Shown here one piece after another: positions 1 to 39,693 of a stretch of 39,693 nucleotides of DNA. The stretch's first letter is position 1. Each line of letters starts with the position of its first letter. The position numbers were made by a program, and so were the translations under genes. Under the pieces are notes generated by a model that worked only from the letters and a program-made list of their open reading frames with translations, had not been told where the DNA came from and made no database searches. The DNA comes from a virus: IMG/VR virus record IMGVR_UViG_3300033141_001892, positions 1-39,693 of that record. One strand, written 5' to 3'.

Positions 1-114
1 GTTGTAATCGAACGCGGTGAGCTCGTGCAATTCGCAGCGCCTTGTCTTATGTATGACTCCGCACTTCACGCACTTCTCGTGCTCGCAGCAGATCCCTTTC
101 TGTTTCTTCCAGTC
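1..114. repeat. Direct terminal repeat, left copy (114 bp)
   Basis: The first 114 bases are identical to 39580-39693. This means the contig closes into a circle of about 39,579 bp, or represents a terminally redundant genome. The repeat lies inside the 5' part of a methyltransferase gene whose frame runs on without a break when the ends are joined. The sequence alone cannot tell a physical terminal repeat from an assembly overlap of a circular or permuted genome. Confidence 0.97.
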
Positions 115-132
115 ATGCTCGCATAAAGTCAT
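1..132 (-). CDS. 5' end of junction-spanning SAM methyltransferase (continues at 39693-38977)
   Basis: With the ends joined, this stretch supplies the true start of the methyltransferase in 38977-39693. An ATG at 132-130 overlaps the TGA of the preceding methyltransferase as ATGA, the coupling used throughout this genome. The added N-terminus holds a Cys/His cluster (MTLCEHDW, then CC, then C-x2-CG) that looks like a small zinc-binding knuckle. The joined protein is 244 residues. Without closing the circle the gene would seem to start at a GTG at 39648 and lose this motif. Confidence 0.9.
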   Translation of the reverse strand, partial: MTLCEHDWKKQKGICCEHEKCVKCGVIHKTRRCELHELTAFDYN

Positions 133-842
133 GGCTTCGCCCCCACTATCCTGAAAAAATTTCCTCCCACAGACTGCTCAGGCCCTCCGGAGTAAGCCAT
201 GCTTTTTATGTCAACCAGGCCAGCTTGCTTGAACCAGAGCTCCATGTTCTCCTTGTTGTAGGCCCAGCAGTGCGTGTGATGCATTGCTTTCTCCATCTCT
301 TTGTCCGGAAGATTAAAGAAAATCTTTCCGCCGGATGCGAGGTTCTCAAAGCACCACTCCAGACATTCCATCGGATCGTCCAGATGCTCCCAGACGTGGT
401 TCGCAAAAATGAAATCGAATCCCGTGCCAAGCTTGCTCCTGTCCATGTTCTCAAAGTTGGCTTTCTCGATCCTGAATCTTTTATGCTGCCCGAACGCTTC
501 CTCCATCCATTTAGTAGGCCACTCGGCCTGCTCGACAACAGTGACGTCATGCCCGTCCAAGTACAGGCCGTACGAAACGAGTCCGACTCCGCAGCCTATT
601 TCCAGGATCTTTGAAGGCTTCGTAAACTCGATTCCAAGAGGCTTAAAATGCTGGAACTGATAGCCTGCATAAACCGCTGTTCTCTGCGGGATCCCTGCTC
701 TAAACAATCCAAACGCAGGAGTGAAATAATACTCCTTGGTATAGAAATGAGCATCTCCTCTTGCGCCCTTCCAGGCCCCGCACTCGAGGCATTCCTTGTG
801 GGTTTCGTCTATGTCCTTCCATTCCTTATGTCTGCATATCAT
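129..842 (-). CDS. Class I SAM-dependent methyltransferase with N-terminal zinc knuckle
   Basis: A 237-residue protein with a Rossmann-type methyltransferase core. Motif I (LEIGCGVG) is near residue 80, an acidic strand-2 end follows (VVEQAEW), then the HVWEHLDDP region and the GGKIFFNLPD strand typical of Methyltransf_11/23-type small-molecule or glycan methyltransferases. The N-terminus MICRHKEW followed by C-x2-CG suggests a zinc-binding knuckle. The start at 842 is chosen because its ATG overlaps the stop of the upstream glycosyltransferase as ATGA; an upstream start at 863 would overlap more. It is a paralogue of the next gene downstream, which crosses the sequence ends. The substrate is unknown; the glycosyltransferase and radical SAM neighbours favour a sugar or surface modification. 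Confidence 0.85.
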   Translation of the reverse strand: MICRHKEWKDIDETHKECLECGAWKGARGDAHFYTKEYYFTPAFGLFRAGIPQRTAVYAGYQFQHFKPLGIEFTKPSKILEIGCGVGLVSYGLYLDGHDVTVVEQAEWPTKWMEEAFGQHKRFRIEKANFENMDRSKLGTGFDFIFANHVWEHLDDPMECLEWCFENLASGGKIFFNLPDKEMEKAMHHTHCWAYNKENMELWFKQAGLVDIKSMAYSGGPEQSVGGNFFRIVGAKP

Positions 843-1546
843 AAAACATACACTTCCGCCCATCTGTCCCTGGCTTCTATTGTTTTAAAATCTGCTGGCA
901 CAACTTTCCCGTAATGCCCTACAATAATCTGCGGCGCGAAATGGATCTTGAAACCCATTCCCTTAAATTGCCTGCAAAATCCGATATCCTCTCCAGAAAA
1001 CCACGTCTTAGCCGGCCCATGCCAAAACCAGTTAAACCATTCATGCCTGGCGAACTTTTCAAGGTACTTTTCCACGGCACGCATATCCAGCAAGAAAAAA
1101 CCGAAACCAGCAGCATCTATCTCTAAGAGCTCTTTTCCTTTGTACTCTTTCTCCCTCAACCAAAGCATATCGCCCTGTGGGTTAATGATCCTGCAGACCA
1201 TCGCAAAAGGATCGCCCTTGTTCAAGTAAAGGCCTGAAACAGCATCCAGCTTTTTCTCTTTAGCTAACTCTACGATCTGGCTTACTTGGCGCATTGTAAA
1301 AACTTGGTCTGCGTCAATCCAAAGCAGGTAATCGAATTTCTTTTTTTTATTTTGTTCTCTGACTGCGTCAAGCAAAATCGTTCTGTTCTGTAAAATATAA
1401 GGCCCTCCTTCTTGCCTGAAAAACCTGCTGTCCTTGTGGAACACGCGCCTTAGGTTTCCAGCCATCTCGAAGAAGCTCGTCCTGCTTACCTTAGGCATTT
1501 CGCCGTCCGGCGTTGCTACTGCCAGCTTAATCTTCTTGTGATCCAT
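839..1546 (-). CDS. GT-A fold glycosyltransferase (family 2-like)
   Basis: A 235-residue glycosyltransferase. It has the metal-binding DxD-type motif DAD at residues 78-80 in YLLWIDADQVF, a SGLY motif, the AAGFGFFLLD strand, and GED at 185-187 followed by a conserved GH near 211. This architecture matches cytoplasmic GT-A enzymes that move a sugar from a nucleotide sugar. A diverged paralogue lies at 36467-37198 with the same ordered motifs (DSD, SGVY, LGFGFLL, GED, GH). The ATG at 1546 follows a GAGG Shine-Dalgarno and overlaps the upstream TRAM gene by 20 bases. It probably acts with the adjacent methyltransferases on a virion or cell-surface glycan. Confidence 0.85.
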   Translation of the reverse strand: MDHKKIKLAVATPDGEMPKVSRTSFFEMAGNLRRVFHKDSRFFRQEGGPYILQNRTILLDAVREQNKKKKFDYLLWIDADQVFTMRQVSQIVELAKEKKLDAVSGLYLNKGDPFAMVCRIINPQGDMLWLREKEYKGKELLEIDAAGFGFFLLDMRAVEKYLEKFARHEWFNWFWHGPAKTWFSGEDIGFCRQFKGMGFKIHFAPQIIVGHYGKVVPADFKTIEARDRWAEVYVL

Positions 1547-1772
1547 GCTCGCCCTCTTCTCTTTTGGTTAATTCTCCGAATGCATGCCTCGGCATGACCT
1601 TGGTTATCTCAACCTCGACGGTTTGCCCTGGCTTGACTCCCGGGACTATTATTACATAGCCCTCGAACTTCCCGATGCCATCGCCTTGTTTGCCAGTGCC
1701 AATTATCTCGAGCTCGATTATTTCGCCTTGCCTTACCGGCGGTGTTCTTTCCTGTCCTTCTTTTTCTTTCAA
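1527..1772 (-). CDS. Single TRAM-domain protein
   Basis: An 81-residue protein made almost wholly of one TRAM domain (residues about 14-72), a five-stranded OB-like RNA-binding fold. The family signature GTGKQGDGIGKFEGYVIIVPG is followed by GQTVEVEITKV and a basic AFGEL stretch. Stand-alone TRAM proteins are typical of archaea, where they are RNA-binding, chaperone-like proteins, so this gene points to an archaeal host. The start codon is TTG at 1772, placed 7 nt after an AGGAGG ribosome-binding site; no ATG fits. Flanking residues are charged and probably disordered. Its viral role is not known; RNA chaperoning or translation control is an inference. Confidence 0.88.
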   Translation of the reverse strand: MKEKEGQERTPPVRQGEIIELEIIGTGKQGDGIGKFEGYVIIVPGVKPGQTVEVEITKVMPRHAFGELTKREEGEHGSQED

Positions 1773-1773
1773 G

Positions 1774-1929
1774 TCAATTCCTCCTTTTGTCTATTATTTT
1801 TATGTTGTCCCCGGCCCTTGGCCAGTCTCTTTTCCTGTACGCATACAGCTGGCCTTCCAGCTTTCTCTTGTCTTCGCGCAGCCTATTTATTTCCTGCTGC
1901 ATTTCCCTCATTCTTTCAGCTTTGCTCAC
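1774..1929 (-). CDS. Short coiled-coil protein
   Basis: A 51-residue frame starting with GTG at 1929, which overlaps the stop of the upstream gene as GTGA and ends two bases before the TRAM start. Residues 4-34 form a charged helix with heptad spacing (RMREMQQEINRLREDKRKL), consistent with a short coiled coil, followed by a basic tail. The TRAM ribosome-binding site lies inside its last codons, suggesting translational coupling. No family is recognised. Packing between two credible genes is the main support. Confidence 0.7.
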   Translation of the reverse strand: MSKAERMREMQQEINRLREDKRKLEGQLYAYRKRDWPRAGDNIKIIDKRRN

Positions 1930-2282
1930 AGTATCAGCTCCTCTTTCCATTCCTCGTCAATGCCAATCTGCACGATCCTGCAGGGATATCTTTTCTTCTT
2001 GTCGTCAATACTGTCCTGCTTTTCACTGTTCAGAATCTCTATGGCCACGGCGTTGTCTAGCACAAAAATATCTGCCTCGCCTCCGCCTTTCAAAACGGCT
2101 TCTGTATAAAATTCTTTTTTTAGCTCCTTCAGCTTATAACAGATTTCCGTTTTCTTCAGCGCATGCGGCAGGCTTTCGTTCAACCCAAATCTGACGACGT
2201 TCTTCATTGAGTTCTGGCCTACTCTCTGATCAAGCAAGGTCTTTGAATATTTTCTCTGCAAATAAATTTCTTTGTTGTTCAT
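1926..2282 (-). CDS. Possible PD-(D/E)XK nuclease-fold protein
   Basis: A 118-residue protein. A helix rich in charged residues leads into EAVLKGGGEADIFVLD and then VAIEI, reminiscent of the acidic core of the PD-(D/E)XK nuclease fold (E, then D, then E-x-x). The usual catalytic lysine is not obvious, because the strand reads IEIL instead of xEx-K, so it could be inactive or a chance resemblance. The start at 2282 is chosen because its ATG overlaps the SWIM gene stop as ATGA; the longer frame would add only five residues. Neighbouring DNA-binding proteins fit a role in nucleic acid metabolism. Confidence 0.6.
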   Translation of the reverse strand: MNNKEIYLQRKYSKTLLDQRVGQNSMKNVVRFGLNESLPHALKKTEICYKLKELKKEFYTEAVLKGGGEADIFVLDNAVAIEILNSEKQDSIDDKKKRYPCRIVQIGIDEEWKEELIL

Positions 2283-2620
2283 GCCACCACGCCCCATATC
2301 CAGTTAATTAATTCTTCCTTAGTCATGCTCCTGCACTTGGCCCTGAAATAGGCCCTGTTCATTCTCTTCCTTCTGAACTGCAGCGTCTTGAAGGCAAGCA
2401 CTGCAATCTTATGGCAGCAGAGCGCGCCCCGGCTGATTCCCTGCAGGCTCCCGTGCTTGCAGCTGCACACTATCTGATGCTGCCAGCTGTTTGCCCGAGG
2501 AAAAGAAAGCTCGTGCTCTCCGACCTTGAAGTAGATCGTTTCATTGCTTTTGCATTCTTCCTGCACTTTGCCCGAATCTATGTAGGCCCATGCCTTCAAG
2601 AAAATACTCAACTGAATCAC
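2279..2620 (-). CDS. SWIM-type zinc finger protein
   Basis: A 113-residue protein with the SWIM signature C-x-C-x(n)-C-x-H: CSC near residue 52 and CCHK near residue 68. SWIM domains bind zinc and mediate DNA or protein contacts in transposases, helicases and recombination-associated proteins across archaea, bacteria and eukaryotes. The C-terminal third is basic with many arginines. The ATG overlaps the upstream stop as ATGA. No catalytic domain accompanies the SWIM motif, so an accessory role in viral DNA metabolism or regulation is likely but unproven. Confidence 0.75.
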   Translation of the reverse strand: MIQLSIFLKAWAYIDSGKVQEECKSNETIYFKVGEHELSFPRANSWQHQIVCSCKHGSLQGISRGALCCHKIAVLAFKTLQFRRKRMNRAYFRAKCRSMTKEELINWIWGVVA

Positions 2621-2835
2621 TTGTCCTTTTTCTTTTCCCCTATCTTTGTCTGTTGGCTCTCAATCATGACCTTTACTGCACTGTCAACAGGGAACGGAAA
2701 CTCTTTCGGCTGCTTGATCGTTATCCTGACTTCGCCTTTCTCCAGCGTCATCGTATGATAATGGTCGCTTTTCTTTTTTCCGTCCTCCTGCACTTCCTTG
2801 CATTTCTCTACTTCTAGCTCGTACGTTTCTTTCAA
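2617..2835 (-). CDS. Small beta-rich protein of unknown function
   Basis: A 72-residue frame. The TTG at 2835 is preferred because it overlaps the preceding stop as TTGA and follows GGAGGG at the right distance; the longer frame would run far into the upstream gene. The protein alternates strands and charged loops (TYELEVEKC, YHTMTLEKGEVRITIKQ), then has a short PFPVDSAVKVMIE segment and a lysine-rich tail. I do not recognise a family. It may be a small single-domain regulator or binding protein. Confidence 0.65.
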   Translation of the reverse strand: MKETYELEVEKCKEVQEDGKKKSDHYHTMTLEKGEVRITIKQPKEFPFPVDSAVKVMIESQQTKIGEKKKDK

Positions 2836-3020
2836 ATCAATCCCTCCCGTTGTTTGTAATATGCTAATTCTTCCGGCGTTGCCACCTTCGGATTCTTTCG
2901 TACGCATTCACTGCACAGGTCCTCGCTTACCCAGTAGCAGTTGCTTGGGTAACAGGCCGTGTTGTCTGTGCATCCGCAGTCCCTGCAAGTTCTAACCGTT
3001 GAGCTTCGGCTGATGTACAT
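2832..3020 (-). CDS. Cysteine-rich zinc-binding microprotein
   Basis: A 62-residue protein with CRDCGCTDNTAC, NCYW, then DLCSEC. This motif order is seen in small phage-encoded zinc-binding proteins whose core reads roughly CRVCGCT-x(n)-CYWVEPDLCSAC. Six or more cysteines probably hold one or two zinc ions. The ATG at 3020 has a GGGAGG ribosome-binding site 8 nt upstream, although it lies inside the last 29 bases of the TFB-like gene. Function unknown; nucleic acid or protein contact is likely. Confidence 0.75.
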   Translation of the reverse strand: MYISRSSTVRTCRDCGCTDNTACYPSNCYWVSEDLCSECVRKNPKVATPEELAYYKQREGLI

Positions 3021-3330
3021 CGTAAAATCCTCCCTTCATTAATTTGTAATACTTCCGGACACTGGTTTCCGTTGTGCCGCAGGCCTCTGCTATTTCTTTC
3101 TGGCCCCGGTGTTGCCCGGTGAGTAAGCAAACTATGTAAATCGTGCCTGCTACAATTCCTCTCGGCATGCTGCCTTTTTTTATAAACTGGACATTCTCTT
3201 CGACGTACTCCTCGTATTTTTCCTGTGTCTTGTCATCGAGCTTCAGGCTGTCGGCTGCTTCATTAAACATTTTCCTGATTCCTTCCTCGATGTCTGCGTC
3301 ATTCAAAATTTTTATTCCTGCAATGTGCAT
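2992..3330 (-). CDS. TFB-like protein with a single cyclin repeat
   Basis: A 112-residue protein that resembles one cyclin-like repeat of archaeal transcription factor B (TFIIB family). Residues 54-98 (PRGIVAGTIYIVCLL, TGQHRGQKEIAEACG, TTETSVRKYYKLM) match the end of the second TFB core repeat, including the helix-turn-helix that reads the BRE next to the TATA box. Residues 11-50 would supply the preceding helices. A normal TFB is about 300 residues with a zinc ribbon, B-reader and two repeats, all missing here apart from this half. It starts directly after the upstream stop. It could bias host RNA polymerase toward viral promoters or act as a competitor; both are inferences. Confidence 0.85.
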   Translation of the reverse strand: MHIAGIKILNDADIEEGIRKMFNEAADSLKLDDKTQEKYEEYVEENVQFIKKGSMPRGIVAGTIYIVCLLTGQHRGQKEIAEACGTTETSVRKYYKLMKGGFYDVHQPKLNG

Positions 3331-3870
3331 TTAAATCGTCTCCGGTTGAATCAATGCCTTCAAGAGCTTCGGGCTCTTCAGGGCCTTCCTGTTCACTGCA
3401 TAGGCCTGCGAATTGTTGTGCTCGAATGTCCTCAGCTCGCTGTTGGCCGGCACGTCCTTTTTCAGGATCCAGCCGTAGATCTTCAGGAAAATGGCGCCCG
3501 TGCTGTAGTCCAAAAAATCTATTTTCTCAAAAATGTAAGCGTCCACTCTCTTCCTTTTGTACTGCTCCAGGTTGATCAGAAACTCCTCGGATGTCTTCAC
3601 GTCGAATTTCAGTTGCTGCAGCAGGCCCTGCTCGTTCGGCACCACGAGTTCCGAGTCGAAATCGTCAACCTCTTTGCCTTTGAGTACCTTCGGAAATGGC
3701 TGTTTGTAAGCAAAGCAATGGGCGAATTCTACTTGAAAGCCCATGCGGTCTGCCTTGGCCTCGTCGCCCTGGAGGAACTTGTCCTTGTTCCCGGCCCTGT
3801 TTTTATGGATCTCGTCCGCGACCTTCCTAGCCTTCTGGATCACTTCATACGGTATCTTCACTTGCAGCAT
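3331..3870 (-). CDS. Restriction-endonuclease-like (PD-(D/E)XK) protein
   Basis: A 179-residue protein with a plausible nuclease core. GFQVEFAHCFAY carries the helix glutamate, DDFDSEL gives an acidic site, and LKFDVKTSEEF has the D-x-K hallmark (DVKT, about residues 92-95) typical of PD-(D/E)XK enzymes. Such proteins are common in phages as nucleases for host DNA degradation, recombination or DNA processing. It overlaps the zinc-finger gene 3845-3967 by 26 bases and has GGGAGAG upstream of its ATG. The precise subfamily is not recognised. Confidence 0.7.
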   Translation of the reverse strand: MLQVKIPYEVIQKARKVADEIHKNRAGNKDKFLQGDEAKADRMGFQVEFAHCFAYKQPFPKVLKGKEVDDFDSELVVPNEQGLLQQLKFDVKTSEEFLINLEQYKRKRVDAYIFEKIDFLDYSTGAIFLKIYGWILKKDVPANSELRTFEHNNSQAYAVNRKALKSPKLLKALIQPETI

Positions 3871-3967
3871 TCTTTTCTCTCCCGTAATGGAAATCCAAAA
3901 AGTGCGATCTCGGGAACTCTGTCCTTGCTCCGCAAATCTCGCACCTTTGGTACTTCCTTAGCCTCAT
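3845..3967 (-). CDS. Single C2H2-like zinc finger microprotein
   Basis: A 40-residue frame whose ATG overlaps the ParB-like gene stop as ATGA. It reads C-x2-C-x10-H-x5-H-like (CEICGAR, then SHFLDFH), which would make one complete C2H2 zinc finger occupying most of the protein, with a basic N-terminal tail. Single-finger proteins of this kind are frequent in archaeal viruses as DNA-binding regulators. Its small size, coupling to the upstream gene and intact metal ligands support a real gene. Confidence 0.7.
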   Translation of the reverse strand: MRLRKYQRCEICGARTEFPRSHFLDFHYGREKNAASEDTV

Positions 3968-5196
3968 TTCTTCGCCTTCCTGGCCTTAGGCCCCTTTTTC
4001 TTAGCCCTAGGTTCCTTTTTCTTGCCCGTGAGCCTTTTGTCAGTCACTTTGCCCTTGAATACCTTAGTCCATCGCAGCATTTCTTTGATGTCTTTGGCCG
4101 TTATCTCGTTAAATTGTGGTCCTCTCACATACGCCGTTCTCTTGCCCTTGCCTGTTGGATCCCTCATTGAAAGGTCGTACTCGCTGCCGTGGCCCTGCTG
4201 TATCAGTATCTGCTCGAATCCCTTGTCCCTCTCGATCTTCATACTCCAGGTCTTCCCCTTCTTGTCCTTGAACGTGATGCTCTCTATTTTGTCCAGGTTC
4301 TTGAGCGCGAGGTCCTGCGCGATGTCGGTTGCCTGCTTCCAGTCGATCTCGATGTGAACGTTCCTCGGAAGCTTCGGCTTTTTCCTTTTCTCTGGCGTGT
4401 CCTGGTATTTTTCCCTGATCAGCATCTGGCTTGTCTTGCCTGTCTTTGGATCCCAGTCGTGGTACTGTTTGCATTTGAGGTGCTTCTGGTAGTCCAGGCC
4501 GATTGCCTTTCCTTTGCAGGTCGGGCATTTTTTAAACTCTGTTCTTTCCAGCGTTTCCTCAAATAATTTTCTCTGCTTTAGAGATTCTTTGGCGTATTTG
4601 GCTTCGTGCTCCCAGGATCTGATCGCCAGATGTGAATGCGGCCCTAGCTTTTTGCAGAACTCTATTCTTTCCTCCGGCGAAATTTTGGCGTAGATAAGCC
4701 AGTGTGCGCCCGTAAGCTCTGCTTTCTTTGGCACTTTCTTTAGCAGCATTTCCTTTTGCTCTGTATTGATGGTACATAGTTTATTTCGGTCTCTGACAAA
4801 TTGCTCGCTCACTCCGTACTCTCCGGCCACTGTTTTCATGTCAAGGCCCTTCTGTGCTAGCAGGTCAAAGAAAACCGCTTCCTTGAAGCAGTCCATCGTT
4901 CCCCTGTCGGCATTTACTTTGTAGCAGAGCCTCATAGCATCGAGGTCGCTGACGTCCTCGATCGTAACCGGCACTCCGTCCATCCTCAGCTCCTTCGCGG
5001 CCTTAAGCCTGTTCTCGCCGTCGATCAGCTCGAAGCCGACAGGATCGCCTTCCTCTTTTATCGGCCTTACTATAAGTGGCTGCTGTATGCCGTCCTTCCT
5101 GATCGATTCTTTCAGAGCCTCGTAGCTCTCTTTGCTCATCTGGTTGGGATTGAATTTGTTCGGCTCTATTTCCGTGATCCGCATTGTTTCGCTCAC
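3964..5196 (-). CDS. Large ParB/Srx-domain protein with HTH, zinc finger and basic tail
   Basis: A 410-residue protein. The N-terminal ParB domain (residues about 5-90) has QQPLIVRP and the box DGENRLKAAK (59-68, normally GERRLRAA). An HTH follows (TVAGEYGVSEQFVRDR, about 120-136), then a helical region, a zinc motif CPTC...HLKCKQYH (about 223-246), a long middle domain and a lysine-rich tail. ParB-fold proteins bind DNA, act as CTPase clamps or carry nuclease activity. The start is GTG at 5196, overlapping the upstream stop as GTGA. Next to an OB-fold protein it may serve replication, partition or transcription; no ParA is present. Confidence 0.85.
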   Translation of the reverse strand: MSETMRITEIEPNKFNPNQMSKESYEALKESIRKDGIQQPLIVRPIKEEGDPVGFELIDGENRLKAAKELRMDGVPVTIEDVSDLDAMRLCYKVNADRGTMDCFKEAVFFDLLAQKGLDMKTVAGEYGVSEQFVRDRNKLCTINTEQKEMLLKKVPKKAELTGAHWLIYAKISPEERIEFCKKLGPHSHLAIRSWEHEAKYAKESLKQRKLFEETLERTEFKKCPTCKGKAIGLDYQKHLKCKQYHDWDPKTGKTSQMLIREKYQDTPEKRKKPKLPRNVHIEIDWKQATDIAQDLALKNLDKIESITFKDKKGKTWSMKIERDKGFEQILIQQGHGSEYDLSMRDPTGKGKRTAYVRGPQFNEITAKDIKEMLRWTKVFKGKVTDKRLTGKKKEPRAKKKGPKARKAKK

Positions 5197-5384
5197 TCCA
5201 AGACCTCCTTTTTCTTTTCCTTCAGGATCTCGATGGCGTTGCCGATCTTTGTCTTAGCCTCATCCTTTTTGGCAAAATTAATGTACACTTTTATCCTGCC
5301 CTTTGCGTCGCCGAGTTCGATGCTGTCCGGAACCTGTGTGTCCCGGATCAGCTCTATTATTTCCTCCTTCAGCTTTTCTTCCAT
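5193..5384 (-). CDS. Small alpha-beta protein of unknown function
   Basis: A 63-residue protein whose ATG shares one base with the upstream stop (TGATG). It has a charged N-terminal helix, a short strand GRIKVYINFAKK, and a lysine-rich C-terminal helix. I recognise no family. It is coupled on both sides, between an OB-fold protein and the large ParB-like protein, which suggests a partner role in the same DNA-binding module. Confidence 0.65.
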   Translation of the reverse strand: MEEKLKEEIIELIRDTQVPDSIELGDAKGRIKVYINFAKKDEAKTKIGNAIEILKEKKKEVLE

Positions 5385-5848
5385 CAGCGTATCCCCCTTA
5401 CTTTCATTTTCGTTATGTAGATGGTGTTTACGCTTGGTCCTATCTGGTCAAATCCCTCGACAACGACTCTTCTTTCTTTCAGATGCCCCCTTACAGCATC
5501 CTCTGTTTCGCCCCAGATTCTTTCTATTTCCTTGTCCGTCATCTTAGGCTTGTCCGGCGTTGGTGCAGGCGCTGGCCCTGCCTGGCCCGTGCCTTCCTCG
5601 AGTACCTTTATTTCTGTTTTCTGCTTTACGTTCGTGTAGTCCCCTCTTTGCTCTGTTTCAAACTCAAGTACGCTGCCGGTCTTGAGCTTTGCTGTCTTTT
5701 TCTCCAGGTCTTCCTTCTTGAAATCTGTGACTCCATATTCCTTTCCGTCCACCGTTATGTTGCATCCCCAAAGCGTCCAATGCCCTTTCTTGCCTGATCC
5801 GCTCTGCAGCTGCTTAATTTCCGATATACTTTCCAATTTTCCTTTCAT
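5384..5848 (-). CDS. OB-fold protein, candidate single-stranded DNA-binding protein
   Basis: A 154-residue protein. Residues 1-82 look like an OB fold: a first strand KLESISEIKQL, a GKKGHWTLWGCNITVDGKEY hairpin with two tryptophans, and a later strand SVLEFETEQRGDYTNVKQ. This layout resembles short RPA/SSB-type domains. A Pro-Ala linker (GPAPAPTPD) leads to a second domain of about 50 residues. The start has AGGAGG 6 nt upstream. A role in coating viral single-stranded DNA fits the neighbouring ParB-like and nuclease genes, but no helicase or polymerase is seen. Confidence 0.6.
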   Translation of the reverse strand: MKGKLESISEIKQLQSGSGKKGHWTLWGCNITVDGKEYGVTDFKKEDLEKKTAKLKTGSVLEFETEQRGDYTNVKQKTEIKVLEEGTGQAGPAPAPTPDKPKMTDKEIERIWGETEDAVRGHLKERRVVVEGFDQIGPSVNTIYITKMKVRGIR

Positions 5849-6137
5849 GGTAATTTCCTCCTGCCGCTTTCAAAGAACATACGGCAAGCCCAGGCAAGGA
5901 CTCGAACCTTGCACCCAAGCCGAGATGCGAATCTATAAACTCGGGCCCCCCTTGGCTGAGCATACCGGAGTTTCCCCCGGTATTCCCAACACGAATTCTC
6001 TCCGCGTTCTCACTCTCTCGAGTAAGCGTAAAACGGTCTCTTTCCATTGCTGCGATCTTGACCGCGTCCATTGGCTCTTTTCCTTTTTGCCTCGCTTCTT
6101 TGTAGGCCTTGTTCCATACTCTTTCGCGCTCTTCCAT
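5814..6137 (-). CDS. Short protein gene whose 3' half reads into a structured RNA element
   Basis: A 107-residue frame; its ATG overlaps the upstream stop (TAATG). The first 50 or so residues (EERERVWNKAYKEARQKGKE and on) look like an ordinary charged helical protein. The rest (LGLGARFESLPGLAVC) is what translation of a tRNA-like T-arm gives, and this part coincides with three RNA hairpins. The gene may have lost its original end through insertion of the RNA element, or the stop may be incidental. The last 35 bases overlap the OB-fold gene. Function unknown. Confidence 0.5.
   Translation of the reverse strand: MEERERVWNKAYKEARQKGKEPMDAVKIAAMERDRFTLTRESENAERIRVGNTGGNSGMLSQGGPEFIDSHLGLGARFESLPGLAVCSLKAAGGNYHERKIGKYIGN
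5883..5984 (-). ncRNA. Structured RNA with tRNA T-arm mimic (possible degenerate class II tRNA)
   Basis: Three stem-loops lie in a row. ATACCGG/CCGGTAT (5962-5968 with 5977-5983) has an 8-nt loop. A 10-bp stem, CCAAG+CCGAG with CTCGG+CTTGG (5915-5924 with 5940-5944 and 5951-5955), has a 6-nt bulge. GCAAGG-TTCGAGT-CCTTGC (5894-5912) is an exact tRNA T-arm with a 7-nt loop. A conventional cloverleaf does not close: possible acceptor strands GCCAAGG and CCTGGGC have an A-G mismatch, and the anticodon arm is irregular. It could be a decayed tRNA, a tRNA-derived attachment site, or a structured leader of the OB-fold gene 35 nt downstream. Confidence 0.45.
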
Positions 6138-6670
6138 TATCTCACTCTCTTTACTCTTCTGATTCCTTTTCTGTTCATTGGCAGCACTATGTGCAGGTTG
6201 CTGTGCCTGGCCAGATGGCCTATAACGCTCTGCAGCTCCTGGCCGTTTAAGTCATACTCGTGCGCTATCGCGCTCTCGGTTTTTTCCTTTCCGATTGGCC
6301 CCTCCTGCAGCTTTTTGTAAACCTCTGCATATGCGTTCATGGCCTTGTTCTCAATCTCGTGCTTTGTAACATAGCTCTCTGCGCCTGGCTGGCCTTTGAA
6401 AAAAATCAGTTTGTGCGCTTTGGCTGCTTCCTGCAGCAGCTCCCTGGCGTAGTTGCTGGCCCTGATTCTAAACTCGTGCTTGACTATAGAAACCGTGACC
6501 TGCTGATTCATTTCCGCTAGCTCCGCGATCCGCTGCAATTTCTGCGCCTTGCCCGGAGAATTGGCATAAGCCGCTGCCTCCAGCTGCTTCACTCGCCTCT
6601 GTAAATCGGTTATGATCTTCTGGTTCTCCTGGACTAGCGTGCTTAATTCTTCCTGCTTTACTTCCTGCAT
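6137..6670 (-). CDS. Coiled-coil protein with possible winged-helix C-terminus
   Basis: A 177-residue protein. Residues 5-40 form a coiled coil (LVQENQKIITDLQRRVKQLE). A long helical middle follows, and a C-terminal segment GKEKTESAIAHEYDLNGQELQSVIGHL could be a helix-turn-helix or winged-helix unit. The tail is basic. The ATG has GGAGGGG upstream and overlaps the preceding gene by 13 bases. No family is recognised; a DNA-binding, replication-associated or regulatory role would suit the position in the early cluster. Confidence 0.65.
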   Translation of the reverse strand: MQEVKQEELSTLVQENQKIITDLQRRVKQLEAAAYANSPGKAQKLQRIAELAEMNQQVTVSIVKHEFRIRASNYARELLQEAAKAHKLIFFKGQPGAESYVTKHEIENKAMNAYAEVYKKLQEGPIGKEKTESAIAHEYDLNGQELQSVIGHLARHSNLHIVLPMNRKGIRRVKRVR

Positions 6671-6813
6671 TCCTTTCCCCTCCGGAATCCTAGTTTTATG
6701 TCCGTGAGGTTTCGCTGCTCTGGCAGAATTCGTTTTATTTCTGTTGCGCCTTCGCGCTCTGCCCTCTCTGTCATTTCCTTCAGGCTGATCGTACTGTCAA
6801 ATTTATAACCCAT
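6658..6813 (-). CDS. Small protein of unknown function
   Basis: A 51-residue frame. The ATG at 6813 is selected because GGGAGG lies 8 nt upstream, inside the end of the preceding gene; the longer frame to 6858 lacks such a site. The protein is amphipathic and charged (SLKEMTERAEREGATEIKRI) with a basic C-terminus. No family is recognised. Confidence 0.6.
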   Translation of the reverse strand: MGYKFDSTISLKEMTERAEREGATEIKRILPEQRNLTDIKLGFRRGKECRK

Positions 6814-6988
6814 TGAGTTCGCCTCCCTTCCATGTGTTGAGGTTGGCTGTTTCAACAACGTAATAGTCTATGTCTTTTCTTCCGTTCCAAACTTTGTCTT
6901 TTGCTTCCTCTGCGGTGTATGCTTCAACTTCTATTACTCCGTGATTGGCAACGTAATGCCAAATTACTGTGTATTTTGATTTTTCCAT
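6803..6988 (-). CDS. Small alpha-beta protein of unknown function
   Basis: A 61-residue protein with a strand-helix-strand pattern (KYTVIWHYVAN, YTAEEAKDKVW, DIDYYVVE). Comparable tiny proteins with a conserved AEEAxxKxW helix are frequent in phage early regions without known function. GGAGG lies 9 nt before the ATG. It overlaps the next gene by 11 bases. Confidence 0.65.
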   Translation of the reverse strand: MEKSKYTVIWHYVANHGVIEVEAYTAEEAKDKVWNGRKDIDYYVVETANLNTWKGGELNGL

Positions 6989-6989
6989 T

Positions 6990-7133
6990 TTACTCAGCCT
7001 CCGCGTGGGCTACTTCGTCTCTGTGTGCCTCATAGCAGCTGTTGCAGACGTACTTCTTGATCGGTTCGCCTGCTGTAAATTCCTTGTTGCCGCAGATAAC
7101 GCATTCGTTGTATTGATCTTCTTTTTCTTTCAT
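6990..7133 (-). CDS. Zinc-ribbon microprotein
   Basis: A 47-residue protein with two CxxC knuckles, CVIC near residue 11 and CNSC near residue 30, forming a four-cysteine zinc ribbon. The start at 7133 follows GGAGGGATGT at a good distance; the longer frame up to 7238 runs through a stem-loop and is unlikely. Function unknown, probably nucleic acid or protein binding. Confidence 0.75.
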   Translation of the reverse strand: MKEKEDQYNECVICGNKEFTAGEPIKKYVCNSCYEAHRDEVAHAEAE

Positions 7134-7179
7134 ACTACATCCCTCCTGCCGGTTCTCAGAGTGTTTGCCGGCTTGGTGT

Positions 7180-7212
7180 AATAAGTAAAATTCCCGGGCC
7201 CCCACTCCCGGG
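7180..7212 (-). terminator. GC-rich stem-loop followed by a T-rich tract
   Basis: CCCGGG at 7207-7212 pairs with CCCGGG at 7193-7198 around an 8-nt G-rich loop. On the transcribed strand it is followed by AATTTTACTTATT. It sits in the 97-nt gap between the HNH gene and the zinc-ribbon gene and could attenuate early transcription or protect an RNA end. A second weak stem (GCCGG/CCGGC) lies just downstream. Confidence 0.4.
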
Positions 7213-7230
7213 CCGTGAGGTGAAACAAAA

Positions 7231-7560
7231 TTATTCATGCGAGGCCGCCTCCTGGTTGTTTTTGCGATCCTCTATCAGCTTGCGTACGACCTCGTCGTAC
7301 GTTTCCCTCGGGTGCGCTTTGAGCTTGTCTAGCTCCTTCTTCCTTGCTTCTTCAATGCCTATTAATTCAAACTTGGCCTTTCTTTTTTTCTTCTTGTGTG
7401 GATGGCAGTTCCTGCATACAACCGTTAGGTCTTTGAGTGTTACATCGTCCCCATATCTTTTGTGGTGAATTATAAGATTTTTCTTTGCTCCACATTCGGC
7501 ACATTCGCTTCCCAAAACGCCTAAAAGAAGTTTTCTGTATTCCTTTGTTCTTTCCATCAT
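7231..7560 (-). CDS. HNH endonuclease with C-terminal PRETYD tail
   Basis: A 109-residue HNH nuclease. Cys20/Cys23 and Cys49/Cys52 form the zinc ribbon that holds the fold, and IIHHKRYGDD (His32-His33) with NCHPHKKK gives the catalytic beta-beta-alpha metal site. HNH proteins nick or cut DNA and serve in packaging, homing or defence. The last 30 residues (HPRETYDEVVRKLIED) resemble the C-terminus of the ribbon-helix-helix protein encoded just upstream (PNETYDHLLRRIL), suggesting a shared oligomerisation or DNA-binding tail. The start overlaps the upstream stop as ATGA. Confidence 0.85.
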   Translation of the reverse strand: MMERTKEYRKLLLGVLGSECAECGAKKNLIIHHKRYGDDVTLKDLTVVCRNCHPHKKKKRKAKFELIGIEEARKKELDKLKAHPRETYDEVVRKLIEDRKNNQEAASHE

Positions 7561-7691
7561 TCCACCTTAAGAATCCTTCTAAGGAGATGGTCGTACGTTT
7601 CGTTCGGAACCAGCTTTTTCTTTTCTATCGCTTCCTTAACTTCCTTTGAAATCCTTATTACCGTTGCTTCATTCTCCTTTTTGTTTCCCAT
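7557..7691 (-). CDS. Ribbon-helix-helix protein (VapB/CopG-like)
   Basis: A 44-residue protein: a short N-terminal strand ATVIRISKE, a helix VKEAIEKKK, then PNETYDHLLRRILK. This matches archaeal antitoxin-like RHH proteins whose strand inserts into the DNA major groove. It is the first gene after the main leftward TATA promoter and is coupled to the HNH gene by ATGA. No toxin partner is evident (no PIN domain or RelE), so a repressor of the early promoter is the likelier role. Confidence 0.78.
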   Translation of the reverse strand: MGNKKENEATVIRISKEVKEAIEKKKLVPNETYDHLLRRILKVE

Positions 7692-7713
7692 AAAAAAACT
7701 CCTTGTAAATTTC

Positions 7714-7760
7714 AGTAAATACAATGCTTAAACTCATATATATACCTTACTGTTTCGCTT
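7714..7760 (-). promoter_or_regulatory. Archaeal TATA promoter of the early operon
   Basis: On the minus strand TATATATA occupies 7744-7737, preceded by an A-rich, BRE-like stretch (GCGAAACAGTAAGG). The ATG of the ribbon-helix-helix gene lies about 46 nt from the box, which gives a leader of roughly 20 nt with GGAG. It lacks the GTGGGACATAG element of the late promoters. It is the only recognisable promoter for the early region running from 7691 toward position 1. Confidence 0.7.
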
Positions 7761-8290
7761 CTCGAACCGAATGAGCGCCATTTAGTATAGCCCAAGCGCC
7801 TCAGACAGCCCCCAAGGAATTGCCTAAAAATCGCCTATTTCTAGGTAACTACATGGCACCATATTGTTGGTGCCATATTGTTTAAACGAACAGCCAAAAG
7901 GCCCGGTACTCTAAAGTACTTTAAAGTCCTGGCCCAGGCCCCCCACGCTTCCAGTATTACATACTACTATAATACCGCCCCCATCGATGCCTTTATCGAT
8001 AAGCTCATCGATGAATGTCTGTCGTTTTGTTACGATCTTCTCGCTTAAAACCAGTTCTCTTTCTTTATTTCTTCTATCGTCTATCAATGACTTACGATAG
8101 AGGATCTCTCTCTATCTCTCTCTCTTTACTCCAATGTATCGTAACAGACTTACAGACTTATGCAACCTTGCACAACAAGAAATTATGTTTAAGCCAAAAT
8201 CCCTAAAATGGCTTAAATCGGGGAATGCTCCCAGAATTTCGTATGTTGTGCAACATATATGTTTCACCGCATATAGATTCTATATAGATT
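7745..8290. other. Main intergenic region, candidate replication origin and control region
   Basis: About 550 bp without a convincing gene on either strand, the longest such stretch in the genome. It holds a perfect 7-bp stem GGCACCA/TGGTGCC (7855-7874) with two CCATATTGTT copies, near-identical 10-mers around AAAGTACTTT (7908-7927), three ATCGAT units, a 9-bp inverted pair TGTTACGAT/ATCGTAACA (8028-8036 and 8138-8146) enclosing a CTATCGT/ACGATAG hairpin (8074-8100), a CT-rich tract (8103-8126), a TATGTTG/CAACATA palindrome (8242-8257) and an 11-bp tandem repeat at 8271-8292. This density of symmetry suits an origin or regulator-binding region between late end and early start. Confidence 0.65.
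7983..8018. repeat. Three iteron-like units with 12-bp period
   Basis: ATCGAT begins at 7983, 7995 and 8007, exactly 12 bp apart, which puts the three sites on nearly the same face of the helix. The six bases between the cores differ. Such phased short repeats are typical binding sites of replication initiators or cooperative repressors; no dedicated initiator is recognised, so the ribbon-helix-helix or ParB-like proteins are possible readers. Confidence 0.55.
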
Positions 8291-8455
8291 CTACAGCCAG
8301 CCGATCGCCAATAACATCAAAGCCAAGCCTATCAGAATCAGCAGGAACTTCTTAACTGAAATCCTGTCCCCAAACTTGTTGGCCAGGTTCCAGAAAAAAA
8401 ACGCAGCGGCCACCGCAAAAACCGTAGTGACCGCGTCAAGGATGGGTTTAAGCAT
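8291..8455 (-). CDS. Small membrane protein, last gene of the late region
   Basis: A 54-residue protein with two predicted membrane helices (LDAVTTVFAVAAAFFFW and FLLILIGLALMLLAIGWL) joined by a short basic loop. It starts three bases after the preceding gene stop and ends in the 11-bp tandem repeat of the intergenic region. A holin-like or membrane-perturbing role is suggested by its place after the tail genes and next to other small membrane proteins; this is inference. Confidence 0.65.
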   Translation of the reverse strand: MLKPILDAVTTVFAVAAAFFFWNLANKFGDRISVKKFLLILIGLALMLLAIGWL

Positions 8456-8457
8456 GT

Positions 8458-8754
8458 TCACAAAATCCCGCGTCGCTTCAAGAATCTGCCAACTGTCTTG
8501 ATCGCTTCCTCGACCGCGACGACCGCACCGAAGTACAGCATCTCGTTCCCGAAAGCCATCTCGACAGAGATTCCGGCATACGCAGCGACTCCTCCAACCA
8601 CGGCACCTATAAGCAAGGTCTTCACAAACTTCCTTTTCTTAAACTCGAATTTGAAGTCCCTGCCTTCGTCCTTTGCCTTCTGCTTCTTGTTGTAATATTT
8701 CCAAAGGCCATAGGCCGCTCCGGCAACCAGTCCTCCTCCTATTTTGTACAGCAT
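8458..8754 (-). CDS. Small membrane protein with glycine-rich helices
   Basis: A 98-residue protein. One hydrophobic segment lies near the N-terminus (IGGGLVAGAAYGLW) and a second in the middle (TLLIGAVVGGVAAYAGI), separated by a highly basic loop (FKFEFKKRKF); a third weak segment follows (YFGAVVAVEEAI). The ATG at 8754 follows GGAGGTGA, so the six extra residues upstream are excluded. Possibly holin-like, by position in the lysis-type cluster. Confidence 0.65.
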   Translation of the reverse strand: MLYKIGGGLVAGAAYGLWKYYNKKQKAKDEGRDFKFEFKKRKFVKTLLIGAVVGGVAAYAGISVEMAFGNEMLYFGAVVAVEEAIKTVGRFLKRRGIL

Positions 8755-8768
8755 AGTTTCACCTCCCG

Positions 8769-8984
8769 TCAAATTAATACAACAGAATAAACTCCAAGCA
8801 CTGCAACAAGCAGCACGCAGAACAGTTTGAAATTCATTTTGCTTCTCTCGTCCGCTCCAACAATACGGTCAAGCTTCTTGTCGATTTTGTCCAAACTTCT
8901 GCCATGCATATCTAACTGCAGCTGTAGAATTCTGTGCTCTCCGTTCCTGACTGTCTTTATTCCCTGCTCTTCCCTCAGATTCAT
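8769..8984 (-). CDS. XhlA-like coiled-coil protein with C-terminal membrane anchor
   Basis: A 71-residue protein. Its first 45 residues form an amphipathic helix with heptads (ILQLQLDMHGRSLDKIDKKL), and the C-terminus is a single membrane helix (LFCVLLVAVLGVYSVVLI). This is the layout of XhlA/haemolysin-type accessory lysis proteins in phages. The ATG at 8984 overlaps the upstream stop as ATGA and follows GGAGG; the longer frame lies inside the upstream gene. Archaeal function is untested. Confidence 0.6.
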   Translation of the reverse strand: MNLREEQGIKTVRNGEHRILQLQLDMHGRSLDKIDKKLDRIVGADERSKMNFKLFCVLLVAVLGVYSVVLI

Positions 8985-9295
8985 GTTCTGTACCTCCATA
9001 CTCTGATCCACAGCAACAGAATTCCTGCTGTAAGAATGACTTTTAGATCCATAAAACCAAAGTTGATGTTCTCCAGCGCTCTCTGCTCTAAAGAAAGCGA
9101 TATCCAAATGCTGTTCATAAGGGCCTGGTAAACCCACAGCTCCCAGAGAAAATTTGCCAGGGCATAGAAAAGCAGGCCAAAGATAAAAATATCCAGCGAA
9201 AACATGAACGCCTTAGACAAGAAATCCGCCGCCCTACGCACTCTCCTCAAGGAAGGAAACAGAATCGCCCTCGGCCTGTAAGTCAGCTTTGTCAT
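8981..9295 (-). CDS. Membrane protein, holin-like by context
   Basis: A 104-residue protein with a basic N-terminus (RPRAILFPSLRRVRRA), a long hydrophobic segment (AFMFSLDIFIFGLLFYALANFL, about 30-51) and a second one near the end (VILTAGILLLWI). It is coupled by ATGA to the beta-propeller frame upstream and to the XhlA-like gene downstream. Together with its three neighbours it forms a membrane-protein cluster after the tail genes, the usual place for lysis functions; no endolysin is recognised. Confidence 0.6.
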   Translation of the reverse strand: MTKLTYRPRAILFPSLRRVRRAADFLSKAFMFSLDIFIFGLLFYALANFLWELWVYQALMNSIWISLSLEQRALENINFGFMDLKVILTAGILLLWIRVWRYRT

Positions 9296-9813
9296 TTCAA
9301 GTACGCTCCGAATGTGTAGATTTTGCTCCAGTCATAATCTGCTTTGAAATCCACGGCCCTCGGCGTTCCCCCCGGCGGAGTGAAGCTATCGAGTTCGTTT
9401 CCCCAAATGTCATAGCGATAAATGCTTTCTCCTGAGACCACTCTGATATTTGATCCATCCCAGGCCAGCCCATAAGGATTTGTGATTGAGAAAACAGGCA
9501 CCCAGTCAGCGATGTTCGCCAGCCTATGCTGCTTAATAAAACCTGGCAACCTTGGCCCACAGATAAAAAGATTTGTCCCGTTAAATGCAATGCCTTCAGG
9601 CCCGTCTGCTTCTGCCATGACCGGCCCCATGTCATAGGAATCCACTGCAGTGCTTCCAGGCCCCATCCTTTTTAGGTACCTAGAGCCAGCTGTCGTAAAC
9701 CAGATGCCTCCGCCTTCCCATTCGATGTCTATCGCGTCACCGTAACCGGCTGCAAGAGTTGTCGTGCTCACGATTGTGGTCGGATCCGATGGATCAATCT
9801 TGTGTATTTCCAT
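9292..9813 (-). CDS. Beta-propeller protein, probably the frameshifted C-terminus of the tail hub/fibre
   Basis: A 173-residue frame with propeller blades: GDAIDIEWEGGGIWFTTAG, GPEGIAFNGTNLFICG, NPYGLAWDGSNIRVVSG and DFKADYDWSKIYTFGAYLK. These repeat the ITWDGTYFYI-type blades at the end of the 9794-12562 frame. There is no ribosome-binding site before the nominal ATG at 9813, and the upstream frame ends in mid-blade, so a single +1 (or -2) shift near 9800-9812 would make one continuous propeller. Either this is a frameshifted or recoded C-terminus, or it results from a sequence indel. Confidence 0.7.
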   Translation of the reverse strand: MEIHKIDPSDPTTIVSTTTLAAGYGDAIDIEWEGGGIWFTTAGSRYLKRMGPGSTAVDSYDMGPVMAEADGPEGIAFNGTNLFICGPRLPGFIKQHRLANIADWVPVFSITNPYGLAWDGSNIRVVSGESIYRYDIWGNELDSFTPPGGTPRAVDFKADYDWSKIYTFGAYLK

Positions 9814-12562
9814 CAGTGTCTAAGATATAAAAATATGTGCCGTCCCAGGTAATAGACCAAATAGCATTCGTTAAACCGGAAACTGCGTAAGAATTATCAA
9901 TAAGACCAAAGTTTGATGCATTATGTTCGTATATCTTAGTTCCGCCTGCTGCCCAGATTTGCGTTCCGTCATAGGCTACTCCTAAACAAGGGGCATCCCA
10001 TTTTCCAGTCATTCCATAACTGGTACTGCTGCCAGTGAGTCCGCCTGTCCATTGAACCAAACTATTATTTGTTCTAGTCCCAAAGAAAGTTGAAGTAGTG
10101 GTATTGTAACAAAATCCATAAATTGTTCCAAGATTTGTGGAATTCGCGTATGTTGTGTCCTCGAGACGTTCCGGTATTTTGCATTTTTTGTAAACGATAT
10201 CCGTTCCCTTGTCCGCTGCCCAACAGGGCCCGTTGCCGAAAATTATTATGTTGTCTATGCTTGCCGTAGCGTGATATCCTCTTAAGACCACGTGGGTTGC
10301 GGTCGTATATGTCGTATCGCTTGCCGTTCCCTTGCTCGCCCCATTGACAAATAGCTCCCAGCTTCCTGTTTTGCTCCGCGTAACATTGATGTCATACCAG
10401 GCTCCCTCAACCGGGTTAATTGAAGCGTCTATTAAAACTGTTTCTGACAAGCTGACGCTTTTGCAGAATTTAATTGCCGCATTGCTAAGCTGCAGGTAAT
10501 ATCCATCTGGCCTGTTGTTGTTGTTCTCCGGCGGCACTTCAGTGGACAAAAAAACAAATTCTACTTGCGCTGTTGGAGATCGCAACTGTGTCATCATTCT
10601 GGCGTAAACGTTGACTGCTGTCGTGGAGAAATCAAAAGCAAAGGCCTTGTACGTGGAGTCCTTCCATCCTGCCAATTCAGGCGTAGTAGTAAAATAGTCA
10701 TTCGTATCACTCCAGTCCGTAGTATCGGTCCAGCTCGACAAATTGCCCGAATCACAGGTTTCAGAAAACAGGGGAACTCCATAAATGGATCCGTCGTAGG
10801 CCAGGCCTGTCGGATCGCTCCCAGGCGTACTCTCATAAGCATCCTCGTTCGCAAAATTTGAAGAATTCCTTTTGCTTATCCTGTTGTTTGTCCTATCAGT
10901 CACGAACAGGTTGCTAGTATCCCAGGCGCAGCCTCCCAGCTCTATCGCCAGGTCTGCTTTCAAAACCTGGCTGCTTCCGTCCTCCGGATCAACCTCGTAG
11001 ATTTTTCCCGTAGAGTTCTCTGTTTCGTAAAGCTTTCCGGCTACGCTGTTATAGGCCAGGCCCCAGATTTCCTGCCCCGTGTCAGGCACCGGGAAGTTCC
11101 AGGCCTCTGTCGTCCCATCTCCAAACATCCCATAAATTTTGTCCGTTCCCACTGAGGATATTTCTGTAATGTCAAACATGCTCATTGTTATCTTGAACTT
11201 AAAATCGTTCTTGTCCCCCACACTGCTTGCGAAAGAGTGCTCTGCGTCATGAACAACCGCCTCCCATGTGCTGCCGCCGTCGTTGCTTACCTCGAACTTG
11301 TTGGCGTTCTCATACTGCTGGGAAATGTAGGGCAGGCACTTGGAGTAATTGGCATCACCCACAACCGAATCGGTCAAGGTGCATGTTGCGCTTGAGCTAG
11401 GATTCGTTATAAGTAGCGTTGAATTCGTGGTATAGCAATTAACCAAGGTCAGCAAAGAATCCTGGTCGTCTGTGAATTTGTAAACATAGCTCTCCTTGTA
11501 GTTCCCGGCGTTTGAGAAATCGATTGTCTGGCCCGTCTTCTCGTACAGCTCCTTGTAGAATCTCGCCGTGGCTGCCTCCTCTTCCACAAGCATAACAGTT
11601 GTCTGAAATCCTTTTCCCTTTGGATCTATGACGTGCTTCACATGCTGCACCTTGAAAGAGGTGTCCACATTCAAGGCAGGCACATAAACAGGGATGGTCT
11701 TCGCTGGCTCTATTCTCTCGTCCCCGGGAATTACTGCCATGCCTCCCCATTCCGCTTCCTTATCCTCGAGCAGCTCAGCATCCACGATTGACTGAACCAG
11801 GCTCGATTCGTCCAGGCTCTCCTGCTTGAGTATCTTCATTACGGTTCCGTATTTTCCTTGGCTCGTTGCGTCCTCTTCTGTTTTGATGAGTTGCACGTCT
11901 TCGACCTTCTTGCCATAGCATCTGATGTAGTTTCTGACCTTTTTCCAGTCAACATTCAGCTCTATTTCCTCTATGTTCTCTCCTGCTATAAGGCTTACGG
12001 AATTTGCTCCAGGCGTTCCTGTGAAATGCAGATCGTCGTCAAAGTCAACCCAGGCGTCAAAGCCGGCCTTCTTACAGTATTCCGTTACCTTGTCGTTTAT
12101 GAAAGCATGATCGATTAATTCAACATCCGGCGTTATTCCCGAGTTCCCGACGTTTGCCGTAGTCAGGCCCGGCACGTTGTTTGCAATAAGATCCTTGAGT
12201 ACTGCTCCCAGTTCCGTGCTCATGTAACTTGTTACTTCAAACTTTTCCATCATCAGCGTCCACATGCCACGGCCGCTTATTGTGATCATGCTGCCTGATG
12301 GCTTCCAGCTTTTCCCAAGCTTTTCTACTCTGCCGTGGAAGACTCCGACCGTTCCCTCGCTCACATATCCCAAGTAGATTTTTATGTCATCATGGTGGTC
12401 GAAATAGTCGTTATAGTTTCCGCTTTCGTTGTAGATCTCCGCTGTGAAAGAGCTCGCCTGCTTCGTGATAGGCAAATCTACTGTTATCTTCTTGATGATC
12501 TTCAAAGACTTCAAGCTAACATCCTTGTGCTTGAAATCATAGTCCGGCGTTACTCTGGCCAT
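9794..12562 (-). CDS. Baseplate hub / receptor-binding tail protein with lectin-in-propeller architecture
   Basis: A 922-residue protein. Residues about 1-340 resemble a tail hub (gp27/XkdQ-like): a first strand set ITVDLPITKQASSFTAEIYN, GVFHGRVEKLG, a TEYCKKAGFDAWVDFDDDLHF segment and a RNYIRCYGKK strand. From about 450 onward NHL-like blades alternate (IWGLAYNSVAGKLYETENS, GCAWDTSNLFVTDRTN). A concanavalin-like domain (about 600-760, WYDINVTRSKTGSWELFVNG) is inserted inside the propeller. The last blade stops abruptly, and 9292-9813 appears to supply the rest. It probably forms the tail tip and binds the host surface. Confidence 0.78.
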   Translation of the reverse strand: MARVTPDYDFKHKDVSLKSLKIIKKITVDLPITKQASSFTAEIYNESGNYNDYFDHHDDIKIYLGYVSEGTVGVFHGRVEKLGKSWKPSGSMITISGRGMWTLMMEKFEVTSYMSTELGAVLKDLIANNVPGLTTANVGNSGITPDVELIDHAFINDKVTEYCKKAGFDAWVDFDDDLHFTGTPGANSVSLIAGENIEEIELNVDWKKVRNYIRCYGKKVEDVQLIKTEEDATSQGKYGTVMKILKQESLDESSLVQSIVDAELLEDKEAEWGGMAVIPGDERIEPAKTIPVYVPALNVDTSFKVQHVKHVIDPKGKGFQTTVMLVEEEAATARFYKELYEKTGQTIDFSNAGNYKESYVYKFTDDQDSLLTLVNCYTTNSTLLITNPSSSATCTLTDSVVGDANYSKCLPYISQQYENANKFEVSNDGGSTWEAVVHDAEHSFASSVGDKNDFKFKITMSMFDITEISSVGTDKIYGMFGDGTTEAWNFPVPDTGQEIWGLAYNSVAGKLYETENSTGKIYEVDPEDGSSQVLKADLAIELGGCAWDTSNLFVTDRTNNRISKRNSSNFANEDAYESTPGSDPTGLAYDGSIYGVPLFSETCDSGNLSSWTDTTDWSDTNDYFTTTPELAGWKDSTYKAFAFDFSTTAVNVYARMMTQLRSPTAQVEFVFLSTEVPPENNNNRPDGYYLQLSNAAIKFCKSVSLSETVLIDASINPVEGAWYDINVTRSKTGSWELFVNGASKGTASDTTYTTATHVVLRGYHATASIDNIIIFGNGPCWAADKGTDIVYKKCKIPERLEDTTYANSTNLGTIYGFCYNTTTSTFFGTRTNNSLVQWTGGLTGSSTSYGMTGKWDAPCLGVAYDGTQIWAAGGTKIYEHNASNFGLIDNSYAVSGLTNAIWSITWDGTYFYILDTDGNTQD

Positions 12563-12563
12563 G

Positions 12564-12998
12564 TCACGTCCCCGTTTCCTCTATGATGATTTTCCATTCC
12601 CAATAGGTATAAAGGTCCCTTTCAACAAGCTCGATAACTCTGACATTCACTCCCGGATCCACATAGCCCTGGAAAATAACCTCTGTGTGATTCAAGTAAT
12701 AGTTCCTCAAAGTAGTCATATCCGTGTCCTTGTTTGCTCCTTCCATAATCCCCTTTATTTCGTACTCTGTTGAGTCCCGACCCAGGTTCTGCCGCTTCGA
12801 GTTCGTTGCCCCCAGGATTGAATGTTTTGCCGTCCGCTTGTAATACCTTGGCCTTATTCCATCATAGTCCACGACAAGCACTAAGCTTCCGAGCGTTATT
12901 TCTCCAGTCTTTTGCAGGACAGCGTCTGCTGTAAAGGTCCTTTTTCTTCCTGCCTGGGTAAGAATCGCATCTGCCGTAAAGGTTTTTGTTTCACTCAT
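12564..12998 (-). CDS. Distal tail protein with two N-terminal KTFTADA repeats
   Basis: A 144-residue protein between tape measure and hub, the position of distal tail or tail-tip adaptor proteins. The core (LVLVVDYDGIRPRYYKRT, YEIKGIMEGA, VRVIELVERDLYTYWEWKIIIEE) is beta-rich and tail-like. Residues 4-32 carry two copies of the KTFTADAIL repeat that fills the giant fibre gene at 21717-25850, an unusual appendage here. Its ATG overlaps the tape measure stop as ATGA. Confidence 0.7.
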   Translation of the reverse strand: MSETKTFTADAILTQAGRKRTFTADAVLQKTGEITLGSLVLVVDYDGIRPRYYKRTAKHSILGATNSKRQNLGRDSTEYEIKGIMEGANKDTDMTTLRNYYLNHTEVIFQGYVDPGVNVRVIELVERDLYTYWEWKIIIEETGT

Positions 12999-14932
12999 CT
13001 GTTCTGCCTCCTGGCCCAGCTTTCTTCCTCATCCTCTGCAAGCCTTCTCTTGAAACGGTCAACGTCGTAGTCGCTGGCCACGTTTACGTTTTCAATGTAA
13101 ATGGTTGTCCTTCCTCCGATCGCATCAAGCTTGTCCAGGGGAATCACAAGCTCCGGCTTATGTTGTTCTCCAAGCATTGCCAAAGTCGGCCCTGTGACAA
13201 GGCCTCCCTCCTGCAGGCCTGTCAGCTCGTGCCAGGCAGTTCCAATTCCCCGGGCAATTCCTCCAGCAACATATCCTCCGACAGCAAGAGCCGTCTTAAT
13301 AATCGTCCTGAACGGCTCCGGGATAAGATTCCATAGGGCGTCAACTATTGCCCCTCCCATTCCAACAATTCCCTTAATGATATTGTCGACAAAAGACTTC
13401 CCGAAATCAAGCGCTCCCTTGACAAAGTCTGCCATAAAAAAAGCCATACCAATAAGCACGTCTTTTACTATGTCCTTCAGCGGCCCAAAGTCCCCTTTGA
13501 ATGCTGCAAAGATTGCACCAACCGTATCTATGATCAACTTGAAAGCAGGCATAAGAATATTCTCCCAGAATCCCACTATCGCCCCGAACACGGCTTCCAC
13601 GATGTCCCTTATTCCTAGGAAATTGGTAGCCCAAGCAGCTGCAAGAAGGCCCACCGCGAGTATAACCCATCCAATCGGCCCACTTAGCCCCGCAATTATC
13701 GCTCCCAGGCCTCCTGCCCCTCCAATTAGCCCTATCAACCCACTAATAACTGGCCACAGCAAGGCAAACACTCCAGCCAATGCTCCGAATATAAGAATCC
13801 CTGCCTGAACCACAGGGCCCAGGCCTGCAAAGGCTTCAATAAGCTTTTCAACAATAGGCACCATCTTCTCTAAGATCGGCATCAGCGCCTCGCCAATTTT
13901 TACCATCATTCCCTCGAACTTGGCCTGCAGCTTTTTCATTCTCTGCCCGGCCGTTTTGTCCATATCCTCGAACTGCTTTGTTGACAGGCCTGCTGAGTTT
14001 GTTACAATGTCAATGCTCGACGCCACATCTTCAGCCGCGGCCCCCAGCGCAGGGAAAATGGATCTAAGCGCTCTTACGTTTCCGAACAGCTCTCCCATTG
14101 CCTCAACGTCGCCGTTTGTTTCCTCTTTCAATGCCTGTAGCGTGCCCATAAGGCCCAGGGACTCTATTGCTGCCTGGCCTGATTCAAAGCCCATGCCTGC
14201 AAGCGTTTCCTTCATGGTGTCAGTCGGCTTTAACAGCCCTGTGAATATGGCGCTCATCCCTGTTGCTGCCTCTTCTGTACTGCCCATTATTTTAGTCAAT
14301 CCAGCTAAGGTTCCAAGCGTTTCGTCAAGGCTTACTCCCATCTCTCCGGCCATTCCCGAAACTCTTGGGAATGCTCCTGCAAGCTCTGACATTGTAGTCT
14401 GCCCTGCCTTAACCGTTCCTGCAAACTTGTCCATAACCATTTCAGTGTCGTCTGCTGTTAATCCAAAGGCAGCTATTGTCTTCGTTCCGGCCAGGATAAC
14501 AGTGTCGAGTTCTGCACTTCCTCCAACTGCTGCCTTGGTCGCGGCTTCCAAAAACTGGGTAGCTTCAGCCGTGTCGCTTATTCCTGCAGAAATAGTCTGG
14601 TACAATCCTGCAGCGACTCCAATGCGGCCCCCGGCAACTCCATACTCTTCCGCAAGCCTGGCAACAGTGTCCCCATAGGTTTTTGTCGCGTCCTCTCCCT
14701 CATCCAAAAGAGTATTTACCTTCGCCATTGACGTTTCATAGTCGGCAAATGACTTAACAGAAAGGGCAGTCATTCCAACAGAAGCAGCACCTAAAGCAAG
14801 CATCGGTCCCCGGAGCTTGGTCATCGCTCCTCCCAGGCCCCCGATCTTTCCTTTTACTCCGTCAACGACAGCCGAGGCTCTGTCTGTCGCAGAAATAATT
14901 ATTTTTATCGCATTTCCACCTAGCGCAACCAT
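12995..14932 (-). CDS. Tail tape measure protein (TP901-like)
   Basis: A 645-residue protein. Residues about 85-310 match the TP901-type tape measure core (LAEEYGVAGGRIGVAAGLYQ, AFGLTADDTEMVMDKFAGTV, MSELAGAFPRVSGMAGEMGV). Hydrophobic, glycine-rich segments follow (VQAGILIFGALAGVFALLW, LGAIIAGLSGPIGWVILAVG), and the C-terminus is basic. The protein spans the tail tube and sets its length. By the usual ratio of roughly 0.15 nm per residue its size implies a tail near 100 nm, if the family rule holds. It follows the tail chaperone frameshift and has AAGGAG upstream of ATG. Confidence 0.92.
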   Translation of the reverse strand: MVALGGNAIKIIISATDRASAVVDGVKGKIGGLGGAMTKLRGPMLALGAASVGMTALSVKSFADYETSMAKVNTLLDEGEDATKTYGDTVARLAEEYGVAGGRIGVAAGLYQTISAGISDTAEATQFLEAATKAAVGGSAELDTVILAGTKTIAAFGLTADDTEMVMDKFAGTVKAGQTTMSELAGAFPRVSGMAGEMGVSLDETLGTLAGLTKIMGSTEEAATGMSAIFTGLLKPTDTMKETLAGMGFESGQAAIESLGLMGTLQALKEETNGDVEAMGELFGNVRALRSIFPALGAAAEDVASSIDIVTNSAGLSTKQFEDMDKTAGQRMKKLQAKFEGMMVKIGEALMPILEKMVPIVEKLIEAFAGLGPVVQAGILIFGALAGVFALLWPVISGLIGLIGGAGGLGAIIAGLSGPIGWVILAVGLLAAAWATNFLGIRDIVEAVFGAIVGFWENILMPAFKLIIDTVGAIFAAFKGDFGPLKDIVKDVLIGMAFFMADFVKGALDFGKSFVDNIIKGIVGMGGAIVDALWNLIPEPFRTIIKTALAVGGYVAGGIARGIGTAWHELTGLQEGGLVTGPTLAMLGEQHKPELVIPLDKLDAIGGRTTIYIENVNVASDYDVDRFKRRLAEDEEESWARRQNR

Positions 14933-15084
14933 TGCAGGTTCCTCTCCTTGTCCCCGGTCGTCAACACTCTCTTATGAGCGTCGACCAGCCTGTTTATTTC
15001 CTGATAAGTTAGACCGGGCATTGTGAAAAAAGTGTATCCCCGGTAATGGAGGAACACTTCCACCAATGACTCATCAGGACTTAT
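14920..15084 (-). CDS. Tail chaperone -1 frameshift extension (gpT-like)
   Basis: After the slippery run A AAA AAA (15090-15084), directly before the zero-frame stop TAA, a -1 shift opens 54 further codons to TAG at 14922-14920, just inside the tape measure start. The extension reads ISPDESLVEVFLHYRG, then MPGLTYQEINRLVDAHKRV, a helical segment like other tail-chaperone T domains. Position immediately before the tape measure gene is the classic place for G/GT recoding in long-tailed phages. It yields a minor fused form of the 15081-15545 protein. Confidence 0.82.
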   Translation of the reverse strand: MSPDESLVEVFLHYRGYTFFTMPGLTYQEINRLVDAHKRVLTTGDKERNLQWLR

Positions 15085-15545
15085 TTTTTTGCTATGTCCT
15101 CGTCCAACTTATCAGCGTACTTTTTCATTGCTGCCTTTCCGGCTTCCTGCATGGTCTTCTGGTCCACGTCGAGGGAGATTGCCATTATTGCTGTGGTGAT
15201 CGCTCCTGCTTTCTCAGGCTTCATGTCCACGATCTTATCGTCCGGTACCTTCGGCTCTATGAGATGCTTCTTGATTATCTCGCCGTCCTGGTCCTTAGAT
15301 GTCTCAAATTCGTTTCCCTCTTTCGTTGCTTTCTTGACGTCAGCCATCAGGGCTTTTATTTCGCCCCTGGACATCGGAGTCACTTTCACCGTCGGGCCCT
15401 TTTCCTTCACTACTTGTTTCTTCTTTCCGTCTTCGCCCTCAACGGTTTCGTACTCCCTCAAAGCTTCCAGCTCGACCTCAAGAGGCAGGAGCTCTCCATC
15501 CTCTCCACGCTGATGCAGGATGTCCTTCAGCTCCAGCATGCTCAC
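15081..15545 (-). CDS. Tail assembly chaperone (gpG-like)
   Basis: A 154-residue acidic and charged protein upstream of the tape measure. Its middle (VKVTPMSRGEIKALMADVK) recalls tail-chaperone families that cover the tape measure before tube assembly. It ends IAKK with the codons GCA AAA AAA TAA, which hold the heptamer for -1 frameshifting. The start is GTG at 15545, overlapping the upstream stop; an ATG two codons later is possible. Confidence 0.8.
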   Translation of the reverse strand: MSMLELKDILHQRGEDGELLPLEVELEALREYETVEGEDGKKKQVVKEKGPTVKVTPMSRGEIKALMADVKKATKEGNEFETSKDQDGEIIKKHLIEPKVPDDKIVDMKPEKAGAITTAIMAISLDVDQKTMQEAGKAAMKKYADKLDEDIAKK

Positions 15546-15670
15546 TTAACCACCTTCTGTTCTTTTTTTCCGCACAGAGGGCATTGCCTTACGGAATACC
15601 TTTTGTGCTGATTCCCTATATTACACCAGTCACTCCAATGATGGAATCCGAAAAAACATCGCAGGCCCAT
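15542..15670 (-). CDS. Cys/His-rich microprotein between tail genes
   Basis: A 42-residue frame starting directly after the tail tube stop. It reads LRCFFGFHHWSDWC and later QCPLCGKKE, giving C, HH, C and CxxC ligands for a zinc site. It couples to the tail chaperone by GTGA. Similar cysteine-rich mini genes occur across this genome; no specific function can be given. Confidence 0.6.
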   Translation of the reverse strand: MGLRCFFGFHHWSDWCNIGNQHKRYSVRQCPLCGKKEQKVVK

Positions 15671-17023
15671 TTAGTAGACCTCCGTTCCTTCGATCATCAT
15701 TACCTGGCAGCTTGTTATGTTGATCTCCAGGTCCTGCTGGATCACGTCGTCCAACGGATCTGATGTGTCCGCTTTGTTGTAGGTGCATTCACTGAACTTG
15801 AACTCTATTCTTTCGTACTCTGGCTTTTTCAGCGTGTGCTTGACTGTGAAGTCCCCGATCGTGTCCTGCGGCTCTGCATATGTCAGCGCTCCGTAGAACC
15901 TCTCGATTTCGTTCTTGTCAAGCAAGTCGATTTTCGCCGTCGCTTTATAGGTTCTCACTCCGGACACTATCTTCGAGATGTACCTGCCGTCCGTTCCTCT
16001 GGCCTTCAGGTTGTTGTTTATCGAGAAACTGAAATCGTTCAGGTCATAGTTTGTCCCGCTTGCAATCTCGATTTCCGTATCCCACTCCAGGAACATATCT
16101 CCTGTGAAGTCCGTAATCGATGATGCCGTTGCGCCGCTTACGTTTGTCTGGGGCTTCTTTCCGATAAAATTCGCAATGAACCTGATCGGATCGGTCTGCC
16201 CTCTTGCCACTGAATAGGTCAGCTCGTTCACTTTGCATCCCAGGTAGTAGTTGATTATGTCGTCGCTTGCTGTTCCCTCCGGATTTATGAAGTCGTTCTC
16301 GATTGAAATGCCGTAGTTTGAGGCCTCGTTCTGAATCACGTTCTTTTCCTTCGCCCAGAAAATATTCTTGACGTCCGTAGTATAGATTTTTGTAGCCGCT
16401 GCTGCAACCCAAACAAGGGCAATTACAAGCTCGTCTGTCGGTGCACTCGCCCAATCTGGCACAGGGCTTGCTGCTGCTGTTCCTGCTGTCACAGTCGCAG
16501 AGGTTGTTCCTGCAGTGTCCTTGATTGAAACTATGTCCACTCTGGGATTATCCGCATCCGCTGCTCCGATAGTGATGTCTGAAAGCGCTGTCGTTGTTTT
16601 TTCCACACTGTCTTGATTAAATGTTCCGCTTGCTGCAAGGTTCAAATTCATGTCCGGCGTTGCGCTCTCGGTAAGGTTGCATCCCGTCAGTACTTCCCAT
16701 GCAGAGCTTGCTGCAACCGGCACGGCTGTCCCGTCGCCCATCGCGCCCTTCCTTAGTTCTCCGAAAGCGTACTGCAAAAACAGTCCGTTCTGCGGGCTGA
16801 ACTCAACAGGCCCGGCGACATTCACTCTGCCGGCCAGTTTCTTCCCGACGTTCCTGCCGCTTGACTTGCTCCTGTGCTCGATCACAGGGGCGTCGGCTTT
16901 CACTCCGCAACTTATTACCTTCCCAAAAGGCAGGTTAATAGCCGCAGACTTTGTCCCGTATGCGGTCTCCTCGACACCATAGCTGGTCTGAGTCGACCAT
17001 CCTGAATAATCTCTTTGCGTCAA
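15671..17023 (-). CDS. Major tail tube protein with inserted domain
   Basis: A 450-residue protein in the tail-tube position. The N-terminal YGVEETAYGTKSAAINLPFG and the strand-rich C-terminal half (LNDFSFSINNNLKARGTDG, TYKATAKIDLL) fit non-contractile tail tubes. Residues about 135-220 (DNPRVDIVSIKDTAGTTS, AASPVPDWASAPTDELVIALVWV) match a small domain usually found in phage fibre and baseplate proteins, apparently inserted into the tube protein and probably displayed on the tail surface. No sheath gene is present, so the tail should be non-contractile. Confidence 0.82.
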   Translation of the reverse strand: MTQRDYSGWSTQTSYGVEETAYGTKSAAINLPFGKVISCGVKADAPVIEHRSKSSGRNVGKKLAGRVNVAGPVEFSPQNGLFLQYAFGELRKGAMGDGTAVPVAASSAWEVLTGCNLTESATPDMNLNLAASGTFNQDSVEKTTTALSDITIGAADADNPRVDIVSIKDTAGTTSATVTAGTAAASPVPDWASAPTDELVIALVWVAAAATKIYTTDVKNIFWAKEKNVIQNEASNYGISIENDFINPEGTASDDIINYYLGCKVNELTYSVARGQTDPIRFIANFIGKKPQTNVSGATASSITDFTGDMFLEWDTEIEIASGTNYDLNDFSFSINNNLKARGTDGRYISKIVSGVRTYKATAKIDLLDKNEIERFYGALTYAEPQDTIGDFTVKHTLKKPEYERIEFKFSECTYNKADTSDPLDDVIQQDLEINITSCQVMMIEGTEVY

Positions 17024-17272
17024 TTACTTCCCCTCCTTTTTCTTTTCCTTATTTTCAGGATCCTCTTTTCTTTTTATGACCGCTGATGTCTCTATCTTTT
17101 TCTCTGCAGAAGGCGAGGCTCTCCTGGATCCTGCCTTCTCGTAATTCTTATTCGTAAGGATTCTCTTCCCCACGTCATCGGGAAAATCCCTCTCATCGCC
17201 GGCCGCGTGAATCCAGTGGACTCCTGGGCCATGCATGTTGAGTTCTCCCCCCTTGTTTGCTCTAATTCGCAT
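17024..17272 (-). CDS. Small neck/tail accessory protein
   Basis: An 82-residue protein between the tail terminator and tail tube genes. The first half (GPGVHWIHAAGDERDFPDDVGKR) is a compact segment with possible strand-turn elements; the second half is lysine-rich and likely disordered. It shares one base with the upstream stop. The position is typical of short head-tail joining proteins, but no family is recognised. Confidence 0.6.
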   Translation of the reverse strand: MRIRANKGGELNMHGPGVHWIHAAGDERDFPDDVGKRILTNKNYEKAGSRRASPSAEKKIETSAVIKRKEDPENKEKKKEGK

Positions 17273-17742
17273 TAGATCCCCTCCGTTACAACGATTATTT
17301 TTACTTCGCTTGAATCAAGAACAAATGGCCTGGGCTTGGCGCCTAAGGCTTCGTAGTTTGTCCTGGCAAGCTGCATGTCCAGGACTTTCCAATCCCCATT
17401 CGCGGCCCTCAGCCCGTTTAGGTACCTATTCTTCACGACGGCTTTCTTTATTTTCCCCGTCAAAGTAAGCAGCCTGTCATGGCGCTCATCATAATTCAAA
17501 TACTTTTCCAAAACAATGATGCTCATGCCGCACTTTTGTCTTATCTTGTACTGGCCCTTGCTCACCTGCTCAGGCTCGTCCTCCGTCCAGTCCAGCATTA
17601 TGGCCGGATAGTTCGGCACGCTGTTCGGCATTCCCTTGTAAATTTTCTTTATGCTGGCTAGCGTTATGTCGTCCGTCAGAATCTGCTTTATTTTGTCCCT
17701 GATGGCAACCATCATATCCTTATCGCTTGTCTCATAAGCCAT
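17272..17742 (-). CDS. Tail terminator-like protein
   Basis: A 156-residue protein at the tail-terminator position (after the gp10-like protein, before the tail tube). The N-terminal helix AIRDKIKQILTDD, then YPAIMLDWTEDEPEQ, a strand set with RQKCGMSIIVLEKY, a long helix and a final strand SSEVKIIVVTEG fit the alpha/beta fold of gpU/DUF-type terminator proteins that cap the tube and dock it to the neck. Confidence 0.7.
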   Translation of the reverse strand: MAYETSDKDMMVAIRDKIKQILTDDITLASIKKIYKGMPNSVPNYPAIMLDWTEDEPEQVSKGQYKIRQKCGMSIIVLEKYLNYDERHDRLLTLTGKIKKAVVKNRYLNGLRAANGDWKVLDMQLARTNYEALGAKPRPFVLDSSEVKIIVVTEGI

Positions 17743-18185
17743 TATACCGCCAGCCCCTTCGCTATTTCGCTTTTAAAAATGTCCATGATCTTCCTGTTGA
17801 TCTGGCCAGGCACCGGCTTGAAGGTTTTCCTTTCAGGCATCTTCCTGGTCCCCTCTTCATGGAACACCAGGTAATCCACTCCAGGATAGACTTCGCCCTC
17901 CAGCTTTGTCCTGCTTACGCTCTCGTGAACAGATGTCATCATTCTGCCCGTGTCAACAAGGCCAATTAGTGATCTCCCTCTTTTCGATTTCCTGGCAATC
18001 GTAAAGGGAGAAAAAGGAGGCCATCCAAGGCTTTTCTTTTGCCCGGTCTTGATGTTATCGATAACCGTTTCCCGGGCCAGGGCAGTTGATCGAACCAGGG
18101 CGGCAAAGAGAGAGTTCTTTATTTTTCCCTTGGTCCTTTCCAGTCCCGCAATGGCCTCCCGCGCTTCAAGTCTAATCTTGATCAT
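17742..18185 (-). CDS. HK97 gp10-like neck/tail-completion protein
   Basis: A 147-residue protein counted from the ATG at 18185, just after the connector gene stop; the longer frame would overlap that gene. It has the gp10 family pattern: a leading amphipathic helix, a VDTGRMMTSVHESV segment, then YLVFHEEGTRKMPERKTFKPV before a C-terminal helix. These proteins complete the neck or tail junction in siphoviruses. Confidence 0.78.
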   Translation of the reverse strand: MIKIRLEAREAIAGLERTKGKIKNSLFAALVRSTALARETVIDNIKTGQKKSLGWPPFSPFTIARKSKRGRSLIGLVDTGRMMTSVHESVSRTKLEGEVYPGVDYLVFHEEGTRKMPERKTFKPVPGQINRKIMDIFKSEIAKGLAV

Positions 18186-18189
18186 ATCC

Positions 18190-18549
18190 TCATCCCGTGT
18201 CGTCCTCGAAGAAATCACTATTGATTTTCTCCATTCCTGATTCGACCGGGTTTGCAGAGGAATTATAGGCGTCAAGGTATTCCCTTGCACGCTTTTTCAG
18301 ATTCTTGGGATGATCGCTCACGTTCGGCTCGGAGGCTGTAAAGAAGAACTCCAGAACCAGGCCTGCTGCATAGCAAGCACAAGCGTATTTTATCAGATCG
18401 TGTATCGGAGCGGAATAAGTAGCATCCTGCACTCCGTTGATCCACTTCTCGGCTTCTGTGATTCTCTTTTCTATGTCGTCATCCGACATTTCCGAATCGT
18501 CTATTTTAATCTGTTCCCAAACGTCCGCAACTGAACAATATGTTCCCAT
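18190..18549 (-). CDS. Head-tail connector (gp6-like)
   Basis: A 119-residue helical protein directly after the capsid gene. It begins with YCSVADVWEQIKID, followed by DIEKRITEAEKWINGV and a hydrophobic helix LIKYACACYAAGLVLEFFF, matching the gp6/SPP1 gp15 adaptor type that binds under the portal. The ATG at 18549 follows GAGG; the longer start five codons upstream is less likely. Confidence 0.75.
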   Translation of the reverse strand: MGTYCSVADVWEQIKIDDSEMSDDDIEKRITEAEKWINGVQDATYSAPIHDLIKYACACYAAGLVLEFFFTASEPNVSDHPKNLKKRAREYLDAYNSSANPVESGMEKINSDFFEDDTG

Positions 18550-18632
18550 TCCATTACCTCGCATTTTCGGTCAAAACCGATTCAGGCAGCGACTGCCTTT
18601 GCCTGACTCAATTCAGGACTTCTTTTCTTCCT

Positions 18633-18667
18633 AAAAAAAAAATAAAGGAAAGGGATCCTTAGATCCC
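18633..18667 (-). terminator. Stem-loop plus T10 terminator after the capsid gene
   Basis: GGGATC (18667-18662 in transcript order) pairs perfectly with GATCCC (18657-18652) around a 4-nt loop that contains the capsid stop codon, followed by TTTCCTTTA and a run of ten T at 18642-18633. Archaeal RNA polymerase terminates at such T-runs. It probably lowers expression of downstream neck and tail genes relative to the capsid protein. The rest of the 18565-18658 gap holds small hairpins (CCTGA/TCAGG, GGCAG/CTGCC, CGGT/ACCG). Confidence 0.75.
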
Positions 18668-19501
18668 CGTTATTGTACAGAATGCATCGGTCTCGTAGAT
18701 CACTGGCACGCTTCTCAGGAACGTGTTGAAAATGTACGACTGGTTCTTCAGCACGTAATCCTCTTCCACGTCCAGGTCCTCTGCGATAACAAGCTCTGCG
18801 ATTTCAGGGCCTGTCGCCATCAAAAGGCCTGTTCCAGCAGTCATATCCCTGTCCATTCTTGGAGTGATCCCCAATTCCTTGATCAGGTCCATGTACCACT
18901 TGTCTGTGTTCGTGTTCCTTCTGAACAGCTCCCTGTACTGTACTGGATGCAGTAATAGTTCTTTCGGTTCGAATGTCGAACCAATTTCTCCTATCGCTGC
19001 AATCACGTCGTCCGTTGGATCGTTTGCGGCTGTCGACCAGTCGGAGCCTGCGTGTGTGTTGCCAGCGCCTCCGTACAATCCTGTGATCGTGTAAGGCGTG
19101 GTCGTTCCACTGATTATCATTGTGTTCTCCGCGTGCTGTGTGAGAATACTTGCTCTCCTCGCTTTCCTCGTGTTCAGAGGCTCGCCGTACTGTCTGCTTG
19201 ACAGCAAGTCTTCTCTCGCGATGCTGAATGAAACTCCTGTCTTAGGAATCCATGTCAGCGCCCTCGTGATGTCGATGTCCATCCCCGGGAAGTTAGTTGC
19301 CTTCTTGATCTGGCTTGCAGATCCCTTGTCAGACTGAGCATCGTAGCCGTACTCTTGCCTTCCTATCCCGACTTTTCTGGGAGAAAGGACTTTCCTTCCA
19401 GCCAAGTCAATATATCGAGGCTCGATTACTGCCACTCTAATTTCTTGATACTCCTCACTGGTAAGGGCCGCATCGTTCTCAATTTGGTTTAACATTCTCA
19501 T
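18659..19501 (-). CDS. Major capsid protein (HK97-fold type)
   Basis: A 280-residue protein that fits an HK97-fold capsid subunit by length and order. It has an N-terminal arm, a DIDITRALTWIPKTGVSFSI strand, the helix ARRASILTQHAENTMIISG (spine-helix-like), TYTITGLYGG-type loops, LLLHPVQYRELFR, and a C-terminal strand set ending SYIFNTFLRSVPVIYETDAF, reminiscent of encapsulin-like ends. No long N-terminal delta domain is present; a separate scaffold gene lies two genes upstream. It is flanked by the decoration gene and a strong terminator. Confidence 0.88.
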   Translation of the reverse strand: MRMLNQIENDAALTSEEYQEIRVAVIEPRYIDLAGRKVLSPRKVGIGRQEYGYDAQSDKGSASQIKKATNFPGMDIDITRALTWIPKTGVSFSIAREDLLSSRQYGEPLNTRKARRASILTQHAENTMIISGTTTPYTITGLYGGAGNTHAGSDWSTAANDPTDDVIAAIGEIGSTFEPKELLLHPVQYRELFRRNTNTDKWYMDLIKELGITPRMDRDMTAGTGLLMATGPEIAELVIAEDLDVEEDYVLKNQSYIFNTFLRSVPVIYETDAFCTITGI

Positions 19502-19924
19502 TTAGACCACCAAAATCCTGCCCCATGCGTTGTCACTTACATCATCTAGGGCTATTCCAACGATCTCGTAGTTCGTGCCTGATGCCGGCGTGTATGTTTC
19601 CACGTCTCCATTCGTCGAAGCGCTCACGAAGTCTCCTTCTGAGCTGCCTCCGTTTGAATAAAGATAGTAGATCTTCCCGGCTGTCAAAGCCTTCACTGCG
19701 ACAACGTCTCCGTCTGCGTATTGCGAGTTTCCTGTTTTGTCGTAGATGGCTTCGTCCACATCCGCGACTCCAAGAACCGCAACATCCGCGCCGGTTGTCA
19801 CCTTGACATCCCCGGCAGCTGTGCCAACCATTACCAGTTTCCCGAAAGGAATTGTCCCGTCGGCTTTCCTGGTGAAAGCGGCAGCAACCACTGCAGGATT
19901 GTCGTCATAAACTCTTGCAGCCAT
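19502..19924 (-). CDS. Capsid decoration protein (DUF2190-like)
   Basis: A 140-residue beta-rich protein just upstream of the capsid gene. The pattern IPFGKLVMVGTAAGDVKVTTG, AVLGVADVDEA, YADGDVVAVKALTAGKIYYL, YEIVGIALDDV resembles DUF2190-type decoration or cement proteins that bind the outer capsid lattice. It ends directly before the capsid ATG and overlaps the scaffold stop by one base. Confidence 0.8.
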   Translation of the reverse strand: MAARVYDDNPAVVAAAFTRKADGTIPFGKLVMVGTAAGDVKVTTGADVAVLGVADVDEAIYDKTGNSQYADGDVVAVKALTAGKIYYLYSNGGSSEGDFVSASTNGDVETYTPASGTNYEIVGIALDDVSDNAWGRILVV

Positions 19925-20451
19925 TACTTATCACCTCTCGCGTCGGCATACATTTGGAGCCTTTTTTCTTTAAGCTCGTCAACTTTGTCGTCTCCTTTGT
20001 CGTTCCAAAGCGTCCTTACCTGCTTTTTCCCGATGGAGTCTGTTTTTTTCTGCAGCTTTTCCACAGAGTCCTTGAGCGTCTTAGCCGCGTCACCTTGCTC
20101 TTCCACTTTCGCTTTGAGATCCTCGTTCTCTTTCTTGAGTTTCTCGTTCTCTTCCTTCAGAGTTTTGGTTTCGTCGGCTTCCTCGCCTTCCCCGTTGCCT
20201 TTGCCTTTGTCGCTGCTTTCGTCTTCGCCTTTGGTTTCATCCTCGGATTCGTCCTCGGACTCATCGTCAGATTCGTCCTCGTCGTCCTTGTCTTCCTTGT
20301 CTTTTTTCTTGTCCGCTAGTTTCTTCTTGAGTGCGTCGTTTTCCTTTTTAACATCCGCAACAGAGTCGTTGAGTTCCTTGATCCGTTCTATGGCCAAGTC
20401 CTCAAGTCCCTCGGGGGAATCTGCCTCTAAAACTTTCTGCAATTTGTCCAT
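19924..20451 (-). CDS. Scaffolding protein
   Basis: A 175-residue protein with an N-terminal helix, an acidic low-complexity stretch (residues about 54-90, nearly all D, E, S and K), a coiled coil (KTLKEENEKLKKENEDLKAK) and a basic C-terminus. This layout, between protease and capsid genes, is typical of scaffolds that guide HK97-type capsid assembly and are then removed by the protease. It is the first gene behind the late promoter at 20487-20533, with GGAGGGATCAA before ATG. Confidence 0.85.
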   Translation of the reverse strand: MDKLQKVLEADSPEGLEDLAIERIKELNDSVADVKKENDALKKKLADKKKDKEDKDDEDESDDESEDESEDETKGEDESSDKGKGNGEGEEADETKTLKEENEKLKKENEDLKAKVEEQGDAAKTLKDSVEKLQKKTDSIGKKQVRTLWNDKGDDKVDELKEKRLQMYADARGDK

Positions 20452-20486
20452 TTGATCCCTCCATAAACATTAAGGATTTATTCCGC

Positions 20487-20533
20487 CCCTATGTCCCACA
20501 AACTCCTATTTATACTTTTGGGTTTTTCAAGGC
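20487..20533 (-). promoter_or_regulatory. Late promoter copy 2 (scaffold/capsid operon)
   Basis: On the coding strand TATAAATA (20514-20507) is followed after exactly 7 nt by GTGGGACATAG (20499-20489). A TTGAAAAA block lies 13 nt upstream of the box. The scaffold ATG is 38 nt beyond the element. The rest of the gap to 20659 holds a CAATCC/GGATTG hairpin and no convincing gene. Confidence 0.82.
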
Positions 20534-20659
20534 AAAAATAGGGCTTATTCACTCTATTAGACAAGAAATCGCACGCTTAGAGCCACCTGATTAACTTTCA
20601 ATCCTTGTTGTAATGGATTGGCCTCTGCAATGCTTTTTCCAAATTCAAGCGTTTCATAA

Positions 20660-21547
20660 TTAAGCAGCTGAAAAGGCATTCAATCCAACGCCATCCTTAG
20701 AACCAGCTCTTCCGCGTTGAACTAAAGCCAGGTGGTCAAAGAAAAAGTTCTCCTGGCGGAAATCGTAATTCTCTCCCTCAAATTCCCCGGGCTCGTTTAC
20801 TTCGGTGCATCTGAATCCGACGCTCACGTCCTCCAAACGCCCCTTTTTAATGTCTTCAATCAGCCTCTTGGTTTTGGGCTCTTTTTTTACGAACACATCC
20901 CCATAGGGCCTCTTTCCTTTCTTATCCCATTTCACCGTGTCAAAAACAATGTACCCAACCTGCTGGCCCATGTTCGTGACAACCTTTTCTTTAGGATGCA
21001 CGTAAGCAGTCACCGGCTTGCCCCTCAAAGAGTCCAGGGCTTTCCTCAATTCACTGGCCGGCTTGTAGTGCTTGCCGTTGTTGTACTGCTGCACCATCTC
21101 CTTCGTAAAAACAACGTCATGGAAAGTGATGCCCTCGTTTGTTTCAGTCCAAGCGTCTGCCTCCAGGCTGTCGCCTTTCATTCCAATAGAATCAACATGC
21201 CTTACAAATCCTTTTCCTGCAGCCTGGTCTTCAAGCTTCTTGATCAGTGCCTTGTCTGCCAAGGTTCTGTCTTTCGCGTTTGCCTGGTCTTCCAGCTTGC
21301 TAAAAAGAATCATGTCGCTAACGGAATCGTTCTTGTGTTCTGCGATCCATTTCCTTGCAGAGGCCACAGTCCATTTCTTCTTGTCAAATAAATAGGATTG
21401 AACTTCGCTGCCGCCGCCTTTTTTGAATCCGACAACGGCCTTAATTCCTTTCGCCGCGCTGATCGTGATCGTCCTCATCCGCACGTACTGGCCTGGGGCC
21501 TTCTGTCTCATCCGTATATAATTTTCCGTGATGTCCGGCGCAGGCAT
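20660..21547 (-). CDS. Prohead protease (DUF2213-like)
   Basis: A 295-residue protein. Residues about 110-290 match phage prohead proteases of the DUF2213/XkdF type: GITFHDVVFTKEMVQQY, LRGKPVTAYVHPKEKV with a conserved His, VGYIVFDTVKWDKKG, DVFVKKEPKTKRLIEDIKKG and LEDVSVGFRC with a conserved Ser. The N-terminal 100 residues form a separate domain. The ATG at 21547 has AGGAGTG in front; a TTG two codons upstream is possible. It should cleave scaffold and capsid proteins during maturation and lies behind two late promoters. Confidence 0.8.
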   Translation of the reverse strand: MPAPDITENYIRMRQKAPGQYVRMRTITISAAKGIKAVVGFKKGGGSEVQSYLFDKKKWTVASARKWIAEHKNDSVSDMILFSKLEDQANAKDRTLADKALIKKLEDQAAGKGFVRHVDSIGMKGDSLEADAWTETNEGITFHDVVFTKEMVQQYNNGKHYKPASELRKALDSLRGKPVTAYVHPKEKVVTNMGQQVGYIVFDTVKWDKKGKRPYGDVFVKKEPKTKRLIEDIKKGRLEDVSVGFRCTEVNEPGEFEGENYDFRQENFFFDHLALVQRGRAGSKDGVGLNAFSAA

Positions 21548-21557
21548 AATCAATCAC

Positions 21558-21606
21558 TCCTATGTCCCACATTCTCCTTAATATATTTTTGCCTTTTTCA
21601 GGCAAT
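21558..21606 (-). promoter_or_regulatory. Late promoter copy 3 (protease)
   Basis: TATATTAA (21585-21578) and GTGGGACATAG (21570-21560) stand 7 nt apart, with CTGAAAAAGGC about 14 nt upstream. The protease ATG is only 13 nt beyond the element, so the transcript would have a very short leader and the element itself supplies the AGGAG site. Confidence 0.8.
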
Positions 21607-21612
21607 AATGTG

Positions 21613-21672
21613 CTAAAAGCCCCCAGGCCCTGCATTTTCCTGGTCAATCCTTCCCATCCAGGCCATGCACAT
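21613..21672 (-). CDS. Leader mini-ORF between two tandem late promoters
   Basis: A 19-codon frame (MCMAWMGRIDQENAGPGGF) with GAAGG shortly before its second ATG at 21666. It starts just downstream of late promoter copy 4 and stops before copy 3. It may be a short expressed peptide or a remnant of a gene; length alone cannot prove coding. Confidence 0.3.
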   Translation of the reverse strand: MCMAWMGRIDQENAGPGGF

Positions 21673-21675
21673 TCC

Positions 21676-21722
21676 TTCTATGTCCCACGTTCTACTATTT
21701 AAATCTAAGTCTTTTTTCAGGC
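21676..21722 (-). promoter_or_regulatory. Late promoter copy 4, just after the giant fibre gene
   Basis: TTTAAATA (21703-21696) is followed after 7 nt by GTGGGACATAG (21688-21678), with CCTGAAAAAAGAC 14 nt upstream overlapping the stop of the giant fibre gene. It sits 118 bp before promoter copy 3, so the protease gene has tandem late promoters. Confidence 0.8.
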
Positions 21723-24700
21723 GATTTCCAGCGTAAGCGAGGGCTTTCTTAGCTTCACGTCAAGGCTTGGCTTCCTCAGCTCCACGTCCAGTGACTGCTT
21801 CCTCAGGTAAACATCCAGTCCGGATTTTATGAATGGCACGTAAAGGATCGCGTCCGCCGTCATTGCCTTTGTCACGGTGCCTATCAGCATCGCGTCGGCG
21901 GTGAATGTTTTTGTTGTCACTAATCTCAGGATGGCGTTAGCTATAAAGGTCTTTGTTGTCCGGAGCCTGATCCATGCGTCCGCAGTAAAGGCCTTCGTTT
22001 TCCTTGCCCTCAAAATAGCATCAGCAGTGAATTCTTTCGTCGCTACTAAGCGCAGCATGGCATCCGCGCTGAAGGTCTTCGTAATTATTTTAATCAGTAC
22101 TGCGTTTGCTGTGAAGGTTTTTGTTGCTGTCGCCTGCAAGATTGCATCAGCTATGAAGGTCTTCAGGCCTGTCGCTCTCAAAAACGCATCCGCAGTAAAG
22201 GTCTTCTCTATCCTGCTTACAACTATTGCACTAGCTGTGAATGTCTTTGTGGAAGTCTTGCGCAGGAAAACGTCAGCTGAAAAGGTTTTGCTCAGCCTTT
22301 GCACAACGATTGCGTCCGCTTCAAAGGCCTTGGTTCCTGTTCTCCTCAAAAAAGCGTCTGCAGTGAATGTCTTTGTCAAGCCCTGCTTTTGCAGGAAGGC
22401 ATCTGCAGTGAATGTCTTTGTGAGCCGGTCAACCAAAATGGCATCGGCTTCAATTGTTTTCGTTTGCCTGGCCCTGAGGAAAGCATCCGCACTAAACTGC
22501 TTTGTTCCTGTCTTCCTCAAATAGGCATCCGCAGAAAACGTCTTCGTGAAAACGGCTCTTAAGAATGCATCCGCAGTAAATGATTTGGAATAAGTTACTC
22601 GTAGTAATGCATCTGCCGTAAAGGTTTTTGTCAGCCGGTTGACAACCACCGCGTTCCCGGTGAATGTTTTTGTTTGCGTTACCAGCAGGAACGCATCGGC
22701 AGAGAACGTCTTCGTCTCCCTGTTGACTAAGATCGCGTCCGCAATAAATTCCTTTGCCTGAACCTTCCTCAGGAAAGCGTCAGCTGTAATCTCTTTTGTA
22801 AACGTGGCCTTTAGGATTGCATCTGCCGTAAATTGTTTTACTGTCGCAACCTGCAAAATCGCGTCGGCAGTAAAAGCTTTTGTAAGGCCTTTGCTCTGCA
22901 AGTATGCATCCGCTGTGAACTCTTTCGTAAATGTAGCCTTCAATATTGCATCCGCAGAAAACTCCTTTGTCTTTCTTTTGATTAATACTCCAAAGCCTTC
23001 CGCGCAGGCTTCAGCGCCATCTGCTCCAATCCAGCAAATCGCCACGTCCGTCCAGGCCGGCAAGCTGTCAGCTGTCAGAATCTGGGCCACCGTGGTTGTT
23101 TTCGCCACCGCGTCTGTTGCAGGATTGAACTCGTACGAGTCGTTGGCAAGGATCGGATCCCAGGTATCTAAGTCGCAGTCGCGTATCCTGAACTCCATCA
23201 TCGTATTGTCGTGTTCCCAGATAACCGAAAACAATCCATCCTCATGCTCTACTATTCCAACTCCGCCGTTTCCTGTAGTCCTTGCGTCAACAGTTTCCGC
23301 TGCCTGCCAGGCCCCAGTAGCCCCCAGAGCCCTCTCCCTGAATTCAACACTCCCATCAGCAGCAACATAAACAACATGAACGTGCTTATTTCCTGAATCT
23401 TCCGAATGCTCAAAATCAAATCTTGCTTTTGTAGCATAACCTGTAGCAATTGTTTGCTCAGTTTCAAAAGCATTATTATCCCAATACCTTGACTTCAGAG
23501 TTGCTCCTTCCTTCCAACAAATTATCATATCATTCTTTTCTGCTTCCTCACCAACCGACCTATCAGAACATCCCCAAATTATAGCAGTATTATCTACATT
23601 GCTTACATCCCGCTTTGCATCCCAAGCAGTTATATCCCCTGTGCTTGTTTGAGTTTTTGATTGCACCCACTGTTTGCCTGTAGAGGAATCATAAAAAACA
23701 GCAGTAGCCCAAAGCAAAGGATTTTGGTTTCTATCTGATGCCAAATTGACTTTTTTATACCAATCGCCTGATTCTGTTGCATCAAAGACCTTGGTTGTAT
23801 TTTGCCAAGCCCAACCTGTTGCAGATGCCTCATCTGATTCCGCTACATAAGTGTCCGTTCCATCCGAGTAATGGATTGTTGTCGGAATGATTCCGTCTCC
23901 GCCTCTGACAGTAAAGCAAGCTCCGCAGCCCGGACAGCTAATCGTCGCATTCGCATTCGTGGCCCAGTTGTCCCCTGCCAAGTTGTCTTTATGGATATAC
24001 TCAAAAATGAGATTGTCTCCGTTCTGCCTTGATCTCCAGTAATAGGGATCGTTAAACCACATTTTTCTTTGCCAGTTTCCTCCAAATTCTCTTCCGCAAA
24101 CCAGCTGCGCATCCGCTGTAAAAGTCTTTGTTTGCACGGCCCTAAGATAAGCATCCGAGGTGAACGTCTTCGTCAGCCTGTTCACTAAGATGCTGTCTGC
24201 AGTGAATTGCTTTGTCTCCGTTGCCTGCAAAAAGGCATCCGCTGTGAACTGTTTCGTGTATGATTTCCTCAAGTAAGCGTCTGCGGTAAAAGTCTTCGTC
24301 TGCTGCTTTCTCAAGAAAACGTCAGCTGTGAAGGTCTTCGTATAAGTCTTCCTCAAATACGCATCAGCAGTAAACTCTTTTGTCAGCCGCTCCACTATGA
24401 TAGCGTCTGCCGTAAACTCCTTTGTGAATTGCGCTCTCAAGAAAGCGTCAGCTGTGAGCTCTTTCGTGTGCCTGTTTACCAGGATTCCGTCTGCCTCAAA
24501 TGTTTTGCTCTGCTCTTTCTGTAGATAGGCATCAGCTGAAAACTCTTTTATCAGCCGGTCCACTACTATGGCATCTGCAATAAATTCCTTGCTCGCTGTC
24601 TTGCGCAGGAAGGCATCTGCAGTGAATGCCTTCGTTTCCACCGCTCTCAGGTAAGCATCCGCAGAAAAGGCTTTGCTCAAAGTCGCCTGCAGGAAAGCGT

Positions 24701-25850
24701 CAGCTGTGAATGCCTTGGTTTCTCGGTTCACAAGGATTGCATCTGCTATAAAGGTCTTCTCAACGGTAGGTGAAGTAATTGTAAAGTCTGCTGTTGCAGA
24801 CCAATCACCTGCAGTATATCTAACAAGGCGCCCATCTCCTGTGAATGTTTTTGTCAAGCCGCTTGCTTTCAAAATCGCATCGGCAGTAAAGGTTTTTGAC
24901 AACCTATCGACAAGGATTGCGTCAGCAGTGAAGCTCTTGGTGTATGTTACAGAAGGCGAGGAATATCCCATCAAATAAAAATCGCAGCTTGAGCTTTCAA
25001 CATAGTATTCAATAATCTGGCTTGCATCGCATTCGCAAGAAGCATGCACCATCAAGTTGTTTATCCTGTCATGGATGTCCTCTGCAGTCCCGTTTTTTCT
25101 AACACCAAAATAGCCATCTTGAGGACTAATCTTAACATCAAAGAAGCCTCCAGTGGCCCCTGCAGGCAATGCGTTTCCAAAATCTGTCCATGCATCTGCA
25201 ACTGTTGTACCCATATCCGTTGCATTTGTATTCATAATAACCTTTTCTTTGATGTACCCAAGCAAATAAAAGCGCTGATAAGAATAGCCTCTATATACTT
25301 CGCAAACCTCCGAACCGTCCACGCCTGTTATGAGTCCACAAATATCATTAGCGGTTCCAGTTCTGTTATCAGTGCTTCCGTTCTTCCTTGCGTTTCCAGC
25401 AGCATAAGCTCCAAAAGTAGCAACAGACTCTAAACAGGCAGCAATGGCTGTATCTCCGCCTGTATCAGACGAAATATCCACATCCTGCCAGCCAGTGGTG
25501 TCTCCTGGCGTCTTATCAGGCGCGTTAGTAAAAAAGCTTGCCTCATCTTCAAAGTAGCCAACAAGCCAGACATCAACCTCTGAAGCATCCTCTACCTTCA
25601 CTTCAAAAATGTCGTCACCGTCAATTCCGCAGGTTGTCCAGAAGTGCCCAAGGTTCTCTATGTCATAATAGCGGTTGTCTGTGCTGCCGTTTTTCCTATA
25701 GCCGAAATTTACATCGCCTGCAACATTGCTAACAACGTGCAGTATCACGCCAGTTGCATTGACTGAAACATGGGCAGTGACGTCTATGTCTGTCCAAGTC
25801 GCATCTACTGCATGCGCCACGTTAACTGGCGTAATCCATGAAACTACCAT
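21717..25850 (-). CDS. Giant tail-fibre/adhesin protein with 46 KTFTADAxL repeats and a central propeller
   Basis: A 1,377-residue protein, the largest in the genome. Residues 1-303 hold three related beta domains, each with a RKNG(S/T) motif and a closing FYLLGY- or WLVGYF-type strand. Nineteen copies of a 14-15-residue repeat K-(T/E/A)-F-(T/S)-ADA-(I/F/Y)-L follow, then a sialidase-like or BNR-like domain of about 350 residues, then 27 more repeats, then three LDV-x-LRKPS units. No membrane segment or signal peptide is obvious. The start has GAGG 8 nt upstream. It lies among tail and fibre genes and probably forms a long, thin, variable fibre for host attachment. Confidence 0.8.
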   Translation of the reverse strand: MVVSWITPVNVAHAVDATWTDIDVTAHVSVNATGVILHVVSNVAGDVNFGYRKNGSTDNRYYDIENLGHFWTTCGIDGDDIFEVKVEDASEVDVWLVGYFEDEASFFTNAPDKTPGDTTGWQDVDISSDTGGDTAIAACLESVATFGAYAAGNARKNGSTDNRTGTANDICGLITGVDGSEVCEVYRGYSYQRFYLLGYIKEKVIMNTNATDMGTTVADAWTDFGNALPAGATGGFFDVKISPQDGYFGVRKNGTAEDIHDRINNLMVHASCECDASQIIEYYVESSSCDFYLMGYSSPSVTYTKSFTADAILVDRLSKTFTADAILKASGLTKTFTGDGRLVRYTAGDWSATADFTITSPTVEKTFIADAILVNRETKAFTADAFLQATLSKAFSADAYLRAVETKAFTADAFLRKTASKEFIADAIVVDRLIKEFSADAYLQKEQSKTFEADGILVNRHTKELTADAFLRAQFTKEFTADAIIVERLTKEFTADAYLRKTYTKTFTADVFLRKQQTKTFTADAYLRKSYTKQFTADAFLQATETKQFTADSILVNRLTKTFTSDAYLRAVQTKTFTADAQLVCGREFGGNWQRKMWFNDPYYWRSRQNGDNLIFEYIHKDNLAGDNWATNANATISCPGCGACFTVRGGDGIIPTTIHYSDGTDTYVAESDEASATGWAWQNTTKVFDATESGDWYKKVNLASDRNQNPLLWATAVFYDSSTGKQWVQSKTQTSTGDITAWDAKRDVSNVDNTAIIWGCSDRSVGEEAEKNDMIICWKEGATLKSRYWDNNAFETEQTIATGYATKARFDFEHSEDSGNKHVHVVYVAADGSVEFRERALGATGAWQAAETVDARTTGNGGVGIVEHEDGLFSVIWEHDNTMMEFRIRDCDLDTWDPILANDSYEFNPATDAVAKTTTVAQILTADSLPAWTDVAICWIGADGAEACAEGFGVLIKRKTKEFSADAILKATFTKEFTADAYLQSKGLTKAFTADAILQVATVKQFTADAILKATFTKEITADAFLRKVQAKEFIADAILVNRETKTFSADAFLLVTQTKTFTGNAVVVNRLTKTFTADALLRVTYSKSFTADAFLRAVFTKTFSADAYLRKTGTKQFSADAFLRARQTKTIEADAILVDRLTKTFTADAFLQKQGLTKTFTADAFLRRTGTKAFEADAIVVQRLSKTFSADVFLRKTSTKTFTASAIVVSRIEKTFTADAFLRATGLKTFIADAILQATATKTFTANAVLIKIITKTFSADAMLRLVATKEFTADAILRARKTKAFTADAWIRLRTTKTFIANAILRLVTTKTFTADAMLIGTVTKAMTADAILYVPFIKSGLDVYLRKQSLDVELRKPSLDVKLRKPSLTLEIA
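21830..22967 (-). repeat. Second coding repeat block, 27 units of about 42 bp
   Basis: Twenty-seven consecutive copies of the KTFTADAxL unit, 42 or 45 bases each. The first half of each unit is conserved (coding K-x-F-x-ADA), while the second half alternates among a few classes such as LVNRLT, LRKTGT and LQATAT. Synonymous differences between copies are frequent, so the array is old or under recombination rather than a fresh amplification. Confidence 0.9.
24100..24938 (-). repeat. First coding repeat block, 19 units of about 42 bp
   Basis: Nineteen copies of the same KTFTADAxL unit precede the central domain. One unit (the third) carries an insertion of about 17 residues. The classes of second half (VNRLT, RKTYT, QATET) match those of the second block and of the shorter array in 26243-27493. 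Confidence 0.9.
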
Positions 25851-25860
25851 AAACTATGCC

Positions 25861-26229
25861 TCACTCGATGGCTGTTGCTTTAATGCCCAATTCTATTCCT
25901 TCAGCTTTCAGAGCAGCAATTCTGGCGGCTGCTTGCTCGTTCTTCTTGCCAATGACCTTACCGTCTCTGTCTATGTCATCGTTGTACTCTGCCTCTGGAA
26001 TTTTGTCCTTTGCAGGCTGCTTTAGGTTTTCCTCGTGAAAGTCAACTTCTCTTTCGAGAAAAATAAGCCCGTGTAGCTTGTCGAACTGTTCCTTTGTTAG
26101 AATCCCATAGGTTCTGAAAGGCTTCTTGTTGTAGTAGCAGTCCGATAGCTCGTCATGCACTGCGTTGTACTTGTGGTCTATTACCTTCCTTAGCTTCTCG
26201 AACTGAATTCCTTCAAAATTTCTCTCCAT
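25861..26229 (-). CDS. Protein of unknown function between fibre genes
   Basis: A 122-residue mostly helical protein (KLRKVIDHKYNAVHDELSD, LTKEQFDKLHGLIFLEREV) ending in a alanine-rich helix. It lies between two fibre genes that share KTFTADA repeats, so it may be a fibre assembly or chaperone protein or a small structural part. No family is recognised. Confidence 0.6.
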   Translation of the reverse strand: MERNFEGIQFEKLRKVIDHKYNAVHDELSDCYYNKKPFRTYGILTKEQFDKLHGLIFLEREVDFHEENLKQPAKDKIPEAEYNDDIDRDGKVIGKKNEQAAARIAALKAEGIELGIKATAIE

Positions 26230-26242
26230 GATTTTTCCCTCC

Positions 26243-27493
26243 TTAGTCGGTTAAATTTAATTCTTTAATCCTCCACCATTTGTTTCCTGGAGTAAGCGTT
26301 GCATTGTACCGCACGTCATTTTCAAAGTAAGCAGAATCCAGGCCTGCTGCCGGCATTGGCTCCCAGCTGTCGCCGTCCCAAAATTCCCAATTTGTTTGGC
26401 TTGTGTAAGAATTTGCTTCTAATTCAATATCCTGGAAATCAACGTTTGTCTTGTCAACCTGTAAAAGAAAATGCTTTTTTCCCCCTCCTGCATCATATAT
26501 ACTGGATGTCGCAACCATGTAAACAGGGCTTGGCACTGCTGCGGCATCCTTCGGGCTCACTATTATTGGAATTGTGGATATGAGTATGGCACCAGTCGTA
26601 AATGTTTTCGTCAGGCCCGGTGTCTGCAAGTATGCATCTGCTGTAAAGGTCTTAGTAAGCGTGACTTTTAGGATTCCATCAGCAGTAAAAGTTTTTGTTA
26701 AGCGATTAACCAACACTGAATCTGCTGTGAAAGTTTTGAGGTAAGTTCCTTTTAGGATTGCATCTGCTTCAAATGTTTTAGAGAAAGCTGCTTGAAGAAA
26801 GGCATCAGCAGTAAAAGTTTTTGTTAATCCAAGTGATTGTAAAAAAGCATCAGCAGTAAAAGTTTTTGTTAAGCGGTTAACCAGTATTGAATCTGCTGTG
26901 AAAGTTTTTGTTAAAGTAGACACTTCTGCTGGACCGTAAACGGTATCGTCGTAGTCTGTCGTGGTTACCCACGGTTCGTGGTCTGCTGTGTAATAAGTCA
27001 CGCCTCCAATATTTTTCGTGTAGGAAACGGATTTGTCCACGTCGGATTCAAGCAAGTCACCATTTGAGTCGTATATGTAAAAGCTTACTTTGTTTCCGGG
27101 ATTGTCAACGACAACCCGAAGCTTGTACCAAGTGTTGTCTAATGGCGTGGTGGTAAAGGTTGCATCGCCGCCTTGCCAATAGTAGTGGAACTCATCGTGC
27201 CATATTCTTAGACTAGCCATTGTGCCTCCGTCAACGTCGCGAATATATACCCAGACCGCCCAATCGCTCCCGCAATCGCTTGTTCTAGCCCAAGTAAAAA
27301 AGTCATAGCTTGGCTCGTCCATTCCAGACCTTGTGATGCTGATTAGCTGAGTGTCGTTGACTCCGTCGGTTGTAAATCGACAGCCATAGCTTCCGTTTTT
27401 TGCAGCTGCCCCCACTACTGTGATTGTTCCGCCAGTGGTCTCTGTTGTCCAAAGGGGCTTTAGTTCACCGCTTTCAAAATCGTCATATGCCAT
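26243..27493 (-). CDS. Tail fibre with lectin-like N-terminus and 8 KTFTADA repeats
   Basis: A 416-residue protein. Residues 1-190 form a concanavalin/laminin-G-like beta sandwich (AYDDFESGELKPLWTTETTG, WYKLRVVVDNPGNKVSFYIYD). Eight KTFTADAxL repeats follow (about 195-310), and a C-terminal beta domain (KHFLLQVDKTNVDFQDIELE, WEFWDGDSWEPMPAAG) closes the protein. The lectin-like head suggests sugar binding at the host surface; the repeats probably form the shaft shared with the giant fibre gene. Confidence 0.78.
   Translation of the reverse strand: MAYDDFESGELKPLWTTETTGGTITVVGAAAKNGSYGCRFTTDGVNDTQLISITRSGMDEPSYDFFTWARTSDCGSDWAVWVYIRDVDGGTMASLRIWHDEFHYYWQGGDATFTTTPLDNTWYKLRVVVDNPGNKVSFYIYDSNGDLLESDVDKSVSYTKNIGGVTYYTADHEPWVTTTDYDDTVYGPAEVSTLTKTFTADSILVNRLTKTFTADAFLQSLGLTKTFTADAFLQAAFSKTFEADAILKGTYLKTFTADSVLVNRLTKTFTADGILKVTLTKTFTADAYLQTPGLTKTFTTGAILISTIPIIVSPKDAAAVPSPVYMVATSSIYDAGGGKKHFLLQVDKTNVDFQDIELEANSYTSQTNWEFWDGDSWEPMPAAGLDSAYFENDVRYNATLTPGNKWWRIKELNLTD
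26575..26910 (-). repeat. Third coding repeat block, 8 units
   Basis: Eight KTFTADAxL units in the lectin-like fibre gene. Three units share nearly identical bases coding KTFTADS(I/V)LVNRLT, closer to each other than to the giant gene, which points to recent local duplication or gene conversion. Confidence 0.88.
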
Positions 27494-27497
27494 TTTT

Positions 27498-28037
27498 TCA
27501 CATCCTTTCTTTTGTTTCTTTCTTGACCAGAATCGCTCCGGCAGACACTGCCTTCTTTCCCTTTTTCAAAAGCACCGCGCCCACAGTGAAATGGTGCTCG
27601 TCAAAGCACTTGGTCTCAGCCGGCAGAGGACTCCCTATCGCATTATAAGGGGCTTCTCTCCATTTGCCTGCGAGCTCTACATGCCCGTCCCCGAAAACGT
27701 AAGCAATATCCTGCACGTTTCTTCCTTCTATCGTGGCCTGCCATCCCACCAAGTAAACAACCGTTCTTTTTTCTCTGATGAGTTCCGGCTTCTCTTTCCC
27801 GAACTGCATTCTCTCCAAAACTCTGCGCCTGTAAATCAGCCTGCGGCCCGGCTCCATAAACATTTTGAACAAAAGCCTGTCCGGCTGCTCCCTTGCTGCA
27901 GCCTTCCTTATCTCAAAAGCAGCCAGCCTATACCGGTCTATATCCGGGTACTTGTTTTCCTTTCCGTCTTCCTCGAACTGGCACAAGCTCGTGCCGTCCT
28001 TGTAAATGGCCTTCCAGTAAATACTTTGTCGCATCAT
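27498..28037 (-). CDS. Structural protein with two diverged C-terminal repeat units
   Basis: A 179-residue protein. The start at 28037 is chosen because ATG overlaps the homing endonuclease stop as ATGA. The N-terminal part (IYWKAIYKDGTSLCQFEEDG, YPDIDRYRLAAFEI) is a compact domain seen in viral structural clusters without assigned role. The C-terminus has HFTVGAVLLKKGK and KAVSAGAILVKKET, which look like two degenerate copies of the fibre repeat. It may be an adaptor or fibre-associated protein. Confidence 0.65.
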   Translation of the reverse strand: MMRQSIYWKAIYKDGTSLCQFEEDGKENKYPDIDRYRLAAFEIRKAAAREQPDRLLFKMFMEPGRRLIYRRRVLERMQFGKEKPELIREKRTVVYLVGWQATIEGRNVQDIAYVFGDGHVELAGKWREAPYNAIGSPLPAETKCFDEHHFTVGAVLLKKGKKAVSAGAILVKKETKERM

Positions 28038-28414
28038 TCTCTCCTCCGTAGTGTTTCCAGGAATTTCTGAGCAGTTTCTTTCTTCAAAACAAGCTCTGGC
28101 AGAATCCATTCAGTAAATCTTAAGCAGTCATAGAAAGAGTGAAGCGTCCAACAATACTGTGCACTCCAATGTGCCTTCCAGCTCTTTTGCTTTCCTCTTC
28201 TTTGCAAAATGCCGCCTACATTAGAAACAATGTAATCCAGCACGAATTTGTCTCTTTCAATTAAAGCAATTCTCACCATGGGCTTTACTCTTTTCCCATC
28301 TTCAACATAGAAATTGCCTTCACCGTCAAGTAATCCAGCAAGCCAGCACTTAAATTTCTCGCTTACTTCAAAATTCAATCTACATTCTTTTCTCTTTTGT
28401 TTATTGGAGTCCAT
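28034..28414 (-). CDS. Free-standing LAGLIDADG homing endonuclease
   Basis: A 126-residue protein with one LAGLIDADG motif (WLAGLLDGEGNFYV, about 24-37), followed by a basic beta region and helix. Single-motif enzymes act as homodimers that cut long DNA sites and copy their own gene into empty alleles. It is not inside a recognisable intron but sits between structural genes, coupled by ATGA downstream, the usual state of free-standing homing genes in tailed viruses. Confidence 0.85.
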   Translation of the reverse strand: MDSNKQKRKECRLNFEVSEKFKCWLAGLLDGEGNFYVEDGKRVKPMVRIALIERDKFVLDYIVSNVGGILQRRGKQKSWKAHWSAQYCWTLHSFYDCLRFTEWILPELVLKKETAQKFLETLRRRE

Positions 28415-28439
28415 TGTATTGGTCCCTCCCTCCTTTTTT

Positions 28440-28556
28440 TTATCTGCTTTTCAGCAGTTGCCTTTCTGTCTTCCTGATTTTCTTCCGCCGCCACCGTACG
28501 GCCCTTTTCCATCTCTGTTTGGCATTTGGATTTCCTCCCTTTTTTTTAGCAGCCAT
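28440..28556 (-). CDS. Very basic small ORF overlapping a microprotein gene
   Basis: A 38-residue frame, over 40 percent lysine or arginine (KQRWKRAVRWRRKKIRK). It overlaps the DUF5320-like frame 28451-28525 in another phase. No good ribosome-binding site precedes its ATG. It could be a small DNA- or RNA-binding peptide or an accidental frame opposite a real one. Confidence 0.35.
   Translation of the reverse strand: MAAKKKGGNPNAKQRWKRAVRWRRKKIRKTERQLLKSR
28451..28525 (-). CDS. DUF5320-like microprotein
   Basis: A 24-residue frame reading MPNRDGKGPYGGGGRKSGR and then QKGNC. This follows the pattern of small archaeal and bacterial DUF5320 proteins (MPxGDGTGPxGxGPxTGRGxGxC). A GGGAGG site lies 8 nt before the ATG. 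The family has no firm function. The 160-base gap between the structural gene and the homing gene contains this frame and an overlapping basic frame. Confidence 0.5.
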   Translation of the reverse strand: MPNRDGKGPYGGGGRKSGRQKGNC

Positions 28557-28579
28557 CTAGTAGCTACTATTCTTTTCCT

Positions 28580-29146
28580 TTATATCTCGTCGTACTGCCA
28601 GGTGAACGTCTCGTTTGCAAGGTCTCCTGGGCTTGCTGTTGAGTCGACTTCCATGCTCAGAACGATGTAGTCCGTTGTCTCGTCTATCGCGTCGATCTGG
28701 CTGTCTGTTTCCGAAATGGTTACGCTTCTCGGATCTCCACTTCCGTAAGTGAAGAAGTCTGTTGCTGTTGCCACGTCCGTGTGGTTCGTGATCACTTCGT
28801 TCGTGTCAGAAACATCATAGCCTGTTGTCGCTCCGCTGTTGTGCACCTGCACTCCGTCGCCAATCTTCACTGTGATCCCGGTCCCGAAGCCGCCTTCGTC
28901 CGTGTAGATCTTCACGTTGTCGACCTTGGTGCTCGGCGCTGTCGTGCACTTCAGGTATATCTGCTTCCACCTGCTGTACTCTGTTCCTGCTGCCGGAATC
29001 GGCATAGGATCGTTGGCATCTATCGTTGGGTTGTCTGCCTGCTTGAACCTAATGTTTGGCGGTCCCAAGGCGTCTGTGTTCGTGCTTGTTCCTGGGTTGT
29101 TGTCTGTTCCCCCGGTGTCCAACATCACATTAAATGCCGCTGCCAT
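28580..29146 (-). CDS. Beta-rich virion protein
   Basis: A 188-residue protein counted from ATG 29146 with GGAGGTGATAT upstream (a GTG three codons earlier is possible). Its core (SRWKQIYLKCTTAPSTKVDN, IYTDEGGFGTGITVKIGDG) is strand-rich and has the look of a surface or baseplate component: after the portal and before fibres, no enzyme motif. Family not recognised; head fibre, whisker or tail accessory protein are possible. Confidence 0.65.
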   Translation of the reverse strand: MAAAFNVMLDTGGTDNNPGTSTNTDALGPPNIRFKQADNPTIDANDPMPIPAAGTEYSRWKQIYLKCTTAPSTKVDNVKIYTDEGGFGTGITVKIGDGVQVHNSGATTGYDVSDTNEVITNHTDVATATDFFTYGSGDPRSVTISETDSQIDAIDETTDYIVLSMEVDSTASPGDLANETFTWQYDEI

Positions 29147-29167
29147 CCATATCACCTCCGTTTAGTT

Positions 29168-29500
29168 TTATGGCAAATCCTTCACTACTCGAATGTCAAA
29201 TCTCCTCGTAGTGATGATCTTTCCTCCTGAATACGTTATCTGTAATTCAGCATGATACAGTCCGACGTTATTCAGCTCGTCGGCTGCTTTGGTGTAATGG
29301 CACACGCCGTTCGCATAGGGCGTCTGCTTTGCGCAGGTTGATTCAAGCTCTAGCGTCGCGCTGCCTGGCGCTGCAGCCTTGATCGCTATTTCTGTGACGT
29401 CTGTCAGGTCAACCGGTGTTCCGGCATAGTCTTTTACCGTCAAGGGATGCGTGGTAAGCTTGTCGTTCTGCACGACTTCCAGGACTTCAATTTCAGCCAT
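29168..29500 (-). CDS. BppU N-terminal-like Ig-fold virion protein
   Basis: A 110-residue protein. It reads VVQNDKLTTHPLTVKDYAGT, PVDLTDVTEIAIKA, LYHAELQITYSGGKIITTRR, matching the N-terminal Ig-like domain of baseplate upper proteins (BppU) and related surface-anchored domains. The ATG at 29500 lies just after the portal stop, with GGGAGG inside the last portal codons. It probably decorates the head or baseplate. Confidence 0.7.
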   Translation of the reverse strand: MAEIEVLEVVQNDKLTTHPLTVKDYAGTPVDLTDVTEIAIKAAAPGSATLELESTCAKQTPYANGVCHYTKAADELNNVGLYHAELQITYSGGKIITTRRFDIRVVKDLP

Positions 29501-29502
29501 CC

Positions 29503-31476
29503 TCAGCTCCTCCCGAAATATGCCACGACTGTGCATCTGCAGTTTGGCTCTTCTAATTCTGACGGCGTGTTGTCAAGGTTGAAAATGTGCCCGTTCAAGA
29601 GCGCATGGCTTGGCCTCACAACGTCATCGCCAGCTGTAATATATTTTACTTTTTTCACTTTTCCCGAATCCCTGTAAGACTGCTTTATGGACTGCGTCAT
29701 GGCTCTGTGCGATTCCGTTCTCGCAATCGTGTCCGCGTTGTGCTTTGCCCCGTCGACAATCAGCTTCACTTTCTTCCTGATCTTCGGAATGCCTTCCCCA
29801 GCCAACACGCTCTCCTGCACCGCGAACAGCGTCTTCTTTGTCACGTCCTTCCCCACGCTGTTCACAAAAACGTAATTCGACTGCTTCAGAATTTTCTTGA
29901 TCTGCCCGGCCTTTTCGCTGGCCATGATGTTCATGTTCAGAAGCAGTTCCGACTTGTCCCAGCCGTATTGCCAAGAAGCGTCCACGTTCTTGTCAACGGC
30001 TGCCTTCACTTTCTTGGCCCTGGCCTGTTCGATAACCTCTAGCTCTCTCTCCAGGTCTCCGAAATCGTCCGTAATAATTCCCTCGACCTCGCTTCCTTTA
30101 ATCGCTTTCATTAGCTCATTGACCGAGAAAAGCTTGCCCAAGTCCGCTGAATATTCGGCCTCCAGCTTCTCGACCTCATCAGCCTCCAGATTGGTCTCGT
30201 CAGAGTACTCAAAATCTATCTTTACACTGTCCGGCGTGTCCTGCATTGCTTCCTTTTCAATCTCTTCTTTTACCTTGTCCGGATCCAAAACTCCGGCCTC
30301 GATCCTAATCTTCTCGGTCTCGGCCTTGAGCTTGTCTATCTCAGCCAGTTCCTTCTCATCCATTTCCTCCAAAGGATTCCACTCAATAGAAAACTCTCCC
30401 TGGGCGACCTGCTTCGTGTCCTGCAAAATCCTGATGAGCTGCTCGATGACCGGCGTCTCGTCGAGCTCCTGCTTTGAGGAAATGTCCGAATAGTAGTCCT
30501 TCAGATTCATTTCGCTGCCTGTGACGGCCCCTGCTGCAGCGCCCTCCACTATCTGCAGGGGAATGTCAAAACTCATGGCCACGGCCTCCAAAGCCACCTT
30601 AAAATAGTTCTCCGGATTCAAAGCGCTTCCTTTTGCCCCGGTAAAAGCAATCTCCGTGTCGTCGTCGCTAACCCATCCGGTCAAGGAGTTCACGTCCTTC
30701 CACTGCTTTTTTATCTTGTTCATTTCAGTAGGGGATCCGCCCTTCTTTTTGATATGCGGAAAACCGGAGGCATACCTGTAAAATCCCTGGCCCGTGCTCC
30801 AGATCACGTTGTCCAAAACAGTCAGATAGTTGTAGGCCGGCTTCACAAAACCTATTCCGTTCATGCTGTTCCCGTAAGTGTTCACCGGCAGGAAAATGAA
30901 CCGGCTTGCATGAATTGTTTTCGCTTCGCCTTTCCCGATCTTTACTTTTGCCGCAATTATTTCCCCGTATGTTTTCGAGTTCTCGTCCTCGTCCAGAATC
31001 AGTTTCCTCACGTCGCTTGGCGTGATGATGCTCAAATAGTCCAGGCTCCTTGGGTTCTCAACCTTTTCGCTTAATTCTCCCTCGTCCGAAAAGCCCAAGG
31101 CAAGCAAAGCGTATCCTTCGACCATGCCAACCTTCCTGCATTCTTTCAGATTCCACTGCAGGTTCAAATGCGCCACGCCGGTGTCACGCAGCTTGGAGCT
31201 CTTCGAGGAAAAGACGTCGGTCACGTCCTTGATCAGCTGCTCGTTTTCCGATTTGATAAAAAACCAGTTGTCAAAAGTGTCGGACGCAATCTTGTTGACG
31301 AGCTTTCGTGTGATCCCGTTTCTCTCGTACGCCTTCCTGCAGTGCGCGTTCGTGATGTTCGCAGTCCAGAGGTCGCCCTTGGTCAAGGCCTCTGTTCCCT
31401 TGTCTCTAAGTTTCGGAATAAGCAGGCCGTCAACAAACTGCTTCCCTCTACTAATAGCGTCACCGATCACAGACAT
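29503..31476 (-). CDS. Portal protein fused to a MuF-like head morphogenesis domain
   Basis: A 657-residue protein. Residues 1-400 look like a portal (GITRKLVNKIASDTFDNWFF, LDYLSIITPSDVRK, FDIPLQIVEGAAAGAVTGSE near the end of the stem/crown). Residues about 410-560 are acidic and helical. The last 110 residues are a MuF/gp7 domain: NADTIARTESHRAMTQS, DVVRPSHALLNGHIF and NCRCTVVAYF. Natural fusions of the two exist in other tailed viruses. The start at 31476 is supported by the promoter lying upstream of it and by GAGG; the frame is open to 31611 but that part holds the promoter. Confidence 0.85.
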   Translation of the reverse strand: MSVIGDAISRGKQFVDGLLIPKLRDKGTEALTKGDLWTANITNAHCRKAYERNGITRKLVNKIASDTFDNWFFIKSENEQLIKDVTDVFSSKSSKLRDTGVAHLNLQWNLKECRKVGMVEGYALLALGFSDEGELSEKVENPRSLDYLSIITPSDVRKLILDEDENSKTYGEIIAAKVKIGKGEAKTIHASRFIFLPVNTYGNSMNGIGFVKPAYNYLTVLDNVIWSTGQGFYRYASGFPHIKKKGGSPTEMNKIKKQWKDVNSLTGWVSDDDTEIAFTGAKGSALNPENYFKVALEAVAMSFDIPLQIVEGAAAGAVTGSEMNLKDYYSDISSKQELDETPVIEQLIRILQDTKQVAQGEFSIEWNPLEEMDEKELAEIDKLKAETEKIRIEAGVLDPDKVKEEIEKEAMQDTPDSVKIDFEYSDETNLEADEVEKLEAEYSADLGKLFSVNELMKAIKGSEVEGIITDDFGDLERELEVIEQARAKKVKAAVDKNVDASWQYGWDKSELLLNMNIMASEKAGQIKKILKQSNYVFVNSVGKDVTKKTLFAVQESVLAGEGIPKIRKKVKLIVDGAKHNADTIARTESHRAMTQSIKQSYRDSGKVKKVKYITAGDDVVRPSHALLNGHIFNLDNTPSELEEPNCRCTVVAYFGRS

Positions 31477-31500
31477 AAGCATTCCTCGCGAGAAAACCGT

Positions 31501-31557
31501 CCCTATGTCCCTCAAACTTCTATTTATACTTTTACTTTTTTTCAGCGTTTTCAGGCA
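31501..31557 (-). promoter_or_regulatory. Late promoter copy 1 (portal)
   Basis: TATAAATA (31528-31521) is followed after 7 nt by GAGGGACATAG (31513-31503), one mismatch from the other three copies. CTGAAAAAAAG lies 14 nt upstream of the box and a second CCTGAAAA just before it. The portal ATG is 27 nt beyond the element. This explains the gap between terminase and portal genes. Confidence 0.8.
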
Positions 31558-31565
31558 AAAAAGCT

Positions 31566-32927
31566 TCAAATTCCAGCGTCGAAGTGTTCTGTTTTGTTTC
31601 CTGCAACCCACAAGGCCAGGGCTATGCTCCAGAAGGAATCCCCGTGCCCTTCAGGTGTTTCAAGCGCCTGGAGGTCCCCGTCGACTACAAGGATCTGGTC
31701 AATCATTCTCCGGTCGTTCAGCAGCTCTATTTCCTTGTTGTCAACCATTTTCTCGAAATTGGTCGCCATGTCATGCTTTGTCGTTGTCTTGAAAACAACC
31801 GGCTGCAGGACATTGCTTAGTTCTCCGCGCTCGACGAACGATTCCATCTCTCCCCTGGTCGCATCATAGGCCCCACTGTCGACCTTGAACCTTCTCACAA
31901 GCTCGTTGACGTGCCTTCTCTGGTCGTCGTAATTCCATTTGTCCATGAACTTCTGGTAAATCTGAATCCAGTGCCCTGCCGGGCGCTCCTCAAAAATGGC
32001 TACATGGGACGGATGCACTTTCTTCCCAATGTCCCAGCCCAGCACTACATAACTGTCTCTTAGCATTTCCTTTTCCTGCTGCAGCGAAGCATTCACCACG
32101 GTCATGACTTTGTCACGAGTCATCCAGGCCTGCTCCGTCCACACCGGCTTGCATAAATACTCCTGGCTGAAAACTCTGTCCCCCAGCTCTCTTTTCCTTC
32201 TCATCAGCTCTTCCCAAGGCATGTACTCCGGCCACAGGGCTTCCTGCGTCGCCCAGTCCTTCACTGCCGGCAAAACCTGTACCTTGAATCTCTCCGTCAG
32301 CTTCTTGTCGAAAAAGAAATCGAAGTCCGTCTGCGGAGTCCCGACCACGTGCATCTGGCCCCCGGTCTTCAGCATGCCCATTACTTCCGTCACAAAAATC
32401 CTGTTTATTTTGTTCACCACAGTCGGATTCAGCTTGTTCTCCGGATCCCTCAAAGGATCGTCCACGTAAATCCTCGGGCAGTGCACTCCCCTCTTGAACG
32501 AAAGCAATCCGTTCGGCGTAAGCCTTGTTACCTCATGCCTTTTTTCCATCCAAGCATATTTCAGGATCCCTTCCGCCGTCGGCTTCAAGTCAATACAATC
32601 CTCGTAAAACGGGTTCCTTTCAATAAGCTGCTTGATCTTTCCCCCGTGGTATGCCGCCATCTTCGTGTTGTAAGAGAAGTACTGGCACTCCAGGCCCGGG
32701 TTGTAAATCAGGTCATACATAAAATGCGCGTACAAGCTCGTGCTCTTGAAGTGATCCCTTGCGCTCACTCGCATTGTCCTGTCGTTCTTTCCCAAGAACT
32801 CGGCGGTGCTGTAGACGTGCTGCCCTTCGGTGAATCTGTCGAAAGACCTCGAAAAAATATGCTCCATGAAATAGGGAAAATTGTCCTCTCCTGCAATGAT
32901 GTGCCTGGCAAACTCTTCCTCATCCAT
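31566..32927 (-). CDS. Terminase large subunit
   Basis: A 453-residue DNA packaging ATPase-nuclease. The P-loop region reads VSARDHFKSTSLY (about 54-66), a variant in which the glycine before the lysine is replaced. The Walker B strand is RIYVDDPL (Asp156-157), followed by a motif III-like VVGTPQT. The nuclease domain has GWDIGKKVHPSH (Asp near 299), SGAYDATRGEMESF and GHGDSFWSIALAL. ATG 32927 follows the upstream stop; a TTG six codons earlier is possible. It pumps DNA into proheads and cuts concatemers. Confidence 0.9.
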   Translation of the reverse strand: MDEEEFARHIIAGEDNFPYFMEHIFSRSFDRFTEGQHVYSTAEFLGKNDRTMRVSARDHFKSTSLYAHFMYDLIYNPGLECQYFSYNTKMAAYHGGKIKQLIERNPFYEDCIDLKPTAEGILKYAWMEKRHEVTRLTPNGLLSFKRGVHCPRIYVDDPLRDPENKLNPTVVNKINRIFVTEVMGMLKTGGQMHVVGTPQTDFDFFFDKKLTERFKVQVLPAVKDWATQEALWPEYMPWEELMRRKRELGDRVFSQEYLCKPVWTEQAWMTRDKVMTVVNASLQQEKEMLRDSYVVLGWDIGKKVHPSHVAIFEERPAGHWIQIYQKFMDKWNYDDQRRHVNELVRRFKVDSGAYDATRGEMESFVERGELSNVLQPVVFKTTTKHDMATNFEKMVDNKEIELLNDRRMIDQILVVDGDLQALETPEGHGDSFWSIALALWVAGNKTEHFDAGI

Positions 32928-32928
32928 G

Positions 32929-33501
32929 CTATCCCCGGGTTTCAACTCTCTTCAGGTCCTCCAGTGCTGCCTGCTTGTCCCCCAGGAATTCTATTGTATT
33001 GGGCCCGAATTTCACTCTGGACTTGTGGCCCAAGCAGGTTATTCTCCTGTGGGCTTCCTTCAAGATGTGCTTTCCTCGAATCTTCCCGACATGCTCACGG
33101 TCCTCCACGCGCACTATCCCCCTATTGATTACGTAAGCTATGTATTCTTTCCAGATCCTCGCCCACCTCATTCTCCTAGGCGCAACCGAAGGCTGCAAAG
33201 GAGGTTTCTTCTCTTCCTTCGGCCGCGCCCTGGCAGCTTTCTTTTCTTTAAGCAGCAATTTCTTGAATTCTTTTTCCGATGCAGTCTCCCCGTAGACCTC
33301 TGGCTTGACTGCAGCAGGCTTTTCCCCGGCCTTGAAAAACAATTCTATTTCCTGCAGGATCCTCTTTATTTTCGTTGTAGCCGCGAACTCCTTGCCGTCC
33401 CATGCGTATGTCTGCCTGCATCTGGCGCACGCTATCCTCCCGGGATTCTCCTTTGCGATGTTGAAGTCCCTCGATCCGCACTTACACACTTGCTTTTTCA
33501 T
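32929..33501 (-). CDS. Zinc-ribbon protein between terminase genes
   Basis: A 190-residue basic protein. The N-terminus has CKCGSRDF and, 17 residues on, CARCRQTYAWDGKEF, a complete zinc ribbon. The rest is helical and basic, with a C-terminal segment VKFGPNTIEFLGDKQAALEDL. It overlaps the terminase small subunit candidate by 20 bases. It may help DNA recognition during packaging; no family is recognised. Confidence 0.65.
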   Translation of the reverse strand: MKKQVCKCGSRDFNIAKENPGRIACARCRQTYAWDGKEFAATTKIKRILQEIELFFKAGEKPAAVKPEVYGETASEKEFKKLLLKEKKAARARPKEEKKPPLQPSVAPRRMRWARIWKEYIAYVINRGIVRVEDREHVGKIRGKHILKEAHRRITCLGHKSRVKFGPNTIEFLGDKQAALEDLKRVETRG

Positions 33502-33946
33502 GGCTTTCCTCCTTTTCCTTTTTTACCTGCCTGCCTATTTCCAGGATTTTCTGGACAGTGATTCTGCCAGATAGCTCAAGCTTCTGCGGAATAACATCAA
33601 CATAACCCAAGTCCTTATATTGCTTGAATTTTGAATCCGCCTGGTGCTGCAGCAACTGCAATGCCGAAATTTTGGTGTTGTCCGATTTTGTAGAGTTCGC
33701 AATCTTCATGGCCTGGTTTCTTATTGCCCGAAGATCAGCATACAAATCAGCCAAGCGATCTTCTGGAGAGGACTTTCTGAACAGCTCAAGGTTCCGTTTC
33801 CTTATTTTCTTCCTGTACCTTTCAACCTGTCGTGTTGACACGCCTATTTGTTCTGCAATAGCCCGACAGGAATAACCGTTTAACAGAGCGAATTCAACCT
33901 TTTCCAAGCGCTTTTCTATTTCTTCCTTAGTTGCTTGCTTAGCCAT
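33482..33946 (-). CDS. Terminase small subunit candidate
   Basis: A 154-residue protein counted from ATG 33946, with GGAGG 6 nt upstream and an 8-base overlap with the ParB-like gene. The N-terminal HTH (LLNGYSCRAIAEQIGVSTRQV, ERYRKKIRKRN) is followed by a long helical oligomerisation region, the plan of small terminases that bind packaging sites. Its position two genes ahead of the large subunit supports the call. A different HTH regulator remains possible. Confidence 0.72.
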   Translation of the reverse strand: MAKQATKEEIEKRLEKVEFALLNGYSCRAIAEQIGVSTRQVERYRKKIRKRNLELFRKSSPEDRLADLYADLRAIRNQAMKIANSTKSDNTKISALQLLQHQADSKFKQYKDLGYVDVIPQKLELSGRITVQKILEIGRQVKKEKEESHEKASV

Positions 33947-34556
33947 TTGAAGCCTCCATTTGCGACACATTTTTGCCTTCCAGATAGCTTTTGCTGATGA
34001 CTGCAAGCGCTTGGCCTTTGGAATCTAATCCTGTTTTGTTCAAAGCATCCAAGATGACTTTTTCTTTTTTAACGCTTACTACGAATGTGAGCGTTATTGA
34101 CTGATCCTCTGGTTGCTCCACCATTGCGGAGAAATCTTGTGGGGCCTCTAAGAGTTTTAAATAGTTTTTGAGTTCTTTTTCTTCAAATGCCAGGGCTTTC
34201 GATAATTCTTCAAGGGAATTATCCTTGTTTAGTTGTTCGATTAGCGCTGCCAACTGCATGTCCTGCATGTATCCCTTTATATTGTTCATGGCAATAGTGG
34301 CTTTTTTGGCCTGGTTGTCATCCATTTCTACTATAACACAGTCTATTTGTTCAAGATTTGCCTGCTTTGCAGCCCTGAATCTGTGCGCTCCGTCGATTAT
34401 CTCGTATCTTTTGCCTTTTGGTCTAACCAGAATGGGCTGAACCATTCCTTTTTCTTTGACGTGGCGGACTAGCGCAGCGAGCTTGTTTTCCTTCATCACA
34501 TTCGGGTTCCAGTTGTTTTCCGCGAGCTTTGACAGCTCTATTTTTTTTATCTTCAA
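33939..34556 (-). CDS. ParB/Srx-domain protein near the terminase genes
   Basis: A 205-residue protein. The ParB domain (1-90) begins KIKKIELSKLAENNWNPN and has the box DGAHRFRAAK with VQPILVRPKGKRYEI upstream. The C-terminal half is helical with a beta hairpin. The start is TTG at 34556, at ideal distance from GGAGGT; an ATG at 34571 would place that site inside the gene. ParB-fold proteins paired with DNA methyltransferases ahead of terminase genes are common in tailed viruses. Confidence 0.8.
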   Translation of the reverse strand: MKIKKIELSKLAENNWNPNVMKENKLAALVRHVKEKGMVQPILVRPKGKRYEIIDGAHRFRAAKQANLEQIDCVIVEMDDNQAKKATIAMNNIKGYMQDMQLAALIEQLNKDNSLEELSKALAFEEKELKNYLKLLEAPQDFSAMVEQPEDQSITLTFVVSVKKEKVILDALNKTGLDSKGQALAVISKSYLEGKNVSQMEASNG

Positions 34557-34557
34557 T

Positions 34558-34713
34558 TCAATTACCTCCATATTTCAAATTTCCAATGTTTCTTTTTCCT
34601 TTGCCATAGCCTCCGACTTCTGTCTGCATTTTTGGATCTCTGGCAGCCATACCTGATAGCGTGTGCTTTTTTTCGTTGAAGACATCCGAGTAAGGCGGGC
34701 TAAAGCTAATCAT
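34558..34713 (-). pseudogene. Fragment of a second DNA methyltransferase
   Basis: A 51-residue frame starting MISFSPPYSDVFNEKKH and later reading GYGKGKRNIGNLKYG. SPPY is the catalytic motif IV of amino-methyltransferases. The fragment lines up with the motif IV region of the intact enzyme upstream (TSPPFEDNTSGLKHN, then KEQLGNL), but has no SAM-binding motif and stops at once. It looks like the remnant of a duplicated or recombined methyltransferase. The last codons supply the ribosome-binding site of the ParB-like gene. Confidence 0.6.
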
Positions 34714-34715
34714 GT

Positions 34716-35591
34716 CTATGCTGCCTCCGCGTTTTTTTTTTCAAAAACCAGGACATCTTCGTACTCTGCAAACGGATCGCCGGAAACCTTTTCAGGATGC
34801 TTTTGATAAAATTTCTTGCGCGCGTTGCGAATCCAAAAAGAAACAGTTTCAAGCTTTCTATACTTTCTTTCTTTAAAGGAGAATCCTGCTGCTTGACAGA
34901 GTTTTATCGTATCAAGGTCCAAGCGCACCATTTCGCCTTTCCGGACAAAGTTTTTAGTAACCAGCGCCATTGCCCCCCCCCGTCTTAAAACATCAAAACA
35001 GCCTTTGTAAACTAATAGCATGGCGTCAAAGTAGGTTTCACCGGAAAGATTACCTAATTGCTCTTTATTTGATTTGTCTTTAGAATAAGTATCCATTTCT
35101 GCTCGACCTTCAACAACGTCCTTCCCTCGAGCATTGTGTTTTAAACCACTCGTATTATCTTCAAAAGGCGGGCTTGTAATTACTGCATCAATCTTGTCAG
35201 TGTTTTCTTTTAAGACCTTTGAAAGCTGCCTGGAATCGCCCTTGAGAATCGCTGCCTTTCCCATGCCCTTAATCTTGTTCCTGAAAACCTCAACGCTTTT
35301 CAGATTCAACTCAATAATCGAAACAAACTTCTGCTCATACTCAACTCCTATCGCGTTCCGACCAAGCAGCACTGCTTCAATCAAGGTCGTGCCAATGCCG
35401 GCCATGGGATCCAAAACAATGTCCCCGGGCTTACTATACTCAGTGATAATTTTTTGCACTAAAAAAGTCGGCATCTTTGCAGGATGAACCAGGCTTGCTT
35501 TGTCATAGTACCTGCGCTGTTTTGCTGAAGAAACTTTGGGAAAAATCCAGACATCCTCGGGCTTGATTTGGTTGTAATAATCTTCAGCCAT
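34716..35591 (-). CDS. DNA amino-methyltransferase (N4-cytosine or N6-adenine type)
   Basis: A 291-residue enzyme with SAM motif I LDPMAGIGTTL (residues 60-70), a GVEYEQKF motif II, GDSRQL motif III and catalytic motif IV TSPPF (139-143), then later GGAMALVTKNF. A target recognition region probably lies around 143-180. It would protect viral DNA from host restriction or mark it for packaging. The ATG follows GGGGGAATTGG and overlaps the upstream zinc-ribbon gene by 8 bases. Confidence 0.87.
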   Translation of the reverse strand: MAEDYYNQIKPEDVWIFPKVSSAKQRRYYDKASLVHPAKMPTFLVQKIITEYSKPGDIVLDPMAGIGTTLIEAVLLGRNAIGVEYEQKFVSIIELNLKSVEVFRNKIKGMGKAAILKGDSRQLSKVLKENTDKIDAVITSPPFEDNTSGLKHNARGKDVVEGRAEMDTYSKDKSNKEQLGNLSGETYFDAMLLVYKGCFDVLRRGGAMALVTKNFVRKGEMVRLDLDTIKLCQAAGFSFKERKYRKLETVSFWIRNARKKFYQKHPEKVSGDPFAEYEDVLVFEKKNAEAA

Positions 35592-35754
35592 CCAATTCCC
35601 CCATGCTTTTTTCGAACTCTTCCGGTGTTTCTCTTATTGTCATTACTTCCTTCCTGCACTTCTGGCAGTATAGCTTATAGTGCGCAGGCCCTAAAAGCTG
35701 CACGCGGAACACTTTTCCTCCGCACTTGCATTTAATTCTTTTTCCTGGTAACAT
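35584..35754 (-). CDS. Zinc-ribbon microprotein
   Basis: A 56-residue protein with CKCGGKVF and YCQKCRKEV, a four-cysteine zinc ribbon, and an acidic C-terminus. ATG 35754 follows GGGAGG; the frame is open upstream but lies inside the preceding gene. It is coupled to the DNA methyltransferase gene. Function unknown. Confidence 0.72.
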   Translation of the reverse strand: MLPGKRIKCKCGGKVFRVQLLGPAHYKLYCQKCRKEVMTIRETPEEFEKSMGELDG

Positions 35755-36085
35755 CTGATTCCTCCCTATGTTCATTAAGCCTTTGAAGCAAATCCATTGC
35801 CTCTTTTGCAGTTTTTTCGTCCCCCTCCATTCCTGATAAAACTCTTTCAAAAAAAACAAGTCTTTCTGGAGGAGGAAGAACGCGCACGATTTCGGTAACA
35901 AGGCTCAATGCAACAAAGTCCCTGCACCTTTGGTTCAATGATTTCATGTAATTAAACAGCTCATGTTTCATGCGAAACACAAACCTTGCATGAAAAATTT
36001 CCTCTTTTAAATCTTCTTCACTAACGTCAGGCCACATAAGTTTTGCAGCCTTCAAACTCATTTTCTCGTCCTTATTCAAATCCAT
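35732..36085 (-). CDS. Helical protein of unknown function
   Basis: A 117-residue mainly helical protein (SLKAAKLMWPDV, ALSLVTEIVRVLPPPERLVFFERVL). ATG 36085 has GGAGTG upstream and follows the previous stop by four bases; the longer frame to 36130 overlaps that gene. No family is recognised. Confidence 0.62.
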   Translation of the reverse strand: MDLNKDEKMSLKAAKLMWPDVSEEDLKEEIFHARFVFRMKHELFNYMKSLNQRCRDFVALSLVTEIVRVLPPPERLVFFERVLSGMEGDEKTAKEAMDLLQRLNEHREESDVTRKKN

Positions 36086-36089
36086 TTTT

Positions 36090-36281
36090 TCACACTCCGT
36101 AGTCGGTGCCGCCGGCTCCCTGAACCTCAAGCGTTCTCACTCTGGAATGCAGGAGGTTGTTTTTCTTCCTCAGCTCCTTTACTTGTTGCTTCAATTCCTT
36201 CACTTCCAGATTAAGCAGCGCCAGTTTCTGGTTCGTTCTTTCATCCACCATCTGCTTTACTAATCCCTTGATGTCTGCCAT
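36090..36281 (-). CDS. Short coiled-coil protein
   Basis: A 63-residue protein that is one long coiled coil over residues 5-52 (LALLNLEVKELKQQVKELRK), with a glycine-rich tail. The ribosome-binding site is weak (GGGAAG). Possibly a small dimerising adaptor; function unknown. Confidence 0.6.
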   Translation of the reverse strand: MADIKGLVKQMVDERTNQKLALLNLEVKELKQQVKELRKKNNLLHSRVRTLEVQGAGGTDYGV

Positions 36282-36303
36282 ATTCTTCCCGTTTTTCCAA
36301 TTT

Positions 36304-36483
36304 TTATAAGACCACTACGCGTGCCTTCCCGGCGCATTTCTTTATGGCCCTGATTCCCTTCAAGGCGTTCCTCTTCCTGGAGTAGCCTTCGCTTTGCGCG
36401 ATGATCTTGCCGTTGCCTGCTCTCAGTCGGAAGAACCATTCCGGCGTGGCCTCGCCTTCGAATACTTCAAACTTTCCCCTCAC
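36304..36483 (-). CDS. DUF1508 (YegP-like) domain protein
   Basis: A 59-residue protein that is essentially one DUF1508 unit: KFEVFEGEATPEWFFRLRAG, then NGKIIAQSEGYSRKRNALKG and IRAIKKCA. These small alpha/beta modules occur alone or repeated in archaea, bacteria and phages; function unknown. The start is GTG at 36483, 9 nt after GGGAGG. It overlaps the glycosyltransferase gene by 17 bases. Confidence 0.8.
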   Translation of the reverse strand: MRGKFEVFEGEATPEWFFRLRAGNGKIIAQSEGYSRKRNALKGIRAIKKCAGKARVVVL

Positions 36484-37198
36484 GTTTCTCACCTCCCTCT
36501 TTTTTTCTCCTGCATAAGGCTGCCTTGTAGTCCTCAAATCTGACGACTCCGCCGGCATGCCCAATAATTACCTCGGAGTCCACCATTACTTTGTATCCGA
36601 GCGCCCGGACTCTCTCACACCAGACAAGGTCTTCGCCGCAGTTCTGGCCCCACTCGGTTCTCTTGTAGTCAAAGAAATACCATCCGTGCTTCTTAATCAG
36701 CGCCTGGTAAACCTCCGGCCTGCACAGCAGGAATCCGAATCCCAGAGAGTCCGCTTCAAAAAACCTTTTTTTCGGCAGCTCCTCCAGATACAGATAGCTT
36801 GCGTCCCGTCCCTCCAGATACAGGTTTTTCTTTTTGGTTCCCTTGACTTTGTGCTTTTTAAAAATAAGCGGATAGTGCCTGCTGTCTTTCGTGAAGTACA
36901 CTCCACTCAAGATGTCGAACTTCTTTTGCTCCGCATGCCGCACCAGCTTCTCAACGTCCTCTGCCGAAAAAACCGAATCCGAATCCACGTGCAGAATCCA
37001 CTCGAACTGAAAATCCGCGTAGGCCCTGAGCATCGCTTTCGCAAGCTTCGTCCTGGCCTCGTGGATGTAGGTGTCCCCTTTCGTTATCGAGACAACGTTG
37101 TGGCCCCTGGCTATCAGGTTGATGATCGCGTTCTCTCCGGCCTGGTCTGCCTCCCAGGGCCTGCTGCCGTAAAGCGGTCTCAGCAAAGCTATGTTCAC
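36467..37198 (-). CDS. GT-A fold glycosyltransferase, paralogue of 839-1546
   Basis: A 243-residue enzyme. It has WILHVDSDSVF (DSD metal-binding motif), ILSGVYFTKD, ADSLGFGFLLC, NCGEDLVWC and a final IIGHAGG, the same ordered motifs as the glycosyltransferase at 839-1546. The N-terminal VNIALLRPLYG is a typical first strand. The start is GTG at 37198, overlapping the upstream stop as GTGA with GGAGG in front. The cysteines near the active site differ from the first paralogue, so the substrates may differ. Confidence 0.84.
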   Translation of the reverse strand: MNIALLRPLYGSRPWEADQAGENAIINLIARGHNVVSITKGDTYIHEARTKLAKAMLRAYADFQFEWILHVDSDSVFSAEDVEKLVRHAEQKKFDILSGVYFTKDSRHYPLIFKKHKVKGTKKKNLYLEGRDASYLYLEELPKKRFFEADSLGFGFLLCRPEVYQALIKKHGWYFFDYKRTEWGQNCGEDLVWCERVRALGYKVMVDSEVIIGHAGGVVRFEDYKAALCRRKKEGGEKREGKV

Positions 37199-37464
37199 AA
37201 TATCTCCTCCACTTTCTTTGGGTCTTTTAAAAACTTGGTAACCAAGCGCGGTTCTGTAGAACAATAATCAGCCGCTTCCTTCATTGAAAAAGCAGTAAAG
37301 GCATCTGATTCAATAATCTTCTCAAGCTCAGCAACAGAATACCTTGGCTCGCCTTCAAGAACCCAATCCAGAACCATCCTTTGTATGTCCCCACTTTCAG
37401 TCAGTTTGCCTGTCAAATCTTTTTTTATTTTTTCCTTGATTTCTTTCTCGCTTCTCAATCCCAT
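37195..37464 (-). CDS. Helical protein of unknown function
   Basis: An 89-residue protein with a lysine-rich start and helices (IQRMVLDWVLEGEPRYSVAE, LVTKFLKDPKKVEEIL). GGAGGAGG lies before the ATG. It overlaps both neighbours slightly. No family is recognised. Confidence 0.62.
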   Translation of the reverse strand: MGLRSEKEIKEKIKKDLTGKLTESGDIQRMVLDWVLEGEPRYSVAELEKIIESDAFTAFSMKEAADYCSTEPRLVTKFLKDPKKVEEIL

Positions 37465-37634
37465 TGAACCGCCTCCTCCAGCCTTTCTGCCTTGGCTCGC
37501 TTCAGGGCATTCACATACAGCACTACGGCCTGGCGCAAGGTGTTCGCCTCGACAGAAATGCCCAGCTTTGCATTCTCGACATGGAACGGCTCCCCTGGAT
37601 CCTTATAAACGTCGACATCAATCTTTCCGTGCAT
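37455..37634 (-). CDS. Small alpha-beta protein
   Basis: A 59-residue protein: a strand-rich start (GKIDVDVYKDPGEPFHVENA) and an amphipathic helix (ANTLRQAVVLYVNALKRAKA) that ends in an acidic tail. GGGAGG lies about 12 nt before the ATG, and it overlaps both neighbours. No family is recognised. Confidence 0.65.
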   Translation of the reverse strand: MHGKIDVDVYKDPGEPFHVENAKLGISVEANTLRQAVVLYVNALKRAKAERLEEAVQWD

Positions 37635-37920
37635 TCTGCCTGACCTCCCTCTTTCTTATTTCCTCTTCGCCCCATTGCTTGATCTCGTTGAATTTTTCCA
37701 GAGGCAGGAAAATGACCTCTGCTTCCTCTGTCACAAGCTCCACGAACTTCTGGCCCATGTGCTCTGTTATGTCCGGGTTGTCGATGTCTACTGCTGCAAT
37801 ATCGTTCAGCGCGATCTTCGGATCTGTTATCTTTACAAAGACCTTGCTGCCCTTCACTCGAAAGGCCTTCATTTGCAGCGTTGTCTTTGTTCCTTCCTCT
37901 ATTTCCGGGTTTGCTTTCAA
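37618..37920 (-). CDS. Beta-rich small protein of unknown function
   Basis: A 100-residue protein with strands (KTTLQMKAFRVKGSKVFVKI, ALNDIAAVDIDNPDI, AEVIFLPLEKF) and a charged helical end. The start is TTG at 37920, overlapping the radical SAM stop as TTGA after AAGGTGAT. It follows the radical SAM gene directly and could be its partner or substrate carrier, but nothing in the sequence shows this. Confidence 0.62.
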   Translation of the reverse strand: MKANPEIEEGTKTTLQMKAFRVKGSKVFVKITDPKIALNDIAAVDIDNPDITEHMGQKFVELVTEEAEVIFLPLEKFNEIKQWGEEEIRKREVRQNARKD

Positions 37921-39002
37921 TCAATCACCTTCTTTTGTTTTTTTATCCAATGCAACGGATCGCGAATCTTTTCCCCTGGAAACGGCTTCGCTTCGCTTCC
38001 GCCGAATCTTTCAAAGTACTGCTTCTTGAATCCGTCACAAATATCCCTGGCCGCGCACTCCAAGCACTTGTCCGAGTAAGTGTAAAGCGCGTGCCTTTGC
38101 TTCCTGGCAACCGTCTTGTAAGCGAATGCCCTGCCTTTTTCGGTGCCTTTGTCGACGAATGCGTCGATGTAGTACTGCATGTCCAGCTTGTCTGCCGGCG
38201 CCCTTGTTATTGGCGAGTACCAGCTTGCGAAATCCCACTCGTGGGAATCGTAAGGCAGCTGCATGAAATTGTAGCTCTTCTCTTCATGCCCGGGCAGGAG
38301 GCAATGCGGGAAGTACCTTACGTTCGCTTCCAGCCCGACCGAATCGCAGTATTCCAGTGCCTTGACCAGGTGCGGCGCTATCTCCGAGTGCTTTGCCTGG
38401 AAGTCTATCGCCTTCATTTTCCTCCATTCGTAAAACGGGTTGAACTCAATGAAGTTGATCACTCTCGCCTTCCTTTCATGGCACCATTCGGCTATGTCTT
38501 TCAGCAGTCCCATGTTCGTTTTTACCATGGTGCAGTTTGCCCTCCAGGGAATCCCGAGCTCGTTGAGGTTGTCTATTGCCTTCTCTACGCTCTGGAACGC
38601 TCCGTCCTTTTGGGTGACCGCGTCGTAGTCCTCATAAAGGTTGTGAACCGAGCAGAGGAAATCGAACACTCCGGATTCCTTGAACTCTTTCGCCTGGTCT
38701 TTCTGCGCCAAGGCCTGCATGTTTGTAATCAGCGTCGGCCGCAGGCCTATCTCATTGCAGTGCCTTACCAGCTCGTGTATGTGCGGATAGATCGTCGGCT
38801 CTCCTCCCGTGATGTCGACTCTGTCGTTCCCGAATTTCTCCCTGAACAGGGAAGCGTCCCTTTTCGTTTCCTCAAGCGGGTGCCACTTCGCAGCCTTGGT
38901 GTATGCGTAATAGCAGAACTTGCAGCGCAGATTACAGGGAAATCCCACATACAAAACAGAACGCTGTGTAATGCTCCTATTTGTAGTTTTTTTTATTCTC
39001 AT
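37917..39002 (-). CDS. Radical SAM enzyme with C-terminal cysteine cluster
   Basis: A 361-residue enzyme. The 4Fe-4S motif C-x3-C-x2-C is CNLRCKFC (Cys23, 27, 30), followed by ITGGEPT (66-70) and a TIM-barrel pattern (LRPTLITNMQAL, FDFLCSVHNL, NCTMVKTNMG). Near the end CLECAARDIC gives further cysteines for an auxiliary cluster, as in SPASM-type maturases. ATG 39002 follows AGGAGGG. Between two glycosyltransferases and two methyltransferases it could modify a sugar, lipid, peptide or nucleotide; the substrate is not evident. Confidence 0.87.
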   Translation of the reverse strand: MRIKKTTNRSITQRSVLYVGFPCNLRCKFCYYAYTKAAKWHPLEETKRDASLFREKFGNDRVDITGGEPTIYPHIHELVRHCNEIGLRPTLITNMQALAQKDQAKEFKESGVFDFLCSVHNLYEDYDAVTQKDGAFQSVEKAIDNLNELGIPWRANCTMVKTNMGLLKDIAEWCHERKARVINFIEFNPFYEWRKMKAIDFQAKHSEIAPHLVKALEYCDSVGLEANVRYFPHCLLPGHEEKSYNFMQLPYDSHEWDFASWYSPITRAPADKLDMQYYIDAFVDKGTEKGRAFAYKTVARKQRHALYTYSDKCLECAARDICDGFKKQYFERFGGSEAKPFPGEKIRDPLHWIKKQKKVID

Positions 39003-39693
39003 TTTCTCCCTCCTTTTGCATCAGGAAATAAATAAAGTTCTCTCTATTGTTTCCCTTCTTTTTCAGAATGCAGATCTCTTTCAGCCCGGCTGCCTGGCAC
39101 CAGTTCCTCAAAACGTGCTCGTCGAAAAACCACCAGTGATCTGGATTATACAAGTCGGTGTTATCCGGTACGGCCAGGAAAATATATCCCCCTGCTTTGA
39201 CCAAGCCCTTCAGCTGTTCAAAGACCTTGTCTGCTTCGTCCAGGTGCTCCAGTGTGTGAATGCAAGCCAGCAGGTCGTATTTCTTCGGCGGGTTGAATCC
39301 CTCTATGCCCCTGTTGTAAACCTTCACGTTGTAGGCGTTCTCGATGTAGCCGGCCGCCCATCCACTGATCTCTACGCATTCGTACTCAAAGCCCGCTTTC
39401 AAAAACATTGGAACGAGCCTGCCTGTTCCGGATCCGACTTCCAGTACTGTCTTTCCCAAGCTCTTCAGGTTGATTTTCATTTCCCTTAATGCCTGCAGGT
39501 GCTCCTCTTCAAACTGCTTGTTCAGCGGAACGCCGTCCCTGAAATTGCACATTTCCTTTCTCCAAAAGTAATAGAATTCGTTGTAATCGAACGCGGTGAG
39601 CTCGTGCAATTCGCAGCGCCTTGTCTTATGTATGACTCCGCACTTCACGCACTTCTCGTGCTCGCAGCAGATCCCTTTCTGTTTCTTCCAGTC
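38977..39693 (-). CDS. Class I SAM-dependent methyltransferase (main part of junction-spanning gene)
   Basis: This carries residues 7-244 of the methyltransferase whose start is at 132-1 once the ends are joined. Motif I is VLEVGSGTGRLVP. IHTLEHLDEADKVFEQL and GGYIFLAVPDNTDLY follow, matching the same fold as 129-842, of which it is a clear paralogue, including the N-terminal C/H and CxxC knuckle (KCVKCG). It overlaps the radical SAM gene by 26 bases. It probably methylates a product of the neighbouring glycosyltransferase and radical SAM enzymes. Confidence 0.88.
   Translation of the reverse strand, partial: DWKKQKGICCEHEKCVKCGVIHKTRRCELHELTAFDYNEFYYFWRKEMCNFRDGVPLNKQFEEEHLQALREMKINLKSLGKTVLEVGSGTGRLVPMFLKAGFEYECVEISGWAAGYIENAYNVKVYNRGIEGFNPPKKYDLLACIHTLEHLDEADKVFEQLKGLVKAGGYIFLAVPDNTDLYNPDHWWFFDEHVLRNWCQAAGLKEICILKKKGNNRENFIYFLMQKEGENENKKNYK
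39580..39693. repeat. Direct terminal repeat, right copy (114 bp)
   Basis: This is identical to bases 1-114. It falls within the methyltransferase frame, and joining at this overlap restores the full gene with an ATGA-coupled start. Confidence 0.97.

Follow-up and report, generated by a model that had tools for sequence, protein, structure and literature searches.

Four minus-strand promoters in the window, as we call the whole 39,693-nucleotide stretch of viral DNA analyzed here, probably belong to a virus-specific class of archaeal core promoters that would serve virion genes in a small group of archaeal head-tail viruses whose hosts are very probably DPANN archaea (Diapherotrites), and would be read by the host TBP and TFB together with, probably, a viral factor. 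The four sites share a common layout, in which a TATA box is followed after exactly 7 nt by an element of the GTGGGACATAG type (three exact copies and one with a single mismatch); their positions agreed with those given in a preliminary description of this DNA, and no other site of this layout is present in the genome of the window virus. Judging from the gene content, the class is presumably late.

The signal was found to be the combination of the element with the TATA spacing, since the 11-mer by itself was not enriched in the window (11 occurrences with up to two mismatches vs. 6.6 expected). Of the 254 places in the window with an all-A/T 8-mer 7 nt upstream, GTGGGACATAG was the sole recurring 11-mer, with three exact copies; in 200 Markov-resampled copies, the largest 11-mer count at the same spacing was 1 in 197 cases and 2 in three. 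A matrix scan of the window, performed with a matrix trained on orthologs of the very sites scored, returned these four sites only, with leave-one-out scores of 33–52 bits compared with at most 12.8 bits in any shuffled sequence. At all four sites an AAAAA tract ended exactly 8 nt upstream of the box; the TGAAAAA block, previously placed 13–14 nt upstream of the box, in fact ends 8–9 nt upstream of it. The coordinates of the promoter parts and of the associated genes are listed in Table 1.

Table 1. Promoter parts, downstream genes and candidate regulators in the window.
Feature	Position	Strand
Portal promoter, A5 tract, 8 nt upstream of the TATA box	31537..31541	−
Portal promoter, TATA box TATAAATA	31521..31528	−
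Portal promoter, GAAG directly downstream of the TATA box	31517..31520	−
Portal promoter, element GAGGGACATAG (one mismatch to GTGGGACATAG)	31503..31513	−
Fusion of portal (PF06381) and Mu-F-like minor head domain (PF04233); first gene after the portal promoter	29503..31482	−
P1, A5 tract	21712..21716	−
P1, TATA box TTTAAATA	21696..21703	−
P1, element GTGGGACATAG	21678..21688	−
Conserved, apparently non-coding block of ~60 nt downstream of P1, a few nt past the predicted start	21610..21670	−
P2, A5 tract	21594..21598	−
P2, TATA box TATATTAA	21578..21585	−
P2, element GTGGGACATAG	21560..21570	−
Head maturation protease (DUF2213/phrog_530); gene after P2	20660..21553	−
P3, A5 tract	20523..20527	−
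P3, TATA box TATAAATA	20507..20514	−
P3, element GTGGGACATAG	20489..20499	−
Scaffold-like coiled-coil protein; first gene after P3	19924..20451	−
Cement protein (PF22758); next after the scaffold-like gene	19502..19924	
Major capsid protein; after the cement protein gene	18659..19501	
TATA box of the sole other clear intergenic promoter (early type)	7737..7744	−
Second candidate: ribbon-helix-helix-like small protein (weak DUF7557 match); first early-operon gene	7557..7691	−
First candidate: 177-aa coiled coil with tandem winged helices	6137..6670	−
Third candidate: 112-aa single-cyclin-repeat TFB-like protein; this virus only	2992..3330	−

The earlier statement that all four promoters precede head genes holds for the portal promoter, P2, and P3; P1 (21676–21722) is followed by the apparently non-coding block and then by the next promoter, not directly by a head gene. 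The early promoter (7714–7760) has neither the A5 tract nor the 11-nt element, and the absence of the latter had been correctly noted before.

Two related viruses, A and B, were found by a TerL search (79 and 68% TerL identity). Promoters occurred at matching places, three in relative A and four in relative B, which gave 11 sites over three viruses, a small and non-independent set; P2 is missing in relative A, which has at best a weak site at 14599. The two-class arrangement also recurred, with one early promoter and three or four promoters of the virion-gene class. The rigid layout was kept, and the composite in full consists of the A5 tract, 8 nt, the TATA box, GNAG, 3 nt, the 11-nt element, a purine-rich stretch, and a YR step at about the expected +1. 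The spacing between element and TATA box was identical to the base in all 11 sites. Invariant positions comprised AAAA at −28..−25 and A at −18, followed by A or G at −17; T and A in the TATA core and G right after the box; and, farther downstream, A at position 6 and T at position 9 of the element and a purine at column 15. The four bases after the box were GNAG in nine sites, the other two having GCAC and GGGG.

If the column-15 purine (11 of 11 sites, with a preceding pyrimidine in nine) is taken as the predicted +1, the box is centered at −26.5 and an AA lies at −33/−32. The archaeal core promoter consists of BRE, TATA, proximal promoter element (PPE), and initiator (PMC8553660, PMC7289017), with TATA at −26/−27, BRE at −34/−33, and PPE/TFE at −10 (PMC8553660). 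With that +1, the positions of the BRE-like AA, the TATA box, the −10 region, and the YR step would agree with this general scheme, whereas the conserved 11-nt sequence at −15 to −5 and the A5 tract at −43 to −39 fall outside it.

The letters of the element proved to be specific to each virus. The preliminary description counted loss of the element from close relatives with persisting promoters as evidence against its reading; the promoters do persist and the exact letters GTGGGACATAG are gone from both relatives, but in each relative that position is occupied by an 11-mer of its own, shared among its promoters. Element identity was 0.77 within genomes vs. 0.53 between orthologs. In a label permutation that covered seven segments, the within-genome value of 0.77, compared with 0.59 for permuted labels, was the best of 432 labelings; the A-tract segment likewise ranked top with a small effect (0.671 vs. 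0.622), and the 7-nt spacer and the downstream flank showed no within-genome likeness. Within A and B, sub-versions of the element separated the portal promoter and P3 from P1 and P2. Such a virus-by-virus version of the element fits a reader that would change between viruses rather than the copying of DNA, and suggests that a virus-tuned protein reads it. In being shared within one viral genome and different between viruses, the element resembles other virus-specific regulatory sequences around the core promoter (PMC11065993).

The search proposed earlier, for CTATGTCCCAC with its spacing, gave chance matches only: TATA-N7-GNGGGACATAG occurred in 17 stretches over 2.9 million viral contigs, which is about the chance number, in unrelated contigs, and none had the A5 tract. 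The matrix detected no such promoter in six more distant TerL relatives (41–51%), no additional promoter-bearing members of the group emerged from alignment searches using TerL, portal, and tail tube, and a single portal or capsid protein as a query matched no viral contigs.

We infer that a factor reading the element exists. According to the proposed explanation, host TBP and TFB would bind the TATA box and the adjacent A-rich BRE, and the 11-nt element at about −15 to −5 would coincide with the site of the archaeal proximal promoter element and of TFE, where the bubble has its upstream edge. There it would be read by a sequence-specific factor evolving with the virus, most likely a viral protein, which may help, after the early genes are expressed, to recruit the initiation complex to these promoters or to open it. 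As the distance to the TATA box is fixed, contact with the initiation complex is favored over a free-standing operator. We only tentatively extend this to a two-class program of core-promoter switching, in which a virus-encoded initiation factor might read the −15 to −5 element and redirect host RNA polymerase to the virion genes, with element and reader co-evolving; the factor could be the tandem winged-helix protein, TFE-like in action, or the one-repeat TFB in the window virus. If true, this would be an archaeal counterpart of sigma-factor switching.

For operators, spacing can usually vary, whereas the distance to the TATA box here is fixed in 11 of 11 sites and tied to the A5 tract and GNAG, and the 11-mer is non-palindromic. 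A role as an operator, bound by a viral repressor that silences the virion genes (for example, in the provirus state or early in infection), rather than as an activating element, is unlikely, even though the group includes an integrated provirus, a recombinase-like gene was recognized by eye in relative B, the first early gene encodes an RHH-like protein, and RHH or Zn-finger DNA-binding proteins, including several repressors, make up most of the characterized regulators of archaeal viruses (PMC5569661).

A Diapherotrites bin includes relative B as one of its contigs, and it also contains an integrated provirus of the group adjacent to a CTP synthase gene on a shared contig; the host of the virus group is therefore very probably archaeal (DPANN, Diapherotrites), the link being made by binning for relative B and the provirus. 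Could the element be a host-specific core-promoter feature, a PPE or initiator read by host TFB, TFE, or RNA polymerase, with the viruses differing through different host species? It does sit at the expected host TFE/PPE contacts (PMC8553660), and the G+C contents of the window virus, A, and B (0.48, 0.43, and 0.42) may mean different hosts. However, in the ~1-Mb, incomplete bin, the composite without the element occurred four times, always in the viral contig. The TATA box with the element of relative B matched 10 times outside the viral contig with up to one mismatch, vs. five for the reversed control, and its exact matches in the bin were the four viral ones only. The early promoters of the viruses also have no element, and we consider such a host feature rather improbable. 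The earlier suggestion of an undescribed late regulon of an archaeal virus stands in part, as a distinct virus-specific class with a rigid layout at virion genes, recurring in two relatives and absent from the rest of the Diapherotrites bin, but not as a conserved exact element.

A bacterial sigma-70 reading was rejected, as the TTGAAA-like letters are separated from the box by ~10 nt instead of 17 and the host is very probably archaeal; a search for a sigma factor turned up none, apart from weak sigma-region-4 matches in HTH segments. A TFB search of the incomplete bin was negative. The 22-nt core of a lone CRISPR repeat, used as a host clue, had no match in the genome collection and nothing convincing in the Diapherotrites bin.

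The preliminary description left two roles for the element, a second factor-binding site or an initially transcribed sequence. The former, as a core-promoter element, fits better, since the start predicted from the TATA position and the YR step, at column 15, lies downstream of the element; action in RNA, as an initially transcribed or 5′-leader sequence, is very improbable, with the transcribed flank showing no within-genome likeness, although the predicted leaders of P1 and P2 are very short and possible Shine-Dalgarno sequences coincide in part with purine-rich letters close to the element. That the sites are recent duplicates of one promoter, with a functionless element alike through copying or gene conversion, is hardly credible despite its near identity within the window, since the flanks and 7-nt spacers there differ around a preserved 11-mer, the relatives retain orthologs at the same places, and the permutation effect is essentially confined to the element, the lack of effect in spacer and flank making whole-promoter gene conversion unlikely.

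The tandem winged-helix protein, conserved in all three viruses and the provirus, is the first candidate reader. Its predicted recognition helices are nearly the same in the three viruses and thus give no obvious sign of changing with the element, and its fold resembles many winged-helix proteins, which makes a specific function unreadable from the fold. The one-repeat TFB was rejected as a general reader: it was unmatched in A, B, and the more distant records, some of which are fragments.

A virus-specific element downstream of the TATA box is of a known kind, and the variant found here is new. In the rudiviruses SIRV1 and SIRV2, the TATA box is followed by a GTC element (Kessler et al., 2004, as described in PMC5569661), likewise a cis-element specific to one archaeal virus that recurs shortly after the TATA box in many of its promoters and has been proposed to be regulatory. 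However, that element has three bases and occurs in the majority of promoters of Sulfolobus viruses, whereas the one described here has 11 nt, starts 7 nt after the box, and is restricted to virion-gene promoters of DPANN-linked head-tail viruses. GNAG right after the box may be closer in position to the GTC element; GTC itself directly followed the TATA box in none of the 11 sites. Archaeal viruses also have virus-specific regulatory sequences of early genes around BRE/TATA (Aca8 and others, PMC11065993), in which a common core promoter is surrounded by a regulatory sequence that recurs at the genes of one virus, and the surroundings differ between viruses, implying different viral regulators. 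Those sequences mark early anti-defense genes, whereas the element here marks portal, protease, and scaffold/capsid genes, with exact spacing and a location between TATA and start. Two of the boxes in the window have the same eight letters, TATAAATA, as the T4 late promoter, and both classes are virus-specific and late (presumably so here). The T4 promoter has TATAAATA at −10, a box for bacterial RNA polymerase with a viral sigma factor, gp55; in the present case, the host is very probably archaeal, and the box is variable (TTTAAATA, TATATTAA) and has further elements on its flanks.

The timing of gene expression in archaeal viruses is poorly understood, and for viruses of DPANN archaea we met nothing on this in the literature searched. 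The exact geometry, the virus-tuned element, and a handful of conserved candidates would allow an in vitro search for the viral protein that recognizes the −10 region of an archaeal promoter. Such classes can also be sought without cultures, by looking for parts of promoters with greater likeness within one viral genome than across orthologous promoters.

The block downstream of P1 was rejected as a peptide, with a frame shift in relative A and a lost ATG and gained stop in relative B. As a structured RNA, its ordinary folds were no better than shuffles. The pairings GUGC/GCAC and CCAGG/CCUGG were retained in the three viruses with one two-sided change, which is weak evidence of structure, as a two-sided change in the hand-drawn stem was matched by 174 of 500 shuffles. 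The protease reading frame is listed from a TTG, and its likely start is the ATG at 21547.

The four minus-strand promoters proposed in the preliminary description were all found in the window, each with an 11-nt element located 7 nt downstream of a TATA-like A/T 8-mer (the box). The A-rich block, placed there at 13–14 nt from the box, proved to be an AAAAA tract at a fixed distance of 8 nt, and the claim that all of these promoters precede head genes held except at P1, which has no head gene directly after it. The 11-mer alone, with up to two mismatches, was not enriched in the window beyond chance. Among the 254 places of the window that lie 7 nt behind an A/T box, a single 11-mer recurred in three exact copies, and three exact recurrences behind an A/T box occurred in 0 of 200 resampled sequences. 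The exceptional feature is thus the exact recurrence of the 11-mer at this position. No other clear intergenic TATA promoters were detected in the window by a simple scan, and its sequence seems to contain one early promoter and four promoters of the element class. The early promoter lies in a sequence environment unlike that of the class, as do the corresponding promoters of A and B, two related viruses found via TerL.

Alignment of the regions showed the portal, P1, and P3 promoters in each of the three viruses; P2 was present in the window and B. A matrix was built from these 11 sites; each scored 33–52 bits when left out, a procedure not fully independent because orthologs of the left-out site remain in the training set, and the best score in shuffled sequences was at most 12.8 bits. 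The matrix revealed no further sites above 15 bits in the three genomes. Counted from the element, all 11 sites had AAAA at −28 to −25, A at −18, and, in the box, T at −13 followed by A at −12 and again at −8, with G directly after the box; positions 6 and 9 of the element were invariably A and T, respectively, and column 15 was always a purine. It is nearly certain that this is a real promoter class. A weak P2-like site at position 14599 of A (G018; TATATAAA, 7 nt, GTAAGAGTATA; 14.7 bits), which lacks the AAAAA tract and lies inside the ORF before the protease, is possibly a remnant of P2.

With column 15 taken as +1 (a predicted start, with an uncertainty of a few bases), the box is centered at −26.5, AA lies at −33/−32, and the element spans −15 to −5. 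Given this start, the box and AA positions agree with those of published archaeal promoters, where TATA is at −26/−27, BRE at −34/−33, and TFE/PPE at −10 (PMC8553660).

The mean identity of the element was 0.77 within genomes vs. 0.53 between orthologs, whereas the next 11 bases showed the reversed pattern (0.41 vs. 0.59). When genome labels were shuffled inside each promoter type (432 arrangements), the observed element value was never beaten (permuted mean 0.59). The same permutation showed no effect for the spacer and flanks; the A-tract segment was also top-ranked, with a small difference (0.671 vs. 0.622). With seven segments tested in only three genomes, the evidence for virus-specific likeness of the element is good but not overwhelming. 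Co-evolution with a reader would produce this pattern, which also argues against copying of whole promoters.

In the ~1-Mb “Candidatus Diapherotrites” (DPANN) bin that contains B, the pattern A5-N5-AA-N-TATA-GNAG occurred four times with up to one mismatch, each time in the viral contig. TATA plus the B element, with up to one mismatch, gave 10 matches outside that contig vs. 5 for the reversed control, which is no clear excess, and no exact match was found there. Judging from these searches, the class does not appear to be a host pattern; it is very likely virus-specific. Known systems work alike: in rudiviruses SIRV1/2, a GTC motif that was proposed to be virus-specific lies downstream of TATA (PMC5569661), and in many archaeal viruses the early genes have in common regulatory sequences that are particular to the virus and surround a shared core promoter (PMC11065993). 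However, the class described here is set apart by its gene set (virion genes), its length, its exact spacing, and its host group. No comparable late-gene element of archaeal tailed viruses was found among the papers retrieved; the search reached few subscription papers, and this absence is therefore weak evidence of novelty.

Contig JAFCCK010000001.1 of the bin is B itself. A second contig, C13, carries genes of the same viral group (33–66% identical) together with CTP synthase and ABC transporter genes. Taking the bin composition as given, the host is better indicated by an integrated provirus next to cellular genes than by the binning of a free circle. The provirus junction on C13 resembles a tRNA 3′ end by eye; ARAGORN calls none.

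The element is likely read by a factor evolving with the virus, and our best guess from the sequences is that the reader is a viral one that acts at the −10 region and at a late stage. The predicted structure of the 177-aa candidate combines a coiled coil and two winged helices (mean pLDDT 77.5; three sequences only). Its fold matches included tandem winged-helix proteins and, with Foldseek, one chain from the Pol III initiation complex; for the C-terminal winged helix, the matches included the protein F-112 from the Sulfolobus virus SSV1 (Z 8.0, rmsd 2.4, 66 residues). Such matches are common for the fold and make nucleic-acid binding plausible, nothing more. The predicted recognition helices are nearly alike across the viruses; therefore, this protein is not favored as the sole specificity factor. 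The 112-aa TFB-like protein (phmmer 2.4e-12 against a TFB structure from archaea; PF00382 match exceeding the cut-off) was found in the window virus only, and not in A, B, or more distant records. In full TFB, the second cyclin repeat reads the BRE (PMC7289017).

Features of the window and related records
Feature	Position	Strand	Details
Portal promoter	31501-31557	-	
P1	21676-21722	-	
P2	21558-21606	-	before protease
P3	20487-20533	-	before scaffold
Early promoter	7714-7760	-	TATA box 7737-7744, TATATATA
Element, window			GTGGGACATAG (x3), GAGGGACATAG
Element, A			TGCAGATATAA (portal and P3), GAGGGATATAG (P1)
Element, B			GCCATAGATGA and GTGATAGATGA (portal, P3), GTGGAAGGTAA and GCAGAAGGTAA (P1, P2)
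Relative A			IMGVR 3300033149_005320; 29 kb; TerL 79% identical to window
Relative B			IMGVR 3300033145_002134; 39.8 kb; TerL 68% identical to window
Integrated provirus	1-6700 of contig C13		L077, Diapherotrites bin; related to early region of window
Candidate reader	6137-6670		177 aa; conserved in all three viruses and provirus
Candidate reader	7557-7691		RHH-like; first early gene
Candidate reader	2992-3330	-	112 aa, TFB-like; corresponds only to cyclin repeat 2 of archaeal TFB
TerL	31566-32945		start of head-tail gene run
CRISPR-type repeat	20595-20631	-	Rfam CRISPR-DR7 at 38.4 bits, which exceeds the gathering score; ATTGCAGAGGCCAATCCATTACAACAAGGATTGAAAG
Conserved block	21610-21670	-	~60 nt, after P1
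Repeat proteins	21717-25850; 26243-27493	-	1377 aa; 416 aa
ParB-N-domain proteins	3964-5196; 33939-34571	-	
N6/N4 DNA methylase	34716-35591		adjoins second ParB-N gene
Cluster over circle junction	129-1546; 36467-39648	-	glycosyltransferases, two methyltransferases, radical SAM protein

The ends of the 39,693-base window record are identical over 114 bases, as are those of B, and the gene order is permuted between the two; the equal overlap and the permutation suggest complete circular assemblies. Nearly all window genes are on the minus strand, and the head-tail order is TerL, portal, protease, scaffold, cement, major capsid protein, and tail genes. The lone CRISPR-type repeat lies between the protease gene and P3; it has no second copy, and its core had no match in the genome collection. 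In the block after P1, the nucleotides but not the reading frame are strongly conserved in the three viruses, and a small RNA, a packaging site, or another cis element are candidates. The two repeat proteins contain related repeats shuffled between the viruses, and one 404-bp patch of their genes is 92% identical to A in surroundings of ~70%, which suggests recombination in a tail-fibre-like gene. The cluster over the circle junction may possibly modify host-surface or virion glycans.
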